This document shows positions 1-64,000 of a stretch of DNA of 64,000 nt, in pieces; position 1 is the first letter of the stretch, and every line of letters begins with the position of its first letter. Origin of the DNA: Halomonas sp. (lineage in GTDB: Bacteria > Pseudomonadota > Gammaproteobacteria > Pseudomonadales > Halomonadaceae); assembly GCF_017983445.1 (NCBI RefSeq), contig NZ_JAGOBJ010000002.1, positions 1 to 64,000 of the forward strand, in the 5' to 3' direction. Both the position numbers and the translations under genes were made by a program. The notes under the pieces are model-generated. The model was given only the letters and a program-made list of their open reading frames with translations, made no database searches and was not told where the DNA came from.

Positions 1-92
1 CTGGAGATGGCGCCTTCGTTCTTACTACCCGATAGACGAGAAAGGTCGTACCCGCGTGTTGTTCGGGCACGCCCACAAAAATATACGGTCAG

Positions 93-122
93 AAAAAAGC
101 CAGTCAGGCTTAACTGACTGGC
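93..122 (-). terminator. Rho-independent terminator of the enoyl-CoA hydratase operon
   Basis: A perfect 9-bp stem (99-107 with 114-122, 6-nt loop) is followed on the minus strand by six T residues (93-98). It lies 41 nt beyond the stop codon of the leftward enoyl-CoA hydratase gene. No convincing gene is visible in 1-92; short open frames there cannot be assigned. Confidence 0.8.
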
Positions 123-162
123 ATTAGGCCATATGCCCGCTTCTTTTGGTTAACACAAGCGC

Positions 163-936
163 TTAAAAGTTGGGTTTGCGCTTCTCGACGAAGGCCGCCA
201 TGCCCTCTTTCTGCTCTTCACCGGCGAAGCAGAACGCAAACAGGCTGGTTTCGAGCGCCAATGCGCTGTCGAGATCCTGATCCATGCCGTCGTGTACTGC
301 CTGCTTGGCGCCGCGTACCGACTGCGGGCCGTTGCCTTTAAGCTGCTTGGTAAGTTCTTCGACATAGCTTTCAAGCTCAGCCTGGGGCATTACCCGATTG
401 ACCAGACCAATACGCAGCGCTTCCTGCGCGTCAATCTTGCGTCCGGTGGTGACCAGATCAATCGCCATGGCCGGGCCTATGCGGCGCGGCAAGCGCTGGG
501 TGCCGCCAAAGCCAGGGATCACGCCCAGCAATACTTCCGGTTGACCAAATACGGCGTTGTCGCTCGCTACCGCCCAATCGCAGGCCAATGCCAGTTCGCA
601 GCCGCCGCCAAGGCAAAACCCGTTCACCAGCGCGACCACCGGCACTGGCAATGTTTCCAACCGTTTGATGGTCCGTAGCGCCTGACTTGCAAATGCGCGG
701 GCCTCCTCAGGCGTTTTATCGCGCATTTCGGTGATATCAGCCCCGGCGACAAAGGACTTTTCGCCCGCGCCGGTAATCAGCACCGCGCGCAGGTTGGGCT
801 GGGCTTCAAGCTCAACGAGGTGGGCCTCTAACGCGGCAAGCACTTCGCTATTCAGGGCGTTCAGCGCCTTCGGGCGGTTGATGGTGAGACGTACCACGCC
901 GTCGTTGTCGACCTTCTCAATCACTGTTTCGCTCAT
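163..936 (-). CDS. Enoyl-CoA hydratase (crotonase family)
   Basis: This 257-residue protein hydrates 2-enoyl-CoA thioesters in the cytoplasm. The crotonase fold is full length. The oxyanion-hole motif AGAD is at residues 64-67, and both catalytic glutamates of true hydratases are present (E114 in GGGCE, E134 in GQPE). It is the last gene of a leftward operon after an acyl-CoA dehydrogenase and an acyl-CoA ligase, so the three can activate, oxidise and hydrate one acid substrate. The same trio composition is found in DMSP-derived methylmercaptopropionate degradation (DmdB/C/D), but the sequence alone does not separate DmdD from a short-chain enoyl-CoA hydratase. A GGAGCC Shine-Dalgarno precedes the ATG. 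Confidence 0.93.
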   Translation of the reverse strand: MSETVIEKVDNDGVVRLTINRPKALNALNSEVLAALEAHLVELEAQPNLRAVLITGAGEKSFVAGADITEMRDKTPEEARAFASQALRTIKRLETLPVPVVALVNGFCLGGGCELALACDWAVASDNAVFGQPEVLLGVIPGFGGTQRLPRRIGPAMAIDLVTTGRKIDAQEALRIGLVNRVMPQAELESYVEELTKQLKGNGPQSVRGAKQAVHDGMDQDLDSALALETSLFAFCFAGEEQKEGMAAFVEKRKPNF

Positions 937-1034
937 GTTGGCTCCTTCATTGTTATTGCGGCGTTAACTGGCCTGCCTTCCAACCCTAGCGAACGCTTGG
1001 TTGAGAGGCAATGACTTCTTCTATCGCCGTTTCT

Positions 1035-2663
1035 TTAATGCTGTTTTGCCTCTTCACGCAAAACAAATTTTTGTATCTTGCCCGTCGAGGTTTTAGGCAA
1101 CTCGCTGAACACTACCGTTTTGGGTACCTTGAATCCGGCTAACCGCTCGCGGCAGTGCGCAATAATGTCTGCTTCGCCAACCTCGCCATAGCCGATTTTC
1201 AGTTTTACAAACGCGCAGGGCGTTTCTCCCCACTTGTCATCCGGCTTGGCGACAACGGCGGCTTCTTCTACCGCCGGATGGCTATAAATGGCGTTTTCCA
1301 CCTCAATAGTGGAGATATTTTCACCGCCCGAAATAATGATGTCCTTGGAACGGTCTTTAATTTCGATATACCCATCTGCATGCCAGACGGCCAGGTCACC
1401 CGTGTGATACCAGCCGCCCTCTAACGCCTGCTGCGTGGCCTCTGGATTTTTTAAATAGCCTTTCATCACGTTGTTGCCGCGCATCATGATTTCGCCAATG
1501 GTTTCACCATCTTTCGGCACGGGCTCAAGCGTAATCGGGTCGGCAACGCACAGCGCTTCCAACATATGGTAGCGCACGCCCTGACGTGATTTGATCGTGG
1601 CGCGCTCAGCCAGGGGGAGCTCATTCCAGGCCTCACGCCAGGCACATACCGTTACCGGCCCATACACTTCGGTTAACCCATACACGTGGGTCACTTCGAT
1701 GCCCAGTGTTTCTATGCCCGCAATCACCGAGGCTGGCGGCGCGGCTCCAGCAGTCGTCACTTTTACTGTGTGGTCGAATTCCCGCTTATCTTCAGCGGGC
1801 AGGTTCACCAAGCCGTTAAGAATAATCGGCGCGCCGCTGAAGTGGCTGACACGCTCATCGGCAATCAGTTGCATCACCTTTTTGGGCTCGACTTTACGCA
1901 GGCAAACATTGACCCCGGCATTGGCGGCAATCGTCCAGGGAAAGCACCAGCCGTTGCAGTGAAACATCGGCAGCGTCCACAGATAGGTGGGATGATGCGG
2001 CATCGCCCACTCCATCACGTTGCTGACAGCGTTCAGGTAGGCGCCCCGATGATGGTAAACCACGCCTTTGGGCTTACCCGTAGTGCCCGAGGTGTAGTTA
2101 AGCGAGATGGCCTTCCATTCATCATCCGGCAACCGATAGGCGTAATCGGGGTCGCCTTCGGCGAGCAGAGCTTCATACTCCACCTCGCCAATACCTTGGA
2201 CATCGCCCAGAAACTCCACATCCGCAACATCAATGATCAGTGGTTTTTGTTCAAGCATGGCGACCGCTGCCTCAATCACCTCGAAAAACTCAGGGTCCAC
2301 AAGAATGGCTTTGGCCTCACCGTGGGCCAGCATATAGCTGATCGCCTCAGCGTCGAGACGAATGTTTAAGGTATTGAGCACGCAGCCTGCCAGGGGCACG
2401 CCAAAGTGCGCTTCAAACATGGCAGGAGTATTGGGCAACATGGCGGCCACCGTCTGACCTGGTTGAATGCCGCGCTGTTCAAGCGCGGAAGCAAGCTTGC
2501 GACAGCGTACCCAGGTTTCAGCCCAGCTGCGCCGGGTCTGGCCATGTACGATAGCGGGATAATCGGGATAAATGGATGCCGTACGCTCCATAAAGGTTAG
2601 CGGCGAGAGCGGTACATGGTTGGCGGCGGTTTGGGGAAGGTCCTGCTCGAAAATAGAAGACAT
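1035..2663 (-). CDS. Acyl-CoA synthetase (AMP-dependent ligase, AlkK/DmdB-like)
   Basis: This 542-residue ANL-superfamily enzyme activates a carboxylic acid with ATP and CoA. Motifs seen are the P-loop YTSGTTGKPKGV, the A5-type GLTEVYGP, the hinge-region GWYHTGDL with a downstream KDRSKDII, and the C-terminal catalytic lysine in STGKIQK. The block WTLPMFHCNGWCFPW is typical of the AlkK/DmdB-like branch handling medium-chain or thio-containing acids. A longer frame extends to 2735, but I place the start at 2663 (MSSIFEQ) because AGGAG lies 6-7 nt upstream of that ATG. It is the middle gene of the operon, 138 nt downstream of the dehydrogenase and 98 nt before the hydratase. The substrate is not determined. 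Confidence 0.93.
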   Translation of the reverse strand: MSSIFEQDLPQTAANHVPLSPLTFMERTASIYPDYPAIVHGQTRRSWAETWVRCRKLASALEQRGIQPGQTVAAMLPNTPAMFEAHFGVPLAGCVLNTLNIRLDAEAISYMLAHGEAKAILVDPEFFEVIEAAVAMLEQKPLIIDVADVEFLGDVQGIGEVEYEALLAEGDPDYAYRLPDDEWKAISLNYTSGTTGKPKGVVYHHRGAYLNAVSNVMEWAMPHHPTYLWTLPMFHCNGWCFPWTIAANAGVNVCLRKVEPKKVMQLIADERVSHFSGAPIILNGLVNLPAEDKREFDHTVKVTTAGAAPPASVIAGIETLGIEVTHVYGLTEVYGPVTVCAWREAWNELPLAERATIKSRQGVRYHMLEALCVADPITLEPVPKDGETIGEIMMRGNNVMKGYLKNPEATQQALEGGWYHTGDLAVWHADGYIEIKDRSKDIIISGGENISTIEVENAIYSHPAVEEAAVVAKPDDKWGETPCAFVKLKIGYGEVGEADIIAHCRERLAGFKVPKTVVFSELPKTSTGKIQKFVLREEAKQH

Positions 2664-2772
2664 ACAGCGCTCCTTGATTGGCGAAGTTTGCCCGTTGCGC
2701 CAGCTTGTTCGCCTGAATAGCGTTTGTTGTATCAAGCCGTTTTTATAGCTTGTTTTTATCGTTGGAAACAGT

Positions 2773-2795
2773 GCCGCCGCCTCAAGGGCGGCGGC
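2773..2795. terminator. GC-rich hairpin after the acyl-CoA dehydrogenase gene
   Basis: A perfect 9-bp GCC-repeat stem (2773-2781 with 2787-2795, loop TCAAG) sits just downstream of the dehydrogenase stop. No T-run follows it on the minus strand, so it may be an attenuating or mRNA-stabilising hairpin between operon genes rather than a strong terminator. Confidence 0.4.
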
Positions 2796-2801
2796 TCTAT
2801 A

Positions 2802-4589
2802 TCAATCTACTTCAAAGTCACTCAAGCACTGGATGCCCGCTTCGATCACGGCCCGCTGGGCACGCCCAATCGGAAGCCACTGCATAATTGCAAACTCGGC
2901 GCTGCGCATCTTGGCCGTATAGAAAGGGTCATCGCTGCCGTTGTTGAGCGCAGCCTGCGCGCTAAGCGCCGCTTGGCCCATCTGCCAAGCGCACAGCACG
3001 TGACCTGCCAGGTTTAAAAACGGCGTTGCATAGCCCTGCACGGCATCCGGCCCGCTGTCAGGGTCTTTACCCTGCTCAAGTACCTGTTGCTGGGCGGCGC
3101 TTAAATCCTCAAGTCCAGCGGCTAATGCTTGCCCCAGGTGGCCAAGCGGCGGGGCGGCATTAAGCTTCTTGACGGTTTCGGCCGCATCGCTTAGCAGGCT
3201 GGCAAACGCCTCGCCGTTATCACGCTGTAACTTGCGCCCGGCTAAATCCAGCGCCTGGATACCGTTGGTACCTTCATAAATCGGTGCGATGCGCGCATCA
3301 CGCAGCAGCTGCGCGGCGCCCGTTTCTTCGATATACCCCATGCCGCCATGCACCTGAAGGCCTAGCGAGGCAATGTCCACTGACTGATCGGTCGAAAAGC
3401 TTTTCACGACCGGGATGAGTATGTCTACACGCGCCTGGGCCGCTTGACGCTCGGCTTGGTTTTCAGCATGACGGGCGATATCCAGCTGGGCTGCGCAGTA
3501 AAGTGCCAAGGCACGCAGAGCATCGGTGCGAGCGCGCATGGAAAGCAGCATGCGCCGCACATCCAGATGCTCGCTGATGGTGCATTCCTTACCTCCACGA
3601 GCCACGGGCAAGCGGCCCTGTTGGCGCTCGCGGGCATAGGCAAACGCGTGCTGGCAGGCACGCTCAGCCACACCAATACCCTGAATGCCGACTTTGTGGC
3701 GCGCCTCGTTCATCATCGTGAACATATGGTTCAGGCCACGCCCTTCTTCGCCCACCAGGTACCCTACCGCGCCTCCTTGCTCGCCAAAACTTAACGAGCA
3801 GGTAGGCGAGCCGTGGATACCCAGTTTGTGTTCGATAGCAGTACAGATAACGTCGTTGCGCTCGCCCAGAGAGCCATCAGCATTGACCAGAAATTTGGGT
3901 ACCAGAAACAGCGAAATGCCTTTATTACCTTCAGGGGCATCGGGTTTGCGCGCCAGCACAAAGTGAATGATATTTTCAGCGGCGTCGTGCTCGCCCCAGG
4001 TGATATAGATTTTTTGACCGCTAATACGGTAGTGATCGCCTTCGGGAACCGCTTTGGTACGCACTTTGGAAAGATCCGACCCTGCCTGGGGCTCGGTCAG
4101 GTTCATGGTGCCGGTCCAGGTACCTTCGACGAGTTTAGGGAGGTAGGCTGCCTTTAACGCGTCACTGCCGTGATGCGCCAGCGCTTCAATCGCACCCGCG
4201 GTCAGCATGGGGCAAAGGCCTAGCGCCATGTTGGCGCCATGGAGCATTTCCTGCACGGCGCTGGCCACCACTTCGGGCAGGTTTTGGCCACCTAACGCTT
4301 CGGATACGCCGATGCCGTTCCAGCCCCCTTCCACATAGGCCTGGTAGGCGGCTGCAAAGCCGTCCGGCGTTGTTACGCGGCCATCGCTCTGGCGTTTAGC
4401 ACCCTGGCGGTCGCCAAGGGTATTAAGCGGCCCCCATACGTCACCGGCCAGTTTTGCCGCTTCCTCAAGCACCGCCTCGACCAGGTCAGGCGAGGCATCT
4501 TCAAAGCCCGGTAAGCTTAGTGAACGATGCGCCAAGAGCTCTTCAAGCACAAAGCGCAAATCGCGTATCGGCGCGGCATAAACATTCAT
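2802..4589 (-). CDS. Acyl-CoA dehydrogenase with extended C-terminus (DmdC-like)
   Basis: This 595-residue flavoprotein oxidises an acyl-CoA to the 2-enoyl-CoA and passes electrons to ETF. The three-part ACAD fold is visible: the N-terminal helical part, the middle domain with TEPQAGSD, and the C-terminal helices with the IYEGTNGIQALDL segment that is strongly conserved in the long-ACAD branch. About 130 extra residues follow that segment. This is the architecture of the family containing 3-methylmercaptopropionyl-CoA dehydrogenase (DmdC) and several uncharacterised fatty acyl-CoA dehydrogenases. The start at 4589 (MNVYAAPIRD) is preferred over 4628 because GAGG precedes it and MxxYxAPxRD is the usual family start. 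It is the first gene of the operon and has a PsrA-like palindrome upstream. Confidence 0.93.
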   Translation of the reverse strand: MNVYAAPIRDLRFVLEELLAHRSLSLPGFEDASPDLVEAVLEEAAKLAGDVWGPLNTLGDRQGAKRQSDGRVTTPDGFAAAYQAYVEGGWNGIGVSEALGGQNLPEVVASAVQEMLHGANMALGLCPMLTAGAIEALAHHGSDALKAAYLPKLVEGTWTGTMNLTEPQAGSDLSKVRTKAVPEGDHYRISGQKIYITWGEHDAAENIIHFVLARKPDAPEGNKGISLFLVPKFLVNADGSLGERNDVICTAIEHKLGIHGSPTCSLSFGEQGGAVGYLVGEEGRGLNHMFTMMNEARHKVGIQGIGVAERACQHAFAYARERQQGRLPVARGGKECTISEHLDVRRMLLSMRARTDALRALALYCAAQLDIARHAENQAERQAAQARVDILIPVVKSFSTDQSVDIASLGLQVHGGMGYIEETGAAQLLRDARIAPIYEGTNGIQALDLAGRKLQRDNGEAFASLLSDAAETVKKLNAAPPLGHLGQALAAGLEDLSAAQQQVLEQGKDPDSGPDAVQGYATPFLNLAGHVLCAWQMGQAALSAQAALNNGSDDPFYTAKMRSAEFAIMQWLPIGRAQRAVIEAGIQCLSDFEVD

Positions 4590-4624
4590 GGCAAACCTCG
4601 GGCTGAAAATTAAGCAAAATTTTC

Positions 4625-4640
4625 TCAAACAATTGTTTGA
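4625..4640. promoter_or_regulatory. PsrA-like operator palindrome
   Basis: A perfect 16-bp palindrome, TCAAACAATTGTTTGA, lies 35 nt upstream of the acyl-CoA dehydrogenase start. It contains CAAAC-N4-GTTTG, which fits the published PsrA (TetR family, fatty-acid-responsive) consensus of pseudomonads, G/CAAAC-N2-4-GTTTG/C. Assignment to PsrA is inference; another TetR-family regulator of acyl-CoA catabolism could use it. Confidence 0.6.
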
Positions 4641-4727
4641 AAGTATGCCTAGGATAGTAGTAACACTCTCTCACAGATACTATTAGCCCAAGGTATCAGC
4701 CGCTTTCCACCCCGTTTATAGCCCTGC

Positions 4728-6101
4728 TTATTTGCGCACTGCCGCCTGCTCAACGTCGTCATAGAAAGTGATATGGCTTTCATCTTCCGCAGGCGGCCCT
4801 ACAACCGGCTCAACGGCATCTACATCCCAAACGGCATCGGATAAATCTTCCAGATACTCATGCTCGAGCGCTCCCTGCAGCAACTCTTCGGTTACCACCA
4901 GTTCAGCACCCGCAGCGGTCATGGGAGTCGTGGGTGTAAAGGGTGCGACGGGTACGGGCGCGGGGCGTAGGTGACGACGCCAGGAGAAGAATATAACCAG
5001 GAACAGGCTTAGTGAGCCGAAAGCCCAGAACAGACCTGCGTCGCCCATCGCCGTCATTACCGGTGAGATCAACAGCGGGCTGATGGTGGCACCTATCGAG
5101 TTGATCAGCAGCAGACCCTGACTCATCCGAACCAGCGCGCCCGCCGGGGCACGGTCAGCGGCGTGACTCACCGCAACTGGATACAGCGCAAATACTCCGC
5201 CACCCAGCAGGAACAGCAGCGCGCCCAGCACTAGCGTGGAGAGCGGCAGCCAAAGCATCGCCGCCGAGATCAGCACACAGAAGCCGCTGATACCAATCAA
5301 CACCATCTGCCGGTCATGCCGATCCGACCAGCGGCCGATGGGGTATTGGAGCAGCATCGCGCCCATGATGACTACCGCCATCATCTGCCCCACCTGACTT
5401 ACGCTCATGCCAATGCGCTGTAGATAGAGCGGTAACAGCGTATAGGCGGCGGCAACCACCATGCCTGAACCTAAACTACCCATCACGCCCGTGGGGGTGA
5501 GCGTAATCAGACGATGCGGTGGCAATGGCTCTGCATGCTCCATGATTGGCGATACGCGCGGGATCATGGCCATGGGCAGCACAGAGAGCGAGGCCAGCAG
5601 GCCAATCACCATAAAAGGCGCGGTTACTCCCATGGCATTGGTCACGCCCAGCAGCAGTTGGCCCAGCACACCGGCGGCATATAGCGAGATCATATACAGG
5701 GCCAGCAAGCGGCCGCGGACTTTCTGGTCGCCCGCCGTCAGCAGCCAGCTCTCGATAACCAGATAAACGCCTACCGTGGCCCAGCCGCCCACCAAACGCA
5801 GCGCAAACCATGCCCAGGGGTCGAAGAACAATCCTTGCAGAAGCACCGTCACGGCGACTAGCGATGCAAAACTACCGTAGGCGCGAATATGGCCAATGCG
5901 CAGCAGCAAACGGTCATTAACCATGGCGCCCAGCGCCAGACCAATAAAATAGGCCGATGAGACAACCCCGATAACCGTCGCAGACTCCCCGGCGGCATCC
6001 AGGCGTACGGTGATCAAGGTCGCTAAAAAACCGTTGCCAATACCCAGAATAAATAGGCCTAACAGGGGCGCTAGCGCCATGGCCAGTAGTTGCCGCGACA
6101 T
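4728..6101 (-). CDS. MFS transporter (YcaD-like)
   Basis: This 457-residue inner-membrane protein is predicted to have 12 membrane spans and belongs to the major facilitator superfamily. The N-terminal half carries an NDRLLLRIGH loop in the position of MFS motif A, and the C-terminal half carries the matching GRWSDRHDRQ. The layout resembles the YcaD/MFS_1 group of unknown substrate. A roughly 75-residue acidic, proline-rich cytoplasmic tail follows the last span. The frame is open to 6125, but GTGAGG lies before the ATG at 6101. It stands alone between the acyl-CoA operon and a methyltransferase gene. The substrate cannot be inferred. Confidence 0.85.
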   Translation of the reverse strand: MSRQLLAMALAPLLGLFILGIGNGFLATLITVRLDAAGESATVIGVVSSAYFIGLALGAMVNDRLLLRIGHIRAYGSFASLVAVTVLLQGLFFDPWAWFALRLVGGWATVGVYLVIESWLLTAGDQKVRGRLLALYMISLYAAGVLGQLLLGVTNAMGVTAPFMVIGLLASLSVLPMAMIPRVSPIMEHAEPLPPHRLITLTPTGVMGSLGSGMVVAAAYTLLPLYLQRIGMSVSQVGQMMAVVIMGAMLLQYPIGRWSDRHDRQMVLIGISGFCVLISAAMLWLPLSTLVLGALLFLLGGGVFALYPVAVSHAADRAPAGALVRMSQGLLLINSIGATISPLLISPVMTAMGDAGLFWAFGSLSLFLVIFFSWRRHLRPAPVPVAPFTPTTPMTAAGAELVVTEELLQGALEHEYLEDLSDAVWDVDAVEPVVGPPAEDESHITFYDDVEQAAVRK

Positions 6102-6249
6102 GAAAAACCTCACCTTGCCAAACAAATTGCTAAAGACGCTGCTTAAGAACCGTTATCGCCTCCCACACAACCACAGGCAAGAAACGGGCGCGCAATTATT
6201 GCTTTGGATAGCACAAAGTCAACGCTTTTTCACACCTCTTCCCCAGTAA

Positions 6250-6885
6250 TTAGTGTTTTCTCAGAATAACCGTATCCTTAGCAGGAAATTCGACTGTCAA
6301 TTGATGCTTTGCGGCCCACCATTTAAAGGTTGCTTCACTAAAAAAACATACGTGGGTAGGATCATTAATATAGTGCCAGCGTGAAAAGGCTGCTTGTGTG
6401 GTAACGCGCTTGGTCATTAGCCCCAAATAGCCGCCGGGGGCAAGCTGACCGACCAATTGCGTCAATACCTGGCCAGGCAGCGCCAGATGCTCCAGCACCT
6501 CCGTGGCGGTAATAAAGTCATAGGAGTGCTGTAATACCGATGTATCGGGTGCATAGAAAATATCGAAGATGGCCATCGGGTGGCCGACTTCCTCGAACAT
6601 TACCGAAAGCGTTGGCCCCGGCCCCGCGCCAAAATCCAATCCCTTGGCCCCTTTGGGCAATTTAGCCCGTAACGGGGCAAACAATCGGCCGAGAAAATCT
6701 CGATACCCCGTATCATCGGGTGAGTTTTGGTGCTTATCGTATTCCGCTTTTTCATCCGCTGCGCTTAAATGCTGCTCTGACGGCACAAACACCAGCAAAC
6801 ACGTGGCACACTGGTAATAATCACGACGGTGATCCTGGTGATATACGGTGACTTTCGTTTCGCTGCATAGCGGACAGCATCGCAT
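6250..6885 (-). CDS. Zn-ribbon class I SAM-dependent methyltransferase
   Basis: The 211-residue protein starts with a CPLC...CATC zinc-ribbon (about residues 4-30). A SAM-binding Rossmann domain follows, with the glycine-rich LDFGAGPGPT motif and a post-I acidic residue in AIFDIFYAPD. TATEVLEHL is the usual motif of the Methyltransf_23 group, whose members often modify sugars or small metabolites. The first possible start (6915) has no Shine-Dalgarno; AGGA lies correctly before the ATG at 6885, giving MRCCPLC. It is divergent from the VOC gene with only 44 bp between the start codons. The substrate is unknown. Confidence 0.8.
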   Translation of the reverse strand: MRCCPLCSETKVTVYHQDHRRDYYQCATCLLVFVPSEQHLSAADEKAEYDKHQNSPDDTGYRDFLGRLFAPLRAKLPKGAKGLDFGAGPGPTLSVMFEEVGHPMAIFDIFYAPDTSVLQHSYDFITATEVLEHLALPGQVLTQLVGQLAPGGYLGLMTKRVTTQAAFSRWHYINDPTHVCFFSEATFKWWAAKHQLTVEFPAKDTVILRKH

Positions 6886-6929
6886 CGTCGTATCCTGTGG
6901 TTTTCGGTTTTGCATTTAAGGAAAGTGGC

Positions 6930-7310
6930 ATGCTCTCAGGTCTGGACCATCTTGTAGTGACCGTGACCGATATGGGTCGCGCGGTTGATTTCTATTCACG
7001 CGTTTTGGGGCTGGATGTACGCTATCGTGATGCACAACGGGTGGATCTAATGCTGGGTGACACGGCCCTACGGCTTCATCAAACCGATACCGATATCGAG
7101 CCAATTTCTGCTACCCCAACCCCTGGCAGCTTAGATCTGTGCCTACGTTGCCAACTGCCGTTGGATGAATTTCAGCAGCACCTTGAGGCACTGGATATCG
7201 ACGTTGAACTTGGCCCCGTGGCCCGTCAGGGCGCCAATGGCCCAATCGAGTCTGTTTACCTGCGTGACCCCGATGGCAATCTTTTAGAAATATGCCGACC
7301 GGCCCGTTAA
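6930..7310 (+). CDS. VOC-family (glyoxalase/dioxygenase fold) protein
   Basis: A 126-residue single-domain vicinal-oxygen-chelate protein. Paired beta-alpha-beta modules start at LDHLVVTVTDM (metal-ligand-type His7) and end in YLRDPDGNLLEI, whose glutamate is the usual second metal ligand. The family includes glyoxalase I, fosfomycin-resistance enzymes and dioxygenases; this short form resembles the YaeR/virulence-associated VOC group without known substrate. The start is set at 6930 because TTAAGGA precedes it; the frame upstream has no Shine-Dalgarno. Confidence 0.88.
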   Translation: MLSGLDHLVVTVTDMGRAVDFYSRVLGLDVRYRDAQRVDLMLGDTALRLHQTDTDIEPISATPTPGSLDLCLRCQLPLDEFQQHLEALDIDVELGPVARQGANGPIESVYLRDPDGNLLEICRPAR

Positions 7311-7430
7311 CAGTTTCCTTGATACCTTGTGGGCCAGCTACTGATGCTTAGCCGCGCCACGCAAGGTATCATATTGCGCTTTAAGGACATTTGTTTTATT
7401 GCCTAAACCGCGTCAAGGGTAGGAAAAACC

Positions 7431-7832
7431 ATGCATGACAGTCGTAACGACTCGCCAATTGAAGGCGAAATAATTTCAGAACACGCAACCCATGAACCAG
7501 CCAAACAGCCCGATACTACTATGGCCTTAGTGGTTTATGCGCTTTACCTGGCAAGCTTTGTCGTAGGCTTCACCTCGGTAGTGGGTGTCATCATTGCCTA
7601 TGTGTATCAAGGCAAAGGACCCGCCTGGTTAGACGAACATTACCGCTATCAGATACGCACGTTCTGGATTGGTTTATTGTACGCAAGTGTCGCTTTCCTA
7701 CTCACCCTGGTGGTGATCGGCTTCCCACTTTTATTGGCGCTCGCGGTCTGGTTTATCGTTCGCTGCGTTAAAGGATTTAAAGGCCTGCAGGAAAAACGTG
7801 CCCCAACCAACGTAGGCAGCTGGTTACTGTAA
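7431..7832 (+). CDS. DUF4870-type small membrane protein
   Basis: This 133-residue protein has a hydrophilic 30-residue N-terminus and then three predicted membrane segments. The region around GPAWLDEHYRYQIRTFWIG is typical of the DUF4870/Tic20-like small membrane proteins found in proteobacteria. TAGGA is 7 nt before the ATG. It ends 3 nt before the lpxL-like gene and is probably cotranscribed with it. The function of the family is unknown. Confidence 0.75.
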   Translation: MHDSRNDSPIEGEIISEHATHEPAKQPDTTMALVVYALYLASFVVGFTSVVGVIIAYVYQGKGPAWLDEHYRYQIRTFWIGLLYASVAFLLTLVVIGFPLLLALAVWFIVRCVKGFKGLQEKRAPTNVGSWLL

Positions 7833-7835
7833 CGC

Positions 7836-8771
7836 ATGACGGAACACGCAACGAAACCCCGTAAAAGCTTCTCTCAAGCCACGACAATTGCGTGGCTTTG
7901 GCGAAACCTTTCACGCTGGCCCCTGCCGCGCCTTTGGCGCTTTGCCTCAACGCTTGGCCCTCTTGTTCACCGGTTCAGCAAGCGCGAGCGAAAGGTAACG
8001 GATATCAACCTTAAAGTGGTGTATCCAGAGCTTGGCGATCCTCAGCGTAAGATGCTCGCCAAACAGAGCCTGCGTCACTCGACCGCCACCATGATGGAGC
8101 TGGGCTATGCCTGGATGGCAGAGCCTGCACGTATTGAGGCAAGTATTATTGAGGTGCATGGGCGGGAAAAGTTGGATACTGCCCGTGCGGAAGGCCGCGG
8201 TGTGATCGTCTTGGCACCGCACTTTGGTAACTGGGAAGTACTCAACTTCTGGCTTTCAAGTCACTTCCCTTTCACCGCCATGTACGAGCCGCCCAAAATA
8301 GCGGATCTTGAGCCGATTATTCGCCATGGCCGTGAACGCATGGGGGCGCAGCTGGTTCCCACAAATTCACGGGGAGTAGCGGCACTTCTCAAGGCGCTTA
8401 AACGCAGCGAAGCCATCGGTATTCTGCCCGATCAGGAACCCGACTGGGGCAGCGGTGTTTTTGCGCCTTTTTATGGGCGTAATGCCTATACCGCAACGCT
8501 TTTACCCAAGCTGGTCGCACGCACCCAAGCGCGTGTGGTCACCGGCGTTGCTCTGCGTCTTCCCGGCCGCGGCTTTGCGATCCATTTTCTGGATGCTGAT
8601 GAGCGCGTGTATAGTGCTGAAGAAGCGGAATCAGCCATGGGCGTCAACGCCAGTGTCGAAGCATCGATTGCGCTTGACCCTGCTCAGTATCAGTGGGAAT
8701 ACAAGCGCTACCGAAAAGTCATCGAAGAACAGCAACAACACCTGCAAGCCAATGATTTTCGGCTTTATTGA
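7836..8771 (+). CDS. Lipid A biosynthesis lauroyl/myristoyl acyltransferase (LpxL/LpxM family)
   Basis: A 311-residue inner-membrane-associated acyltransferase that adds a secondary acyl chain to Kdo-lipid A or a related lipid. The catalytic HX4E motif is H129-FGNW-E134, and LPDQEPDWGSGVFAPFYG matches the conserved acceptor/acyl-ACP region of the family. The usual N-terminal membrane anchor is weak here, but length and motif order agree with LpxL. It follows the DUF4870 gene by 3 nt and converges on the mannose-1-phosphate guanylyltransferase gene. Which acyl position it serves cannot be told from sequence. Confidence 0.88.
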   Translation: MTEHATKPRKSFSQATTIAWLWRNLSRWPLPRLWRFASTLGPLVHRFSKRERKVTDINLKVVYPELGDPQRKMLAKQSLRHSTATMMELGYAWMAEPARIEASIIEVHGREKLDTARAEGRGVIVLAPHFGNWEVLNFWLSSHFPFTAMYEPPKIADLEPIIRHGRERMGAQLVPTNSRGVAALLKALKRSEAIGILPDQEPDWGSGVFAPFYGRNAYTATLLPKLVARTQARVVTGVALRLPGRGFAIHFLDADERVYSAEEAESAMGVNASVEASIALDPAQYQWEYKRYRKVIEEQQQHLQANDFRLY

Positions 8772-8816
8772 GTTACCGCATAAAACCATCCAGGGAGCTG
8801 GCTTACTAACCAGCCC

Positions 8817-10226
8817 CTACTCATCACTCTGCCGAGCGTATACATCATCTACGCGTTCGATATCATCTTCTCCCAGATAAGCACCGGACTGAACTTCGAT
8901 AAGCTCTAACGGAATCTTGCCGGGGTTTTCCAGACGATGCAGCGAGCCGATGGGAATATAGGTCGATTGATTTTCACTGACCAGAAAACAGCGCTCATCC
9001 ACCGTAACCTGGGCGGTACCACTTACCACTACCCAATGTTCGGCACGATGGTGATGGCGTTGTAGCGAAAGCCGGCCGCCCGGTTTAACCGTGATGTGTT
9101 TTACCTGATAGCGTCTGCCATTATCTATCGCCTGAAAACTCCCCCACGGGCGATGAACCTGGGGTGCTGACTCGGGTTCAGTACGTCCTTGCTCCGTTAG
9201 CATTGTTACAAGCTGCTTTACTTGCTGAGCCTTATCGCGATGTGCCACCAATACGCTATCAGGTGTTTCCACTACCACCAGGTCTTGAACACCCAGCGTA
9301 ACGACCAGCCGATGCTCTGCCATTACCAGTGAATTCGATGTGGATGTCAGTAAAGCATCACCTTTAGTGACATTACCCGCATCATCCGTCTTGGCTATAT
9401 TCCAGAGAGCATCAAAACTACCCACGTCACTCCACTCAGCATCCAGTGGAACGACGGCAGCAAAATCACAGTGCTCCATAACGGCGTAGTCGATGGAATC
9501 AGACGGACACTGGCAGAATGGCCCTTCAGCAAGTCGCAGAAAATCCAGGTCACTATGCGCTTGGCTTACGGCAGCTTGACAGGCTGCTAACATGTCGGGC
9601 TGAAGCCGTGCCAATTGCTCAAGGTAGGCAGATGCACGCAGCAGAAACATGCCACTGTTCCAAAGCGTACCGCCCTGCTCCAGCAACTGAGCGGCGCGCT
9701 CCGCACCGGGCTTTTCAATAAATGACGCTAGCTGATGGCCGTTGCCCAGCACATCGCCACAAGCGATGTAGCCGTAACCCGTTTCAGGATGAGTAGGCAC
9801 GACACCAAAAGTGACTAAATAACCTTGTTCTGCCAGAGGCACGGCCCAGGAGACGCTTTGCTGAAAAGCGTTTATATCATTAATGACATGATCGGCCGGC
9901 AAGACCAATAGCAAGGGATCGGCATCCGACTCCTTGGCTAATAAAGCGGCACAGGCAATGGCAGGAGCCGTATTCCGCCCCTCGGGTTCTAAAATGATGC
10001 GCCCCGCCTGATCAGCTTCACGTAACTGTTCAGCTATAAGAAAACGATGAGCTTGGTGCCCCATAATAAAGGGGGTTGTCGTGCTTATTCCTTCCAGGCG
10101 ATCCAGGGTTTGCTGAAGCAGGCTTTTGGGTGAGGTTAACCGTAAAAATTGCTTGGGCATCTGCTCGCGGGAAAGTGGCCATAACCTGGTACCGCTACCA
10201 CCGCATAAAATCACCGGCTGAATCAT
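8817..10226 (-). CDS. manC: Mannose-1-phosphate guanylyltransferase / mannose-6-phosphate isomerase
   Basis: This 469-residue bifunctional enzyme supplies GDP-mannose for exopolysaccharide or LPS. The nucleotidyltransferase domain carries the signature LCGGSGTRLWPLSRE-MPKQF at its N-terminus and the active-site block FIEKP near residue 165. The C-terminal cupin (about residues 345-460) is the type II phosphomannose isomerase half, with RPWGSF, QRHHHRAEHW and a metal-binding cupin core. The length equals AlgA/ManC/WbpW. It lies 24 nt downstream of the membrane sulfatase-fold gene in the same orientation, so envelope carbohydrate synthesis is the likely context. Confidence 0.94.
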   Translation of the reverse strand: MIQPVILCGGSGTRLWPLSREQMPKQFLRLTSPKSLLQQTLDRLEGISTTTPFIMGHQAHRFLIAEQLREADQAGRIILEPEGRNTAPAIACAALLAKESDADPLLLVLPADHVINDINAFQQSVSWAVPLAEQGYLVTFGVVPTHPETGYGYIACGDVLGNGHQLASFIEKPGAERAAQLLEQGGTLWNSGMFLLRASAYLEQLARLQPDMLAACQAAVSQAHSDLDFLRLAEGPFCQCPSDSIDYAVMEHCDFAAVVPLDAEWSDVGSFDALWNIAKTDDAGNVTKGDALLTSTSNSLVMAEHRLVVTLGVQDLVVVETPDSVLVAHRDKAQQVKQLVTMLTEQGRTEPESAPQVHRPWGSFQAIDNGRRYQVKHITVKPGGRLSLQRHHHRAEHWVVVSGTAQVTVDERCFLVSENQSTYIPIGSLHRLENPGKIPLELIEVQSGAYLGEDDIERVDDVYARQSDE

Positions 10227-10250
10227 GCTCTCATCCTTGTATACAAAGTG

Positions 10251-11825
10251 TTACTGGTCACCAAATCCTTCGCGCAGCCAGTGACGCAGCTGGCTCATTT
10301 TGGCGGCGTCTTGGGGGTTGTTCAAAGGCGGCAAGGTGCCGTCGATAAATCCATGCGCGCGAAAAGGTGCCAACAGCCTGGCGTCACCGCTAATAATATG
10401 TACCGGTACCGCCTTGCTGGCGCTGTCGCCGGTGATGAGCGGCGCAGGCTGATGATCACCAAGTACGATAAGCAGCGTATTGTCATCCACCACTCGTTCC
10501 GCCCAGCGTCCGGTGACATCTACAGCGTAGTCGACAGAACGGCCATAATGCTCGCGAACCCGCTCAACATCTTGCCAAAGCACTTCTGGCGGATCGCCTG
10601 CATGCTCCCAGGGGGCAAAAATAGCGCCATCGCCTATCGTCGACCAGTCTTCGATAACCGGCAGGATGGGTGTCCAGGGAGCGTGGCTTGAGATCAACGC
10701 CATCTGGGCAAACACGGGCGTATCGCCCAGCAAATGCCGCTGCGTATAGTCGAGTGTGAACTGATCCGGCATGGTGACCCAGTTCAAGGCAGGGCCTGCA
10801 TAGTCGATATCTTTTGCTGCGAAAATATCGTCAAAGCCATACATTTCACCTTCCGGCCAGGCAAGCGTAATCGCGGGCATGACGCTCAGAGTGCGCTGCC
10901 CCGTTGCTTTAAAGTCATCGATCAGGGTTGCGGTTTCGCTATTGAGCATTAACCGGTACCAGAGCTGATTATCGATCCAACGCCCGCTGAGTACCGTGGC
11001 ATGCGCCAACCACGACTGCCCGCCCTGAATAGGCGCTTGCAGCAACCCCGAGACAACATGAAGATTGCGCTTGGCCAACCGCTGCTCCATGGATGCAAGC
11101 GTAGGAAGCAGCAAGTCGCTATAGCGCGTATCGTTAAGTGCCGATACTCCATAAGACTCAACGAACGTGAGCAGCACGTTGTGGCCTTCAAGCCCCTGAA
11201 GCGGCTGTGCTTCAAGAGGTGCCGAGTCAAGTTGTTCGGAAAACGCCAGCCGTGCTTGATGAGTAACGCTTACCTGATGCCACTGAAAACGCGTTGCCTC
11301 GACCATGGGCAGTGACGAATGCCGCCCTAACGGTTTGCCTACGCTATCGGCTATGCCCAGGCCCAGCGCAATCATTAACACGCCGAAGGCTGTCGCGCCT
11401 TTTAAACGGTGCTCCCATAAAGGGCGTGCTGGAAGCATTAAGTAAAGCAGCCCCACCAATATTCCCACCAGCAAGACGGCACTGACGAGCATTGCGCAAA
11501 CTGCCCATATTTGGCCTACATTACCTACCAGTAAATTAAAAATTGAGCGAACCAAAGGGAGATCTAAATACAGGTTGAGAGGCCGCCCAAATGCCGCGTA
11601 AGTAGCTGCATTGCCTAGGTTAGCAACGGTTGCCAAGGCAACCCAGCCAGTAAGAATCACCCCCAGTACGCGTCGGCCATAGCCAATGGGCAAGATCAGC
11701 ATCAGCGGCACAATGACCCATGCTTCCCAGGCGACAAGAGGCTGCCCAATGGTGTTAAAGCGCCACCATAAAGGCGCCACAAGCAGTAAATTAAGTGCTG
11801 ACGCACCTATTAATAATCGCAACAT
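10251..11825 (-). CDS. Membrane sulfatase-fold (alkaline phosphatase superfamily) protein
   Basis: This 524-residue protein has about five N-terminal membrane spans (residues 1-155) followed by a periplasmic domain of the LTA synthase/phosphoethanolamine transferase fold. Metal-ligand motifs are visible: E223 in LLTFVESYG and D457-H458 in VLGDHQP. The nucleophile position in IQGGQSW is Ser271 where LtaS, OpgB and EptA have threonine. It is divergent from opgGH and upstream of manC, so it is a candidate for adding phosphoglycerol or another headgroup to periplasmic glucan or another glycan; that role is inference. Hydrolase rather than transferase activity is the main alternative. Confidence 0.8.
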   Translation of the reverse strand: MLRLLIGASALNLLLVAPLWWRFNTIGQPLVAWEAWVIVPLMLILPIGYGRRVLGVILTGWVALATVANLGNAATYAAFGRPLNLYLDLPLVRSIFNLLVGNVGQIWAVCAMLVSAVLLVGILVGLLYLMLPARPLWEHRLKGATAFGVLMIALGLGIADSVGKPLGRHSSLPMVEATRFQWHQVSVTHQARLAFSEQLDSAPLEAQPLQGLEGHNVLLTFVESYGVSALNDTRYSDLLLPTLASMEQRLAKRNLHVVSGLLQAPIQGGQSWLAHATVLSGRWIDNQLWYRLMLNSETATLIDDFKATGQRTLSVMPAITLAWPEGEMYGFDDIFAAKDIDYAGPALNWVTMPDQFTLDYTQRHLLGDTPVFAQMALISSHAPWTPILPVIEDWSTIGDGAIFAPWEHAGDPPEVLWQDVERVREHYGRSVDYAVDVTGRWAERVVDDNTLLIVLGDHQPAPLITGDSASKAVPVHIISGDARLLAPFRAHGFIDGTLPPLNNPQDAAKMSQLRHWLREGFGDQ

Positions 11826-11927
11826 AGTATGCTCGTGACCCTTTCAAGAGGTGGGCAATCAACAGAACTGGTGATCTTGATAAGCCGTATCAAAAAACGT
11901 CGAATGAACGACCATACGCCAAATAAA

Positions 11928-11956
11928 CTGTGTGCATAAAGCACTAAACGTATAAT
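11928..11956 (+). promoter_or_regulatory. Putative sigma-70 promoter of opgGH
   Basis: A perfect -10 hexamer TATAAT (11951-11956) sits 72 nt before the opgG start in an AT-rich stretch. The sequence 17 nt further upstream is a poor -35 match, so activation or a relaxed -35 is likely. Confidence 0.45.
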
Positions 11957-12028
11957 ATCTGTATTAAAAAAATACTCTAATTAGCTTCTTTTGCTCTCTT
12001 CAAGGCAGTATTCGAAAGGAACTCGCTT

Positions 12029-13570
12029 ATGCATTGTACGAATATGAAAAGTACAAAGTTTGGAAAATGGATGTTGTTGCTCGGCTGCTTGACGGCATTA
12101 CCTGTCAATGCCGATGAGGATGAACACTTTAATAGGGTTATCGAGCGAGCCCAAGAGCTTGCCCAACAGACGTATCAAGCGCCGGAAGAGTCGCTTCCGC
12201 CGGCATTAAAAGACGTCAGTTACGATACCTACCGACAAATTCGTTTCGCGCCTGACAAAGCGTATTGGCGTGATGAAAGCCCTTTCAATCTACAGTTATT
12301 TCACAGCGGTTTCATATTTCAAACGCCAGTCACTCTTAATATCATCGAGAACGACACGGTCACCCCGCTGCCTTTTTCAAGCGATGATTTCCAGTACGAT
12401 GATGATGCCCAAGCTCTTCTGGAGCAGGATCTGACCGGCAGTGGTCACGCCGGTTTTCGGCTGCATTATCCACTTAACAACGAAGATTACGCGGATGAGT
12501 TTGCGGTCTTTTTAGGTGCCAGCTACTTTCGCCTGACGGGTAAGGGGCAAACCTATGGCCTCTCCACGCGTGGGCTCGCCATTGATACGGCGTCCCCCGA
12601 GGGAGAAGAATTTCCGGCGTTTCGCGAATTCTGGCTTTACAAGCCCGGCGCGAATGACGATGAAATAACCCTTCTCGCTCTGTTGGATAGCCCTTCTTTA
12701 AGCGGCGCCTATCGGATTACGCTACACCCGGGTGAGCAAACGGATGCGGAAATAGATGCTCGGCTCTTTGCACGTAATGACGTTGCCAAACTAGGTATTG
12801 CTCCGCTGACCAGCATGTATGCTTTTGGGGAAGCAAGCGATGAGCGCCCTGATGACTTCCGCCCTCAGGTACACGATTCTGACGGTTTATTGATTCATAC
12901 CGGCGCGGATGAGTGGATTTGGCGTCCCCTCAGCAATCCAAAAGACATCCACATCTCAAGCTTTTTAGACGACGCCCCCAATGGCTTTGGGTTAATGCAA
13001 CGTCAGCGTAACTTTGACCGCTATCTGGATATGGAGGCTCAGTACCATCTTCGACCCAGCCAATGGGTAGCCCCTATCAAGCCGTGGGGGGCAGGCCATG
13101 TTGAGCTGGTGGAGATCCCCACGCCGGATGAGACCTTCGATAATATTGTGGCTTACTGGGTTGCCGACGAGCCGCTCAAGGCTGGAGAGTCACGCCAGCT
13201 TCACTACCATACCTACACACTCAATGATGTCCCCGAAGAACATACGCTTGGCCAGGTCATCCGCACCCGTCATGGCACGGCCAACATCCCGGGCACCGGT
13301 GAAGATAATGCACTAAAGCGCCAATTTATTGTCGACTTCCAGAGTGGAGCACTTAACGATATCGCTGTGGATCAACCTGTCGAACTTGAGATTAGTACGC
13401 AGGCAGGAGAAGTCAGCGCCTCGCATGTCATGCCACTACCCGATAATGCCTGGCGCGCCAGCTTTCGCATAGAGTCTCATAATGAACCTAGCGATATTCG
13501 CCTGCGCTTAATGCTTAACGGCCAGCCGATTAGCGAAACCTGGAACTATGTATGGTATCCCGATGCATAA
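12029..13570 (+). CDS. opgG: Periplasmic glucan biosynthesis protein OpgG (MdoG)
   Basis: This 513-residue periplasmic protein acts in the synthesis or branching of osmoregulated periplasmic glucans together with OpgH. A signal peptide is visible (charged N-terminus, hydrophobic WMLLLGCLTALPV, cleavage near VNA-DE). The two-domain OpgG/OpgD fold is supported by motifs such as ASYFR, YGLSTRGLAIDT and RQRNFDRYLDMEAQYHLRPS. The length agrees with E. coli OpgG. AGGA precedes the ATG by 8 nt. The end overlaps opgH, so the two are translationally coupled. OPG synthesis normally rises at low osmolarity; an upstream TATAAT is the only regulatory sign I see. Confidence 0.96.
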   Translation: MHCTNMKSTKFGKWMLLLGCLTALPVNADEDEHFNRVIERAQELAQQTYQAPEESLPPALKDVSYDTYRQIRFAPDKAYWRDESPFNLQLFHSGFIFQTPVTLNIIENDTVTPLPFSSDDFQYDDDAQALLEQDLTGSGHAGFRLHYPLNNEDYADEFAVFLGASYFRLTGKGQTYGLSTRGLAIDTASPEGEEFPAFREFWLYKPGANDDEITLLALLDSPSLSGAYRITLHPGEQTDAEIDARLFARNDVAKLGIAPLTSMYAFGEASDERPDDFRPQVHDSDGLLIHTGADEWIWRPLSNPKDIHISSFLDDAPNGFGLMQRQRNFDRYLDMEAQYHLRPSQWVAPIKPWGAGHVELVEIPTPDETFDNIVAYWVADEPLKAGESRQLHYHTYTLNDVPEEHTLGQVIRTRHGTANIPGTGEDNALKRQFIVDFQSGALNDIAVDQPVELEISTQAGEVSASHVMPLPDNAWRASFRIESHNEPSDIRLRLMLNGQPISETWNYVWYPDA

Positions 13571-15605
13571 AAATAACGAACGCCGACAAGAACCATTACA
13601 TGAACGATCCCAAGAACGGTCACAAGAGCTTTCATCTGAACTAGCGCCCTCGATTCCATGGCTCGGATTTCGCCGCCTCCTTCTGACGGTGCTGGTAATA
13701 AGCTCCAGCATTGCCGGCTGCGTGGCGATGTATCATGTCATTTCCAACCTGGGGATAGGCTGGCAGATCACCATGCTGGTGCTATTCGCCCTCACCTTCA
13801 CCTGGATCGCCCTGGCGTTCTGGGGAGCCGTCTTCGGTTTTTTGGTGTGTTTGCTGCGGCGTGACCCGTTAAGCTTAGGTCGGCAGGTGCCGCTTGAACC
13901 TAACGGCAGTTTATTGGTTAGCCGCACAGCGTTGGTGATGCCAATTTATGCAGAGCCTCCCATTCCTACCATTGCGGGGCTTGAAGCCACCTGCCGTTCG
14001 TTGATAGAGCAGGCAAAAACGCCGGATAATCATATTGAAACACCCCTCAGCGAGCACTTTGAGGTGTTTATTCTGAGCGATACACAGGATCCCGAAAAGG
14101 CCAAGGTGGAAGCCGCCCATGTGGTTGCCTTACAGCAACGCCTGGCTGGCCAGCTATCGGTTCATTATCGGCGCCGGGAGAACAACCTGGGCCGTAAAGC
14201 AGGCAATATCGCCGAATTCTGCCGTCGCTGGGGGCGGCGCTATGATTATATGGTAGTACTCGACGCCGATAGCCTCATGAGTGGTGCAACGCTATTGAAG
14301 CTTGTCCATCGCATGCAGCGTCAGCCCAGCGTTGGCTTGATTCAAACCGTACCGATTCCGGTTGGCCAGCGTACGCTGTTTGGTCTGTTTACCCAATTTG
14401 CCTCAGCACTTTACAGCCCGATGCTGGCAGCAGGTCAAAGTTTTTGGCAGGGCGACGCTGCTAACTATTGGGGGCATAATGCAATTGTGCGCACCCGAGC
14501 GTTTATGGCAAGCGCAGGGTTACCGCTGCTGTCTGGCAAACCGCCGCTAGGTGGCGAGATTTTGAGCCACGACTTTGTTGAGGCTGCGCTACTTAAAAGA
14601 AGCGGCTGGCAGGTTTTGCTGGATACATCAGCGACTACGGCTGTTTCAAGCCATAATCCTTACGCCAGCGCTTCCCACAATAGCTTTGAGGCAATGCCCA
14701 GCAATATGCTCGACTTTGCCAAGCGCGACCGTCGCTGGCTACAGGGCAACTTGCAGCATTTACGTCTACTGACAGGTGCTGGATTTCATACTCTCAGCCG
14801 GCTGCACTTCTTGTTCGGCGCGTTTGCCTACCTATCGTCGCTGGTTTGGCTTGGCTTGCTGGTCTGTACGAGCCTGTTGGTGGGCTATCATGCCATCGAT
14901 GACACACCCGAACAGATGCTTCCCCAGTCACTTTCAGTCGGGCTACTGTTTATTACCTTGGGTATGCTGCTGGCGCCCAAATTTCTGGGTCTGCTACTGG
15001 CCTTTATTCAGTGCCCCCACGCGTTTGGTGGCCGGGTCCGGCTGCTGGCAAGCGCAGTGTTGGAGATACTCTTTGCCGCGCTAATCGCTCCGTTGATGAT
15101 GGCCTGCCATAGCCTTTTTATCATTAACGTTTTAGTGGGTGGCTCTATCGAGTGGCAAACCCAGCCGCGGGGCGAGCGTTCGTTACGCTGGCGAGAGGTG
15201 TGGCAGCATGCTGGCTGGATGACCCTGTGTGGCCTTGCCTGGTCCGGCGGCGTGATGCTGTTTTCGCCCTCCGCCTTCGGCTGGCTAACACCTGCCTGGT
15301 TAGGTTTGGTCGCAGCGGTACCGATCATTAAATACTCAAGCAGCAGCACATGGGGTGGGGTTCTTAGTCAGCGCCTAGGACTTTTGCAAACGCCTAGCGT
15401 CAGTTTAAGCCCGCCGCTGCTGGATGAGTTTAATGCCTTGATGGCGCGCGACAGCTCAACCATGCCTTCAGCTGCAGATGGCGCTACGCTAAGCCTCAGC
15501 GCCCTGCCTTCCGAGCTATCCGGCGATATGCCGTGTCAGTCGCTTTATCAGTTTAATGCGCAAGCAATGGCATCCCCGGAGCCTCAAGCAGAAGAGCCTA
15601 ATTAA
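13548..15605 (+). CDS. opgH: Glucans biosynthesis glucosyltransferase OpgH (MdoH)
   Basis: This inner-membrane GT2-family enzyme polymerises the beta-1,2 glucan backbone from UDP-glucose. Two membrane spans (about residues 42-105) precede the catalytic domain, whose motifs are VVLDADS (DXD), HDFVEAALL (third Asp) and RRWLQGN (the QXXRW position). Four to five C-terminal spans follow. At 685 residues it is about 160 shorter than E. coli OpgH (about 850), missing much of the long N-terminal and C-terminal cytoplasmic regions. The start is ambiguous: ATG at 13548 (23-nt overlap with opgG) or ATG at 13563 (8-nt overlap); neither has a strong Shine-Dalgarno, consistent with translational coupling. 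Confidence 0.95.
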   Translation: MYGIPMHKNNERRQEPLHERSQERSQELSSELAPSIPWLGFRRLLLTVLVISSSIAGCVAMYHVISNLGIGWQITMLVLFALTFTWIALAFWGAVFGFLVCLLRRDPLSLGRQVPLEPNGSLLVSRTALVMPIYAEPPIPTIAGLEATCRSLIEQAKTPDNHIETPLSEHFEVFILSDTQDPEKAKVEAAHVVALQQRLAGQLSVHYRRRENNLGRKAGNIAEFCRRWGRRYDYMVVLDADSLMSGATLLKLVHRMQRQPSVGLIQTVPIPVGQRTLFGLFTQFASALYSPMLAAGQSFWQGDAANYWGHNAIVRTRAFMASAGLPLLSGKPPLGGEILSHDFVEAALLKRSGWQVLLDTSATTAVSSHNPYASASHNSFEAMPSNMLDFAKRDRRWLQGNLQHLRLLTGAGFHTLSRLHFLFGAFAYLSSLVWLGLLVCTSLLVGYHAIDDTPEQMLPQSLSVGLLFITLGMLLAPKFLGLLLAFIQCPHAFGGRVRLLASAVLEILFAALIAPLMMACHSLFIINVLVGGSIEWQTQPRGERSLRWREVWQHAGWMTLCGLAWSGGVMLFSPSAFGWLTPAWLGLVAAVPIIKYSSSSTWGGVLSQRLGLLQTPSVSLSPPLLDEFNALMARDSSTMPSAADGATLSLSALPSELSGDMPCQSLYQFNAQAMASPEPQAEEPN

Positions 15606-15630
15606 TGCTTAGCCATTGATGGGTTTGGTA

Positions 15631-15662
15631 AGCATCTAAGCGGGGCAACCCGCTTAGATGCT
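15631..15662. terminator. 14-bp perfect hairpin with GCAA tetraloop after opgH
   Basis: A perfect 14-bp stem (15631-15644 with 15649-15662) is closed by a GNRA-type GCAA loop. It begins 26 nt after the opgH stop. There is no T-run on the plus strand, so it may be an RNA-stabilising or rho-assisted 3-prime end. It argues against a start for the next gene at 15658, which would lie inside the stem. Confidence 0.6.
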
Positions 15663-15699
15663 GATAAATTCAAGCTTACAGGCGCAGGATTTAGAATTT

Positions 15700-16479
15700 A
15701 TGATTTACCATTGGCAGACGCTGACTACCCCTGAGTTGACCGCTCTAGCGGAGCGCGATCCAGTCGCCGTTTTGGTATTGGGAGCCATTGAGCAGCACGG
15801 CACTCATCTGCCCTTAGGCACAGACCTTATCATTGGCGAAGGGCTTCAAACCGCGATGCTTGGCCTGCTTGACCCCGCCCTGGAGGTCGTTTGCCTGCCG
15901 CCCATTGCAGTCGGCGCGAGCGATGAGCACGCCAACTTTTCAGGCACGTTAAGCCTTCCAGCATCGCTCGCCATTGCAACGCTTGAAGCGTATGGCGAAA
16001 GCGTGGCACGGGCTGGCATTCAGCGTTTAGTGCTAATCAATAGTCATGGCGGTAACAAGGCCATCATGGATTTAGCATCGCTCACGTTGCGTAAGCGCTT
16101 TTCCATGCGCGTCGTTAAAGCAACCTATACCCGCCTGCCGCCGCTTGAAGGGGCTATCAATGCCGAAGAGCTGCGCTATGGCTTACATGGCGGCCTGCTG
16201 GAAACCGCCATGATGCTACACCTTGCGCCAGCCTCCGTGCAGCTGGAGAGCTATCAAACTGCTCCGCTTGGCACTTTGAAGAATAATCAGCTTCTGGGGC
16301 CCGAGGGCGCAGCCGCGTTTGCCTGGCTCGCGGAAGATCTCAGCCAGCACGGTGTTGCAGGCGATGCCCGCCAGGCAAACGCCGCGTTGGGTGAGCGCCT
16401 GGTTCAACATTACGCTAGTCAACTGGCAACCGTGGTGGCGGAAACCGCCCGGCTGCCCGCTGTATCTCAAAAATCCTAG
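15700..16479 (+). CDS. Creatininase-family amidohydrolase (ArfB-like)
   Basis: This 259-residue protein has the creatininase fold with an apparently complete metal site: E31-Q-H33 in GAIEQHGTHLPLGTD, D42, H116 in INSHGGN and E168 in HGGLLETAMM. The family includes creatininase, mycofactocin peptidase MftE and the archaeal formamide hydrolase ArfB, which acts just after GTP cyclohydrolase in riboflavin/F420 synthesis. A GTP cyclohydrolase II gene is convergent 19 nt away and a RibD-type reductase is next, so hydrolysis of a pyrimidine amide is an attractive but unproved role. The start at 15700 is chosen because the upstream ATG at 15658 lies inside a hairpin. Confidence 0.82.
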   Translation: MIYHWQTLTTPELTALAERDPVAVLVLGAIEQHGTHLPLGTDLIIGEGLQTAMLGLLDPALEVVCLPPIAVGASDEHANFSGTLSLPASLAIATLEAYGESVARAGIQRLVLINSHGGNKAIMDLASLTLRKRFSMRVVKATYTRLPPLEGAINAEELRYGLHGGLLETAMMLHLAPASVQLESYQTAPLGTLKNNQLLGPEGAAAFAWLAEDLSQHGVAGDARQANAALGERLVQHYASQLATVVAETARLPAVSQKS

Positions 16480-16498
16480 CGCCAGAACAACGTGGCCG

Positions 16499-17605
16499 CT
16501 AGCGGCTATTGCTCCCTAAAACATCGCCGAAAAGATGGCCTGCCCGGTTGGCCTTGGCGCTCAGGTAGCGGTGGTTTTGGTCGGTGACACTTCCATAAAG
16601 CGCCTGACGCGATACCACTTCAATGCCTCCCTCACGCAGAGCGGTAATCTTCAGAGGGTTATTGGTCAGTAGCTGAACCTGAGAAATACCCAACGCGTTG
16701 AGCATATCCACCGCGACCGCGTACTGACGCTCATCGTCACCAAACCCCAGCACCTGATCGGCGTCCACGGTATCCAGCCCGCCATCCTGTAGAGTATAGG
16801 CGCGTAGTTTATTGGCAAGCCCAATGCCGCGCCCCTCCTGGGCCAAATACAGCAGTACACCGCTGCCCATTGCCTGAATATCCGCCACGGCGTTACGCAG
16901 CTGTTCACCGCAATCGCAGCGCAGGCTGCCAAATAAATCACCGGTCAGGCAGGCGGAGTGCATACGTAGCGGTACAGCACCTTCTTGCGTTTCTGGCTGG
17001 CCAATAACGACCGCGACATGCTCACGCAATCCATCTGGCTCGCGGAAAAGCACGAAGCGGCTTTCAGGCGCATCTTCAAGAGGAATACTAGCTTCACTTA
17101 CTCGTTTAAGCATGCCCGGCGCTCCCGCCAGACATTTTTCGGCATCTTTCGCCTCAACCTCCAATAGTTTGCCTAGGGCAATATCCTCGGCCACGACGCT
17201 CGCTGACTGCTCACTGACCTCGGCACACAGGGCCGCCGGGATGAGCAATGCACGCCGCATGATGGCAACCGCCCCGCGCTCACCGGGCCCTGCAGGTTTT
17301 AAACCGCTTAACAGCGAGTGCGAAGGGCGATGTTCGCCTTGCGTAACGGCCAACGCATTAAGATCGCTTTCGCTTACGTTTTCGACCAAAGGCAAACACG
17401 CCGCCTCAGCGGTAAGCGACATGCCCATCGCTTCAAGGCGGTGGCGTGTTAATACCAGTGATGGGCGCGTCCCTGCGAGCTTGGCCAGCATATCGACCGA
17501 CTCAATGCCCTCCAATGCCTGTACCAGTAGACGCTTTTCGCCTGCGTTGATAACGACCGGCAACCCACGGCGAATATCGAAGATAGCGCGTTCAATGTGA
17601 TACAT
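16499..17605 (-). CDS. GTP cyclohydrolase II with degenerate RibB-like N-terminus
   Basis: This 368-residue protein has RibBA-like architecture. Residues 1-180 resemble DHBP synthase only weakly and I do not recognise the acidic active-site motif, so this half is probably inactive. The C-terminal half (about 190-365) is a complete GTP cyclohydrolase II: zinc cysteines C219, C230 and C232 in CLTGDLFGSLRCDC, the catalytic EGRGIGL, and LLTNNPLK. It should convert GTP to 2,5-diamino-6-ribosylamino-pyrimidinone phosphate, formate and pyrophosphate. It is divergent from the RibD-type gene across 97 bp and convergent with the creatininase gene. AGGAGG lies before the ATG. The setting suggests a dedicated pathway rather than housekeeping riboflavin supply (inference). 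Confidence 0.9.
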   Translation of the reverse strand: MYHIERAIFDIRRGLPVVINAGEKRLLVQALEGIESVDMLAKLAGTRPSLVLTRHRLEAMGMSLTAEAACLPLVENVSESDLNALAVTQGEHRPSHSLLSGLKPAGPGERGAVAIMRRALLIPAALCAEVSEQSASVVAEDIALGKLLEVEAKDAEKCLAGAPGMLKRVSEASIPLEDAPESRFVLFREPDGLREHVAVVIGQPETQEGAVPLRMHSACLTGDLFGSLRCDCGEQLRNAVADIQAMGSGVLLYLAQEGRGIGLANKLRAYTLQDGGLDTVDADQVLGFGDDERQYAVAVDMLNALGISQVQLLTNNPLKITALREGGIEVVSRQALYGSVTDQNHRYLSAKANRAGHLFGDVLGSNSR

Positions 17606-19487
17606 ATAGGCCTCCTAATTGCCTGTTGCAGCGAATAGCGTACGCTTGCGCTGGGCCATGTGGCCCCGCAAGATAAGACGGTTTTCTCAGCGCGGAGGCG
17701 TTATGCCCGACACCGATCGTCCAAGTGGCTGCACTCGTCACGAAACATTGCTGGATATTGAGGCGGCCTGGGATTGGCTTTTGGCTATGCACCATCGAAA
17801 GCCTTCCAGCACACCCCTTGAGCTCAGCCCCGAGGGGCAATGGCACACCCATACGGCGATTACGCCAGCAACCACCGAGCTGCTGGACTGTCTGACACCG
17901 CTGGTGAGTCGCGATTCCTGGGTAATCGCCCAACTCGGGCAAAGCCTGGATGGGCGGATTGCGACTGAAAGCGGTCACTCGCATTACATCAACGGTCAGG
18001 AAAGTCTGGTTCATCTGCACCGGCTGCGTGCCTTGGTGGACGCGGTGGTGATTGGTGCGGGTACGGCAAGCGCTGATAACCCCCAACTGACGGTACGCCA
18101 CGTTACCGGTGCTAACCCCACGCGGGTGGTGCTTGATCCCCGTGGCAGGGTGCCTTTTGATATCAAGCTGTTTCACACCGATTCGGCGCCCACGCTGCAC
18201 TTGGTGGGGCCGGATGCAAAGCTTGCGCCGCCGAGTGCCACCGTTCAACGCTGCGTGTTGCCACTCAATGACCAAGGGCAGTTCGCCCCCGGCGATGTTA
18301 TTAAACTGCTTAACCAGCACGGATTGCGTCGCATCCTGGTGGAAGGCGGCGGCGTGACGGTTTCCCAATTTATCGAGGCAGGCGTGATTGATCGCCTGCA
18401 TCTTCTGGTCGCTCCGCTGTTGATCGGCTCGGGCAGACCCGGGTTGCAAATGACGCCCGTCGAAACGCTTGAAAGTGCGCTGCGCCCGACGATGCGCCGG
18501 TTTTGCTGTGGCGACGACACTCTGTTTGACGTGCTGCTGTGCGCCGCCACCTTCACCTGATGGCTGCGCACGGTGATGACGCGATAATGCCACCCAGATG
18601 CCCGGCAGGCTTGAAAGCAGTACCAGCACCCCATAGGCCAGGGATACCGCCACGCCCTGAGCTGTGGGCAACCCGACCAATGCCCAGGTGGCAACCGCGG
18701 CGCCTTCGCGCACTCCCCAGCCAGCAACGGACAGCGGTACCAGCATGGCCAGGAGAAGTACGGGGGCAAGCGCCAGGATCTGCAGTGTTTCAAGTTCCAC
18801 ACCGATGGCACGCGCGGCGCACACCATCACGAGCCCATAGCTCACCACGATGGTCAGCGAAGAGGCCAGCTGCAAATTCCAAACACCAGGACTTAGCAGA
18901 CCGCGCCTGATATCCAATCGCATGGAGTGCCACCATGCAGGCAGCTTTGGGGAAGATAAACGGATTAGCCCTTGCCATACCGCCACTGTCGCCACACAAA
19001 GCCCAATAGCAATGACCAGGCTCACCGGCCAACCCAGCACAGCATGCCAGAGCGGAGACAACAAAAACGCCGCCAAGGTTAAAATCACGACGGCGACCTG
19101 ACCCGAGGTGCGCTCAATGATAACCGCCCGCCAAGCGCTGCCGCGCGATACCGATTGGCTAGCATGCCGATGAGCACGGCCGGCGTCTCCCAATACCCCG
19201 CCGGGCAACAGCTGATTCATCAGTAGGGCCAGGTAGTATTCACGCCAGGCATAGCTAAAGCGCAGCGGGGCCCCTACCCGCTCAGCCGTAAACTGCCACC
19301 GCCAGGCACTCAGCATGATTTGCAGCACGCTGATAAATAGCGCTAACGCCACCCAGCCAGGAGATAAACGCTCCACCTGAGCCATGATCTCACGCGGGTC
19401 TACAAAGAGTGCCACCGCTCCTAAAAGCCCCGCGCTAATTAAGCCACGTTGAACCCAGGGAGAACGTGCGATGCGCTTTATGCCCAT
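17592..19487 (-). CDS. Flippase-like integral membrane protein (LPG synthase TM / UPF0104 family)
   Basis: The recognisable protein is residues 1 to about 315 (19487 to about 18545). It has seven or eight predicted membrane spans with the family blocks AWRWQFTAERVG, LLMNQLLPGGVLGDAGRA and VPLSVAGWGVREGAAV. Related proteins are MprF-type flippase domains and AglD, which handle lipids or lipid-linked sugars. After SRHHRAQ there is no stop; the frame runs another 310 residues antisense through the whole ribD-type gene to 17592. That tail is low-complexity-like and probably not a domain. It starts 4 nt after the glycosyltransferase stop, with GGAG upstream, so it belongs to the leftward operon. 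A role in moving the pathway product across the membrane is inference. Confidence 0.72.
   Translation of the reverse strand: MGIKRIARSPWVQRGLISAGLLGAVALFVDPREIMAQVERLSPGWVALALFISVLQIMLSAWRWQFTAERVGAPLRFSYAWREYYLALLMNQLLPGGVLGDAGRAHRHASQSVSRGSAWRAVIIERTSGQVAVVILTLAAFLLSPLWHAVLGWPVSLVIAIGLCVATVAVWQGLIRLSSPKLPAWWHSMRLDIRRGLLSPGVWNLQLASSLTIVVSYGLVMVCAARAIGVELETLQILALAPVLLLAMLVPLSVAGWGVREGAAVATWALVGLPTAQGVAVSLAYGVLVLLSSLPGIWVALSRHHRAQPSGEGGGAQQHVKQSVVATAKPAHRRAQRTFKRFDGRHLQPGSARADQQRSDQKMQAINHACLDKLGNRHAAAFHQDATQSVLVKQFNNIAGGELPLVIEWQHAALNGGTRRRKLCIRPHQVQRGRRIGVKQLDIKRHPATGIKHHPRGVSTGNVAYRQLGVISACRTRTNHHRVHQGTQPVQMNQTFLTVDVMRVTAFSRNPPIQALPELGDYPGIATHQRCQTVQQLGGCWRNRRMGVPLPLGAELKGCAGRLSMVHSQKPIPGRLNIQQCFVTSAATWTIGVGHNASALRKPSYLAGPHGPAQAYAIRCNRQLGGLYVSH
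17703..18560 (+). CDS. Stand-alone RibD C-terminal reductase
   Basis: A 285-residue protein in which residues 1-70 match nothing I recognise and residues 72-285 form a RibD/ArfC reductase domain (dihydrofolate reductase fold, NADPH dependent). Motifs seen are WVIAQLGQSLDGRIAT, the nucleotide-binding VVIGAGTASADNPQLTVR, NPTRVVLDPRGR, ILVEGGGVTVSQF and LLVAPLLIGSG. The deaminase half of bifunctional RibD is absent. The reaction expected is reduction of the ribosyl side chain of a GTP-derived pyrimidine to ribityl. GGAGG is 5 nt before the ATG at 17703. The whole gene lies antisense to the open 3-prime part of the neighbouring membrane-protein frame. Confidence 0.88.
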   Translation: MPDTDRPSGCTRHETLLDIEAAWDWLLAMHHRKPSSTPLELSPEGQWHTHTAITPATTELLDCLTPLVSRDSWVIAQLGQSLDGRIATESGHSHYINGQESLVHLHRLRALVDAVVIGAGTASADNPQLTVRHVTGANPTRVVLDPRGRVPFDIKLFHTDSAPTLHLVGPDAKLAPPSATVQRCVLPLNDQGQFAPGDVIKLLNQHGLRRILVEGGGVTVSQFIEAGVIDRLHLLVAPLLIGSGRPGLQMTPVETLESALRPTMRRFCCGDDTLFDVLLCAATFT

Positions 19488-19491
19488 AGGC

Positions 19492-21432
19492 TTACTCCGC
19501 CCTCAACGGTATTGCGAGCAGATCACAATGGCCAACCCATACTCCTGCCTCTCCACTGGCGACGGCCTGTGTACGCCGTTCACGCCATTCAGCAATCCGA
19601 GTGGCGGCTTCCGGCGACTGCTCTGTCGCGGCTTCGGCCCAACCATTGATCAAGGCCGTCATCAGGGGCTGATGTGAACGATTGCCTGCCTCTAGTAGCC
19701 ACGGCGTTTCTACCTGTTCGACCTGATAGTTGGCCTGTTCAAGCGCGCTGACCAACGCGCCATGCGCCTGACCGCCCAACGCCTCCCCCAAACCTTTATC
19801 ACGCTGCTGATGGGCAATGAACAGTATCTGCAGCCAATGATCTTCATCATCGGCTAGCGGTTCGCCATCAGCGTCGGTAAATCCCCATTCGCCAGTAACG
19901 CTCAGCGCCATCAAAAGTGCCTGTTGATGCTTGGCACAGTGCGCGACGAGCGTTTCGATCCAAGTCTGCGAGACGAGGTCAAGCAATGCTGACGCGCTCA
20001 CCAAATGAGCTGATTGCAACGGCGGGTGATCCAGAGAATCGAGCGATGCGCATAATGTTTCCAGCGTTGTTGCGCTTTGATCGACAAGCGCATCAGTACT
20101 TTTCCTGGCCTCATCAAGCAACGCTGCATCGTGATCAATCAGCGTCCAGTGCTGTGGCAAGGGCATAAAAGGGGCGAGAAAACGCATATTACTGCCGCGA
20201 CCTGCCCCCAAATCGACTAGACGCGGTGCTGGAGTACGCGCGCTTAGCCACTGTGCGGCTTTGCTCGGAAGCTGCTGACTTCTAAACGTAAAGTCTACCT
20301 CTTCACGCAGCGTCAGCCAGTCGGGTGCAAACTGGCTACCCGCCCTCAAAGCGGGGGCATCACTTAACGCATTTGCAAACGCTACGCCCGCGGCCTGCCA
20401 ATCATTGAGCTGCTCACGCGCGGCCAAGACTCCGGCTTTCAAGGCATCACGCAGCGTCGCATCATCACAGAAACGACTTAGGGCACGTTTAAGGGCCTCG
20501 ACATCACCCGGCGCAACTTTAAGCCCCGCGCCTTCCGGCAAGGTCTCATCCAGAGCGCCGCCCGTCGTCGTAATGACCGGCAGGCCATGCGCCAGCGCTT
20601 CGGTCACTACCATGCCATAGCCTTCATACCAGGAAGGCAGCACTAGCACATCGGCCTCCTGATAGGCCTTTATCAACGTGGCTTCATCGCACTCACCGTG
20701 CAGCTGAATATTCGCGTGAAGCCCATTGTCTTCGATAAGCTGCTGTACGCGCTCCGCAAACACCGCATCACGTGCAGCGCCATAACAGTCGCACTGCCAA
20801 TTGGTCGATGTAATACCTGCCAAGGCACGAACCAGCAGATCCTGCCCCTTGCGCGGCACCAACGTTGCCACACATAGAAGGCGCAGCGGTTTACCTGGTT
20901 CTGCGCCTATACTTGGCGGGATTTCACCCTTGATAAGAGCCGCCTCCACGCCGGGCTCTACCACGCTAATCCTGGCGGTAATCGGCACTGAGTAGTGGTC
21001 TGCCAATGCCTGTAAACGGCGCTGGGTAAACCGGCTGGTCACAATAATGTGCGAGACAGCCGCCAGGGCCTGTAGTTCACATTGATGAAACTGCTTTTGC
21101 TGTTTATCGCTTAACCCTTGCTCATCGCCTAGCGGATGATGCACCAGCGCCGTCATCACTAATCGCTCGGCGTGCTGGACAATCACCGAGGGAAGTGCGC
21201 CCATGGCCAGGCCATCGATGACGACCGTTGCTGCATCGGGTAAATCACTTAGCGCTGCCGATAGCTGGTCGCTGGCCTGTTGGTCGGCATCGGGAAAACT
21301 CCCCGCCAGACTAACCACATCAACAGAACGCCCGGCGTCGCGCAGCGCCTCAACGATGCGTGTGTCGTAAATATATCCACCGGTGCGCTGATTGAGATCG
21401 CCAGCGACAATAAGGGTTAGTGGTTGGCTCAT
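19492..21432 (-). CDS. Fusion of GT4 glycosyltransferase and SAM methyltransferase
   Basis: This 646-residue cytoplasmic protein joins two enzymes. Residues 1 to about 365 are a GT-B fold family 4 glycosyltransferase: the N-terminal GDLNQRTGGYIYD, the mid-domain LLCVATLVPRKGQDLL, and the nucleotide-sugar site with the EX7E pair E270 and E278 in YEGYGMVVTEAL. Residues about 370-640 form a class I SAM methyltransferase with motif I LVDLGAGRGSN at 405-415 and an acidic LIDHD after it. The start overlaps the PTPS-like stop by 4 nt (ATGA). The fusion implies successive glycosylation and methylation of one intermediate; donor and acceptor are unknown. Confidence 0.88.
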   Translation of the reverse strand: MSQPLTLIVAGDLNQRTGGYIYDTRIVEALRDAGRSVDVVSLAGSFPDADQQASDQLSAALSDLPDAATVVIDGLAMGALPSVIVQHAERLVMTALVHHPLGDEQGLSDKQQKQFHQCELQALAAVSHIIVTSRFTQRRLQALADHYSVPITARISVVEPGVEAALIKGEIPPSIGAEPGKPLRLLCVATLVPRKGQDLLVRALAGITSTNWQCDCYGAARDAVFAERVQQLIEDNGLHANIQLHGECDEATLIKAYQEADVLVLPSWYEGYGMVVTEALAHGLPVITTTGGALDETLPEGAGLKVAPGDVEALKRALSRFCDDATLRDALKAGVLAAREQLNDWQAAGVAFANALSDAPALRAGSQFAPDWLTLREEVDFTFRSQQLPSKAAQWLSARTPAPRLVDLGAGRGSNMRFLAPFMPLPQHWTLIDHDAALLDEARKSTDALVDQSATTLETLCASLDSLDHPPLQSAHLVSASALLDLVSQTWIETLVAHCAKHQQALLMALSVTGEWGFTDADGEPLADDEDHWLQILFIAHQQRDKGLGEALGGQAHGALVSALEQANYQVEQVETPWLLEAGNRSHQPLMTALINGWAEAATEQSPEAATRIAEWRERRTQAVASGEAGVWVGHCDLLAIPLRAE

Positions 21433-21827
21433 AGATCCCCTTCATAGCTTGCCCAGGCAATATGGGATTCGTGCAGTTTGATTTCCATACGGGTAATCCC
21501 CTGCGCGGTCTTACCCATTTTGCCTTCGCCGATGGCATCGGCCAGGCGGCTAAAAATAACGCTGGACATAAATTCGGTAGAGGTGTTTTTGCCCACGAAC
21601 TCTTCCTCATCATCCAGGTTGCGATAATTCAGGTGTGACAACACTTCTTTAACCGTTTCGCTCGCCAGGCCAATATCAATCACCAAACCATCTTCGTCCA
21701 ATTCAGGGCGTTGAAAGATCACATCAACGACATAGGTGGCCCCATGGGTACGCTGAGCAGGGCCAAAAATTTCACCTTTAAAGCTATGCGCAATCATAAA
21801 GTGGTCACGAACACATAGACGGTACAT
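21429..21827 (-). CDS. Divergent 6-pyruvoyl-tetrahydropterin synthase (QueD) family protein
   Basis: A 132-residue tunnelling-fold protein aligned by eye with QueD/PTPS. Retained are the first zinc-ligand histidine H14, the first histidine of the HGH pair (H28), the GLVIDI block and the pterin-binding-type glutamate E120. Lost are the catalytic Cys (A24 in AQRTHGA), the third zinc His (A30) and the Asp-His pair of the triad (N67-Y68 in LNYRN). It is therefore unlikely to catalyse the normal PTPS/QueD reaction. It sits 18 nt after the MDR gene and overlaps the glycosyltransferase gene by 4 nt, so it is cotranscribed. It may bind a pterin or pyrimidine, or use a changed chemistry. Confidence 0.82.
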   Translation of the reverse strand: MYRLCVRDHFMIAHSFKGEIFGPAQRTHGATYVVDVIFQRPELDEDGLVIDIGLASETVKEVLSHLNYRNLDDEEEFVGKNTSTEFMSSVIFSRLADAIGEGKMGKTAQGITRMEIKLHESHIAWASYEGDL

Positions 21828-21845
21828 AAACGCTCCTGAATTTGA

Positions 21846-22835
21846 TTAATTGCAAGTGGGATAACGAAGACGATGACATAGCACATCACTGCCTACCCCA
21901 AAGAGCTTAGGGGCAAGCTGAGGCAGCGTTTCAAAGTCACTCTCGCCGCTGATGAGTGCATCCAGGCGGCTATCGGTCAAGAGACTCAAGGCAAGGGTCA
22001 AACGGCGCTGGTAATCCCAGCGTGGACGTAGTTTGGCAGGCAGTTGGCCCACCTGGCTGGCGCGCAGGCTAAGGCGTTGAGAATGAAAAGTTCCCCCCAG
22101 AGGAATGCTCACATCGCCCTCGCCAAACCAGCTCATTTCTATAATGCGGCCTTCATTGCCCACTTGGCCGAGCGCTTGGCGCAAGCCTTCAGGATGGCCG
22201 CTGGCGTGAACAACGCAATCCTGATTAATGGGGGCGTGCTCAGGTAAACAGAAAGTAAGGCCCAAGCGTTCAGCAAGCACTTGGCGCTCAGGGTTAATGT
22301 CAATGAGCGTCGCCGTTACGCCGGGTATTTGCGCGCATAGGTAAGCTACCAATGTGCCAACCACCCCGGCACCAATAATGCTGATCTGCTCGCCAAGCAT
22401 AGGCTCGGCATCCCACACGCCGTTAATGGCGGTTTCCATATTGGCGGCGAGTACGGCTCGCGCAGCCGGTACGTCTTCAGGAATCGGCAACACCATCTCG
22501 GCAGGCACCACATAGCGGTCCTGATGAGGATAGAGGCAAAATACCGTTTTACTGCGCAGATGCTCAGGCCCCTGCTCGACCACGCCGACGTTACAGTAGC
22601 CATATTTGACGGGCCCCGGAAAACGCCCCGCCTGGAAAGGCGCCTGCATGCGCTCCACTTCGCTTTCTGGAACACGGCCATTAAATACCAATGACTCGGT
22701 GCCCCGGCTAACGCCGCTATACAAGGCACGCACCAAAACATCGTTACTTCCAACGTGGGCTAGCTGTTCGCTTTTAAGCTCGCCCTTCCCTGGGTGAGTG
22801 ACCCAAAAGGCGGTGGATGTTTCTGTCGCCGACAT
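21846..22835 (-). CDS. MDR-family dehydrogenase lacking the catalytic zinc ligands
   Basis: This 329-residue medium-chain dehydrogenase/reductase has an N-terminal GroES-like domain (to about residue 130) and a Rossmann domain with IIGAGVVGTLVAYL and the adenosine-binding acid in LIDINPERQ. The usual catalytic Cys of the GVCxxD motif is Ser-Arg (SGVSRGTES), and the GHE block is replaced by KYGYCNVG, so it is probably zinc independent, as in the BchC-like group. It is the promoter-proximal gene of the leftward operon MDR - PTPS-like - GT/MTase - flippase-like. The substrate is unknown; oxidation or reduction of a side chain of the cluster product is the simplest guess. Confidence 0.83.
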   Translation of the reverse strand: MSATETSTAFWVTHPGKGELKSEQLAHVGSNDVLVRALYSGVSRGTESLVFNGRVPESEVERMQAPFQAGRFPGPVKYGYCNVGVVEQGPEHLRSKTVFCLYPHQDRYVVPAEMVLPIPEDVPAARAVLAANMETAINGVWDAEPMLGEQISIIGAGVVGTLVAYLCAQIPGVTATLIDINPERQVLAERLGLTFCLPEHAPINQDCVVHASGHPEGLRQALGQVGNEGRIIEMSWFGEGDVSIPLGGTFHSQRLSLRASQVGQLPAKLRPRWDYQRRLTLALSLLTDSRLDALISGESDFETLPQLAPKLFGVGSDVLCHRLRYPTCN

Positions 22836-23060
22836 GACGTTTCCCTATTATTAGCGTTTTCATCCGATGAGTGTGGTGTCTCAGATGGGCAACCCAACGT
22901 TACCAATTCATGAACTTATGGTGGCATTTCCTAAAGCTTAGCGTAGAAAAACGATTGGTCGATGAATGCAGGAAGCCAATTTCGTTTAATAACGTTTAAA
23001 AAATAAGGTACGCAGTTTTCAGGAACATCAATACGCTATGATGGATGAGATAGACAGTCC

Positions 23061-23091
23061 TTTACCTATGTACAAGAATGGTACATATAAA
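23061..23091 (+). promoter_or_regulatory. Putative MerR-type promoter with dyad in a 19-bp spacer
   Basis: A -35-like TTTACC (23061-23066) and a -10-like TATAAA (23086-23091) are separated by 19 bp. The spacer carries a perfect dyad TATGTAC-N7-GTACATA (23067-23087). An over-long spacer with an internal dyad is the signature of MerR-family control. It would drive the CDP-alcohol phosphatidyltransferase gene 55 nt downstream. In the remaining 22836-23145 interval I see no gene. Confidence 0.5.
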
Positions 23092-23145
23092 AATATTTGC
23101 ATCAATTAATTAGCTGCGGACAGACGGTTCGCTTTGTGAGACGCC

Positions 23146-23889
23146 ATGCTTCGATTCTTTCCCCCTACCGCTACCCCGCTGCTATCCAGCAGGCTATATA
23201 CCGCTGGCGAACTGATTGTGGGCAGCTTGGTACTTCTGGGAATGGGGAGTGTGTTACCGATGCTAATGGCTAATACCTTGAATTGGGGACTGGCATTTGG
23301 GGTATATGCACTGATTAGCCTATTGATGATGGTTTTTTGGTCTGGTGGCGCATTGGGGTGGGCGAACCGCATTACGTTACTACGCGCAATACTGATTGCC
23401 TTGGCAGCCGGGGCGCTTGCCAATAACGTTTTTACCCAAGCCATTTGGCTATGGCTAGTGATCGCGACCGTGGCGCTTATGCTCGACGGTGTTGATGGTT
23501 GGATTGCCAGGCTTACCAAAAGCTATAGCGCGTTTGGCGCACGCTTTGATATGGAGCTGGATGCCCTACTGATTCTTCTACTGTGTATCGGGCTGATCCA
23601 ACTTGAATCGCTGGGCCTGTGGATACTGCTGATTGGCTTGATGCGCTATTTTTTCGTGGCCGCCAGCTGGCATTTTACCTGGCTCTGCGCGCCTTTATTT
23701 GCCAGCTTTCGCCGCAAGCTGGTGTGCGTTTGGCAGGTGTCCGCCCTGTTGCTGGCATTAACGCCGCTTACCCATCCGTTTTTGGCAAGCCTGTTAGCGT
23801 TTAGCGCACTAGTCTCGCTAGCCTATTCATTCGGGGTGGATATTAGGTGGCTCTACAGACAGTCTGGACATAAACACACCCGAACGTGA
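23146..23889 (+). CDS. CDP-alcohol phosphatidyltransferase family protein
   Basis: This 247-residue membrane protein has about six spans. It carries an exact CDP-alcohol phosphotransferase motif D-x2-DG-x2-AR-x8-G-x3-D-x3-D, with the aspartates at 114, 117, 135 and 139 at the end of the third span. Such enzymes move a phospho-alcohol from a CDP-linked donor onto an acceptor alcohol, making phospholipids such as PG, PS or PI-phosphates. It is too divergent to name as PgsA or PssA and is not beside their usual partners. It is divergent from the MDR operon across 310 bp, suggesting that it belongs to the same pathway and attaches the product to a lipid (inference). Confidence 0.88.
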   Translation: MLRFFPPTATPLLSSRLYTAGELIVGSLVLLGMGSVLPMLMANTLNWGLAFGVYALISLLMMVFWSGGALGWANRITLLRAILIALAAGALANNVFTQAIWLWLVIATVALMLDGVDGWIARLTKSYSAFGARFDMELDALLILLLCIGLIQLESLGLWILLIGLMRYFFVAASWHFTWLCAPLFASFRRKLVCVWQVSALLLALTPLTHPFLASLLAFSALVSLAYSFGVDIRWLYRQSGHKHTRT

Positions 23890-23901
23890 TCGGACTGGAT
23901 G

Positions 23902-23928
23902 GGGGCGCTAACGAGCGCACAGCGCCCC
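23902..23928. terminator. Shared hairpin between convergent genes
   Basis: A perfect 8-bp GC-rich stem (23902-23909 with 23921-23928, 11-nt loop) lies between the convergent CDP-alcohol transferase and DUF1090 genes. It lacks a T-run on either strand. Confidence 0.45.
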
Positions 23929-23934
23929 GCCCAC

Positions 23935-24345
23935 TTAGTTACTGATCTGGCTCTGTAGCGCATTCAGCTCCTGGGTATGCATTTCCAACTCCTGGGTTGC
24001 TTCTTCGAGCTTGACACGTCTTTTCTGAATATCCCCTTCATCGCCATCGCTTAACGCTTCTTCAAAATCTGCCTGACGCTCCTGCACTTCGGCAAGGCTT
24101 TCTTTCACGTCATCGGTCGCATCGTTTAACACGCTTGCATTGGTGCAATCGCTGTCGATAGCCTCCAGGGCACGCTGCAAACCATCTACCCGCTGTTGAT
24201 TGCCTTGAGATTTTGCATGCTCCAACTGTTGGCGAACATCGCTCGCTTTGCTTTCGCACAAGGCTTCTGCAGCGCTTGCCATGGATGGCAGTGAAAGTCC
24301 CGCCAGCAAGGCTACAAAAGCTACGTTAACTACACGTTTTTTCAT
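23935..24345 (-). CDS. DUF1090 family periplasmic protein (YqjC-like)
   Basis: A 136-residue secreted protein with a clear signal peptide (MKKRVVNVAFVALLAGLSLP, cleavage near ASA-AE). The mature part is a highly charged helical coiled coil rich in Glu, Gln and Lys with two cysteines (in ALCESK and DSDCTN) that can form one disulfide, as in DUF1090/YqjC proteins. The function of the family is unknown. It is single-gene, leftward, with its promoter in the 212-bp interval shared with the CysB-type regulator. Confidence 0.85.
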   Translation of the reverse strand: MKKRVVNVAFVALLAGLSLPSMASAAEALCESKASDVRQQLEHAKSQGNQQRVDGLQRALEAIDSDCTNASVLNDATDDVKESLAEVQERQADFEEALSDGDEGDIQKRRVKLEEATQELEMHTQELNALQSQISN

Positions 24346-24478
24346 TGATTTTATCCCTTTTGAACGACTTATTGCTTACGTTGGTGTGACCACGTTGTCG
24401 GGCGTTAGATAGCTAAATGGGGTAACGGTTCTGACTTATTTTTGCCTTAGGTCTAAAAAACGATATAGATAGCAGAAA

Positions 24479-24494
24479 ATACAATTTATTGTAT
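24479..24494. repeat. Inverted repeat 1 upstream of the CysB-type regulator
   Basis: The sequence ATACAAT-TT-ATTGTAT is a perfect 7-bp dyad, 64 nt upstream of the regulator start. With the second dyad at 24505-24531 it may be a LysR-type autoregulatory site. Confidence 0.5.
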
Positions 24495-24504
24495 AAGAAT
24501 AGTT

Positions 24505-24531
24505 TTTAATATTCTTTTTTAGAATATTAAA
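24505..24531. repeat. Inverted repeat 2 upstream of the CysB-type regulator
   Basis: A perfect 11-bp dyad, TTTAATATTCT and AGAATATTAAA, is separated by five T residues. It ends 26 nt before the ATG. It is likely an operator or a 5-prime UTR hairpin; it is too AT-rich for a strong terminator. Confidence 0.55.
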
Positions 24532-24557
24532 TCTGATTTCACTGGATCATACCCATC

Positions 24558-25490
24558 ATGAATATTCAGCAACTGCGCATCGTTCGGGAAACTGTACGGC
24601 AGCACTTCAACCTGACTGAAGCTTCTAACGCGCTTTACACCTCTCAGTCAGGTGCCAGCAAGCATATTCGTGACTTGGAGGACGAGCTGGGTGTTGAATT
24701 ATTCGAGCGCCGCGGCAAGCGTATTCTTGGTCTAACCGATGCAGGCCGCACGTTGATCGACTGCATTGAGCGCATCTTGCTCGATGTTGAAAATCTCAAG
24801 CGTTCGGCTCACCAGTTAACCCATGAAGACCAGGGAAGTCTTGCCATTGCAACAACGCATACCCAGGCACGCTATGCACTCCCCCCGATCATTGCCCAGT
24901 TCAAGAAGGCCTTTCCCAAGGTACATCTGGAACTCCACCAATGCGGGCCAGAAGAGATCGTTTCACTACTCAAGGCAGGCAGAGTGGATATAGGCATCGC
25001 CACCGAAGCGCTGCACGAAGAGAGCCAGCTTTTTGCCTGCTTTCCTTTTTATCACTGGTATCACGGGGTTATCGTGCCTGAACACCACCCCTTGAACGAC
25101 GGCTTACCACTAACGCTTGAGCGAATTGCCGAGCACCCCATTGTTACCTACCACGACGGTTTTACGGGCCGAGCACGCATCGACACGGCGTTTACATCGG
25201 TTGGCGTGTATCCCGATATCGTGCTGACCGCCCTGGATGCAGACGTTATCAAAACCTACGTTGAGCTGGGCATGGGTGTGGGGTTGATTGCCTCCATGGC
25301 GTATCACGAAGCGCGTGATCAAGGACTCGAACTACTGGATGCCAGCGCGCTGTTCCCGCGCAATACTACTTATCTGGCGCTACGGCGTGGTCATTTTCTG
25401 CGCGGGTACGTCTATCAATTTCTAAAGCTGTGCCGCGATAACCTGGATGAAGACACCGTTCAGCGCGTTCTGGCAGGCCGTCAGGATTAA
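24558..25490 (+). CDS. cysB: LysR-family sulfur regulator (CysB/Cbl)
   Basis: A 310-residue LysR-type regulator of sulfate assimilation. The N-terminal winged HTH (MNIQQLRIVRETV to about residue 60, with SQSGASKHIRDLEDELG) and the effector-domain signatures ATTHTQARYALPPI and TYHDGFTGRARID are characteristic of CysB and its paralogue Cbl. It lies directly upstream of the sulfate ABC transporter genes in the same direction, which fits local control. N-acetylserine would be the expected inducer (known for CysB). Two dyads in its leader suggest autoregulation. Whether it is the main CysB or a second Cbl-type copy cannot be decided here. Confidence 0.92.
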   Translation: MNIQQLRIVRETVRQHFNLTEASNALYTSQSGASKHIRDLEDELGVELFERRGKRILGLTDAGRTLIDCIERILLDVENLKRSAHQLTHEDQGSLAIATTHTQARYALPPIIAQFKKAFPKVHLELHQCGPEEIVSLLKAGRVDIGIATEALHEESQLFACFPFYHWYHGVIVPEHHPLNDGLPLTLERIAEHPIVTYHDGFTGRARIDTAFTSVGVYPDIVLTALDADVIKTYVELGMGVGLIASMAYHEARDQGLELLDASALFPRNTTYLALRRGHFLRGYVYQFLKLCRDNLDEDTVQRVLAGRQD

Positions 25491-25615
25491 CCACAGTTTC
25501 GCGCCCTACTCGTTAAGCTTAAAAAGTAATAAGTAATCCATTTTATATTCGTTATTAGAAGTAATAAATTTGCTTAGGCTGTCCTCCTACTTACCTAAAA
25601 GCATCGGAGCAGCCA

Positions 25616-26683
25616 ATGAACGCCTTTCATCCTTCTACTCAATGGCCCCTTTCCAAGCTAGTGGCAGCCGTCTTATTGGGTGGCGCCGTATTCGCCACCA
25701 CGCTTGGCCTACCAGCTACCGCTCACGCAGAAAGCGAGCACGTAGAACTTCTCAATGTCTCCTACGACCCGACACGTGAGTTCTATCGGGAATATAACGA
25801 GCTGTTTGCCGATCATTGGCAGCAAGCACAAGGCCAAACGGTTTCAGTCCGCCAATCTCATGGTGGTTCCGGGTCACAGGGTCGCGCGGTGGTCGATGGG
25901 ATTGATGCGGATGTGGTCACGCTGGCCCTCGCCTACGACATTGATGCTCTGCATGACCGCGCCGACCTTATCCCTGCCGATTGGCAGTCGCGTCTGCCCT
26001 ACAACAGCTCGCCCTACACCTCCACTATCGTGTTACTGGTTCGCGATGGTAACCCCAAGAACATTCAGGGCTGGGAAGATTTGACGCGTGACGATGTGGA
26101 AGTCATCACGCCGAATCCTAAAACCTCAGGCGGAGCGCGCTGGAATTTTCTGGCGCTGTGGGGTTATGGGCTCGAGCAGTTCGATGGCGATGAGCAGCAG
26201 ACGTTCGACTTTGTTCAGCAAGTGTTCGAGAACGTACCGGTACTCGATTCCGGCGCGCGGGGCGCTACCAACACTTTCGTACAGCGCCGGTTAGGCGATG
26301 TGCTGCTCGCCTGGGAAAACGAAGCCATTCTTTCGGTAGAACAGCTGGGGAAAGGCGATTTTGAAATCGTGGTGCCAGAGCAGAGCATTCTGGCCGAACC
26401 GCCTGTCGCAGTGGTTGATGCCAACGTCGATCGCAAGGGAACCCGCGAAGCCGCCGAAGCGTACCTTGAATACCTCTACTCCGAAGAAGCCCAGCGGCTA
26501 GCCGCTAAACACTATTACCGCCCGCGTAGTGAAGACGTGCTGGCAGAGCACATTGATGCGTTCCCCTCGCTTGAGCTTTTCACTATCGATGACGTTTTTG
26601 GGGGCTGGCAAAGCGCCCAGGCGCGCTTCTTCAATGATGGCGGCGTTTTCGACGAGATTCTTGAAGCGATCAACGCTCAGTAG
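25616..26683 (+). CDS. sbp: Sulfate ABC transporter substrate-binding protein
   Basis: This 355-residue periplasmic protein captures sulfate (or thiosulfate) for CysTWA. The signal peptide ends near AHA-ESEH. The mature start LLNVSYDPTREFY and the block SHGGSGSQGRAVVDGIDADVVTLALAYDID are hallmarks of the Sbp/CysP family. GGAG is 7 nt before the ATG. An AT-rich 125-bp leader containing ATAAGTAAT/TTATTAGAAGTAATAA-like elements is a plausible CysB target, though I cannot fix a site. It heads the operon sbp-cysT-cysW-cysA. Confidence 0.95.
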   Translation: MNAFHPSTQWPLSKLVAAVLLGGAVFATTLGLPATAHAESEHVELLNVSYDPTREFYREYNELFADHWQQAQGQTVSVRQSHGGSGSQGRAVVDGIDADVVTLALAYDIDALHDRADLIPADWQSRLPYNSSPYTSTIVLLVRDGNPKNIQGWEDLTRDDVEVITPNPKTSGGARWNFLALWGYGLEQFDGDEQQTFDFVQQVFENVPVLDSGARGATNTFVQRRLGDVLLAWENEAILSVEQLGKGDFEIVVPEQSILAEPPVAVVDANVDRKGTREAAEAYLEYLYSEEAQRLAAKHYYRPRSEDVLAEHIDAFPSLELFTIDDVFGGWQSAQARFFNDGGVFDEILEAINAQ

Positions 26684-26743
26684 CCCTGTTTATTTACCTC
26701 GCCGGGAGTGCCTGCGCCCCGGCCTTTGCTTCTGGAAAACGGT

Positions 26744-27574
26744 ATGTCGATAACGCTTGCCAAACGCCGGGTCATACCAGGTTTTGGTCTGACCATGGGT
26801 TTCACCCTGCTGTATATGGGCCTTGTGTTTCTTATCCCGGTGGGCGCCTTTTTGCTCTATACCACCACCATGAGCTGGGAGACGTTCTGGAGCGCGATTA
26901 CTCAGCGCCAGGTAGTCGCGTCTTACAAGCTCTCTTTTGGCGGATCGTTGATTGCGGCCACGATCAATCTGATATTTGGCGCGCTGGTAGCCTGGGTGCT
27001 GGTGCGTTACCGCTTTCCGGGCAGGCGGGTGGTCGATGCACTGGTCGACCTGCCGTTTGCGCTTCCTACCGCCGTGGCCGGTATCGCGCTGGTGACACTC
27101 TACGCCAGCACCGGCTGGGTGGGGCAGTACCTGGAGGTTTTTGGCATTCGTGTCGCCTATACCCAGCTGGGCGTCATTGTGGCGCTGACCTATATCGGGC
27201 TGCCTTTTGTCGTTCGTACAGTGCAACCCGTTCTTGAAGACCTGGAAGCCGAATGGGAAGAGGCCTCGGCCAGTTTGGGCGCTGGTCGCCTGACAACCCT
27301 GCGGCGCGTGATATTTCCAGCGTTGCTCCCGGCCCTGTTGACCGGCTATGCCCTGGCCTTTGCCAGAGCACTGGGAGAATACGGCTCAGTGGTCTTCATC
27401 TCGGGAAACCTGCCGTTTCGTACCGAAATCACCCCACTGCTCATCGTCTCCAAGGCTGAGCAGTACGACTATCACGGCGCCGCCGCTATTGGCACTGTCA
27501 TGCTGATAGCGGCGTTTTCCATGCTGCTGGTCATCAATGGCCTGCAGTGGTGGGCCAGTCGGCGGTATGCATAA
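26744..27574 (+). CDS. cysT: Sulfate ABC transporter permease CysT (CysU)
   Basis: This 276-residue inner-membrane permease has six predicted spans and the EAA loop (EEASASLGAGRLTTLRRVIFP) that docks on CysA. The block VDLPFALPTAVAGIAL is typical of CysT. It pairs with CysW. I place the start at the ATG (MSITLAKRR); a GTG in the same frame at 26708 would add 12 residues. It lies 60 nt after the binding-protein gene and 12 nt before cysW. Confidence 0.94.
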   Translation: MSITLAKRRVIPGFGLTMGFTLLYMGLVFLIPVGAFLLYTTTMSWETFWSAITQRQVVASYKLSFGGSLIAATINLIFGALVAWVLVRYRFPGRRVVDALVDLPFALPTAVAGIALVTLYASTGWVGQYLEVFGIRVAYTQLGVIVALTYIGLPFVVRTVQPVLEDLEAEWEEASASLGAGRLTTLRRVIFPALLPALLTGYALAFARALGEYGSVVFISGNLPFRTEITPLLIVSKAEQYDYHGAAAIGTVMLIAAFSMLLVINGLQWWASRRYA

Positions 27575-27586
27575 AAGGAGTTCACT

Positions 27587-28474
27587 GTGAGTACATCCCT
27601 AACCGCTATTCCCCCGCAGGATATTGCCCCCGCACGCTGGCGACGCGCCACCGAAGAACCTGCATGGATAAGGCTAACGCTCATCACACTCGCCTTGACG
27701 TTTATAACGCTGTTTCTGGTGCTACCGTTAACCGTGGTGCTGTATGGCGCGTTTGAACGTGGGATTGGCGTATGGTGGGCAGCCGTACAAGACCCCGATG
27801 CTTTGTCGGCCATTCGCTTAACGCTGCTGATCGTCGCTATCGTGGTACCGCTGAATACCCTGTTTGGTATCGCCGCGGCCTGGGCCATCGCCAAATTCGA
27901 ATTTCGCGGCAAGCCCATTCTTATCTCCCTGATCGATATGCCCTTCGCAATATCACCCGTGGTGGTGGGTCTGATTTTCGTCATTCTGTTTGGCTCGCAG
28001 GGCTGGTTAGGGCCTTGGCTCGCCGCCCATGATCTACGCATCATCTTCGCCGTTCCCGGTATCGTTATCGTGATTGCTTTCGGCACGCTGCCGTTCATTG
28101 CCCGCGAGCTGATACCGCTCATGCAGCAGCAGGGTAAGGAGGAGGAGGAAGCCTCATTAACACTGGGTGCCAACGGCTGGAAAACCTTCTGGTACGTGAC
28201 GCTTCCCAATATCAAATGGGGCCTGATCTATGGCGTGATCTTGTGTAATGCCAGAGCCATGGGCGAGTTTGGCGCGGTTGCCGTGGTCTCGGGCCGGATT
28301 CGTGGGGAAACCAACACCATGCCGCTGCATATCGAAGTGCTCTACAACGAGTACATGTTTACTGCCGCCTTTGCTGTGTCATCGCTGCTGACGGGTCTTG
28401 CGCTGGTCACGATCATTATCAAAAGCATGGTTGAGTGGCAGGAAGAGCGCCGTCAACGCATTGCCGCCACTTAA
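27587..28474 (+). CDS. cysW: Sulfate ABC transporter permease CysW
   Basis: This 295-residue permease is the second membrane subunit. Six spans follow a 25-residue cytoplasmic N-terminus; the EAA loop is [20 protein letters not shown], and [17 protein letters not shown] and [15 protein letters not shown] are diagnostic. The start codon is GTG, with AAAGGAG 6 nt upstream. It is cotranscribed with cysT and cysA. Confidence 0.94.
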
Positions 28475-28505
28475 CGCTGCATTACGCAAACACAAGAGAG
28501 CTTTC

Positions 28506-29585
28506 ATGAGTATCGAAATCGATCACGTCAACAAACACTTCCGCGATTTTGTGGCTGTCGATAACGTCAGCCTTACGTTCAACGAAGGTGAGCTAACCGC
28601 GCTGCTTGGCCCGTCAGGGTCGGGCAAGACCACGCTGTTGCGTATTATTGCAGGCCTTGAGCAGCCAGATACCGGACGCATTCGTTTTCATGGTGAAGAC
28701 ACCACGGACAAGCATGTCAGTCAGCGCGGCGTCGGCTTCGTGTTTCAGCATTACGCCCTGTTCAAGCACATGACGGTTTTCCAGAATGTCGCCTATGGCC
28801 TGACGGTACGCCCCCGCCAAAGCCGCCCCAGCAAGGCCGACATTAACGCCAAAGTCATGCGCCTTCTCGAGCTGGTCCAACTGGGCTGGACCGCGCACCG
28901 TTACCCGCATCAGCTTTCCGGCGGCCAGCGCCAGCGCATTGCCTTGGCCCGCGCACTGGCGGTCGAGCCCAAGGTTCTGCTGTTGGATGAACCCTTTGGT
29001 GCGCTGGACGCCAAGGTACGTGCTGAACTGCGCCGCTGGCTGCGACGCCTTCACGATGACATTCATGTTACCAGCGTCTTTGTTACCCATGATCAGGAAG
29101 AAGCGCTGGAGGTTTCCGACCGCGTGGTGGTCATGAACAAGGGCCGCGTGGAGCAGGATGGCTCGCCCGAGCAGGTTTACGACACGCCGGCCAATCCCTT
29201 TGTTTACCATTTTCTGGGCAACGTTAATCTTTTTCACGCGCGGATTCATGATGGCGTGGCGCGGATTGGCGATATTCAGCTGCCTGCGCCAGAATTTCAT
29301 GGCTACCATAACGAGCGCGGTGAAGCCTACGTGCGCCCCCATGAAATCGAAGTGCTGGCCAGCCGGCAGCATGACGATGCCTTGCACAGCCAAATCGAGC
29401 TCGTTTCGGTTATTGGCCCGACGGTGCGTTTGGAGCTAAGAACCGACAACACCGAAACGCTGGTGCATGCCGAGCTTTCCAAGCACCACTTTCATTCGCT
29501 AGGCCTAAAGCAAGGCAGCGACGCCTGGATTCGGCCAACCCACAGCCGTATTTTCCTGCCTGATGAACGGGTAGCAAACGGTTAA
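28506..29585 (+). CDS. cysA: Sulfate ABC transporter ATPase CysA
   Basis: This 359-residue ATPase energises sulfate import. It shows Walker A (GPSGSGKTT), Q-loop (VFQHYALF), signature (LSGGQRQR), Walker B (VLLLDEPF) and H-loop ([10 protein letters not shown]), then a C-terminal TOBE-type domain (about residues 240-355). The gene is read from ATG 28506 ([12 protein letters not shown]), since the upstream extension of the frame overlaps cysW. It ends the sulfate operon, 110 bp before the ModE-like gene. Confidence 0.95.
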
Positions 29586-29695
29586 ACGCCTTGTGAGTAA
29601 ATGCCCTTGCGATACTCTCAATTGGATTGATGAGCCGTGCGTAATCAGTCACTGCTAAACTACAGGACCTAATACCCTGGTGCAGGAAAAGCGAT

Positions 29696-30079
29696 ATGAC
29701 TCGAACCCATCATCTTAAACCAACGTTTCAATTACGCTTGGCGCTGCATAATGATGTGGTGATTGGGCCGGGTAAAGCAGACCTGTTAGAGATGATCGAC
29801 CAGACAGGCTCAATATCAGCGGCTGGCCGGGCGCTTAAAATGAGCTATAAAAAAGCCTGGCAGCTGATTGAAACCATGAACGGCTACTTTCCCTCACCAC
29901 TGGTTGCCACCCACTCAGGCGGCAACCAGCGCGGCGGCGCCCAACTCACAGAGCTTGGCAAGCAGGTGCTTACTCACTACCGAGCCTTGGAAAGCCAGTT
30001 AACCATTGAGCAGTCCGATGATGCTCAGGCCTTGCTGTCACTGCTTTCGCCTATTGATCATTACGAAGGTCAAGCCTGA
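29696..30079 (+). CDS. ModE-type winged-helix regulator without molbindin domain
   Basis: This 127-residue protein matches the N-terminal DNA-binding domain of ModE: GKADLLEMIDQTGSISAAGRALKMSYKKAW with the HTH at about residues 33-55, followed by the wing GGNQRGGAQLT. The C-terminal Mop/TOBE domains that bind molybdate in E. coli ModE are missing and the gene ends cleanly, so this is a natural short form. It lies 82 bp upstream of modA in the same direction and the near-palindrome before modA is a likely target. How it would sense molybdate is unclear. Confidence 0.87.
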   Translation: MTRTHHLKPTFQLRLALHNDVVIGPGKADLLEMIDQTGSISAAGRALKMSYKKAWQLIETMNGYFPSPLVATHSGGNQRGGAQLTELGKQVLTHYRALESQLTIEQSDDAQALLSLLSPIDHYEGQA

Positions 30080-30122
30080 GCGTGCTGATTAATATCTTGA
30101 GCTGTTCAGCAGTTATGTATAA

Positions 30123-30154
30123 CCTCCGCTATATCCATATGGAAATAACGGAGG
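30123..30154 (+). promoter_or_regulatory. 32-bp near-palindrome covering the modA ribosome binding site
   Basis: The sequence CCTCCGCTATATCCAT and its partner ATGGAAATAACGGAGG form a dyad with 28 of 32 positions symmetric, centred on the palindrome TCCATATGGA (30134-30143). The half-site CGCTATAT...ATAACG resembles the E. coli ModE box. The right arm is the modA Shine-Dalgarno (GGAGG, 30150-30154), so the RNA could also fold and hide it. Confidence 0.6.
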
Positions 30155-30161
30155 CCATTCG

Positions 30162-30947
30162 ATGAGCAACGCTACATTTAATCGCCGCTTATTAGCCGTT
30201 TCGCTGCTGCTGGCAATGACCGTGTCGGCCTCTGCGGCGGGTAAAGTACAAGTAGCGGCCGCCGCCTCACTTACCGATGCACTCAATGACGCCATCGCGG
30301 TATACGAGTCTCAGCATGATGTTGTGGTCACGCCCATTTATGCCTCGTCTTCCACCCTGGCCCGGCAAATCGCCAGCGGCAGCCCCACCGATGTGTTTTT
30401 ATCCGCCAATGGTCAGTGGATGGACTGGCTGGAAGAGCAAGGCGTTAATGTGCATGAGCGTAGCGATCTTTTGCAAAACCGCTTAGCGCTCATCACCGCT
30501 AGCATGGACCTTCCAGAGCACTTTACGCCAGGTGAAGGTAACCCTATTGCCACGCTTCTGAGTGGCGAGGATCGCCTTTCGGTTGGCGATCCGGATCATG
30601 TGCCTGCCGGTATCTATACACACCAGGCGCTGGAAGCGCTGGGCGAATGGGAAGTGTTAGAACCAAGGCTTGCGCGAGGTAACGATGTACGGGCGGCACT
30701 CACACTGGTAGAACGACAGGAAACACCGGTTGGCGTTGTGTATCAAACCGATGCATTCGTCAGCAAGCGCGTAAGAACGCTGGGGCTCTTCCCGATCGAT
30801 AGCCACGATCCTATTACTTACCCTATCGCGCTGATTGATGCACAAGATAATGAGCACGCTATGGCGCTACGTGAGTGGCTAGCCAGTGAGGAAGCGCTAA
30901 GCATTTTTGCAGCGTATGGTTTCGATACGGATATCACAGCTCAGTGA
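30162..30947 (+). CDS. modA: Molybdate ABC transporter substrate-binding protein ModA
   Basis: This 261-residue periplasmic protein binds molybdate/tungstate. The signal peptide (RRLLAVSLLLAMTVSASA, cleavage before AGKVQVA) is followed by VQVAAAASLTDALND, YASSSTLARQIASGSPTDVFLSA and the later VGDPDHVPAGIY, all ModA hallmarks. The stop overlaps the modB GTG start (GTGA). Its Shine-Dalgarno lies inside the 32-bp dyad upstream. Confidence 0.95.
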   Translation: MSNATFNRRLLAVSLLLAMTVSASAAGKVQVAAAASLTDALNDAIAVYESQHDVVVTPIYASSSTLARQIASGSPTDVFLSANGQWMDWLEEQGVNVHERSDLLQNRLALITASMDLPEHFTPGEGNPIATLLSGEDRLSVGDPDHVPAGIYTHQALEALGEWEVLEPRLARGNDVRAALTLVERQETPVGVVYQTDAFVSKRVRTLGLFPIDSHDPITYPIALIDAQDNEHAMALREWLASEEALSIFAAYGFDTDITAQ

Positions 30948-31642
30948 CGTTATCACCGTCCGAGTGGGAGGCCATAAGGCTAAGTCTGCTAATTGGCTTA
31001 GCCGCCGTGGCCTGGATACTACCCCCGGGTATTGCCGTCGCTTGGTGGCTGGCTCGACATGAATTTCGTGGCAAGGCACTGGTCGACGGCCTGATCCACC
31101 TTCCTCTGGTATTGCCACCCGTGGTGGTGGGGTATTTATTGCTGGTGATGCTAGGCAGGCAAGGCGTTATTGGCCAGTGGCTATATAACACGCTGGGCAT
31201 ATCACTCCCCTTTACCTGGCAAGGCGCTGCGGTTGCCAGCGGTGTGATGGCCTTTCCTCTACTGGTACGCGCCCTCAGGCTATCCCTTGAAGCGGTGGAC
31301 CCCAAACTTGAAGCCGCTGCCAGCACGCTAGGCGCCAGCCGCTGGCGAATATTTATCACCATCACTTTGCCGCTTGCAGTGCCTGGCCTGTTAACCGGCA
31401 CAGTGCTTGCGTTTGCCCGGGCGCTTTCCGAGTTCGGCGCGACCATCACGTTTGCCTCCAATATCCCGGGTGAGACCCGCACCTTGCCATTGGCTCTTTA
31501 CACGCTAATTCAAACCCCAGGCCAGGAAGCGACGGCCGCCCGCCTGTGCATTATCGCCATTGTGATCGCACTGCTTTCGCTGGTCGCCTCTGAGTGGCTT
31601 GCCAGGCGCACCCGGCAACGTTTACAGGAACGCGATGGCTAA
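30944..31642 (+). CDS. modB: Molybdate ABC transporter permease ModB
   Basis: A 232-residue permease with five or six spans. The EAA loop is EAAASTLGASRWRIF, and LPLVLPPVVVGYLLL and ARALSEFGATI are ModB blocks. The start is GTG at 30944, overlapping the modA stop by 4 nt, so it is translationally coupled. It overlaps modC by 8 nt. Confidence 0.94.
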   Translation: MTLSPSEWEAIRLSLLIGLAAVAWILPPGIAVAWWLARHEFRGKALVDGLIHLPLVLPPVVVGYLLLVMLGRQGVIGQWLYNTLGISLPFTWQGAAVASGVMAFPLLVRALRLSLEAVDPKLEAAASTLGASRWRIFITITLPLAVPGLLTGTVLAFARALSEFGATITFASNIPGETRTLPLALYTLIQTPGQEATAARLCIIAIVIALLSLVASEWLARRTRQRLQERDG

Positions 31643-32750
31643 TCTACCCAGCGAACCCGAAAAACCTACGTCTGGTTCATTAACGCTGTCAGTGAAACAG
31701 CAATTAGGCGAATTTCAGTTGGCAGCTACGCTGGACCTACCCGGTAGCGGTGTAACCGGCCTATTCGGTGCATCAGGTAGCGGCAAAACCAGCTTGCTAA
31801 GACTCATTGCGGGCCTGGATAGGTCTGCTGAAGGCAGTATCCATCTTGGCGACCGTGCCCTTCTCGACACTCAACGAGGTATTTTCATCCCTCCTCACCG
31901 CCGGCGTATTGGGGTGGTTTTCCAAGAAGCACGCCTTTTTCCACACTATCGGGTGCGCGGCAACCTGACCTATGGAATGCCACGCCACGCTGAAAATCGT
32001 TTTGATGAAATCATCGAGCTGCTGGGTATTGAAGCGCTTTTAGAGCGCATGCCCGGTACGCTATCCGGCGGCGAAGCCCGGCGTGTAGCGATTGGCCGCG
32101 CCCTGCTCAGTAGCCCACAGCTACTGCTCATGGATGAACCGTTAACGGGGCTGGACGGCGCGCGTAAAGAGGAGTTACTGCGCTACATCACACGCCTCAC
32201 CCAACAGGTGGACATTCCCGTCGTTTATGTAAGCCACGACCCGGAAGAAATTTCCGCCATCGCGGATCATCTGGTACTCATGCATAAAGGGCAGGTTCAA
32301 GCCAGCGGCAGCCTGGACACGCTGCTTCAGCGCTTCGATTTGATGCATCAGCTAGGGGGATTTGATGCCGCCTCGCTACTGGAAGGCGAAGTAGTCGCCC
32401 ATGAAGAAGCCTACGGCCTTACCCACTTAGCGTTAGATGGCGACCACCAGTTAGTCCTACCCGGTACATTAGCGCCATTAGGCAGCCGTTTACGCGTGCG
32501 TATTCTGGTCCGGGATATTGCCCTGGCACTCACCCCGCCCGCCCACACCAGTTACCGTAACCAACTCAACGCCACTATCAGTGACTTCGCCATACTTCCC
32601 GAGGCCCCTTATACCGTCGAACTGCGTTTAACTATCGGCACGTTTGCCTTACGAGCGCGGCTAACGCGCAAATCCTGGGATGAAATGGGTTTAAGGCGGG
32701 GCATGCAGGTAACCGCGTTAATTCGCAGCGTATCGTTTAATGCACTTTAA
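31635..32750 (+). CDS. modC: Molybdate ABC transporter ATPase ModC
   Basis: This 371-residue ATPase has Walker A GASGSGKTS, signature LSGGEARR, Walker B LLLMDEPL and H-loop VYVSHDPEE. A C-terminal Mop-type domain follows (about residues 300-370; RNQLNATISD), which can bind molybdate for trans-inhibition. The ATG at 31635, inside the modB end, is preceded by AGGA; the frame is open further upstream but without support. It is the last gene of modABC. Confidence 0.94.
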   Translation: MANLPSEPEKPTSGSLTLSVKQQLGEFQLAATLDLPGSGVTGLFGASGSGKTSLLRLIAGLDRSAEGSIHLGDRALLDTQRGIFIPPHRRRIGVVFQEARLFPHYRVRGNLTYGMPRHAENRFDEIIELLGIEALLERMPGTLSGGEARRVAIGRALLSSPQLLLMDEPLTGLDGARKEELLRYITRLTQQVDIPVVYVSHDPEEISAIADHLVLMHKGQVQASGSLDTLLQRFDLMHQLGGFDAASLLEGEVVAHEEAYGLTHLALDGDHQLVLPGTLAPLGSRLRVRILVRDIALALTPPAHTSYRNQLNATISDFAILPEAPYTVELRLTIGTFALRARLTRKSWDEMGLRRGMQVTALIRSVSFNAL

Positions 32751-33030
32751 ATTTCAATCATCTGCCTTTTTAAAATTAATTTAGCCTAGCATTTAAACGT
32801 TGATTTATAAGCGCTGCTTATATAAGTAACCCAACGCTGAGATAGTTAGCCAAGGCTATGTAAGTTGGCAGGAATAAACTTTATTTTTTAAGCACTTAGG
32901 CATTATGTGCTATCAATCATGCTAGGATTCACTCCTATCAAGTACCCGGCTTTTCTTTCTATATTGTGTATTAAACCATGCTAATAGAACGTCATCGACG
33001 GTACACTTTTAGCGAGAGAATTTACTTATC
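32751..33030. other. AT-rich leader upstream of mntP, no known riboswitch seen
   Basis: No gene is visible. A 7-bp dyad (TATAAGC-GCT-GCTTATA, 32806-32822) and an 8-bp complementary pair (CCTAGCAT near 32785-32792 and ATGCTAGG near 32928) are present. I looked for the yybP-ykoY manganese riboswitch that often precedes mntP and did not find its conserved core. Confidence 0.4.
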
Positions 33031-33591
33031 ATGACACCCGTCACCCTGATATTTCTGGCTATTTCCATGTCAGCCGATGCCTTTGCCGCCTCTATCAGCA
33101 AAGGCGCTGAATTAAAAAAACCAACGTTTCATCATGCGTTCGGCATTGGTCTGATATTCGGCATCATCGAAGCGATTACTCCTGTACTTGGTTGGGTGGC
33201 CGGTAAGGCATCGCAACAGTATGTCCAGGCCTGGGATCACTGGGTCGCGTTTACGCTGCTTTCCGCTATCGGCCTGCATATGATGTACGCGGGGCTTAAA
33301 AAAGAGAACAAGATAGAGCACCGCAAGCAAACGCTTTGGCTGCTTATTTTAACCGCCACTGCCACCAGCATTGATGCCATGGCCGTAGGTGCAAGCCTTG
33401 CCTTTATCGATGCCGATATTATTGTCACAAGCCTGGCCATTGGCCTGGCGACCACTGTCATGGCCTCAATTGGCACTGTGCTTGGTCACAAATTTGGCCA
33501 GTTCGTCGGCCACTGGGCCGAATTAATCGGCGGTGTTGTGCTGATAGGCATTGGCGTTATGGTCCTTATTCAGCATACCGGGATACTATAA
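33031..33591 (+). CDS. mntP: Manganese efflux pump MntP
   Basis: This 186-residue inner-membrane exporter protects against manganese excess. Six spans and the two repeated acidic motifs are visible: SMSADAFAASISKG (with the conserved Asp) near the N-terminus and TSIDAMAVGASLAF in the second half, plus FGIIEAITPVLGW. The length equals E. coli MntP. The gene is isolated, with a 280-bp leader; the next gene is convergent. Mn-dependent regulation is expected, but no MntR box or riboswitch could be identified. Confidence 0.95.
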   Translation: MTPVTLIFLAISMSADAFAASISKGAELKKPTFHHAFGIGLIFGIIEAITPVLGWVAGKASQQYVQAWDHWVAFTLLSAIGLHMMYAGLKKENKIEHRKQTLWLLILTATATSIDAMAVGASLAFIDADIIVTSLAIGLATTVMASIGTVLGHKFGQFVGHWAELIGGVVLIGIGVMVLIQHTGIL

Positions 33592-33628
33592 AAACGAGGG
33601 AAAGCCTTACCCCCGGTCGGCAACAGCG

Positions 33629-34099
33629 CTAACGCTCTAATCCTAGACGCTGATGCCACTCGGCAAGGCTCTCATCTGGATACTCGTCGAAACACTTATC
33701 TTGTGGCTGTGCGTTCACCTCGACCCAATTGGCCCGGCTTCCCAACATCATATGCGTCCGCTCAGGCGGTATCGGCAAATCCGTATCAATTGCCGAGGCA
33801 AAAGGATGCACAAGCTCGGGCCAATCGGGATCATAAACCCATAGCGCTGTCGCACAGTGCTTGCAGAAATGTCGCTCTCCAGTGCTTTGCACGCCATTGA
33901 TGACCGCTCTATAAATCGAAAGGTGCTCGTGACCCTTTACATTGAGCGTTTTACTTTTTCCACTTAGATTGACTGCGTAACCGCCTCCGCCTGCCGTTTT
34001 GCGGCACACAGAACAGTAGCAGACATTAAAGGGATAGGGATGGTGTGACTTCACGCTGAACGTCACGGCTTGGCAATGGCATGATCCTTCAAGCAGCAT
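33629..34099 (-). CDS. GFA-family (CENP-V/GFA domain) protein
   Basis: A 156-residue zinc protein with the Mss4-like GFA fold. Cysteine motifs CHC (residues 7-9), CxxC (CYCSVCRKT) and FCKHC are intact and can hold two zincs as in glutathione-dependent formaldehyde-activating enzyme (Gfa). Most members, unlike Paracoccus Gfa, have no proved formaldehyde role. It is a single gene, convergent with mntP. A second, less similar member occurs at 44970-45395. Confidence 0.85.
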   Translation of the reverse strand: MLLEGSCHCQAVTFSVKSHHPYPFNVCYCSVCRKTAGGGGYAVNLSGKSKTLNVKGHEHLSIYRAVINGVQSTGERHFCKHCATALWVYDPDWPELVHPFASAIDTDLPIPPERTHMMLGSRANWVEVNAQPQDKCFDEYPDESLAEWHQRLGLER

Positions 34100-34566
34100 A
34101 GTTATCTCCTTTGCGGCGGATACCAGTAGCGAGCACCCAAGACACCATATATTAAGTACTCTATTACTATAGACAAAAGCTCAGGCTCATGGCTCTTTAG
34201 AAACCGTGCTCATCCCCGGTTTGGTTTTGGTAACAATAAACCGCATTAACATATGAACTCTTAGAGGTCGCACATCAATACGGTGCGTAACTACTTAGGC
34301 GCAGCGTCATATCACGAAATCAGCGCTTTATATCAGCAACTCTCTTTATGACACCATTTAAGGCGTTACTAATAATTAATTTAATAACAAAACAATAACT
34401 TTGCTTTTAGCCATCATACTTTAACTAGCTTTATTGAATCCTCTGCCTTACTTTTAAGGTCACGGTGACATTGCCTTCAGCATTCTTAATCGCTGACTCT
34501 CAATACTCGAAATTATTACCTTAATCGTTCCTGGTTACTCGCTCTACCAATCAAGGAGAGGGATAC
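34100..34566. other. 467-bp intergenic leader before aspT
   Basis: No gene of convincing composition is seen. The right half is AT-rich (for example the AATTAATTTAATAAC stretch near 34372-34388) and probably holds the aspT promoter; I could not fix -35/-10 hexamers. A strong Shine-Dalgarno, AAGGAGAGGG, ends the region 6 nt before the aspT start. Confidence 0.4.
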
Positions 34567-36252
34567 ATGGATTTCGTGCAAGCCATTTTTCAGCAATCTC
34601 CCGAGATAGCGCTTTTTATGGCACTCGCGGGTGGGTATTGGATAGGTAAATTCCAGTTCGGTAAATTTCAACTTGGGGGCGTGGCAGGGTCGCTGCTGGT
34701 GGCTGTTCTGATCAGCCAGGTGGGTGTTCCCATCGATAACGGCATTCGTACGGTGCTGTTTGCCCTGTTCATTTATGCGGTCGGGTTTGAGAGCGGCCCT
34801 CAGTTCTTTCGCTCCTTGGGACGTCGCTCACTACGTGAAATTGTAATGGCCGCGGTCTTGTCCATCAGTGGCTTGGTTACCGTCGTTCTGCTTGCCAAAA
34901 TTTTCTCTCTTGATAAAGGGCTAGCCGCTGGAATCGCCGCAGGCGGTCTTACCCAGTCAGCCATTATCGGTACGGCCAGTTCGGCCATTGCTCAACTAGG
35001 CCTTTCTCCAGAGCAAACCCAGCAACTGCAGGCTAACGTGGCAGTAGGTTATGCCGTCACGTATATCTTTGGCTCTCTCGGAGCCATCCTTATCTGCGTT
35101 AACCTATTGCCGTGGTTCATGCGCCGGGGTATCCGCGATGACGCCGTCAAAGCAGAGGCCGAGTTATTGGCAGGCGCCAGAGTATTTGGTCCTGGCGAGA
35201 GTAGCGCTCTGCCCGAACTCGTCAGTCGACTTTTCGAAGTACAGGCAGCCTCTGGAAAGCGTATTGCTGATATTGAGGCGATGGCAATGGCCTCTCCGAT
35301 TGCCGTAGAACGGCTCAAGCGCAAGGGTGAAATTATTGGTAGCGAACCTGACATGGCACTTCAGCAGGGCGATATTCTACTGCTGGTTGGCCGTCGTCAG
35401 GGCATGGTGGGATTAGGCCCCCAGATTGGCCCGGAACTTCAGTCCTCGAAAGGCATGGAAATGGTTATTTCCACCCTGGATGTGGTGGTTTCCAACAAAG
35501 AGTTCGCGGGGCATAGAGTAGGCGAAATCATCGCTTCAACCAGAGAACTGCGTCACGGTGTCTTCGTGCTAGGCGTCAAGCGTGGTGGCATACCCGTTGA
35601 GATCAAAGCAGATACCAGCATACGAGCAGGTGATGTGGTCACGGTTTATGGGCTTCAAGAAGACCTGCAGCGTATCGCTAAACGCGTCGGCCCGGTCATT
35701 GTACCAAGCGACAAGACCGACTTTGTGTTTCATGGGCTCGGTGTGGTTGTTGGCCTGTTAATTGGCCTGCTGGTACTACGTATCGGCGCTATCCCCCTTA
35801 CGTTGGGTAGCGGCGGCGGAGCGTTATTGGCTGGCCTATTGTTCGGTTGGTACCGAAGCCGCAACATGACTATTGGCAATATGCCAACGGGTGCTTCCAC
35901 CCTGCTGCGTGACCTCGGCCTTGCAGGTTTCGTGGCGGTGGTGGGTTTGCAGTCCGGTCAACAAGCTGTATTGACCGTCATGGAGAGCGGTATATCCATC
36001 TTTCTGATCGGTGTGGCCGTTACCGTTTTCCCCTTGATTATCACCATGCTGGTAGGGCGTTATCTGCTTCGCTACGACAACGTGGCGATTTTTGCTGGTG
36101 CCCTATCTGGGTCTCGTAGCGCCAATCCCGCGTTTGGTGAAGTGCTCGATAAAGCGGGCAACTCGGTGCCCACAGCTTCCTTTGCTATTACCTATGCCCT
36201 GGCCAACGTTTTTCTGACGCTGCTGGGTCCTCTCATCGTTGCACTGGTCTAG
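34567..36252 (+). CDS. aspT: Aspartate:alanine antiporter AspT
   Basis: This 561-residue AAEx-family membrane protein exchanges external aspartate for internal alanine. About ten spans are split by a large central cytoplasmic region (about residues 190-385) with two RCK_C/TrkA-C modules, one ending VEIKADTSIRAGDVVTVYG. Family blocks include YAVGFESGPQFF, AGGLTQSAIIGTASSAI and GSRSANPAFGEV. It is 45 nt upstream of aspD, so with the decarboxylase it forms a proton-motive metabolic cycle (aspartate in, alanine and CO2 out), as first described in Tetragenococcus halophilus. Confidence 0.93.
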   Translation: MDFVQAIFQQSPEIALFMALAGGYWIGKFQFGKFQLGGVAGSLLVAVLISQVGVPIDNGIRTVLFALFIYAVGFESGPQFFRSLGRRSLREIVMAAVLSISGLVTVVLLAKIFSLDKGLAAGIAAGGLTQSAIIGTASSAIAQLGLSPEQTQQLQANVAVGYAVTYIFGSLGAILICVNLLPWFMRRGIRDDAVKAEAELLAGARVFGPGESSALPELVSRLFEVQAASGKRIADIEAMAMASPIAVERLKRKGEIIGSEPDMALQQGDILLLVGRRQGMVGLGPQIGPELQSSKGMEMVISTLDVVVSNKEFAGHRVGEIIASTRELRHGVFVLGVKRGGIPVEIKADTSIRAGDVVTVYGLQEDLQRIAKRVGPVIVPSDKTDFVFHGLGVVVGLLIGLLVLRIGAIPLTLGSGGGALLAGLLFGWYRSRNMTIGNMPTGASTLLRDLGLAGFVAVVGLQSGQQAVLTVMESGISIFLIGVAVTVFPLIITMLVGRYLLRYDNVAIFAGALSGSRSANPAFGEVLDKAGNSVPTASFAITYALANVFLTLLGPLIVALV

Positions 36253-37890
<1,638 letters not shown>

Positions 37891-37894
37891 TACG

Positions 37895-37934
37895 AGTACC
37901 GCTGCAAGCTCAGCTCAGAGCGGGCAGCGGTACT
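37895..37934. repeat. 11-bp inverted repeat just after aspD
   Basis: AGTACCGCTGC (37895-37905) pairs perfectly with GCAGCGGTACT (37924-37934) across an 18-nt loop. It starts 5 nt after the aspD stop and has no T-run, so it may stabilise the mRNA end. Confidence 0.5.
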
Positions 37935-37949
37935 ACCACTAACCTGTTC

Positions 37950-37969
37950 AAAGCTCGTCGAGGCTTTTT
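37950..37969 (+). terminator. Weak terminator of aspT-aspD
   Basis: A short stem AAAGCTC/GAGGCTTT with one bulge around GTC is followed by a T-run (37965-37969). It lies downstream of the 11-bp inverted repeat. Confidence 0.4.
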
Positions 37970-38010
37970 ATACGTCCAAGAACCAGGAATGGTCGGCTTT
38001 GGGTACTTGC

Positions 38011-38436
38011 TCATCCAAACGATCGCTGGCTCACCTCAATAAACCACGCTGGGTGCATCTCATCGAAATCGGTGCGGATATTGGTAGGCAGGTAGCTCGC
38101 AGAGTCCAGCACCGCAGACCCGCCATTTTCGCGCTTGAATACTACCCAATGCCAAAAATGCTTACCGTCCCGTTGATGTGGCTTGATCGCCAACAGCGCC
38201 AGATCCGGCAGTGTGTGCCAAGAGATAAAGGCCATCTCATTGGGCGATGTTGCCACACCCGCCTGCGCCAGCATCTTTCGAACGTACTGGGTATCAGACC
38301 ACAGCGATTCATCTTCGGCGTATATCCCCATGGCATTGGCGATGGCTTTCATCTCAAGGTACGTCTTGCCCAAAATATTAGCGACCGAGGCAATACCGCA
38401 GCCGGTGGCTTCTGCCTGTATGACGGGGTTTAGCAC
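38011..38436 (-). CDS. C39-like cysteine-peptidase-fold protein
   Basis: A 141-residue cytoplasmic protein with no signal peptide. The spacing Q7-xxxx-GC13GIASVANILG, then H96 in FWHWVVF and D111 in VLDSAS, reproduces the oxyanion Gln and Cys-His-Asp triad order of papain-like C39 peptidases, which in bacteriocin systems cleave double-glycine leaders. Here it is stand-alone, with no ABC transporter or leader peptide gene nearby. It precedes nothing in its own direction and follows the VF530 gene by 56 nt. The role is unknown; peptidase activity is inference from the triad. Confidence 0.7.
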   Translation of the reverse strand: MLNPVIQAEATGCGIASVANILGKTYLEMKAIANAMGIYAEDESLWSDTQYVRKMLAQAGVATSPNEMAFISWHTLPDLALLAIKPHQRDGKHFWHWVVFKRENGGSAVLDSASYLPTNIRTDFDEMHPAWFIEVSQRSFG

Positions 38437-38492
38437 GTTATTTATTGCCCTTTATCAAGAGAGTGACCATCAATATGCCTTTTCGATAATCT

Positions 38493-38711
38493 TTAGATAC
38501 ACGTATCGATATAAAGCGCTTCTACTTTATCTCGTGCCCACGGCGTTTTACGTAAGAACTTCAATGACGACTTGATGGAAGGATCATTATAAAAACAGTT
38601 GATTTTGATTTCTTCGTACAGGCCATCCCAGCCGTAACGCTCGACCAAACGGGTTAGAATCTTTTCAAGACTTAAGCCATGTAAAGGGTTATTAGGTTGC
38701 GGATGGTTCAT
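38493..38711 (-). CDS. VF530 (DUF2132) family DNA-binding protein
   Basis: A 72-residue protein with the highly conserved VF530 core: [32 protein letters not shown], and [19 protein letters not shown]. The name comes from a Vibrio fischeri structure with a DNA-binding-like helical fold; the cellular role is not established. Length is that of the family. Confidence 0.9.
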
Positions 38712-38792
38712 AAGTGATCCCTAGTATCATTTTCAAACACCCTATCCACATGACAGGCTGCAAACCATGAATGTTAACAGAGGAAACTGAGA

Positions 38793-38824
38793 AAGCGCGG
38801 CGGGAATGGCTTCCCGCCGCGCTT
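38793..38824 (-). terminator. katG terminator hairpin
   Basis: A 14-bp perfect GC-rich stem (38793-38806 with 38811-38824, loop TGGC) lies 46 nt after the katG stop on the minus strand. The outer A/T pairs give only a short T-run, but stem strength supports termination. Confidence 0.75.
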
Positions 38825-38869
38825 ATTTAGGTTAATTATCGAAAAGCCTTTTAATCAAAGGCCTGAACC

Positions 38870-41071
38870 TCAGCGGTGCAGATCGAACCGATCGTTCTCC
38901 ATGACCTTGACCCACCCGGACACGAACTTGTGGAGCATGTGACGCTCGCCGCCATCGGCCGCATACTCCTCCGCAATGGCGCGCAGCTGTGAGTTCGAGC
39001 CGTAGACCAGATCGACCCGTGTGGCGGTCCATTTGGTTTCTCCGCTCTTGCGATCCCGACCTATGAAGCGCTCTTCGTTCTCATCAACCGGCTCCCAAAC
39101 GGTGCCCATATCAATGAGATTGACGAAGAAGTCATTGGTTAGCTGACCCGGGCGATGAGTAAAGATACCGGCGCTACTGTCGTCACCAGCATTAATGCCG
39201 ATCGCCCGCATGCCTCCCAAAAGCGCGGCCATCTGGGGAGCGCTCAGGTTCAGCATAAATGCTCGGTCGATCATCAAGTGCTCGGCCGGAATGGGCGTCG
39301 ACTGTGCCTGCATATAATTGCGAAACGCATCATGCCTTGGTTCGAGATAGGCATGGGCGTCGACCTCGGTCATCTCCTGGGTCGCGTCGGTGCGCCCCGG
39401 CGTGAACGGTACAGTGATGTCGCTGCCCGCCGCCTTCGCGGCCATTTCGACCCCTACACTTCCTCCCAGAACGATCATGTCCGCCAGCGAAATATTGGCA
39501 TCGGAAGCGCCTTTGATCTTATTTAACTGGTCGATCACCTCTGCCACGCCGCCGCGCGCGTTGATATCCCAGCCGGTTTGCGGTTCAAGACGAATGCGTG
39601 CGCCGTTGGCACCGCCGCGGTGGTCAGTCTGGCGGTAGGTACATGCCGAGGCCCAGGCGGTTTCTGTCAACTGCTTGGCCGTCAGCCCAGTATCGGCAAT
39701 TGCCTGTTTCAACGTGGCTATCTGCTCATCAGAAACCAGCGGCCCCTCATGCTTGGGCACCGGGTCCTGCCAGACGAGCACTTCCTCAGGCACCTGCGGG
39801 CCAAGATAGCGAGCACTCGGTCCCATATCGCGGTGGAGTAGCTTGTACCAGGCGCGGGCAAACTCGTCGGCCAGCACATCTGGATTCTCGCGGTACTCCT
39901 TGGATATCTTCAGATAATCCGGGTCGACAATCATGGCCATATCGGCGGCATTCATTACGGGCGGATTCTTTCTACCTTCAACATGCGCATCGGGCACCCA
40001 GAATCCGTCTTTGACCTCTACCGGCTCCCACTGGTTAGCGCCCGCCGGGGATTTTTTGACCTGCCACTCGTGGGAGAAAATCGTTTCTAGATATGTGTTG
40101 TCCCATTTGGTGGGCGTGGGCGTCCAGGCACCTTCGAGCCCTGAGGTAATGGTGTACTCGCCCAGGCCCGTCTCGTGCTTATTGGCCCAGCCAACGCCCA
40201 TTTCATGGAGCCTAGATTCCTCTGGCGCCTTACCAACGGCATCCGCGGGCCCGTTACCGTGCATCTTGCCGAAGGTGTGACCACCTACGGTCAGCGCCAC
40301 GGTTTCACGATCGTTCATTCCCATACGGGCGAAGGTTTCGCGCACGTCCATTGCGGATTTTGCCGCGTCCGGCACGCCGTTGGGGCCTTCGGGGTTAACG
40401 TAGATCAACCCCATCTGCACCGCGGCAAGCGGGTTATCGAGCACCCGGCTGCCGTCTTCGAAGCTGCCGGTATAGCGCTCATCTTTGTTACCCAACCACT
40501 CATTTTCTGGGCCCCAATAGATATCGTCCTCAGGTGCCCAGATATCCGCGCGGCCAAAGCCGAAACCAAAGGTTTTAAAGCCCATGGTTTCAAGCGCTCG
40601 GTTGCCTGCGAATACCAGCAGATCAGCCCAGGAGAGCTTCTCGCCATATTTCTTTTTGATGGGCCATAGCAGGCGGCGTGCCTTGTCCAGGTTGCCGTTG
40701 TCCGGCCAGCTGTTGAGCGGAGCGAAGCGCTGCGCACCGGTGCCGCCACCACCGCGTCCATCAAGCGCCCGATAGGTGCCTGCCGCGTGCCATGACATGC
40801 GAATAAAGAATGGGCCGTAATGCCCCCAGTCGGCAGGCCACCAATCCTGAGAATCGGTCATCAGCGCATCAACATCGGCACTCAGCTCATCGACATTGAG
40901 CTGCGCAAATGCCTTACCGTAGCGAAAGCTCTCACTGAAGGGATTGGCATCCGGGTGTTTCTGGTGCAGCACATTGAGGTTGAGCTGGTCAGGCCACCAG
41001 TGCTCATTCCCTTGCAGGCTCGGCGTGGTACGTGCACCCCATTCACGGCGTTTAGGCTTTTGATCAGACAC
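38870..41071 (-). CDS. katG: Catalase-peroxidase KatG
   Basis: This 733-residue heme enzyme removes hydrogen peroxide and has broad peroxidase activity. The distal triad R91, W94 and H95 is in [11 protein letters not shown], the proximal histidine in [13 protein letters not shown], and the tyrosine of the Met-Tyr-Trp adduct in GLIYVNPEG. The duplicated C-terminal domain is complete. There is no signal peptide, so it is cytoplasmic. The gene is monocistronic with its own strong terminator. An OxyR-type site is expected upstream but I could not define one in 41072-41200. Confidence 0.97.
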
Positions 41072-41479
41072 GTTATTCTCCTCGACTAAATGCTGGGCTC
41101 ATTGGGCATTCAAGTGATATTTCTGATCACGCCAAGCGCTAACCACACCGCCCGACCTGCGATAGAAAGCTCTGAGTGATTCCATAAGCCGTCACGTTAA
41201 TGAAGGATTCAACTTCGAAACCATCAAGATACAGTGAAGGATTCAATAGTGAGGTCGTCAAGGCGAAGAATGTTAAGTAAACAGCTAAGGGGTTGTTTAT
41301 GGGCAGGATGGGTTGATCGTTGCAAGGCCAAAAGAATTTCATTTTCAACGTCGCTGTTAGGCTCACCATTGTCAGCTCTATTCAAAATGAGTGTTATCAA
41401 TGCCTTCTTTGCAGACTATGATGGTGACTCACGGCCTGACCACATGGCCTCACGCTGACTCAACTTGCGAAGAGCTGCC
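41072..41479. other. Intergenic region between divergent katG and DUF4153 genes
   Basis: About 400 bp without a supportable gene. The 12-mer TGAAGGATTCAA occurs twice, about 32 bp apart (near 41199 and 41231). Short frames on both strands (41139-41369 minus, 41234-41458 plus) lack family features and good start sites and were left out. Confidence 0.4.
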
Positions 41480-43279
41480 ATGGATGACAATCGACCGAAT
41501 ACGCTGGACAAAGCTACTAGTGCTGGCTTGATCGTACTTGCCGTCATGCAGGGCGTTGCGCTGTTGGCGCTTCATCTGGCGATTGACCACGAGCACTGGG
41601 TGACCGCTGATCTGCGCTGGCTCAAGGCCCTTTATACGGTAGCGCTCGCCCTGCCCGCGTTTTACCTGATCAGCATGAACCGGCTACGCGATCGCCTCAA
41701 TTTCCTGCCGTTACTACTGGCCCCACTGCTCTTTTGGCTGGGCTGGCACCTTGGCTGGGTAGAGCAAGCGCCCGAGCAGCAGTGGGCGCGGCATCAGTTC
41801 ACGTTTAGTTTTTGCGTAGCGCTTGGCGTGGCGCTATTCATCCTGGCGCTGTTTTTTCGCAGCAGCGCCGTGAGCAGATCATGGCCGACCGCTTATTCAC
41901 CGCTGCTGAACTACTCCTGGGAATTCGCCCTGACGCTTGCCCAGCTGGGGCTGTTTATTGGCGTATTCTGGGGCCTGCTGTGGCTGGGCGGGGCGCTATT
42001 TGACGCGATTGGCCTGGGCTTTTTCGAGACGCTCTTCAGCGAGCCTGCATTCGTTTACCCCGTCACCTGGCTGGTAATCGGTTTGACGCTGGTGATGATT
42101 CGTAACCGCTTTCGCTTGATCACAAGCGTGCGATTGATGGGTGAGGCACTTATCAAGGCGTTACTGCCGTTGGTGGCCCTGATCATTCTACTCTTCTTTG
42201 CCGTGCTGCCCGTAACCGGCGTGCAGCCCGTGTGGGATACGGGCAGAGCTTCCTCCATATTGATGGCGCTGATGTTGACCCTGCTGCTGTTCTTTAACGT
42301 CGTCTTTCATCAGGCACATGACCCTCGCCCTTACCCAATCTGGCTACGCCGGCTCCTCCTGTTGGCCATTGTATTGCTGCCGGTAGGTAGCGTATTGGCC
42401 GCCTGGGCGCTCTGGCTGCGCATCGATCAATATGGCCTTAGCCTGGACAGACTTTGGGCCGCCCTGCTGCAAGCGCTAACCGCGGCGTTTACTCTAAGCT
42501 ACAGCGTGCTTCTGCTCTGGCGCCGCCGAGCAGCGCTTCCCGCTCTGCAGCGCGCCAACGTCGGCCTGGCCCTGCTGGTGGCCGGTGTGTTGATTGTGGT
42601 TAACACGCCGCTGGCGGATATGCGCCAGTGGGTTGCCAAGCATCAGGTCACGCGGCTGCTGGATGGGCGTACAACGGTGGATGCTTTTGATGTCGACTAT
42701 CTGCGCTTTCAGCTCGGCCAGCCGGGCAGCTTAGCCTTGCAAGCCTTGGCGGAGAGCGAATTTGCCCAATCACAGCCTGAGCTGGCGCGACGCATCGAGC
42801 TTTCGCTCAAGCAAACCGAGCGCTGGAGTCAGGACCCGCTGGTGGATACTCAGGACTTGGGTGACGTCGCCCGACAGTTTAGCGTAAGCCCTGAAAGCGC
42901 AGTGCTTCCCGAGCCCTTGCTGGCCCTATTGGTGGAACAGAACTCCACCTGCCTAAGCCAGACGGAACCCTGCCAAGCCATGCAGATAAGCAGCGACATT
43001 CCATTCCAGTGGCTGGTTTTTGAACCCTATAGCGCGGGCAATGCGTATGGCGAACGGGATGGCGACTGGCTGTTGTTCGGCCATTTGATGCTACTCGGCG
43101 CGACTCAACCGCAGGATGATCAGATGTGCCAAACGATCCCGGCGACGGATGATATGGAACGTATTGCGGGTCCAGCCGATGTTTACCGAAATGGCAACTG
43201 CCTTTATAGCCTGCAGCCCACGCTTGAAAGTGCCAGGCAGCAGCTATCCCTAGAAGGTGAGGAAATATCAGGGGAGTGA
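41480..43279 (+). CDS. DUF4153 polytopic membrane protein
   Basis: A 599-residue protein with about ten to twelve predicted spans over residues 10-390, then a soluble C-terminal domain of about 200 residues with four cysteines (CLSQTEPC and later MCQTIP and GNCLYS). The layout and the YPVTWLVIGLTLVMIRN and WALWLRIDQYGLSLDR-type blocks match DUF4153, whose function is unknown. The start is ATG 41480 (MDDNRPN) rather than the upstream TTG. The C-terminal part probably faces the periplasm, given the cysteines (inference). Confidence 0.8.
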   Translation: MDDNRPNTLDKATSAGLIVLAVMQGVALLALHLAIDHEHWVTADLRWLKALYTVALALPAFYLISMNRLRDRLNFLPLLLAPLLFWLGWHLGWVEQAPEQQWARHQFTFSFCVALGVALFILALFFRSSAVSRSWPTAYSPLLNYSWEFALTLAQLGLFIGVFWGLLWLGGALFDAIGLGFFETLFSEPAFVYPVTWLVIGLTLVMIRNRFRLITSVRLMGEALIKALLPLVALIILLFFAVLPVTGVQPVWDTGRASSILMALMLTLLLFFNVVFHQAHDPRPYPIWLRRLLLLAIVLLPVGSVLAAWALWLRIDQYGLSLDRLWAALLQALTAAFTLSYSVLLLWRRRAALPALQRANVGLALLVAGVLIVVNTPLADMRQWVAKHQVTRLLDGRTTVDAFDVDYLRFQLGQPGSLALQALAESEFAQSQPELARRIELSLKQTERWSQDPLVDTQDLGDVARQFSVSPESAVLPEPLLALLVEQNSTCLSQTEPCQAMQISSDIPFQWLVFEPYSAGNAYGERDGDWLLFGHLMLLGATQPQDDQMCQTIPATDDMERIAGPADVYRNGNCLYSLQPTLESARQQLSLEGEEISGE

Positions 43280-43337
43280 AAGATTGGCAGGCGCAAGCGG
43301 TTTAACAGCACTCGCACCTGCCCATTTCAGATAACGC

Positions 43338-43353
43338 AAACGGTAAGCCGTTT
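43338..43353. terminator. Short bidirectional hairpin
   Basis: AAACGG-TAAG-CCGTTT forms a 6-bp stem with an A-rich 5-prime arm and T-rich 3-prime arm between two convergent genes. It could end either transcript. Confidence 0.4.
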
Positions 43354-43372
43354 TCAAACAAGCGGCTAATCG

Positions 43373-44407
43373 TTACAGGTTTTCCAGACCTTTAAGCAGC
43401 TCTTCATGGAAACGCTCGGGTTCCTGGATTTGCGGCGAGTGACCAAGCTCGGAGAATTCGATCAGCGTTGCCTGTGGAATGGCATCACGTGCCTGCTCGC
43501 CCAGCACATCGTAATGGCCCAGGGTTTCCTGCACGTCTTCCGGCGCCTGCGCCTTGCCGATGGCGGTGTTGTCCTTTTCGCCAATCAGTAACAGTGTGGG
43601 CATCGTGAGCTCGCTAAATTCATGAACCACCGGCTGAGTAAAGACCATGTCTGAAGTCAGCGCTTGGTTCCAGGCAACCAGCTCCCCGTCTTCGCCTGCA
43701 TACATACCCGCCAGCATTTCTACCCAGCGGTCGTACTCCCGCTCCCAGGTATCCACGTAGTAAGTACTTTCCTGATAGGCGCGGATGCCCTCAGCGGATT
43801 TTTCAAGCTCGGCTTGATAACCGTCATCGATGCTCTGGTAAGGCACGCCAAGCGCTTTCCAGTCCTCAAGGCCAATCGGGTTAACCATCACGAGTTGCTC
43901 GGTCTGCTCCGGATACATCAGCGCAAAGCGTGTAGCCAGCATACCGCCCATGGAATGCCCCATCACGGTCACGTTATCCACATCCAGCTCTTCCAGCAGT
44001 GCCTGGGTATTGGTCGACAACTGGTGGAAGCTGAATTGATAGTGCTCAGGCTTAGTGGATTTGCAGAAGCCCACCTGGTCTGGTGCGATAACGCGATAAC
44101 CCGCACCATGCAGCGCTTCAATGGTATCTTCCCAGGTACCCGCGCAGAAGTTCTTGCCATGCATCAGCACCACGGTGCGACCATTGGCACTGCCCTCTTC
44201 CGGCTGAACGTCCAGATAGGCCATCTGCAGCTCCTGGCCTTGGGAAGTGAAATTAAACCTCTCGACCGGGTAAGCGTATTCGAAGCCGGACAGTTCGCCA
44301 TCGTATTCAGGTGCGTCTTCAGCCGAGGCGCTGCCGATGTAGCCAGCCGCGAGTGCGGCGCCCATACAGTTCACCAGTAACGTACGTGCAAAAACCGGAC
44401 GTGCCAT
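43373..44407 (-). CDS. Secreted alpha/beta hydrolase
   Basis: A 344-residue periplasmic alpha/beta hydrolase. The signal peptide (MARPVFARTLLVNCMGAAL to about SASA-ED) supports the start at 44407, where GGAG is 8 nt upstream; the frame is open to 44470. The oxyanion region is LMHGKNFCAGTW, the nucleophile serine sits in GHSMGG, the acid in GEKDN and the histidine in LGHSPQ, so the enzyme is probably active. Lipase, esterase and epoxide-hydrolase-like activities are all possible; the substrate is unknown. Confidence 0.85.
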   Translation of the reverse strand: MARPVFARTLLVNCMGAALAAGYIGSASAEDAPEYDGELSGFEYAYPVERFNFTSQGQELQMAYLDVQPEEGSANGRTVVLMHGKNFCAGTWEDTIEALHGAGYRVIAPDQVGFCKSTKPEHYQFSFHQLSTNTQALLEELDVDNVTVMGHSMGGMLATRFALMYPEQTEQLVMVNPIGLEDWKALGVPYQSIDDGYQAELEKSAEGIRAYQESTYYVDTWEREYDRWVEMLAGMYAGEDGELVAWNQALTSDMVFTQPVVHEFSELTMPTLLLIGEKDNTAIGKAQAPEDVQETLGHYDVLGEQARDAIPQATLIEFSELGHSPQIQEPERFHEELLKGLENL

Positions 44408-44495
44408 TGTGTCGCTCCTCTCTTCCATGGATTTAGTGACATGAAGAGTATGGCAGCAATTGTCAGTCATGCCGCTTCAAGCGACTAGCGAAGCC

Positions 44496-44933
44496 TCAAC
44501 GCAAGCACACACTTGACCACTGCATCACAAGCTCTGGCTCTCCCGTATGCTCATCCAACTGCTCACCGGCTGTTACGAAGCCGTGCTGGCAATAGAAATG
44601 AATGCTGGGCGCATTTCTGGCGTATACCGTGAGCTGTAAATTCAACCTCCGGTTTTTCGCATCATCAAGCAGCGCCGTGCCAAGCCCCTGGCCTTGAAAG
44701 TCCGGCTGTACGAAAATCGCCGCCAGCGTATTTTCATACAGGCTGTAGAATCCCACTACCCGCCCTGATACCTGCACCACACGAGTGTCGGAGGCGGGAA
44801 GATAAAGATGGCGCATATCGTCCAGCTTCGATTCCCAAAAGCCAGGTTCGATAAAGTCATGCGCTTGAATGGAAGCGGCAAGCCAGATGGAGAGGACCGG
44901 CTCGATATCGGATGTTAGGCATGTACGTATCAT
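44496..44933 (-). CDS. GNAT-family N-acetyltransferase
   Basis: A 145-residue GNAT protein with the acetyl-CoA loop VQPDFQGQGLGTALLDDAK and the later ARNAPSIHFYCQHGF motif, the arrangement of YjaB/YiaC-type small acetyltransferases. The substrate is unknown. It lies 88 nt after the hydrolase gene start region, in the same orientation as the GFA gene upstream. Confidence 0.88.
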   Translation of the reverse strand: MIRTCLTSDIEPVLSIWLAASIQAHDFIEPGFWESKLDDMRHLYLPASDTRVVQVSGRVVGFYSLYENTLAAIFVQPDFQGQGLGTALLDDAKNRRLNLQLTVYARNAPSIHFYCQHGFVTAGEQLDEHTGEPELVMQWSSVCLR

Positions 44934-44969
44934 GGAAACACTCCTTGTCAGTCAGGCTCGCTCATTTAT

Positions 44970-45395
44970 CTACTGCAAGGCCTCGTTGAGTGCCGCCAGA
45001 CTTTCGGGAGCGTCATCGAAGCGTTGGCAGTGAAGTGCTTCTTTTGTCCAGGTTGGCGCAGAGTCGATGTGAAGATGAACTGCCACGCGGGAGGTGGTCT
45101 CTTCATTCAGCAAGCCCGCCGGTACCCACATCAACGCCGTATCGCGCAGCTTATTGGGAACCGAACTGCCACATACCGAGCAGAAATCATTGCGATAGCC
45201 CGTTGGCCTTTGAAAAGAGCGAATACCGGCCTGACCGGCTACCCATCGAAAATCCACTTCCCTGACAAAGGTTGCCGCATTGGCGGTAGAGCCGGTCGTT
45301 TTGCGGCATAAAGAGCAATGGCACTGGTAAAGGTTGGGAATCGTCCCTTCGATTTCGAACTTCACCTCGCCGCAGAGGCATTCACCGGTAATCAT
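44970..45395 (-). CDS. GFA-family (CENP-V/GFA domain) protein
   Basis: A 141-residue Mss4-like zinc protein with intact CLC (GECLCGEV), CxC-xxC (QCHCSLCRKTTG) and CSVC motifs. Residue pattern differs from the copy at 33629-34099, so it is a paralogue, not a recent duplicate. Its start overlaps the end of a small membrane-protein gene by 14 nt. Formaldehyde or glutathione-adduct chemistry is possible, but unproved for most of the family. Confidence 0.86.
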   Translation of the reverse strand: MITGECLCGEVKFEIEGTIPNLYQCHCSLCRKTTGSTANAATFVREVDFRWVAGQAGIRSFQRPTGYRNDFCSVCGSSVPNKLRDTALMWVPAGLLNEETTSRVAVHLHIDSAPTWTKEALHCQRFDDAPESLAALNEALQ

Positions 45396-45630
45396 CAGCT
45401 ACCTCGAACGTACTGGGTAACGCCTGACCAGCGGGATTTAATTTTTCAAACCGCGTCCTTTTGATGCATCCCGTCAGCAACAGCGGTATACCCGCGATCA
45501 GACACCCGAGCGCCGCCCCCCATGGTGCCCCGCCCGGCGTGGAAAGTGTGATCAGTAGAAACACGAAGCCATTCATCAGTAGAACGGCTCCCACGATACC
45601 TAAGGGCTTCCAATCAGAGTTGGAGCGCAT
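45382..45630 (-). CDS. Small two-span membrane protein
   Basis: An 82-residue protein of no recognised family with two hydrophobic segments (GIVGAVLLMNGFVFLLITL and ALGCLIAGIPLLLTGC) and a basic C-terminal tail. AGGA lies 7 nt before the ATG at 45630; the longer frame to 45675 has no Shine-Dalgarno. It overlaps the GFA gene by 14 nt, which suggests translational coupling. Confidence 0.6.
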   Translation of the reverse strand: MRSNSDWKPLGIVGAVLLMNGFVFLLITLSTPGGAPWGAALGCLIAGIPLLLTGCIKRTRFEKLNPAGQALPSTFEVADDYR

Positions 45631-45751
45631 GTGATTTCCTTTTTCGTCATGATGACCACAGTATCTTTCATTCATGCATCGCCACCATGGCCGAGCCCGC
45701 TGCGCTGCACTACGCTTGAACTAATTTTCATATTTTACAGCAGGAACTTAC

Positions 45752-46240
45752 ATGCGCACACTCTCAAGCAAACAGCAGATTCTGGGCTTGGTCGGCTGGC
45801 TGGTGCTGGCCTATATCGCCGCTGGCATCGGCACAGTGGCCTCCATCAACGCGGCAGAATTTTACGCATCGCTCCAGCAACCGCTTTGGGCGCCGCCAGC
45901 CTGGCTGTTCGGGCCGATGTGGACAACACTTTATGGCCTAATGGGTATCGCCGCCTGGCTTGTCTGGCGTGAACCCGGCGCCCGGACCGCGCTGACCGTA
46001 TTCGTAATACAGTTGGCGCTTAACGCGCTGTGGAGCTGGCTTTTCTTCGTTTGGCAGTTGGGCGCCATCGCGTTTATCGCCACGCTGGCGCTGTGGGTCA
46101 TGATTGCCATTACTCTGGTAATGTTCTGGCGTCTCAAGACGCTGGCGGGCGTGCTCTTGGTCCCCTATCTCGCCTGGGTGAGCTTGGCATGTGCGCTGAC
46201 CTGGAGCGTGTGGCAGTTAAATCCACAAGTGTTGGGATAA
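45752..46240 (+). CDS. tspO: TspO/MBR family protein
   Basis: This 162-residue membrane protein has the five-span TspO fold rich in tryptophan and proline: LQQPLWAPPAWLFGPMWT, LALNALWSWLFF and LLVPYLAWVSLACAL. TspO proteins bind porphyrins and act in tetrapyrrole and stress signalling in bacteria. No tetrapyrrole genes lie beside it here. It is a single rightward gene. Confidence 0.92.
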   Translation: MRTLSSKQQILGLVGWLVLAYIAAGIGTVASINAAEFYASLQQPLWAPPAWLFGPMWTTLYGLMGIAAWLVWREPGARTALTVFVIQLALNALWSWLFFVWQLGAIAFIATLALWVMIAITLVMFWRLKTLAGVLLVPYLAWVSLACALTWSVWQLNPQVLG

Positions 46241-46407
46241 GAAATCTTTGCCAAACGAGTACGGCCATCAGTGGCGGAACCTGACATCAATATAGCCTGC
46301 GGTGGCCGTGGCCAGCGGTTCTGCCGCTACACTTAACGTCGAATCTTGAGCCGTTTCACTCAACTTGGGTATGCGTCAGAAAACGCCACTGGCCCGAGCG
46401 CCTAATA

Positions 46408-46989
46408 TTAAAAAATGCTTTGCCAGCTTCTTGGGTCAAACGCACTAACTTTTATGTACTCTCCAGACCAGGCATCGAACTTGAGGGTACCTTTAAAATT
46501 AGGGCTGACCGATCGCTGCTCGTTCAATAGCCATAACTCCAGGTTGTCGATCGGCCGGGAGGTAACCGTCAAATCGCCCACGTTAGGTGCCATATGGGGA
46601 AGCGTATAGTCCGCGCGCCTCAGCTCCCCCTTGTAGCGGTAGATCATCGGGCTGCGTGAGGCATCATGATTGAGGCGATAGTATTGGTTGTAACCAATTA
46701 TATTGATCTCATTACCGTTGAACATGACGAAAGCAAAGTTAGGTGTGTTCGGAGTAATCAAGTGAGAATTCGAAAGCAGGTGAGCCGCCTCTTCACTGCT
46801 CACTTGGTCCTGATCTTCACTGCCCGCCAGGGGATAGACGTGAAAACCGTACAAATCTCGGTAGGCTTGCTGCAACAGCGCCTCCGACGGTTTGGGATGC
46901 ATCCAGCGTACTTCGCGGGATGCGCATCCGCTTAGTACCGATATCAACAACAAATACACTAACCACGGCTTCAATAAAAGAGCGTTCAA
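46408..46989 (-). CDS. Putative lipoprotein, unknown family
   Basis: A 193-residue protein whose N-terminus is a lipoprotein signal (LVYLLLISVLSGC, lipobox LSGC with Cys22). The mature part has no domain I recognise; it contains IIGYNQYYRLNHD and a C-terminal FKGTLKFDAWSGEYIKVSAF block suggestive of beta structure. It is in the same orientation as another lipoprotein gene at 47162-47593, 172 bp away, and may be a related accessory pair. Confidence 0.75.
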   Translation of the reverse strand: MNALLLKPWLVYLLLISVLSGCASREVRWMHPKPSEALLQQAYRDLYGFHVYPLAGSEDQDQVSSEEAAHLLSNSHLITPNTPNFAFVMFNGNEINIIGYNQYYRLNHDASRSPMIYRYKGELRRADYTLPHMAPNVGDLTVTSRPIDNLELWLLNEQRSVSPNFKGTLKFDAWSGEYIKVSAFDPRSWQSIF

Positions 46990-47161
46990 ATCAGTCGTCC
47001 TTGAAAATTCGCATCATCTATATCGTTCATAGATAGCGGTAATGGAAGGTTTTGAGCATGGGGATCATACATCTTTCAGACGGCATATAATCGCGCTTAC
47101 CTTGAACGACGAGCCAGGCTAAACGTTTTGCAAATTCAGGCGTGCTTAATACGTAAAACTG

Positions 47162-47593
47162 CTACCACCGGGCTTGAAGATCCAAGCAACTTTCGCTAGG
47201 CGCCAATGACGACCGTGTGAGTTCAATCACCACCGGTGTGTGGGTTTTGCTTGAGCCAAAATCAGCGTTCCAGCCACCCATTGAGCCAGCTAGATAAGGC
47301 ATATACCCTTCCTTGCAAACCCATAAATGCTTGAACACCTTTGCCTCGCCCAACAGGCTACTTAAAACGAACTCTTTTTTGGGATTGAGGAGGATTTCGC
47401 CCTTTTCATCACTGAGTGCCAAGATATGAGGCGCCTGGCCGTCGAGGCGATCATAAACGAAAGCGCCCTCCAGTGGCTCTTTGCTCATGAAATCAATGAC
47501 CGTTGTCTTCAGTCCATCGTGCACGATAACCGTTCTTGGAATACACCCCTGCAGCAGCAGACATGCAAGCAGCCAGAGTAAAGAGAACTTCAT
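47162..47593 (-). CDS. Putative lipoprotein, unknown family
   Basis: A 143-residue protein with lipoprotein signal MKFSLLWLLACLLLQGC (Cys17). The segment TTVIDFMSKEPLEGAFVYDRLDGQ resembles the start of a carboxypeptidase-regulatory-like (transthyretin-type) beta sandwich, but no family can be named. It ends about 160 bp from the IS3 left end on the other side. No partner is obvious other than the lipoprotein gene downstream. Confidence 0.72.
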   Translation of the reverse strand: MKFSLLWLLACLLLQGCIPRTVIVHDGLKTTVIDFMSKEPLEGAFVYDRLDGQAPHILALSDEKGEILLNPKKEFVLSSLLGEAKVFKHLWVCKEGYMPYLAGSMGGWNADFGSSKTHTPVVIELTRSSLAPSESCLDLQARW

Positions 47594-47816
47594 GGGTACC
47601 CTAACAGTGAAAATAAAAGTCGGTTTTAGACAGTTCCAGCGAACAAAGCAAGCGGGTTAAGCATGTTGTCAGGTTGTACATGAAAAGCCGTATGTAGATA
47701 ACATTCCATTGTCCCCCTGAAATCGGTGCATGCGTGATTAGAGTTCTCCTGTAGTGGTTCAATAAAACCGGACACCAACGTAGGTGGTAATATTGCCACC
47801 ATAAGCGAGGTGTCTG

Positions 47817-48978
<1,162 letters not shown>

Positions 48979-49036
48979 CCACTACAGGGCGCACTCAACC
49001 GGTCAGCGCAACACCTCTGCCAGCTTATCGGGGGGA

Positions 49037-49630
49037 TTACCTTCTCAAGATAAGATCAAACCGATGCCAGTGGTGCTTTACTAGCCCGCCTTCTCCCTCA
49101 CTTTCGCGAAAAAGCTCGACTTCTAAACCGCCGCACAGCGCTTCTACTGCTTCCTTCGAATGAAAGCTCATTGCTGAATGTTTTACCCAATCGTGCCGGT
49201 TACCGAAGAGGTGCCCGACAAATAAGCCTCCCGGTTCAAGCGCTGAAAGGATCATGCTCCATAGAATGGGAAAGTGCGTTGGCTCGCAAAACGGCAGGCT
49301 TAGCCCGGCGTGGATCAGGGCAGACGATGGCAGGCCTTTCAATTCCTCGAAACTCGAAGTCAAAATTGTCAGATCAGCGCTGGATAATTCAGCTTTTAGT
49401 GTTTCAACTCGTGCAATGGCATTGGGCTCTTTGTCGATAGCCAAGACTTTCCACCCCGACTTCAGTAGTAGCGCGGTTTCGATGCCGCCTCCACATCCTA
49501 AATCGATAGCATAGCCGTTACCTTTTGGTAAACACTCATCGCCCAGAGCACGCCGCAACAGTGGCGAGGCGGCTCGCGTTTGATTGGCGCAATAGAAGGT
49601 TTCCCAGTTCGTCTTGTTATCAGTGGTCAC
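49037..49630 (-). CDS. Class I SAM-dependent methyltransferase (TehB-like)
   Basis: A 197-residue methyltransferase with motif I AIDLGCGGGIET, the acidic post-I residue in VLAIDKEP and LEPGGLFVGHLFG as motif III. The small size and motif order resemble TehB/Methyltransf_25 proteins acting on small metabolites or metalloids. It lies 50 bp from the IS3 right end, so the IS has separated it from its former upstream or downstream neighbours on that side. Substrate unknown. Confidence 0.85.
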   Translation of the reverse strand: MTTDNKTNWETFYCANQTRAASPLLRRALGDECLPKGNGYAIDLGCGGGIETALLLKSGWKVLAIDKEPNAIARVETLKAELSSADLTILTSSFEELKGLPSSALIHAGLSLPFCEPTHFPILWSMILSALEPGGLFVGHLFGNRHDWVKHSAMSFHSKEAVEALCGGLEVELFRESEGEGGLVKHHWHRFDLILRR

Positions 49631-49765
49631 TGCCGGTACTTCCTGATTGCATCACGCTGTAATGATGAGTGTTGATAGACATAATCGATTCAAATTAACA
49701 CGTAGCATCGTCGTTCGCCCCCTTGCATCTCCCCTCATCGCCGCCTAGACTCGCTGAGTTGAATG

Positions 49766-49905
49766 CTTGACGGGGTGCCGGTGATATCCGGCTGAGATGG
49801 TGCAGGGCGTGTCCTTTAGGATGCCAAGCGCTGGTCCCGCTGAACCTGATCCGGCTAATGCGCTGCTTTTGAAACAGCGCGGGTACCGGCGTAGGGATCA
49901 AGCGA
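49766..49905 (+). promoter_or_regulatory. TPP riboswitch (THI element) upstream of tenA-thiC
   Basis: Conserved blocks are all present in order: GGGGTGC (49772-49778), CTGAGAT (49792-49798), CTGAACCTGATC (about 49840-49851) and GCGTAGGGA (49889-49897). The 3-prime stem-loop, normally CTGG-ATAATG-CCAG-like, has CCGG/CCGG arms but a loop enlarged by about 25 nt holding its own hairpin (CGCTG...CAGCG, 49861-49879). The P3 side is also long. It lies about 90 nt before tenA and should shut thiamine synthesis when TPP is ample; a downstream CTCCCGGAGG suggests Shine-Dalgarno masking. Confidence 0.92.
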
Positions 49906-49993
49906 TGGCCGGTTATCTGTTTCACGCCTTTCTGCCGTGCCTTTCTCTCGATCTTTTTCGCCTGCCCTTCGGATCACTACTCCCGGAGGATGT

Positions 49994-52595
<2,602 letters not shown>

Positions 52596-52618
52596 TAAAC
52601 AGGAAAGCCATAAACGCA

Positions 52619-52641
52619 AACAGGGGCCAATGGCCCCTGTT
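52619..52641. terminator. Hairpin between convergent thiC and csbD
   Basis: A perfect 10-bp stem, AACAGGGGCC and GGCCCCTGTT, with an AAT loop. T-richness follows on the minus strand (TTTGCGTTT), so it can terminate csbD transcripts; on the plus strand it marks the thiC end. Confidence 0.65.
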
Positions 52642-52669
52642 GTCGACGTGTTACGCTACGGCAGTTGGA

Positions 52670-52849
52670 TTACTTCTTCTTCAGGTTTTCTTTAACATCA
52701 CCTTTAGCTTTTTGTCCTTCGCCTTTGACTTGCTGGGCTTTGCCCTTGGCTTCAGTTTTTTCGCTACCGGTCACTTTACCAGCGGCTTCTTTAACTTTAC
52801 CAGCGGCCTTGTTAGCTGCGCCTTTTGCTTTATCGTCTTTTCCACTCAT
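52670..52849 (-). CDS. CsbD family small stress protein
   Basis: A 59-residue, very hydrophilic Lys/Ala/Gly/Glu-rich protein with the CsbD repeat pattern KGAANKAAGKVKEAAGKVTG. CsbD proteins are general-stress induced in several bacteria; biochemical function is unknown. ATG 52849 (MSGKDDKAKG) is chosen because AGAGG lies 8 nt upstream and family members begin this way. Confidence 0.88.
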   Translation of the reverse strand: MSGKDDKAKGAANKAAGKVKEAAGKVTGSEKTEAKGKAQQVKGEGQKAKGDVKENLKKK

Positions 52850-52961
52850 GACATAAACCTCTAATCCGTTAGTAGGGAAGTACACTGCGTGCGGCGAGAC
52901 ATTCATTTGCCCTTAACATCACAGCTGCATTATCAGAGTAGCCTTTTTAAAAAAAGTTGCC

Positions 52962-54137
52962 TCAATTTGTTATAGATATTTTTGTGGGTGCCCATTTATT
53001 TAGCAGCGCATTTAAACACGCCATTACCAAAAGCGTTGCTACCAGGGCCACGCTCATGGAAGAGAAACGGTATAGCGCGCTATACACCAGATCCTGGTTA
53101 GGCCCGAGCGACTGCCCAAACAGAATGCCAAGCGTGGTAAGCCCACCAAACCCGATGCCCGAACCGCCGCCTTCCTTTATATGCTCACGACCAAACAGCA
53201 AGAGGCCCAGCCAATAAAGCATGATGACCAGCAGGAAATGGTTGCTCTGCGTATACAGTAAAAGCTGCATAAGTAGCGCCAGATTGCAGCCCAGCAGTGT
53301 GCCAATGGCGCGCTTGCGTGCTGACACACGTGCCCCCGCATAGCCCATGGCAAACAGCACTAGTATGGTCGCCATCTGCGCCGAGAGTGATCCCTGCAGG
53401 TCAAACACCTGAAACACGATAAACGAGAGCGTTGCGGTCATCCCACCGATCAGGGTCTCGTGGCGTATCTGCGCCTGGGGCTTGCTTGCCTTGGGCGGCG
53501 GCTGGCGGGGTTCAACATCTGGAAACAGCGTATGCATCAGCATGGCGATGAACAGAGCAAGTACGCTTGCCACAACGTTAGAGGCGAGCAGATCGCTTAA
53601 ATCGACGCTTGGATAGCTTGCGAAATGCAGCAGGATACTCAAGGTGAGTACGCCATTGGCGCCAAACAAGAACAGCGGGCCCTTGGCCATCAGGTTGAAG
53701 CGAAACAGAAACATGCACAGCACTACCAGCGTCATGATCACCGGCATGTGTTTGAGAAGACCCACCACAATGCTGACTTCCAGCGCATTAAGGGAAACAT
53801 TGGCCAGAAACTGGCGAATGATACTGGCGTTCAAGATGGGCACCATGCCCAGTAGAAACATTGGAAATACGGTAAAGAAGACTCCATAGTTCCAGCCCAT
53901 GACCTGGCTTACGACAAACCCGAGCGCGCCGCCGCCCGCTACGCGCAGGCACTGGCGCAGGCCGTTTTCGCTTAGCGCAGGATGGGTATGCGTTTTAGAG
54001 CCAGCCCCACCGTTAGGCGGCGTCTTTTTCGAAAACCAGCCCCCTACCCGGCTGAGCGACCATGCTCTAATAGATCTCGCTTTAGTAGACCCCGTTTTAA
54101 TAGACCCAGCTTTAATAGACCCAGCTTTAATAGACAT
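52962..54137 (-). CDS. DUF2955 membrane protein (FUSC-like efflux partner)
   Basis: A 391-residue protein with about ten spans in two halves, each resembling half of a fusaric-acid-resistance/AaeB type pump; the DUF2955 family fits length and the QVMGWNYGVFFTVFPMFLLG block. The first 26 residues are five tandem pentapeptides of the type SIKAG, preceding a 30-residue cytoplasmic linker. The start overlaps the HlyD stop by 11 nt. With that periplasmic adaptor it probably exports aromatic or other amphipathic compounds (inference). An alternative start inside the repeat cannot be excluded. Confidence 0.82.
   Translation of the reverse strand: MSIKAGSIKAGSIKTGSTKARSIRAWSLSRVGGWFSKKTPPNGGAGSKTHTHPALSENGLRQCLRVAGGGALGFVVSQVMGWNYGVFFTVFPMFLLGMVPILNASIIRQFLANVSLNALEVSIVVGLLKHMPVIMTLVVLCMFLFRFNLMAKGPLFLFGANGVLTLSILLHFASYPSVDLSDLLASNVVASVLALFIAMLMHTLFPDVEPRQPPPKASKPQAQIRHETLIGGMTATLSFIVFQVFDLQGSLSAQMATILVLFAMGYAGARVSARKRAIGTLLGCNLALLMQLLLYTQSNHFLLVIMLYWLGLLLFGREHIKEGGGSGIGFGGLTTLGILFGQSLGPNQDLVYSALYRFSSMSVALVATLLVMACLNALLNKWAPTKISITN
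54060..54134 (-). repeat. 15-bp tandem repeat in the DUF2955 gene start
   Basis: Five degenerate copies of a 15-bp unit (plus-strand GCTTTAATAGACCCA-like) encode SIKAG, SIKAG, SIKTG, STKAR and SIRAW. Being in frame, gain or loss of a unit changes only the length of the N-terminus. Confidence 0.8.
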
Positions 54138-55188
54138 AATGCAGCCAGCTGATCAGATGCGTCTGTAGCCAGGCAAACGGATGGGCCAGTAGATGCTCGC
54201 CGGGCAGCAGTTGAACCGTGGCTCGTGCACCGCTGGGTGGTGGCTCCAATAATGGCTTGTTCAGGGCGATATGAATACGCAGACGCTGGGCGTCGCGCAC
54301 CCAGCGATCAGACGTCGGAATATCTGCCAGCTGCCCGTCGGCGGCCAGTTGGCCTTCGCGTACTCCAGCATCGAAGGCGCTTACCCGCCCTTCAAAGATA
54401 TGCCCAGGCCAAGCATCAAACACCACGGCAGCCTCGTCGCCAGGATGCACATGACGCAGGCTCTTTTCGCGGAAGTCAGCGATGATATCCACGCGCTGGC
54501 TTACCAGTGCAATCACCGGCTGGCCCGCCTGCACGTAGTCACCCGCCTGTAGCTGCAAGTTGGTAACCTGGCCGGCTTCTAACGCGCGTATTTCGGTGCG
54601 GGCAACGTCAAGCCGGGCTCTGTCCAACGCGATATCCGCCTGGCGCAGTCGCAGGTTGGTGTCGCCCTCTTCGCCCAGCTGTACTTCCAGGCTTTCGATC
54701 TTGGCCTGGGCGGACGCCACTTCCGCCTGAGCGGTATGTTCGGCGGCTACCTGCTGATCATACTGCTGGCGAGAAATACTTTGCCGCCCGATCAACGCTT
54801 CCCCACGGCGCCGCTCGCCGGCGCGCTCTTCCGCGGTTGCCTGAGCAGACGCCAGCATGGCGCGCGCAGCGGCAAGCTCCGCTTCAAGCTGGGTGTTTTC
54901 GCGCTGGGCCTGCTCCCGCTCAAGCCTTGCTTGCTCCAGCGCAATCTCAAAAGGCTCAGGGTCGAGGCGAAACAGCACATCGCCCTTGGCGACCTGCTGA
55001 TGATCGAGAACCACTACTTCGCTGACCGGCGCACTTAGCTCAGGGGCAATGCGCGTGACCGGACGCATGACCCGCGCTTCAGGCGTCATGGGCATGAAGC
55101 TGTCGGCCACCAGAAAGTAGACAAATAAAAGGGCAAAAGCAGCCAGCGCTACTTTTACCCAGACGGCAAAGCGTTGATCAGGGGACAT
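54127..55188 (-). CDS. HlyD/EmrA-type periplasmic adaptor
   Basis: A 353-residue membrane-fusion protein. One N-terminal span (VALAAFALLFVYFLVADSF) is followed by a lipoyl-like half (ELSAPVSEVVVLDHQQVAKGDVLFRLDPEP), a long alpha-helical hairpin (about residues 80-205), the second lipoyl half (LEAGQVTNLQLQAGDYVQAGQPV) and a beta-barrel. This is the EmrA/AaeA/YibH architecture. It links the inner-membrane DUF2955 pump, encoded directly downstream, to an outer-membrane channel that is not encoded here. Confidence 0.9.
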   Translation of the reverse strand: MSPDQRFAVWVKVALAAFALLFVYFLVADSFMPMTPEARVMRPVTRIAPELSAPVSEVVVLDHQQVAKGDVLFRLDPEPFEIALEQARLEREQAQRENTQLEAELAAARAMLASAQATAEERAGERRRGEALIGRQSISRQQYDQQVAAEHTAQAEVASAQAKIESLEVQLGEEGDTNLRLRQADIALDRARLDVARTEIRALEAGQVTNLQLQAGDYVQAGQPVIALVSQRVDIIADFREKSLRHVHPGDEAAVVFDAWPGHIFEGRVSAFDAGVREGQLAADGQLADIPTSDRWVRDAQRLRIHIALNKPLLEPPPSGARATVQLLPGEHLLAHPFAWLQTHLISWLHYVY

Positions 55189-55349
55189 GGGGTATTCACT
55201 CGTTATCTCTTGCCGCCTTTAAAAAGCAGCAGGCGCGTTTACCCGCGCAGGGTATCGTTGAATACTTTAGTCTAACAAACAATTAGCAAGCTAACAATAA
55301 AGCTACATTTTTCCCTTTTAAAAGGTTAGCCGCCCAACGCTATCGATAT

Positions 55350-55383
55350 AAAAAAGCCCCAAGTTCTAAAGGCCTTGGGGCTT
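55350..55383 (-). terminator. Terminator of the outer-membrane barrel gene
   Basis: A 10-bp stem AAGCCCCAAG/CTTGGGGCTT (55354-55363 with 55374-55383) is followed on the minus strand by a T-run (55350-55355). It lies 27 nt after the stop codon. Confidence 0.85.
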
Positions 55384-55409
55384 GAGTAAATCAACGCTTT
55401 AAAGCGCTA

Positions 55410-55925
55410 TTAGAACCGGTAGCGTAAACCAATGCTGGCAGCATCGAAATCGTAGTTGGACTTATCCAGATAGCGCATGTAATCAGCGTTGATCGATAAG
55501 TTGTTGGCCACATCAATCTCGCCGCCCGCACCATAAGAGAAGCCACTTTCGCGATCGAGGTCAAAATCCACCTCGGTCATACCCACCAAACCATACAGCC
55601 GTGCGGTAGGTGCAATAGGAGCGATACCTTTTGCGTAGGCACCTACTAGGTAATCGAGCTCGGCACCGCCATCAGAGCCGCCCGTACCCAAGTGGCCCTC
55701 TAAGGCAAAATAGTCGTTAAACTGAGCACCACCGCGTAAGCGAAGACCTACGCTGTCGCGCGAGGAACCGCGATCAGGATCCAGACTCCAAGCCATGGCG
55801 TCACCGCCAATATAACCTTCTGGATAACCAAACGCCTGCTGTGCCTGTGCCGATGCCGCGAATGCACTCGTGCCAATCAGGAGTGCAGCAGAGGTGAGTG
55901 ATAATACGGTCATCTTCATAGTCAT
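55410..55925 (-). CDS. Outer-membrane beta-barrel protein
   Basis: A 171-residue precursor with signal peptide (KMTVLSLTSAALLIGTSAF, cleavage near AQA-QQ). The mature part has alternating-hydrophobicity strands and ends with the Omp signature aromatic IGLRYRF-COOH. The size suits an eight-stranded OmpA/OmpW-type barrel (YfaZ/opacity-like); no exact family is assigned. It has its own terminator. Function unknown: structural or porin-like. Confidence 0.83.
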   Translation of the reverse strand: MTMKMTVLSLTSAALLIGTSAFAASAQAQQAFGYPEGYIGGDAMAWSLDPDRGSSRDSVGLRLRGGAQFNDYFALEGHLGTGGSDGGAELDYLVGAYAKGIAPIAPTARLYGLVGMTEVDFDLDRESGFSYGAGGEIDVANNLSINADYMRYLDKSNYDFDAASIGLRYRF

Positions 55926-55996
55926 TGAACCTCAATTAAAAAACACTGTTTCCTTACTCAAGGTTATTGTGGTCGATACTTAAAAAAACGCAACTT

Positions 55997-56929
55997 CTAG
56001 CGCTGCCTGGATAAGCTAAGTGCGACAATACCACTCACCACCATGGCACCACCCACCATCTGACCAGGACTTAACATCTGCCCCAGTACGAAGTAGCCAA
56101 TTACCAGTGAGGCTACGGGTTCGATATTCATCACAGGGGCATTACGTGCCATATCCAGGCGCGGTACAAAGATAAACAGTATTGAAAACGCGGTAGCATA
56201 AAGTAACGCCAACAGCCCCAAACCTGCCCAACCCTGGCTATTTTCAGGCAGACTCATACCGCCCGGCATCACGCCTAAAATACCGCCCATTACCATGGCG
56301 AAAAACACCGTTTGCATGGTCAACAGGCTGCGTAGCGTACTGCCCACCTGAGCTAAGCGGTGCTCGGTAATCCACAGCGCGCAGGCAAACACAAACGCTG
56401 CTGTTAGCCCAAACATGATCCCGGCTATCCATTCAGGGCCTATATCATCAGCGCTAGCAAGCCAGCTGGGTATATCCAGCACGATCAGTAGCCCGATCAA
56501 AATCGTGCCCATGATAAGGCAGCTACGCAGCGTCGGCCGTGGCCCGCCCAGTGCCCAGCTTAATAGTGCCAGCTGAATGGGAAAGGTATTGACCAGCAGC
56601 AGCGCAATCACGACCGGCAACCGCGCCACCGCAGAGTAAAGGCAGAGGCTTTGAATGGTGATCAGCACCCCTACCACCAGCTGCCAGGGCCAGGTGCCTC
56701 GTGGAAGCCATAGGCTTTTTTTCTGCACCAGTACCAAGGTGAATAAAATCACGCAGGCAAGCCCCGAGCGGGTTAGCACGGCAAGCAATAAGCCTGTACC
56801 GTTATCAAAGGCAAGCCTTGCCGACACATGGTTAGCGGCAAACATGGTGCCAACCGTTGCCAATAACAGAATGGCCAAATGGCGGGGTAATGTGCGAGGT
56901 AACGACGAAGCAGGCGATAAAGCAGGCAT
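55997..56929 (-). CDS. EamA-family (DMT) transporter
   Basis: A 310-residue protein with ten predicted spans in two EamA repeats, the second ending in SLVIGYFVLGQMLSPGQMVGGAMVVSGI, which is the usual C-terminal repeat signature (EPVAS before it). DMT members export amino acids or metabolites; the substrate is unknown. I use ATG 56929; an in-frame TTG at 56959 would add ten residues. Confidence 0.85.
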   Translation of the reverse strand: MPALSPASSLPRTLPRHLAILLLATVGTMFAANHVSARLAFDNGTGLLLAVLTRSGLACVILFTLVLVQKKSLWLPRGTWPWQLVVGVLITIQSLCLYSAVARLPVVIALLLVNTFPIQLALLSWALGGPRPTLRSCLIMGTILIGLLIVLDIPSWLASADDIGPEWIAGIMFGLTAAFVFACALWITEHRLAQVGSTLRSLLTMQTVFFAMVMGGILGVMPGGMSLPENSQGWAGLGLLALLYATAFSILFIFVPRLDMARNAPVMNIEPVASLVIGYFVLGQMLSPGQMVGGAMVVSGIVALSLSRQR

Positions 56930-57082
56930 AAGCACTATAAGTCTCGTGAAAGGCGTCAATTAGCCCAGAATGCCTGCATTCTGTGTAGAAGGCTAAACAA
57001 ATACTGATGGGTATTAATGTCCCTTGTGGCTTATTAAACTAAAGTACAAACTTCACACTTACTTCCTTGGCAGACACTTTTT

Positions 57083-58267
57083 ATGAATGTACCGGTGCTG
57101 GTAATTAACTGTGGTTCTTCCTCTATTAAATACGCGTTGATCGACTCCGATCCTGATGCGCCGAGACTGGCAGGTCTGGCGGAACGTTTGGGCAGTGTCG
57201 ATGCCTGTTTAAAGGGCAAGAACAGCGCCGGTGAGCGGTTTCACCAGCCGCTGCCCAATGCCGATCATACCCAGGCGCTTAGTGCCATTTTAGAGCGTCT
57301 GGAAGGACGTATCCCAGCGGCCATCGGGCATCGAATCGTTCACGGCGGTGAGCAGTTCACTCAGGCCGCGTTGATTGATGAGAGCGTGGTCAGCGCTATT
57401 CAAAGTACCGCGGCCCTCGCCCCATTGCATAACCCTGCCAACCTGGCCGGGATCGCTGCGACTCAAAAGGTGTTTCCCGAGCTGCCCCAGGTGGCGGTAT
57501 TCGATACCGCATTTCATCAGAGCTTGCCGCCTACGGCTTACCGCTACGCCCTGCCGGAAAGCCTGTACGCCGAGCACGGTATTCGCCGCTACGGTTTTCA
57601 TGGCACCAGCCACGCGTTTGTCAGCCAGCGTGCGGCCACGCTTAGCGAGCGTGGCGCCGGTGGCTGGCTAACCGCTCATCTGGGCAACGGCTGCTCGACC
57701 TGCGCGGTGTGGAATAATCAGAGTAAAGACACCAGTATGGGGCTCACCCCGCTGGAAGGCCTGGTGATGGGCACTCGCAGCGGCGATGTTGATCCTGGTC
57801 TGCACGCACATTTGCACCGCCAGCTGGGCTGGACGTTGGATCAAATCGATGACGTATTGAACAAGCAAAGCGGCCTGCTGGGTCTCTCTGGCCTGACCAA
57901 TGATATGCGCGAAGTTGAAGAGGCAGCAGAAAAAGGCCATGAAGGCGCGCTGCTGGCACTGAACGTTTTCTGTTATCGCATTGCCAAGTCCCTTGCTGCA
58001 CTTTCCTGTGCGCTACCTAGGCTGGACGGCGTTATTTTTACCGGGGGTATCGGTGAGAACTCCCCCATTGTGCGCCGCCAGGTCATCGGTCTCTTGCCTC
58101 ATTTTTGCTTTGCTCTGGATGAGGAGCGCAACGAAGCGATGATACGTGGCCAGGAAGGTAAGCTGGATATTGAAAACCACGGCGGGCCTGAAGCGTGGGT
58201 AATTCCTACCGATGAAGAAGGCCGTATCGCGATGGAAACGCGTCAGTGCGTGGAGGCCTTACTATGA
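57083..58267 (+). CDS. ackA: Acetate kinase AckA
   Basis: A 394-residue cytoplasmic kinase that interconverts acetate plus ATP and acetyl phosphate plus ADP. The N-terminal [17 protein letters not shown] phosphate-binding motif, the [14 protein letters not shown] and GFHGTSHA blocks, and the adenosine motif [10 protein letters not shown] are all present. It overlaps pta by 4 nt (ATGA), the reverse arrangement of nothing unusual: ackA first, then pta, as in enterobacteria. Confidence 0.96.
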
Positions 58268-60456
58268 CGCCCACTGCTCAGCCTCAAGCCATTTTGCTCG
58301 TACCCACCAGCGTAGGTGCCGGGTTAACGTCTGCCTGTTTAGGGTTGATTCAGGCACTCGACACCATCGGCCTTAAAGCCGGTTTTTTAAAGCCGTTTAT
58401 GCAAAACGAGCTAAATGGCCCAGGCCTTGACCGCTCCACCGCGCTCGTTTCACGCACGCTAAACCAGCGCCCGCCCTTGCCTATTTCTCAAGCCCGGCTG
58501 GAGCGTCTGCTGCGCGATGACCAGCTTGATGAGCTAATGGAAAACGTGGTAGAGCTTTTTGACCAAGTGACCCAACAGGCGCATCGCGACGGCGGCGCGC
58601 TGGACCTGGTCGTGGTGGAAGGCGTAGTTCCTACACAGCACACCACCTACGCCACCCAAACCAATGCCCAGTTAGCCCACGCCCTTAACGCGCGCATCAT
58701 TCTGGTCGGCACCGGAGACCTGAATGAGCCTCAAGCGCTTGCCGAAGAGCTGGATATGCACGCGCGAAGCTTTGGCGGGGTGAGTTCTAGCCGTACGCTG
58801 GGCGGTATTTTAATGCGTATGAAAAATCTGCCCTACGGCCAGGAGGACGATCTTTCTGCAGCGCCGGGCACGATTAAACCCCAGCTTGAAGAGCCGGTTC
58901 TGGCTGAGCTTCGTCGCTACTCGCCGTCGCTTGCCACCGAGAGCTTTCATCTCATTGGCATAGTGCCGCAAAGCAAAACGCTGACCGCGCCGCGTACGTT
59001 GGATGTGGCGCGGGCGCTTAATGCCACGCTATTGAATGAAGGCGACGCCGCCAGCCGACGTGTGTTGTCGACCAGCCTGTGCGCCCGCAGCGCGGCCAAT
59101 GCACTACATATCTTTACGCCGGGCAGCCTGGTGGTGGCCTCAGGTGATCGTGATGATGTTATCCTGGCCTCGGCACTTGCCACCATGAACGGCACCCAAC
59201 TGGCGGGCGTATTGCTTACCAATGGCTTTCTGCCCAACGACAATATGATTGAGATGTGCAGGCCAGCGCTGAGAACCGGGCTGCCGGTTCTGGCTGTGGA
59301 AACTGATAGCCTGACTACCGCCCAGCACCTGAGCCAGTTGAGTAGCGAGATTCCTATCGATGACTTCGGACGGGCCGAGCAGGTAGCACGCTATGTGGCA
59401 GCGCATATGGATCTGGAGTGGCTAAAGACCACCTTGAGCAACAGCTATATGCAGCGTTTATCGCCTTCGGCGTTTCGCCATCAACTGGTCAAACAGGCGC
59501 TAAAGGCCCAAAAGCGCATCGTACTGCCGGAAGGCGATGAGCCGCGCACGGTGGAAGCGGCTATCATCTGCCAACGGCGTGGCATTGCCAACTGCGTGCT
59601 GCTGGGCAGCCGCGAGAATATCGAGAACGTCGCCCGTAACCGTGGCCTAACGCTGCCCGATGAGCTCACCATCATCGACCCGGAAAGCAGTCGGGCAAAC
59701 TATATTGGGCCGATGGTAGAGCGCCGGCGCGGCAAGCTTAACGAGCTGACCGCTGAGGCCCAGCTGCAGGATAACGTGGTGCTTGGCACCATGATGCTGC
59801 AGCTGGATGAAGTGGATGGCTTGGTGTCTGGGGCCATACATACTACCGCTAATACCGTGCGCCCGGCGTTTCAGCTGATCAAGACCGCGCCTGAATATAA
59901 CCAGGTGTCGTCGATCTTCTTTATGCTGCTGCCCGAACAGGTAGTGGTGTATGGCGACTGCGCGGTCAACCCGGACCCCGATGCTGAAACGCTTGCCGAA
60001 ATTGCCTTGCAAAGCGCCCGCTCCGCCGAAGCGTTTGGCATCGAGCCGCGCGTAGCCATGATCAGCTACTCAACTGGCGATTCGGGCACGGGTGCGGATG
60101 TGGACAAAGTGCGGGAAGCCACGCGCATTGCCAAAGAGCGAGCTCCGCACCTGTTAATTGACGGCCCGCTCCAATACGATGCGGCGGCGATTGAAAGCGT
60201 GGGCAAACAGAAAGCGCCGGATTCGCCTGTAGCAGGCCGTGCGACCGTATTTGTATTCCCAGACCTGAATACCGGCAATACGACCTATAAAGCGGTACAG
60301 CGTAGCGCCCGCGTCGTCAGCGTTGGCCCCATGCTGCAGGGCTTGAACAAGCCGGTGAATGACCTTTCCCGCGGCGCGTTGGTCGATGATATCGTTTATA
60401 CCATCGCCCTTACCGCCATTCAGGCAAGCCAGCGGGAAGCGATGGCCAGCCAATAA
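58264..60456 (+). CDS. pta: Phosphate acetyltransferase Pta (long form)
   Basis: A 730-residue cytoplasmic enzyme converting acetyl phosphate and CoA to acetyl-CoA. It is the three-domain long form: N-terminal P-loop-like/BioD-like domain (residues 10-190; [18 protein letters not shown]), DRTGG domain (about 225-340) and C-terminal PTA_PTB catalytic domain (from about 400; [42 protein letters not shown]). The long form usually binds regulators such as NADH or pyruvate through the N-terminus. The start at ATG 58264 overlaps the ackA stop. Confidence 0.96.
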
Positions 60457-60484
60457 GGTTCGGAAAAAAAAGATTCAAGGCAAG

Positions 60485-60522
60485 AAAAAGCCCCGAACAG
60501 CTTAGCTGTTCGGGGCTTTTTT
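60485..60522. terminator. Strong bidirectional terminator between pta and cyoE
   Basis: A perfect 12-bp stem GCCCCGAACAGC/GCTGTTCGGGGC with a TTA loop is flanked by five A (60485-60489) and six T (60517-60522), so it can end transcripts from both convergent operons. Confidence 0.92.
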
Positions 60523-60551
60523 CAATTCAGCCGCCTAGCGGTATGAATCGA

Positions 60552-61427
60552 TCAGGTCCACATCGGCACCATGGATTCCAACACGATTACCAGGCTCATC
60601 GCGGTAATGGTCAGAATCGAAACACCAAACACGCGCTTGGCCCAGCGTACATCGTCATCAAGCCGGTAGCCGCAGATGGCAAGATACAGCCAGTAGCCAC
60701 CCATGGTCAGTGCGACACACAGATAGCCAGTACCTGCCTGGCTTGCCAGTACCAACGCTAATGAGGCGGGAATAAACGCCACGATGTAGCCAAGAATATG
60801 GTGCTTTGCGCGCTTGATCCCGTGAACAACAGGCAGAACGGGAATCGAAGCGCGCTGGTAATCGGCATAGCGGAAAATCGCAATGGCGTAGGAGTGCGGC
60901 ATCTGCCAAAGGCAGAAGATCAACAGCAGAACAATCGCGCCGCTGTCAAAATAACCCGTCACAGCGCAGTACCCGACCACCGGCGGCATAGCGCCTGAAA
61001 GGCTGCCTACAACGGTGCCGTATTCGGAATTGCGCTTCATATAGAGGCTATACACCCCTACATACACGCCCCACCCAATAACAGCCAATGCCACCGTCAA
61101 TCCATTGGTACCCAATGCCAGACATACCACACCACTGATACCCAGCAGCGCCGATAAACCAAGTGCTTGGGTGATAGAAACGCTCCCTCTGACCAGAGGA
61201 CGATGGCGCGTGCGCGCCATCAGAGCATCAATATCCCGATCAATCACGTTGTTACAGGCACAGCCTGAAGCGATCACTAATGCGATCCCCAACATGACCG
61301 AAGCAAACGTCACCAGATCGAATTCACCGTGCGCGGCTAAAAAGTAGCCGCCAAGGGCGGCAATCAGATTGCCGCCGATGATTCCTGGCTTGGTTAGCTC
61401 AAGCAGATCGTGCCACCGATTGGGCAT
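60552..61427 (-). CDS. cyoE: Heme O synthase (protoheme IX farnesyltransferase) CyoE
   Basis: A 291-residue membrane protein with about seven to nine spans that farnesylates heme B for the bo3 oxidase. The UbiA-type prenyl-diphosphate motif NVIDRDIDALMARTRHRPL is intact, as is the second, YADYQRASIPVLPVVHG. ATG 61427, 5 nt after the cyoD stop, is preferred over a GTG at 61475 that would overlap cyoD. Confidence 0.95.
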   Translation of the reverse strand: MPNRWHDLLELTKPGIIGGNLIAALGGYFLAAHGEFDLVTFASVMLGIALVIASGCACNNVIDRDIDALMARTRHRPLVRGSVSITQALGLSALLGISGVVCLALGTNGLTVALAVIGWGVYVGVYSLYMKRNSEYGTVVGSLSGAMPPVVGYCAVTGYFDSGAIVLLLIFCLWQMPHSYAIAIFRYADYQRASIPVLPVVHGIKRAKHHILGYIVAFIPASLALVLASQAGTGYLCVALTMGGYWLYLAICGYRLDDDVRWAKRVFGVSILTITAMSLVIVLESMVPMWT

Positions 61428-61432
61428 GCTGG

Positions 61433-61756
61433 TTAGCCGATCATCATGTTGAGATGTAGATGCTGCATGATCCACAGCGAACCTCCTACCACTAGGCCGA
61501 GAATCAGCACCGTGAAGACGAAGGACAGCATGTTCCAGCCATCTTCGGTCTTGAAGTCCAAGTGCATGAACATCACAAGCTGAACCAGAACCTGCAAAAC
61601 GGCCGTCACGACGATGATTCCCACGTTCACAGGCAAGCTGAACGAACCCAGCATAACCGCGCCAAATGGAATGACAGTCAAGACCAACGACAGTACAAGA
61701 CCCGTTACATAGGACTTTACGGTGCCGTGACCGGACGATTGGCTAGAAGAACTCAT
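61433..61756 (-). CDS. cyoD: Cytochrome bo3 quinol oxidase subunit IV CyoD
   Basis: A 107-residue three-span subunit; [22 protein letters not shown] is the family signature region. The ATG at 61756 overlaps the cyoC stop by 4 nt (ATGA); the longer frame lies within cyoC. It assists assembly of the copper-B site in E. coli. Confidence 0.94.
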
Positions 61757-62367
61757 ACCAGCACTCCCATCAAGTAGACGAAGGAGAATACACAGATCCA
61801 GACGATATCCAGGAAGTGCCAGAACAAGCTCAAGCACAGGATACGCGGACGCGTTTTATCATTCAGACCCTTGGTCGACAGCTGAACCAGCATGACCAGA
61901 ATCCAGATCATACCGAAGGTCACGTGCAGGCCGTGGGTACCTACCAGGGTAAAGAACGCTGACAGGAAGGCGCTACGATCCGGGCCGAAACCTTCATGGA
62001 TCAGGTGATGGAATTCATAGATTTCCATCCCCAGGAACATCAGGCCCAGCACGAACGTAATGCCCAGCCACATCTTCACCTGACCGACACGGTTGGCGTT
62101 CATCGCCAGAACGCCCATGCCGAAGGTGAAACTACTGATCAGCAGTGCAAAGGTGCCGAAGAGAATCAAAGGTAGTTCAAAAATATCCGCGCCGGTCGGC
62201 CCACCTGCCGTGCCCTTCATGAGCACGGCGTAGGTGGCGAATAGTGTTCCGAAGATCACTAAGTCGCTCATTAGGTAGACCCAGAAACCAAATACCTTGG
62301 TAGGACCGGCATCGTGGTGCTCATGCTCTTCAGCATGGGCATCGTGATGTAAGGATTCAGTAGCCAT
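61753..62367 (-). CDS. cyoC: Cytochrome bo3 quinol oxidase subunit III CyoC
   Basis: A 204-residue five-span subunit III of the heme-copper quinol oxidase, with [18 protein letters not shown] and [19 protein letters not shown], both hallmarks. A His-rich cytoplasmic N-terminus ([14 protein letters not shown]) is present. The start overlaps the cyoB stop by one base (TAATG). Confidence 0.95.
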
Positions 62368-64000
62368 TACGCCTGGGCCTCCACACGTTGTTGATGAGCA
62401 CGTTCGATTCGCTCGACCTCTGCAGCAGGCACGTAGTAATCGATATCGTCGTTAGATACCCGCATCAGGAAGCTCACCAGCATGCCGATTGCACTGAACC
62501 CAGCCAGCCACCAGATGTGCCATACCATGGCGAAACCAAAGATCATCGCAAAGACACTGATGATAGGTCCGGCCACCGTATTTCTCGGCATATGGATATC
62601 CGTGTATGGCGCATCTTCCAACTGCTCGTTGCCACGCTGCTTTTGCGACCAGAAGCTGTCGATATCACCAACGACGGGCAGGCGCGCAAAGTTGTAGAAC
62701 GCGGGTGGGGAAGAGGCTGCCCATTCGAGCGTACGGCCATCCCATGGGTCGCCGGTCACATCAGCATACTTATCGCGGTTACGCACGCTTACGTAGAACT
62801 GAATGAGCGTACAAGCAATACCCGCAGCGATCAGCAGTGCACCGATCAAAGCAACGATAAACCAGGGCTGCCATTCAGCGTTCGGGTATGAGTTCATGCG
62901 GCGCGCAGCACCGTAGAAGCTCAGTACGTACAGCGGCATGAACGCGACGTAGAAACCGATTATCCAGCACCAGAAGGAACGCTTGCCCCACTTCTCATCA
63001 AGCGTGAAGCCGAAGGCTTTCGGGAACCAGTAGGTCAGACCCGCCATCATGCCGAAGACCACACCACCAACGATAACGTTATGGAAGTGAGCAATAACGA
63101 ACAGACTGTTGTGCAGTACAAAGTTAGCCGCCGGCAGTGCCAGCATAACGCCTGTCATACCACCAATCGTAAAGGTAATGATGAAGCCCAGCGTCCACAG
63201 TACCGGTGAGGTCAGTTCCAGACGACCACGGAAGATAGTGAATAGCCAGTTAAACACCTTCACACCTGTCGGGATCGCAATGATCATCGTCATGATGCCG
63301 AAGAAGGCATTGACGTTGGCGCCTGCGCCCATGGTGAAGAAGTGGTGCAACCAAACGATGAACGACAGTACGGTAATGGCAATCGTTGCCCATACCATGG
63401 TGTGGTAACCGAACAAGCGCTTGCGGGCAAAGGTCGCAATAACTTCAGAGAACACACCGAAGGCCGGCAGAATCAGGATGTAAACTTCGGGGTGACCCCA
63501 CGCCCAGATAAGGTTGACATACATCATTACGTTGCCGCCCATATCGTTCGTGAAGAAATTCATCCCCAGGTAACGATCCAGCGTCAGCATCGCAATAGTA
63601 GCGGTCAAAATCGGGAAAGAGGCAATGATCAGTACGTTGGCGCACAGCGACGTCCAGGTAAAGATCGGCATGCGGAACAGGGTCATACCCTTGGTGCGCA
63701 TTTTCAGAATAGTAACGAAGAAGTTGATACCGGTTAACGTGGTACCTATCCCGGATATCTGCAACGCCCATATCCAGTAATCGACCCCGACCCCGGGACT
63801 GTACTCTATCCCCGAAAGTGGCGCGTAAGCCAACCACCCTGTGGTCGCGAACTCACCCACGAACAGAGAGATATTGATCAGCAGAGCAGAAACTGCAAAC
63901 AGCCAGAAGCTCAGGTTGTTAAGGAACGGGAACGCAACGTCGCGCGCACCGATCTGTAACGGAACAACCAGGTTCATCAGGCCGATAACCATGGGCATCG
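62367..64000 (-). CDS. cyoB: Cytochrome bo3 quinol oxidase subunit I CyoB (5-prime end outside window)
   Basis: The window holds the C-terminal part, about 544 of roughly 660 residues, of the catalytic subunit that reduces oxygen and pumps protons. Ligands visible are the His-Tyr pair in [11 protein letters not shown], the copper-B histidines in [10 protein letters not shown] and the heme ligands in HFHNVIVGG. The first heme histidine and the D-channel entrance lie beyond the right edge. A frame start at 63998 is internal, not the true start. Confidence 0.95.

Follow-up and report, generated by a model that had tools for sequence, protein, structure and literature searches.

About ten neighbouring genes in the 64-kb stretch of Halomonas DNA analysed here (the window) look like one set, and we consider the chances evenly balanced that they encode a dedicated pathway, distinct from riboflavin synthesis, leading from GTP to a glycosylated and methylated compound that is probably borne on a phospholipid and exported. 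The initial annotation had described eight of these genes, whose coordinates and family assignments are borne out by Pfam and NCBIfam: a creatininase-family amidohydrolase (15700..16479, plus strand; the longest open reading frame begins at 15658, 15700 being the start adopted in that annotation), a paralogue of GTP cyclohydrolase II (GCHII) with a degenerate RibB-like N-terminal half (16499..17605, minus), a RibD C-terminal-domain (RibD_C) reductase that lacks the deaminase domain (17703..18560, plus), a flippase-like LPG_synthase_TM protein (17592..19487, minus; Pfam domain at residues 15-292), a GT4 glycosyltransferase fused to a class I methyltransferase (19492..21432, minus), a PTPS-like protein of pterin-binding fold (21429..21827, minus), a zinc-less MDR dehydrogenase (21846..22835, minus; assigned by Pfam and motif alignment) and a CDP-alcohol phosphatidyltransferase (23146..23889, plus; PF01066, 58.6 bits). 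All eight are present, but the set so drawn is too small, for three genes outside 15700..23889 also belong to the recurring neighbourhood, as mapped with a purpose-made codon-usage gene caller: c3, which encodes a membrane enzyme of the alkaline-phosphatase superfamily with the LtaS/GacH/EptA fold (10251..11825, minus), mdoG, for a periplasmic glucan biosynthesis protein (12029..13570, plus; PF04349, 623 bits), and mdoH, for an MdoH-type GT2 glucosyltransferase (13548..15605, plus; NCBIfam MdoH, 682 bits). Nor do four of the genes form a tight operon, as had been proposed; the same-strand run comprises five (MDR, PTPS, glycosyltransferase-methyltransferase, flippase and GCHII), and ribD sits antisense within it.

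The evidence that these genes belong together comes from their joint distribution. Among 398 sampled Pseudomonadota genomes, a sample that includes the window's own relatives, the MDR and PTPS-like genes occur in an identical 27 genomes and are adjacent in every one, 15 of these genomes lying outside the window's order. Within that order the two genes again share their genomes exactly (23 of 194), and a RibD-like gene is detected at 1e-25 in 18 of the 194, all among those 23. We retrieved 80 loci via the MDR gene from Proteobacteria, Gemmatimonadota and Acidobacteria. Besides MDR in all 80, they hold PTPS (75), GT4 (75), methyltransferase (70), RibD-like reductase (68), CDP-alcohol transferase (63), flippase (45), creatininase (41) and GCHII (37). 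In the five loci where PTPS does not stand beside MDR, it is found elsewhere in the genome in four and nowhere in one; of those four cases, all have the glycosyltransferase and three the methyltransferase. Since GCHII and the creatininase are optional on these counts, the constant core is made of MDR, PTPS, GT4, methyltransferase and RibD. Versions of the cluster occur in Gemmatimonadota, Acidobacteria and Actinomycetota besides Pseudomonadota, and gene order recurs across phyla. Thus, in the gene-neighbourhood comparison that the initial annotation had called for, the families are found together and side by side much more often than chance would allow, and the genes do not scatter independently in related genomes. 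A chance assembly of unrelated genes, or general neighbourhood drift, would fit the gain and loss of single optional genes, but it is contradicted by the identical presence of MDR and PTPS in both genome samples and by the order shared across phyla; we reject it as having a next to negligible probability. A scan of viral contigs with the MDR protein, which bears on a phage origin, gave no match.

The PTPS-like protein belongs to its family by fold and by ring anchor (PF01242, 85.5 bits), the glutamate that anchors the pterin ring (Glu120) being invariant in 20 aligned rows, E. coli QueD included. The absence of a catalytic triad, noticed at first sight of the sequence, holds throughout: the cysteine and the histidine of the Asp-His pair are missing in 19 of 19 non-QueD rows, the aspartate of the pair remaining in two (L038 and L063), and the third zinc histidine is replaced in type A rows and present in type B. 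The protein shares with QueD (6-carboxytetrahydropterin synthase) the T-fold family, the ring-anchoring glutamate and two histidines, whereas it scores 40.4 bits against the QueD cut-off of 89.25, has lost the cysteine and the histidine of the pair, and so carries an incomplete version of the cysteine, Asp-His pair and three zinc histidines of a QueD/PTPS enzyme. Because zinc histidine and triad are both lost, the type A protein may be a mere binding protein rather than an enzyme. The closest solved structure to its profile is SCO6650 of Streptomyces coelicolor (PDB 3d7j; 1.2e-58 over the full length). This protein has neither zinc nor triad, retains the pterin-binding residues and is not known to have a function. 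Two homologues on Streptomyces plasmids (59.7% and 58.3% identity) have no annotated MDR, RibD or GT4 gene within 10 kb and stand without the set, so this type of PTPS serves elsewhere too.

Replacement of the usual zinc ligands in the dehydrogenase is confirmed by alignment against CGTD and GHE, motifs of the zinc-dependent MDR class: CGTD has become RGTE (SPGTE, SAGTE or SAGSE in type B) and GHE has become GY, and the protein does not have the Cys/His/Asp zinc ligands of a zinc-dependent MDR alcohol dehydrogenase. Its predicted model (pLDDT 93.4) has polyol and sugar dehydrogenases among its nearest folds. In the fusion protein the GT4 domain (PF00534) scores over its cut-off and Methyltransf_25, at 26.1 bits, falls just under its cut-off of 27; the two activities are fused in 20 of the 80 loci. 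The RibD-like reductase is a RibD_C member (PF01872, 137.6 bits) that reaches none of the NCBIfam cut-offs listed (for ribD_Cterm, a score of 129 where 150.15 is required); its best match among PDB sequences is 6p8c (1.4e-23), and the top matches include pyrimidinone-phosphate reductases. RibD_C proteins have the DHFR fold, and some may act on other substrates.

The cluster GCHII and RibD-like proteins belong to the families of riboflavin RibA and RibD, and the GCHII has catalytic residues in common with its riboflavin counterpart. The cluster GCHII (PF00925, 186.6 bits) has the three zinc cysteines and the equivalents of Tyr105, Asp126 and Arg128 in E. coli numbering: C219, C230, C232, D291 and R293 are conserved at a 95% cut in 38 proteins and the tyrosine is kept in 37, the last having a gap. 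By contrast, its RibB half is degenerate, as had been noted: in an alignment with the RibBA of the same genome, RENEGD is lost from all 38 cluster proteins, and none qualifies as a DHBP synthase by RENEGD and HTE, the catalytic motifs of RibB. Further differences from the riboflavin enzymes are an Arg to Ala change in LYLRQEGR in 31 of the 38 GCHII proteins, a Lys to Gln change in at least 34 of 68 RibD-like proteins, and the missing deaminase domain. A riboflavin locus apart from the cluster lies on contig C1 of this genome (ribD and ribBA, with nrdR, ribH and nusB beside them as read from translations), and a further GCHII gene on contig C12; the cluster genes are therefore not the organism's only enzymes of these two kinds, and we reject the cluster as its sole riboflavin route. 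One could still imagine a second, riboflavin-like route to a modified flavin or lumazine serving as pigment or antenna, given that riboflavin synthesis begins with GCHII and a RibD-type reductase. We find this highly doubtful: no lumazine or riboflavin synthase family matched among the cluster proteins scanned with Pfam and NCBIfam, a degenerate RibB half is joined to the GCHII, the reductase has no deaminase domain, and the PTPS-like protein retains its pterin-ring anchor.

The creatininase-family protein (PF02633, 207.6 bits) keeps its metal-ligand motifs, with EQHG, D56, HGGN, HGG and E182 retained across 42 proteins, and falls far short of ArfB deformylase (23 bits against the equivalog cut-off of 180 for NCBIfam NF033501). 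A role as deformylase for a GCHII that halts at the formamide is weakened, because the GCHII tyrosine, the mark of a full GCHII, is kept in all but the gapped sequence and because the two genes occur separately: among 84 distinct long loci, eight have the creatininase without a cluster GCHII and 11 the reverse.

The genes with possible lipid and export roles are less constant than the core. The CDP-alcohol transferase qualifies as a member of its family, its motif DGxxARx8GxxxDxxxD being complete and the motif residues at least 95% conserved in 64 proteins. It occurs in 71 of the 84 distinct long loci, where flippase (51), c3 (26) and YceI (23) are confined to loci that have it; an exception among the shorter loci is L139, whose stretch contains the flippase but lacks the transferase. 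As the transferase is itself so frequent, this tie is strong for the flippase and modest for c3 and YceI. Within the stretch examined, the transferase is missing from 17 of the 80 MDR-retrieved loci and the flippase from 36 (35 at a looser cut-off); lipid export may therefore be an optional extra. One rival reading is that the five-gene core makes a soluble pterin or pyrimidine glycoside, a cofactor or metabolite, and that the genes for lipid, flippase and glucan functions are accessory neighbours with a part in envelope glucan synthesis. The core is indeed the most constant part and is all of the set within the stretch at L127, L128 and L146, and mdoH and the lipid genes vary between loci; yet the confinement of flippase, c3 and YceI to loci with the transferase, and the recurrence of these genes in several phyla, make this reading rather unlikely to our mind. 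A membrane redox carrier, namely a lipid with a pterin- or flavin-like ring that cytochrome b561 would oxidise and YceI would carry, seems quite improbable. YceI does occur as counted above and b561 in 10 of the 84 long loci, never together, and b561 adjoins the core in two clusters carried on plasmids; however, 51 of the 84 have neither, at such frequencies the two would seldom coincide in any case, and YceI and b561 were not found within the 64-kb window.

With regard to the preferred lipid-borne product, the earlier statement that no known glycolipid operon is present was incomplete, in that it left out MdoG, MdoH and the phosphotransferase: genes for osmoregulated periplasmic glucan adjoin the cluster, MdoG and MdoH match the mdoGH families, and the genome contains no PF04349 match besides MdoG. 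Like headgroup transferases of the LtaS/OpgB/EptA type, the c3 protein has N-terminal membrane helices together with an alkaline-phosphatase domain that contains the Ser/Thr nucleophile and the metal ligands. Its predicted model matches LtaS, GacH and EptA in a fold search, and it shares with such enzymes the conserved Ser, Glu and Asp-His set; it differs from them in matching no NCBIfam model, gave no match in a profile search against PDB sequences, and is a candidate headgroup transferase only.

The arrangement of ribD is unusual in its own right. The flippase gene has a 3' extension of about 320 codons that runs antisense to ribD and ends 14 nt inside gchII, and in Vreelandella/Halomonas this frame stays open through the whole of ribD to the GCHII start, with no antisense stop in 5746 codons against about 130 expected. 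A functional C-terminal domain is not supported, since conservation of the antisense peptide (0.494) is about equal to that of the antisense shadows of other genes (0.407-0.523). The noncontiguous operon menE-menC-MW1733-ytkD of S. aureus likewise has an opposite-strand gene inside an operon-like run (review, PMC7154746). The review has an internal region there that is untranslated, whereas in the window the upstream frame is open through the antisense gene and ends on the start of the next. Rfam gave no match at gathering thresholds between 9500 and 25000. Two promoter-like sites were counted, fewer than the 5.9 of shuffled sequence, and the 13 terminator-like sites are close to the shuffled level (9.7, sd 3.3). 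With its nested antisense position, ribD is a strong natural test case for the question of what makes a bacterium preserve so long an open frame across a gene on the other strand.

From the observed gene content, co-inheritance, intact catalytic motifs and paralogy, we infer all the chemical steps that follow, the sequence in which they occur, the link to lipid and the final acceptor. GCHII, the cluster copy or, in clusters that lack one, the housekeeping enzyme, would convert GTP into 2,5-diamino-6-(phosphoribosylamino)pyrimidinone, whose ribosyl chain the deaminase-free reductase would turn into a ribityl chain, leaving the 2-amino group in place. The PTPS-like protein would bind the 2-amino-4-oxo ring through its invariant glutamate and, with the polyol-type MDR, remodel the side chain or the ring itself, after which GT4 and methyltransferase would decorate the pterin or diaminopyrimidine product. 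The CDP-alcohol transferase would attach the product or its glycoside to lipid, the LPG_TM protein would flip it, and c3 would act on the head group outside, possibly transferring it to glucan made by MdoGH. Support is fair for the start from a GTP-derived pyrimidine, moderate for the lipid step and weak for the transfer to periplasmic glucan. With GCHII in less than half of the loci, the origin from GTP leans on the family membership of RibD and PTPS. The dedicated branch from GTP that had been proposed thus remains the simplest reading, in view of co-inherited families, separate riboflavin genes and preserved GCHII catalytic residues, and is to be amended in that GCHII and creatininase are optional, that the glucan genes and phosphotransferase had been omitted, and that its steps are inferred. 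In its most specific form, a new phospholipid would carry as its head group a glycosylated and methylated pterin or diaminopyrimidine made from GTP; the lipid would be flipped to the outer side of the inner membrane, and c3 would move the phosphorylated head group onto MdoGH glucan, a nucleotide-derived decoration of the envelope glucan; we put this forward as a conjecture that is unlikely to hold in full.

Our literature search found no account of the gene set or of its product. The co-inherited set gives a genomic context to the type of PTPS of which SCO6650 (3d7j) is the solved structure, and if its product is a lipid or a glucan bearing a pterin or pyrimidine, it would represent a new class of envelope molecule.

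The eight clustered genes that the initial annotation had assigned to a candidate undescribed GTP-derived pathway are all present in the window, and ORF coordinates, Pfam and NCBIfam bear out its family assignments. Five of them run head to tail on the minus strand: the zinc-less dehydrogenase MDR (21846-22835), the PTPS-like gene (21429-21827), the GT4-methyltransferase fusion (19492-21432), the flippase (17592-19487; 631 aa) and, last, the GTP cyclohydrolase II paralogue GCHII (16499-17605). The PTPS frame shares 4 nt with that of GT-MT, and the flippase frame 14 nt with that of GCHII; ribD (17703-18560, plus strand) is nested within this run, which is flanked on the plus strand by the creatininase and the CDP-alcohol transferase. 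Upstream of the cluster lie mdoG, mdoH and, divergent from both, c3 (10251-11825, minus strand), a membrane alkaline-phosphatase-superfamily gene. The strand that carries c3 also holds, 24 bp past its 3' end, a ManC-type mannose-1-phosphate guanylyltransferase/isomerase gene (8817-10226), and a relative occurs near the cluster in three (L117, L081, L088) of the 80 top-ranked loci out of at least 583; the GT4 donor might be GDP-mannose. After the cluster, positions 24558-28474 hold a CysB-family regulator (NCBIfam match) and, as read from translations, a sulfate-binding protein and two permeases, which look unrelated to it.

MDR and PTPS travel together across many families. Among 398 Pseudomonadota genomes, MDR (search at 1e-45) and PTPS (at 1e-20) each occur in the same 27 genomes, 12 of them in the order of the window's genome (nine in its family) and 15 outside it, and the two genes are adjacent in every one. 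Within the order, MDR (E <= 1.1e-39) and PTPS (E <= 1e-5) again share an identical set, 23 of 194 genomes, for which the chance probability is 2.4e-30 if relatedness is disregarded and larger if it is considered. A RibD-like match at 1e-25 was obtained in 18 of the 194, all within these 23; four of the other five carry the distant "type B" version of the cluster with weaker RibD matches, and in the fifth (G102) the contig stops short of the ribD place.

MDR, PTPS, GT and MT are present in all 22 loci examined in the order (L036-L057) and RibD in 19, L038, L039 and L046 being truncated at contig ends. In the 80 top-ranked loci from a set of at least 583, two of these 80 sharing genomes with two of the 22, the counts, weighted toward near relatives, are MDR 80, PTPS 75, GT 75, MT 70, RibD 68, CDP-alcohol transferase 63, flippase 45, creatininase 41, GCHII 37 and MdoH 32; the gene caller added FkbM methyltransferase 36, MdoG 26, c3 19, YceI 18 and cytochrome b561 6, and family HMMs with set thresholds returned FkbM 36, MdoG 26, MdoH 31, flippase 44, c3 19, YceI 20 and b561 6. 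The hosts of the 80 include Vreelandella, Halomonas, Kushneria, Chromohalobacter, Marinobacter, Thauera, Variovorax, Bradyrhizobium, Inquilinus, Gemmatimonadota and Acidobacteria. Plasmid-borne versions occur in Thiodictyon, Methylosinus, Rhizobium and the actinobacterium Microbacterium, and one without GT4 on a Rhodobacteraceae-strain plasmid. Where PTPS is missing near MDR (five loci), it lies elsewhere in four genomes, adjacent to a GT in all four and an MT in three, and was found nowhere in the remaining genome. On two Streptomyces plasmids PTPS is present without the rest of the set; these linear plasmids (L062, L149) carry the same PTPS type near MBL-fold, cupin and BTAD regulator genes, with no annotated MDR, RibD or GT4 nearby.

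Variants of the cluster were also observed. In L052-L057, a distant version from three other families of the order, GCHII stands alone without the RibB half, and PTPS keeps all three zinc histidines in the four copies aligned. Twelve Vreelandella-type loci (L068-L078, L080) have an FkbM methyltransferase between creatininase and the mdo genes; family HMMs found none in the window (expected place 15605-15700). No mdoH was detected in the Vreelandella-group stretches L072, L073, L077 and L080, which keep mdoG and c3. The betaproteobacterial clusters L131 (7706-8650), L114 and L133 encode, between mdoH and ribD, an unnamed protein of 312-323 aa that is probably exported and whose L131 copy had no Pfam or NCBIfam match.

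Antisense to ribD, the flippase frame extends across the whole of that gene (17592-18560), up to the start of gchII. Each of the 22 tested loci of the Halomonas group (L068-L087, L091, L095) has this frame open for 260-345 codons beyond the flippase domain, spanning the ribD domain; in the 22 other loci tested it closes 1-75 codons after the flippase domain. The ribD codons TTA, CTA and TCA, which are antisense stops in this frame, number 0 of 5746 in 23 genomes (those 22 loci and the window) where the codon usage of the individual genomes predicts about 130; eight other cluster genes and mdoH have 14-40 per 1000 in the same genomes, ribD of 21 other genomes has 9.07 per 1000, and the remaining two frames of the flippase strand hold 102 and 178 stops. 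In 17 of the 23 genomes the frame closes 14 nt into gchII (L078 counted by its sequence at the stop); in the other six it does so elsewhere, near the next start. Across 151 Halomonadaceae genomes, 86 have a match, with the ORF at >=573 aa in 45 and <=474 aa in 41, a division that follows genus with one contig-end exception (G102 in g3). We read the open frame as selection keeping ribosomes moving to gchII, by translational coupling or polarity protection. Selection as the sole cause is weakened because ribD here has higher GC3 and four-fold sites somewhat more conserved than in most other genes, the 23 genomes are related and thus not independent, and fewer than two such codons are expected in each GC-rich Halomonas genome; base composition and conservation explain part of the lack, but hardly the complete absence in moderate-GC Vreelandella. 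A new protein domain is not supported, the conservation of the antisense peptide being not unusual. Related literature deals with antisense proteins (PMC7457138) and noncontiguous operons (PMC7154746).

Flippase (51), c3 (26) and YceI (23) are confined, across 84 distinct long loci, to those with the CDP-alcohol transferase (71), in counts that ignore relatedness. Since most loci have the transferase, this confinement is strong for flippase only, for which the shorter stretch L139 is the sole exception among 105 distinct loci. YceI (23/84) and cytochrome b561 (10/84) never share a locus, a pattern of little weight at these frequencies. It is mainly this dependency of flippase, c3 and YceI that supports a putative lipid/export module attached to the core.

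GCHII occupies three places in the genome and RibD two, and on contig C1 nrdR, a bifunctional ribD, ribBA and ribH stand in a row, as read from translations; MdoG is single-copy, beside the cluster. The GCHII residue numbering, the zinc MDR and RibB motifs and the biochemistry of SCO6650 (PDB 3d7j), the Streptomyces coelicolor PTPS homologue, are taken as background. The chemistry of the GCHII and RibD-reductase families is established. On this family chemistry, GCHII and the deaminase-free reductase would yield 2,5-diamino-6-ribitylamino-pyrimidinone phosphate, whose 2-amino-4-oxo ring would fit the ring-binding PTPS fold, and MDR, MT and GT may then decorate the compound. The CDP-alcohol transferase, flippase and c3 would give a lipid-linked form moved outward, for which MdoGH might supply a glucan acceptor. 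Confidence drops with each step: glucan decoration seems improbable, the lipid/export part stands at about even chances, and a core GTP pathway is reasonably likely.
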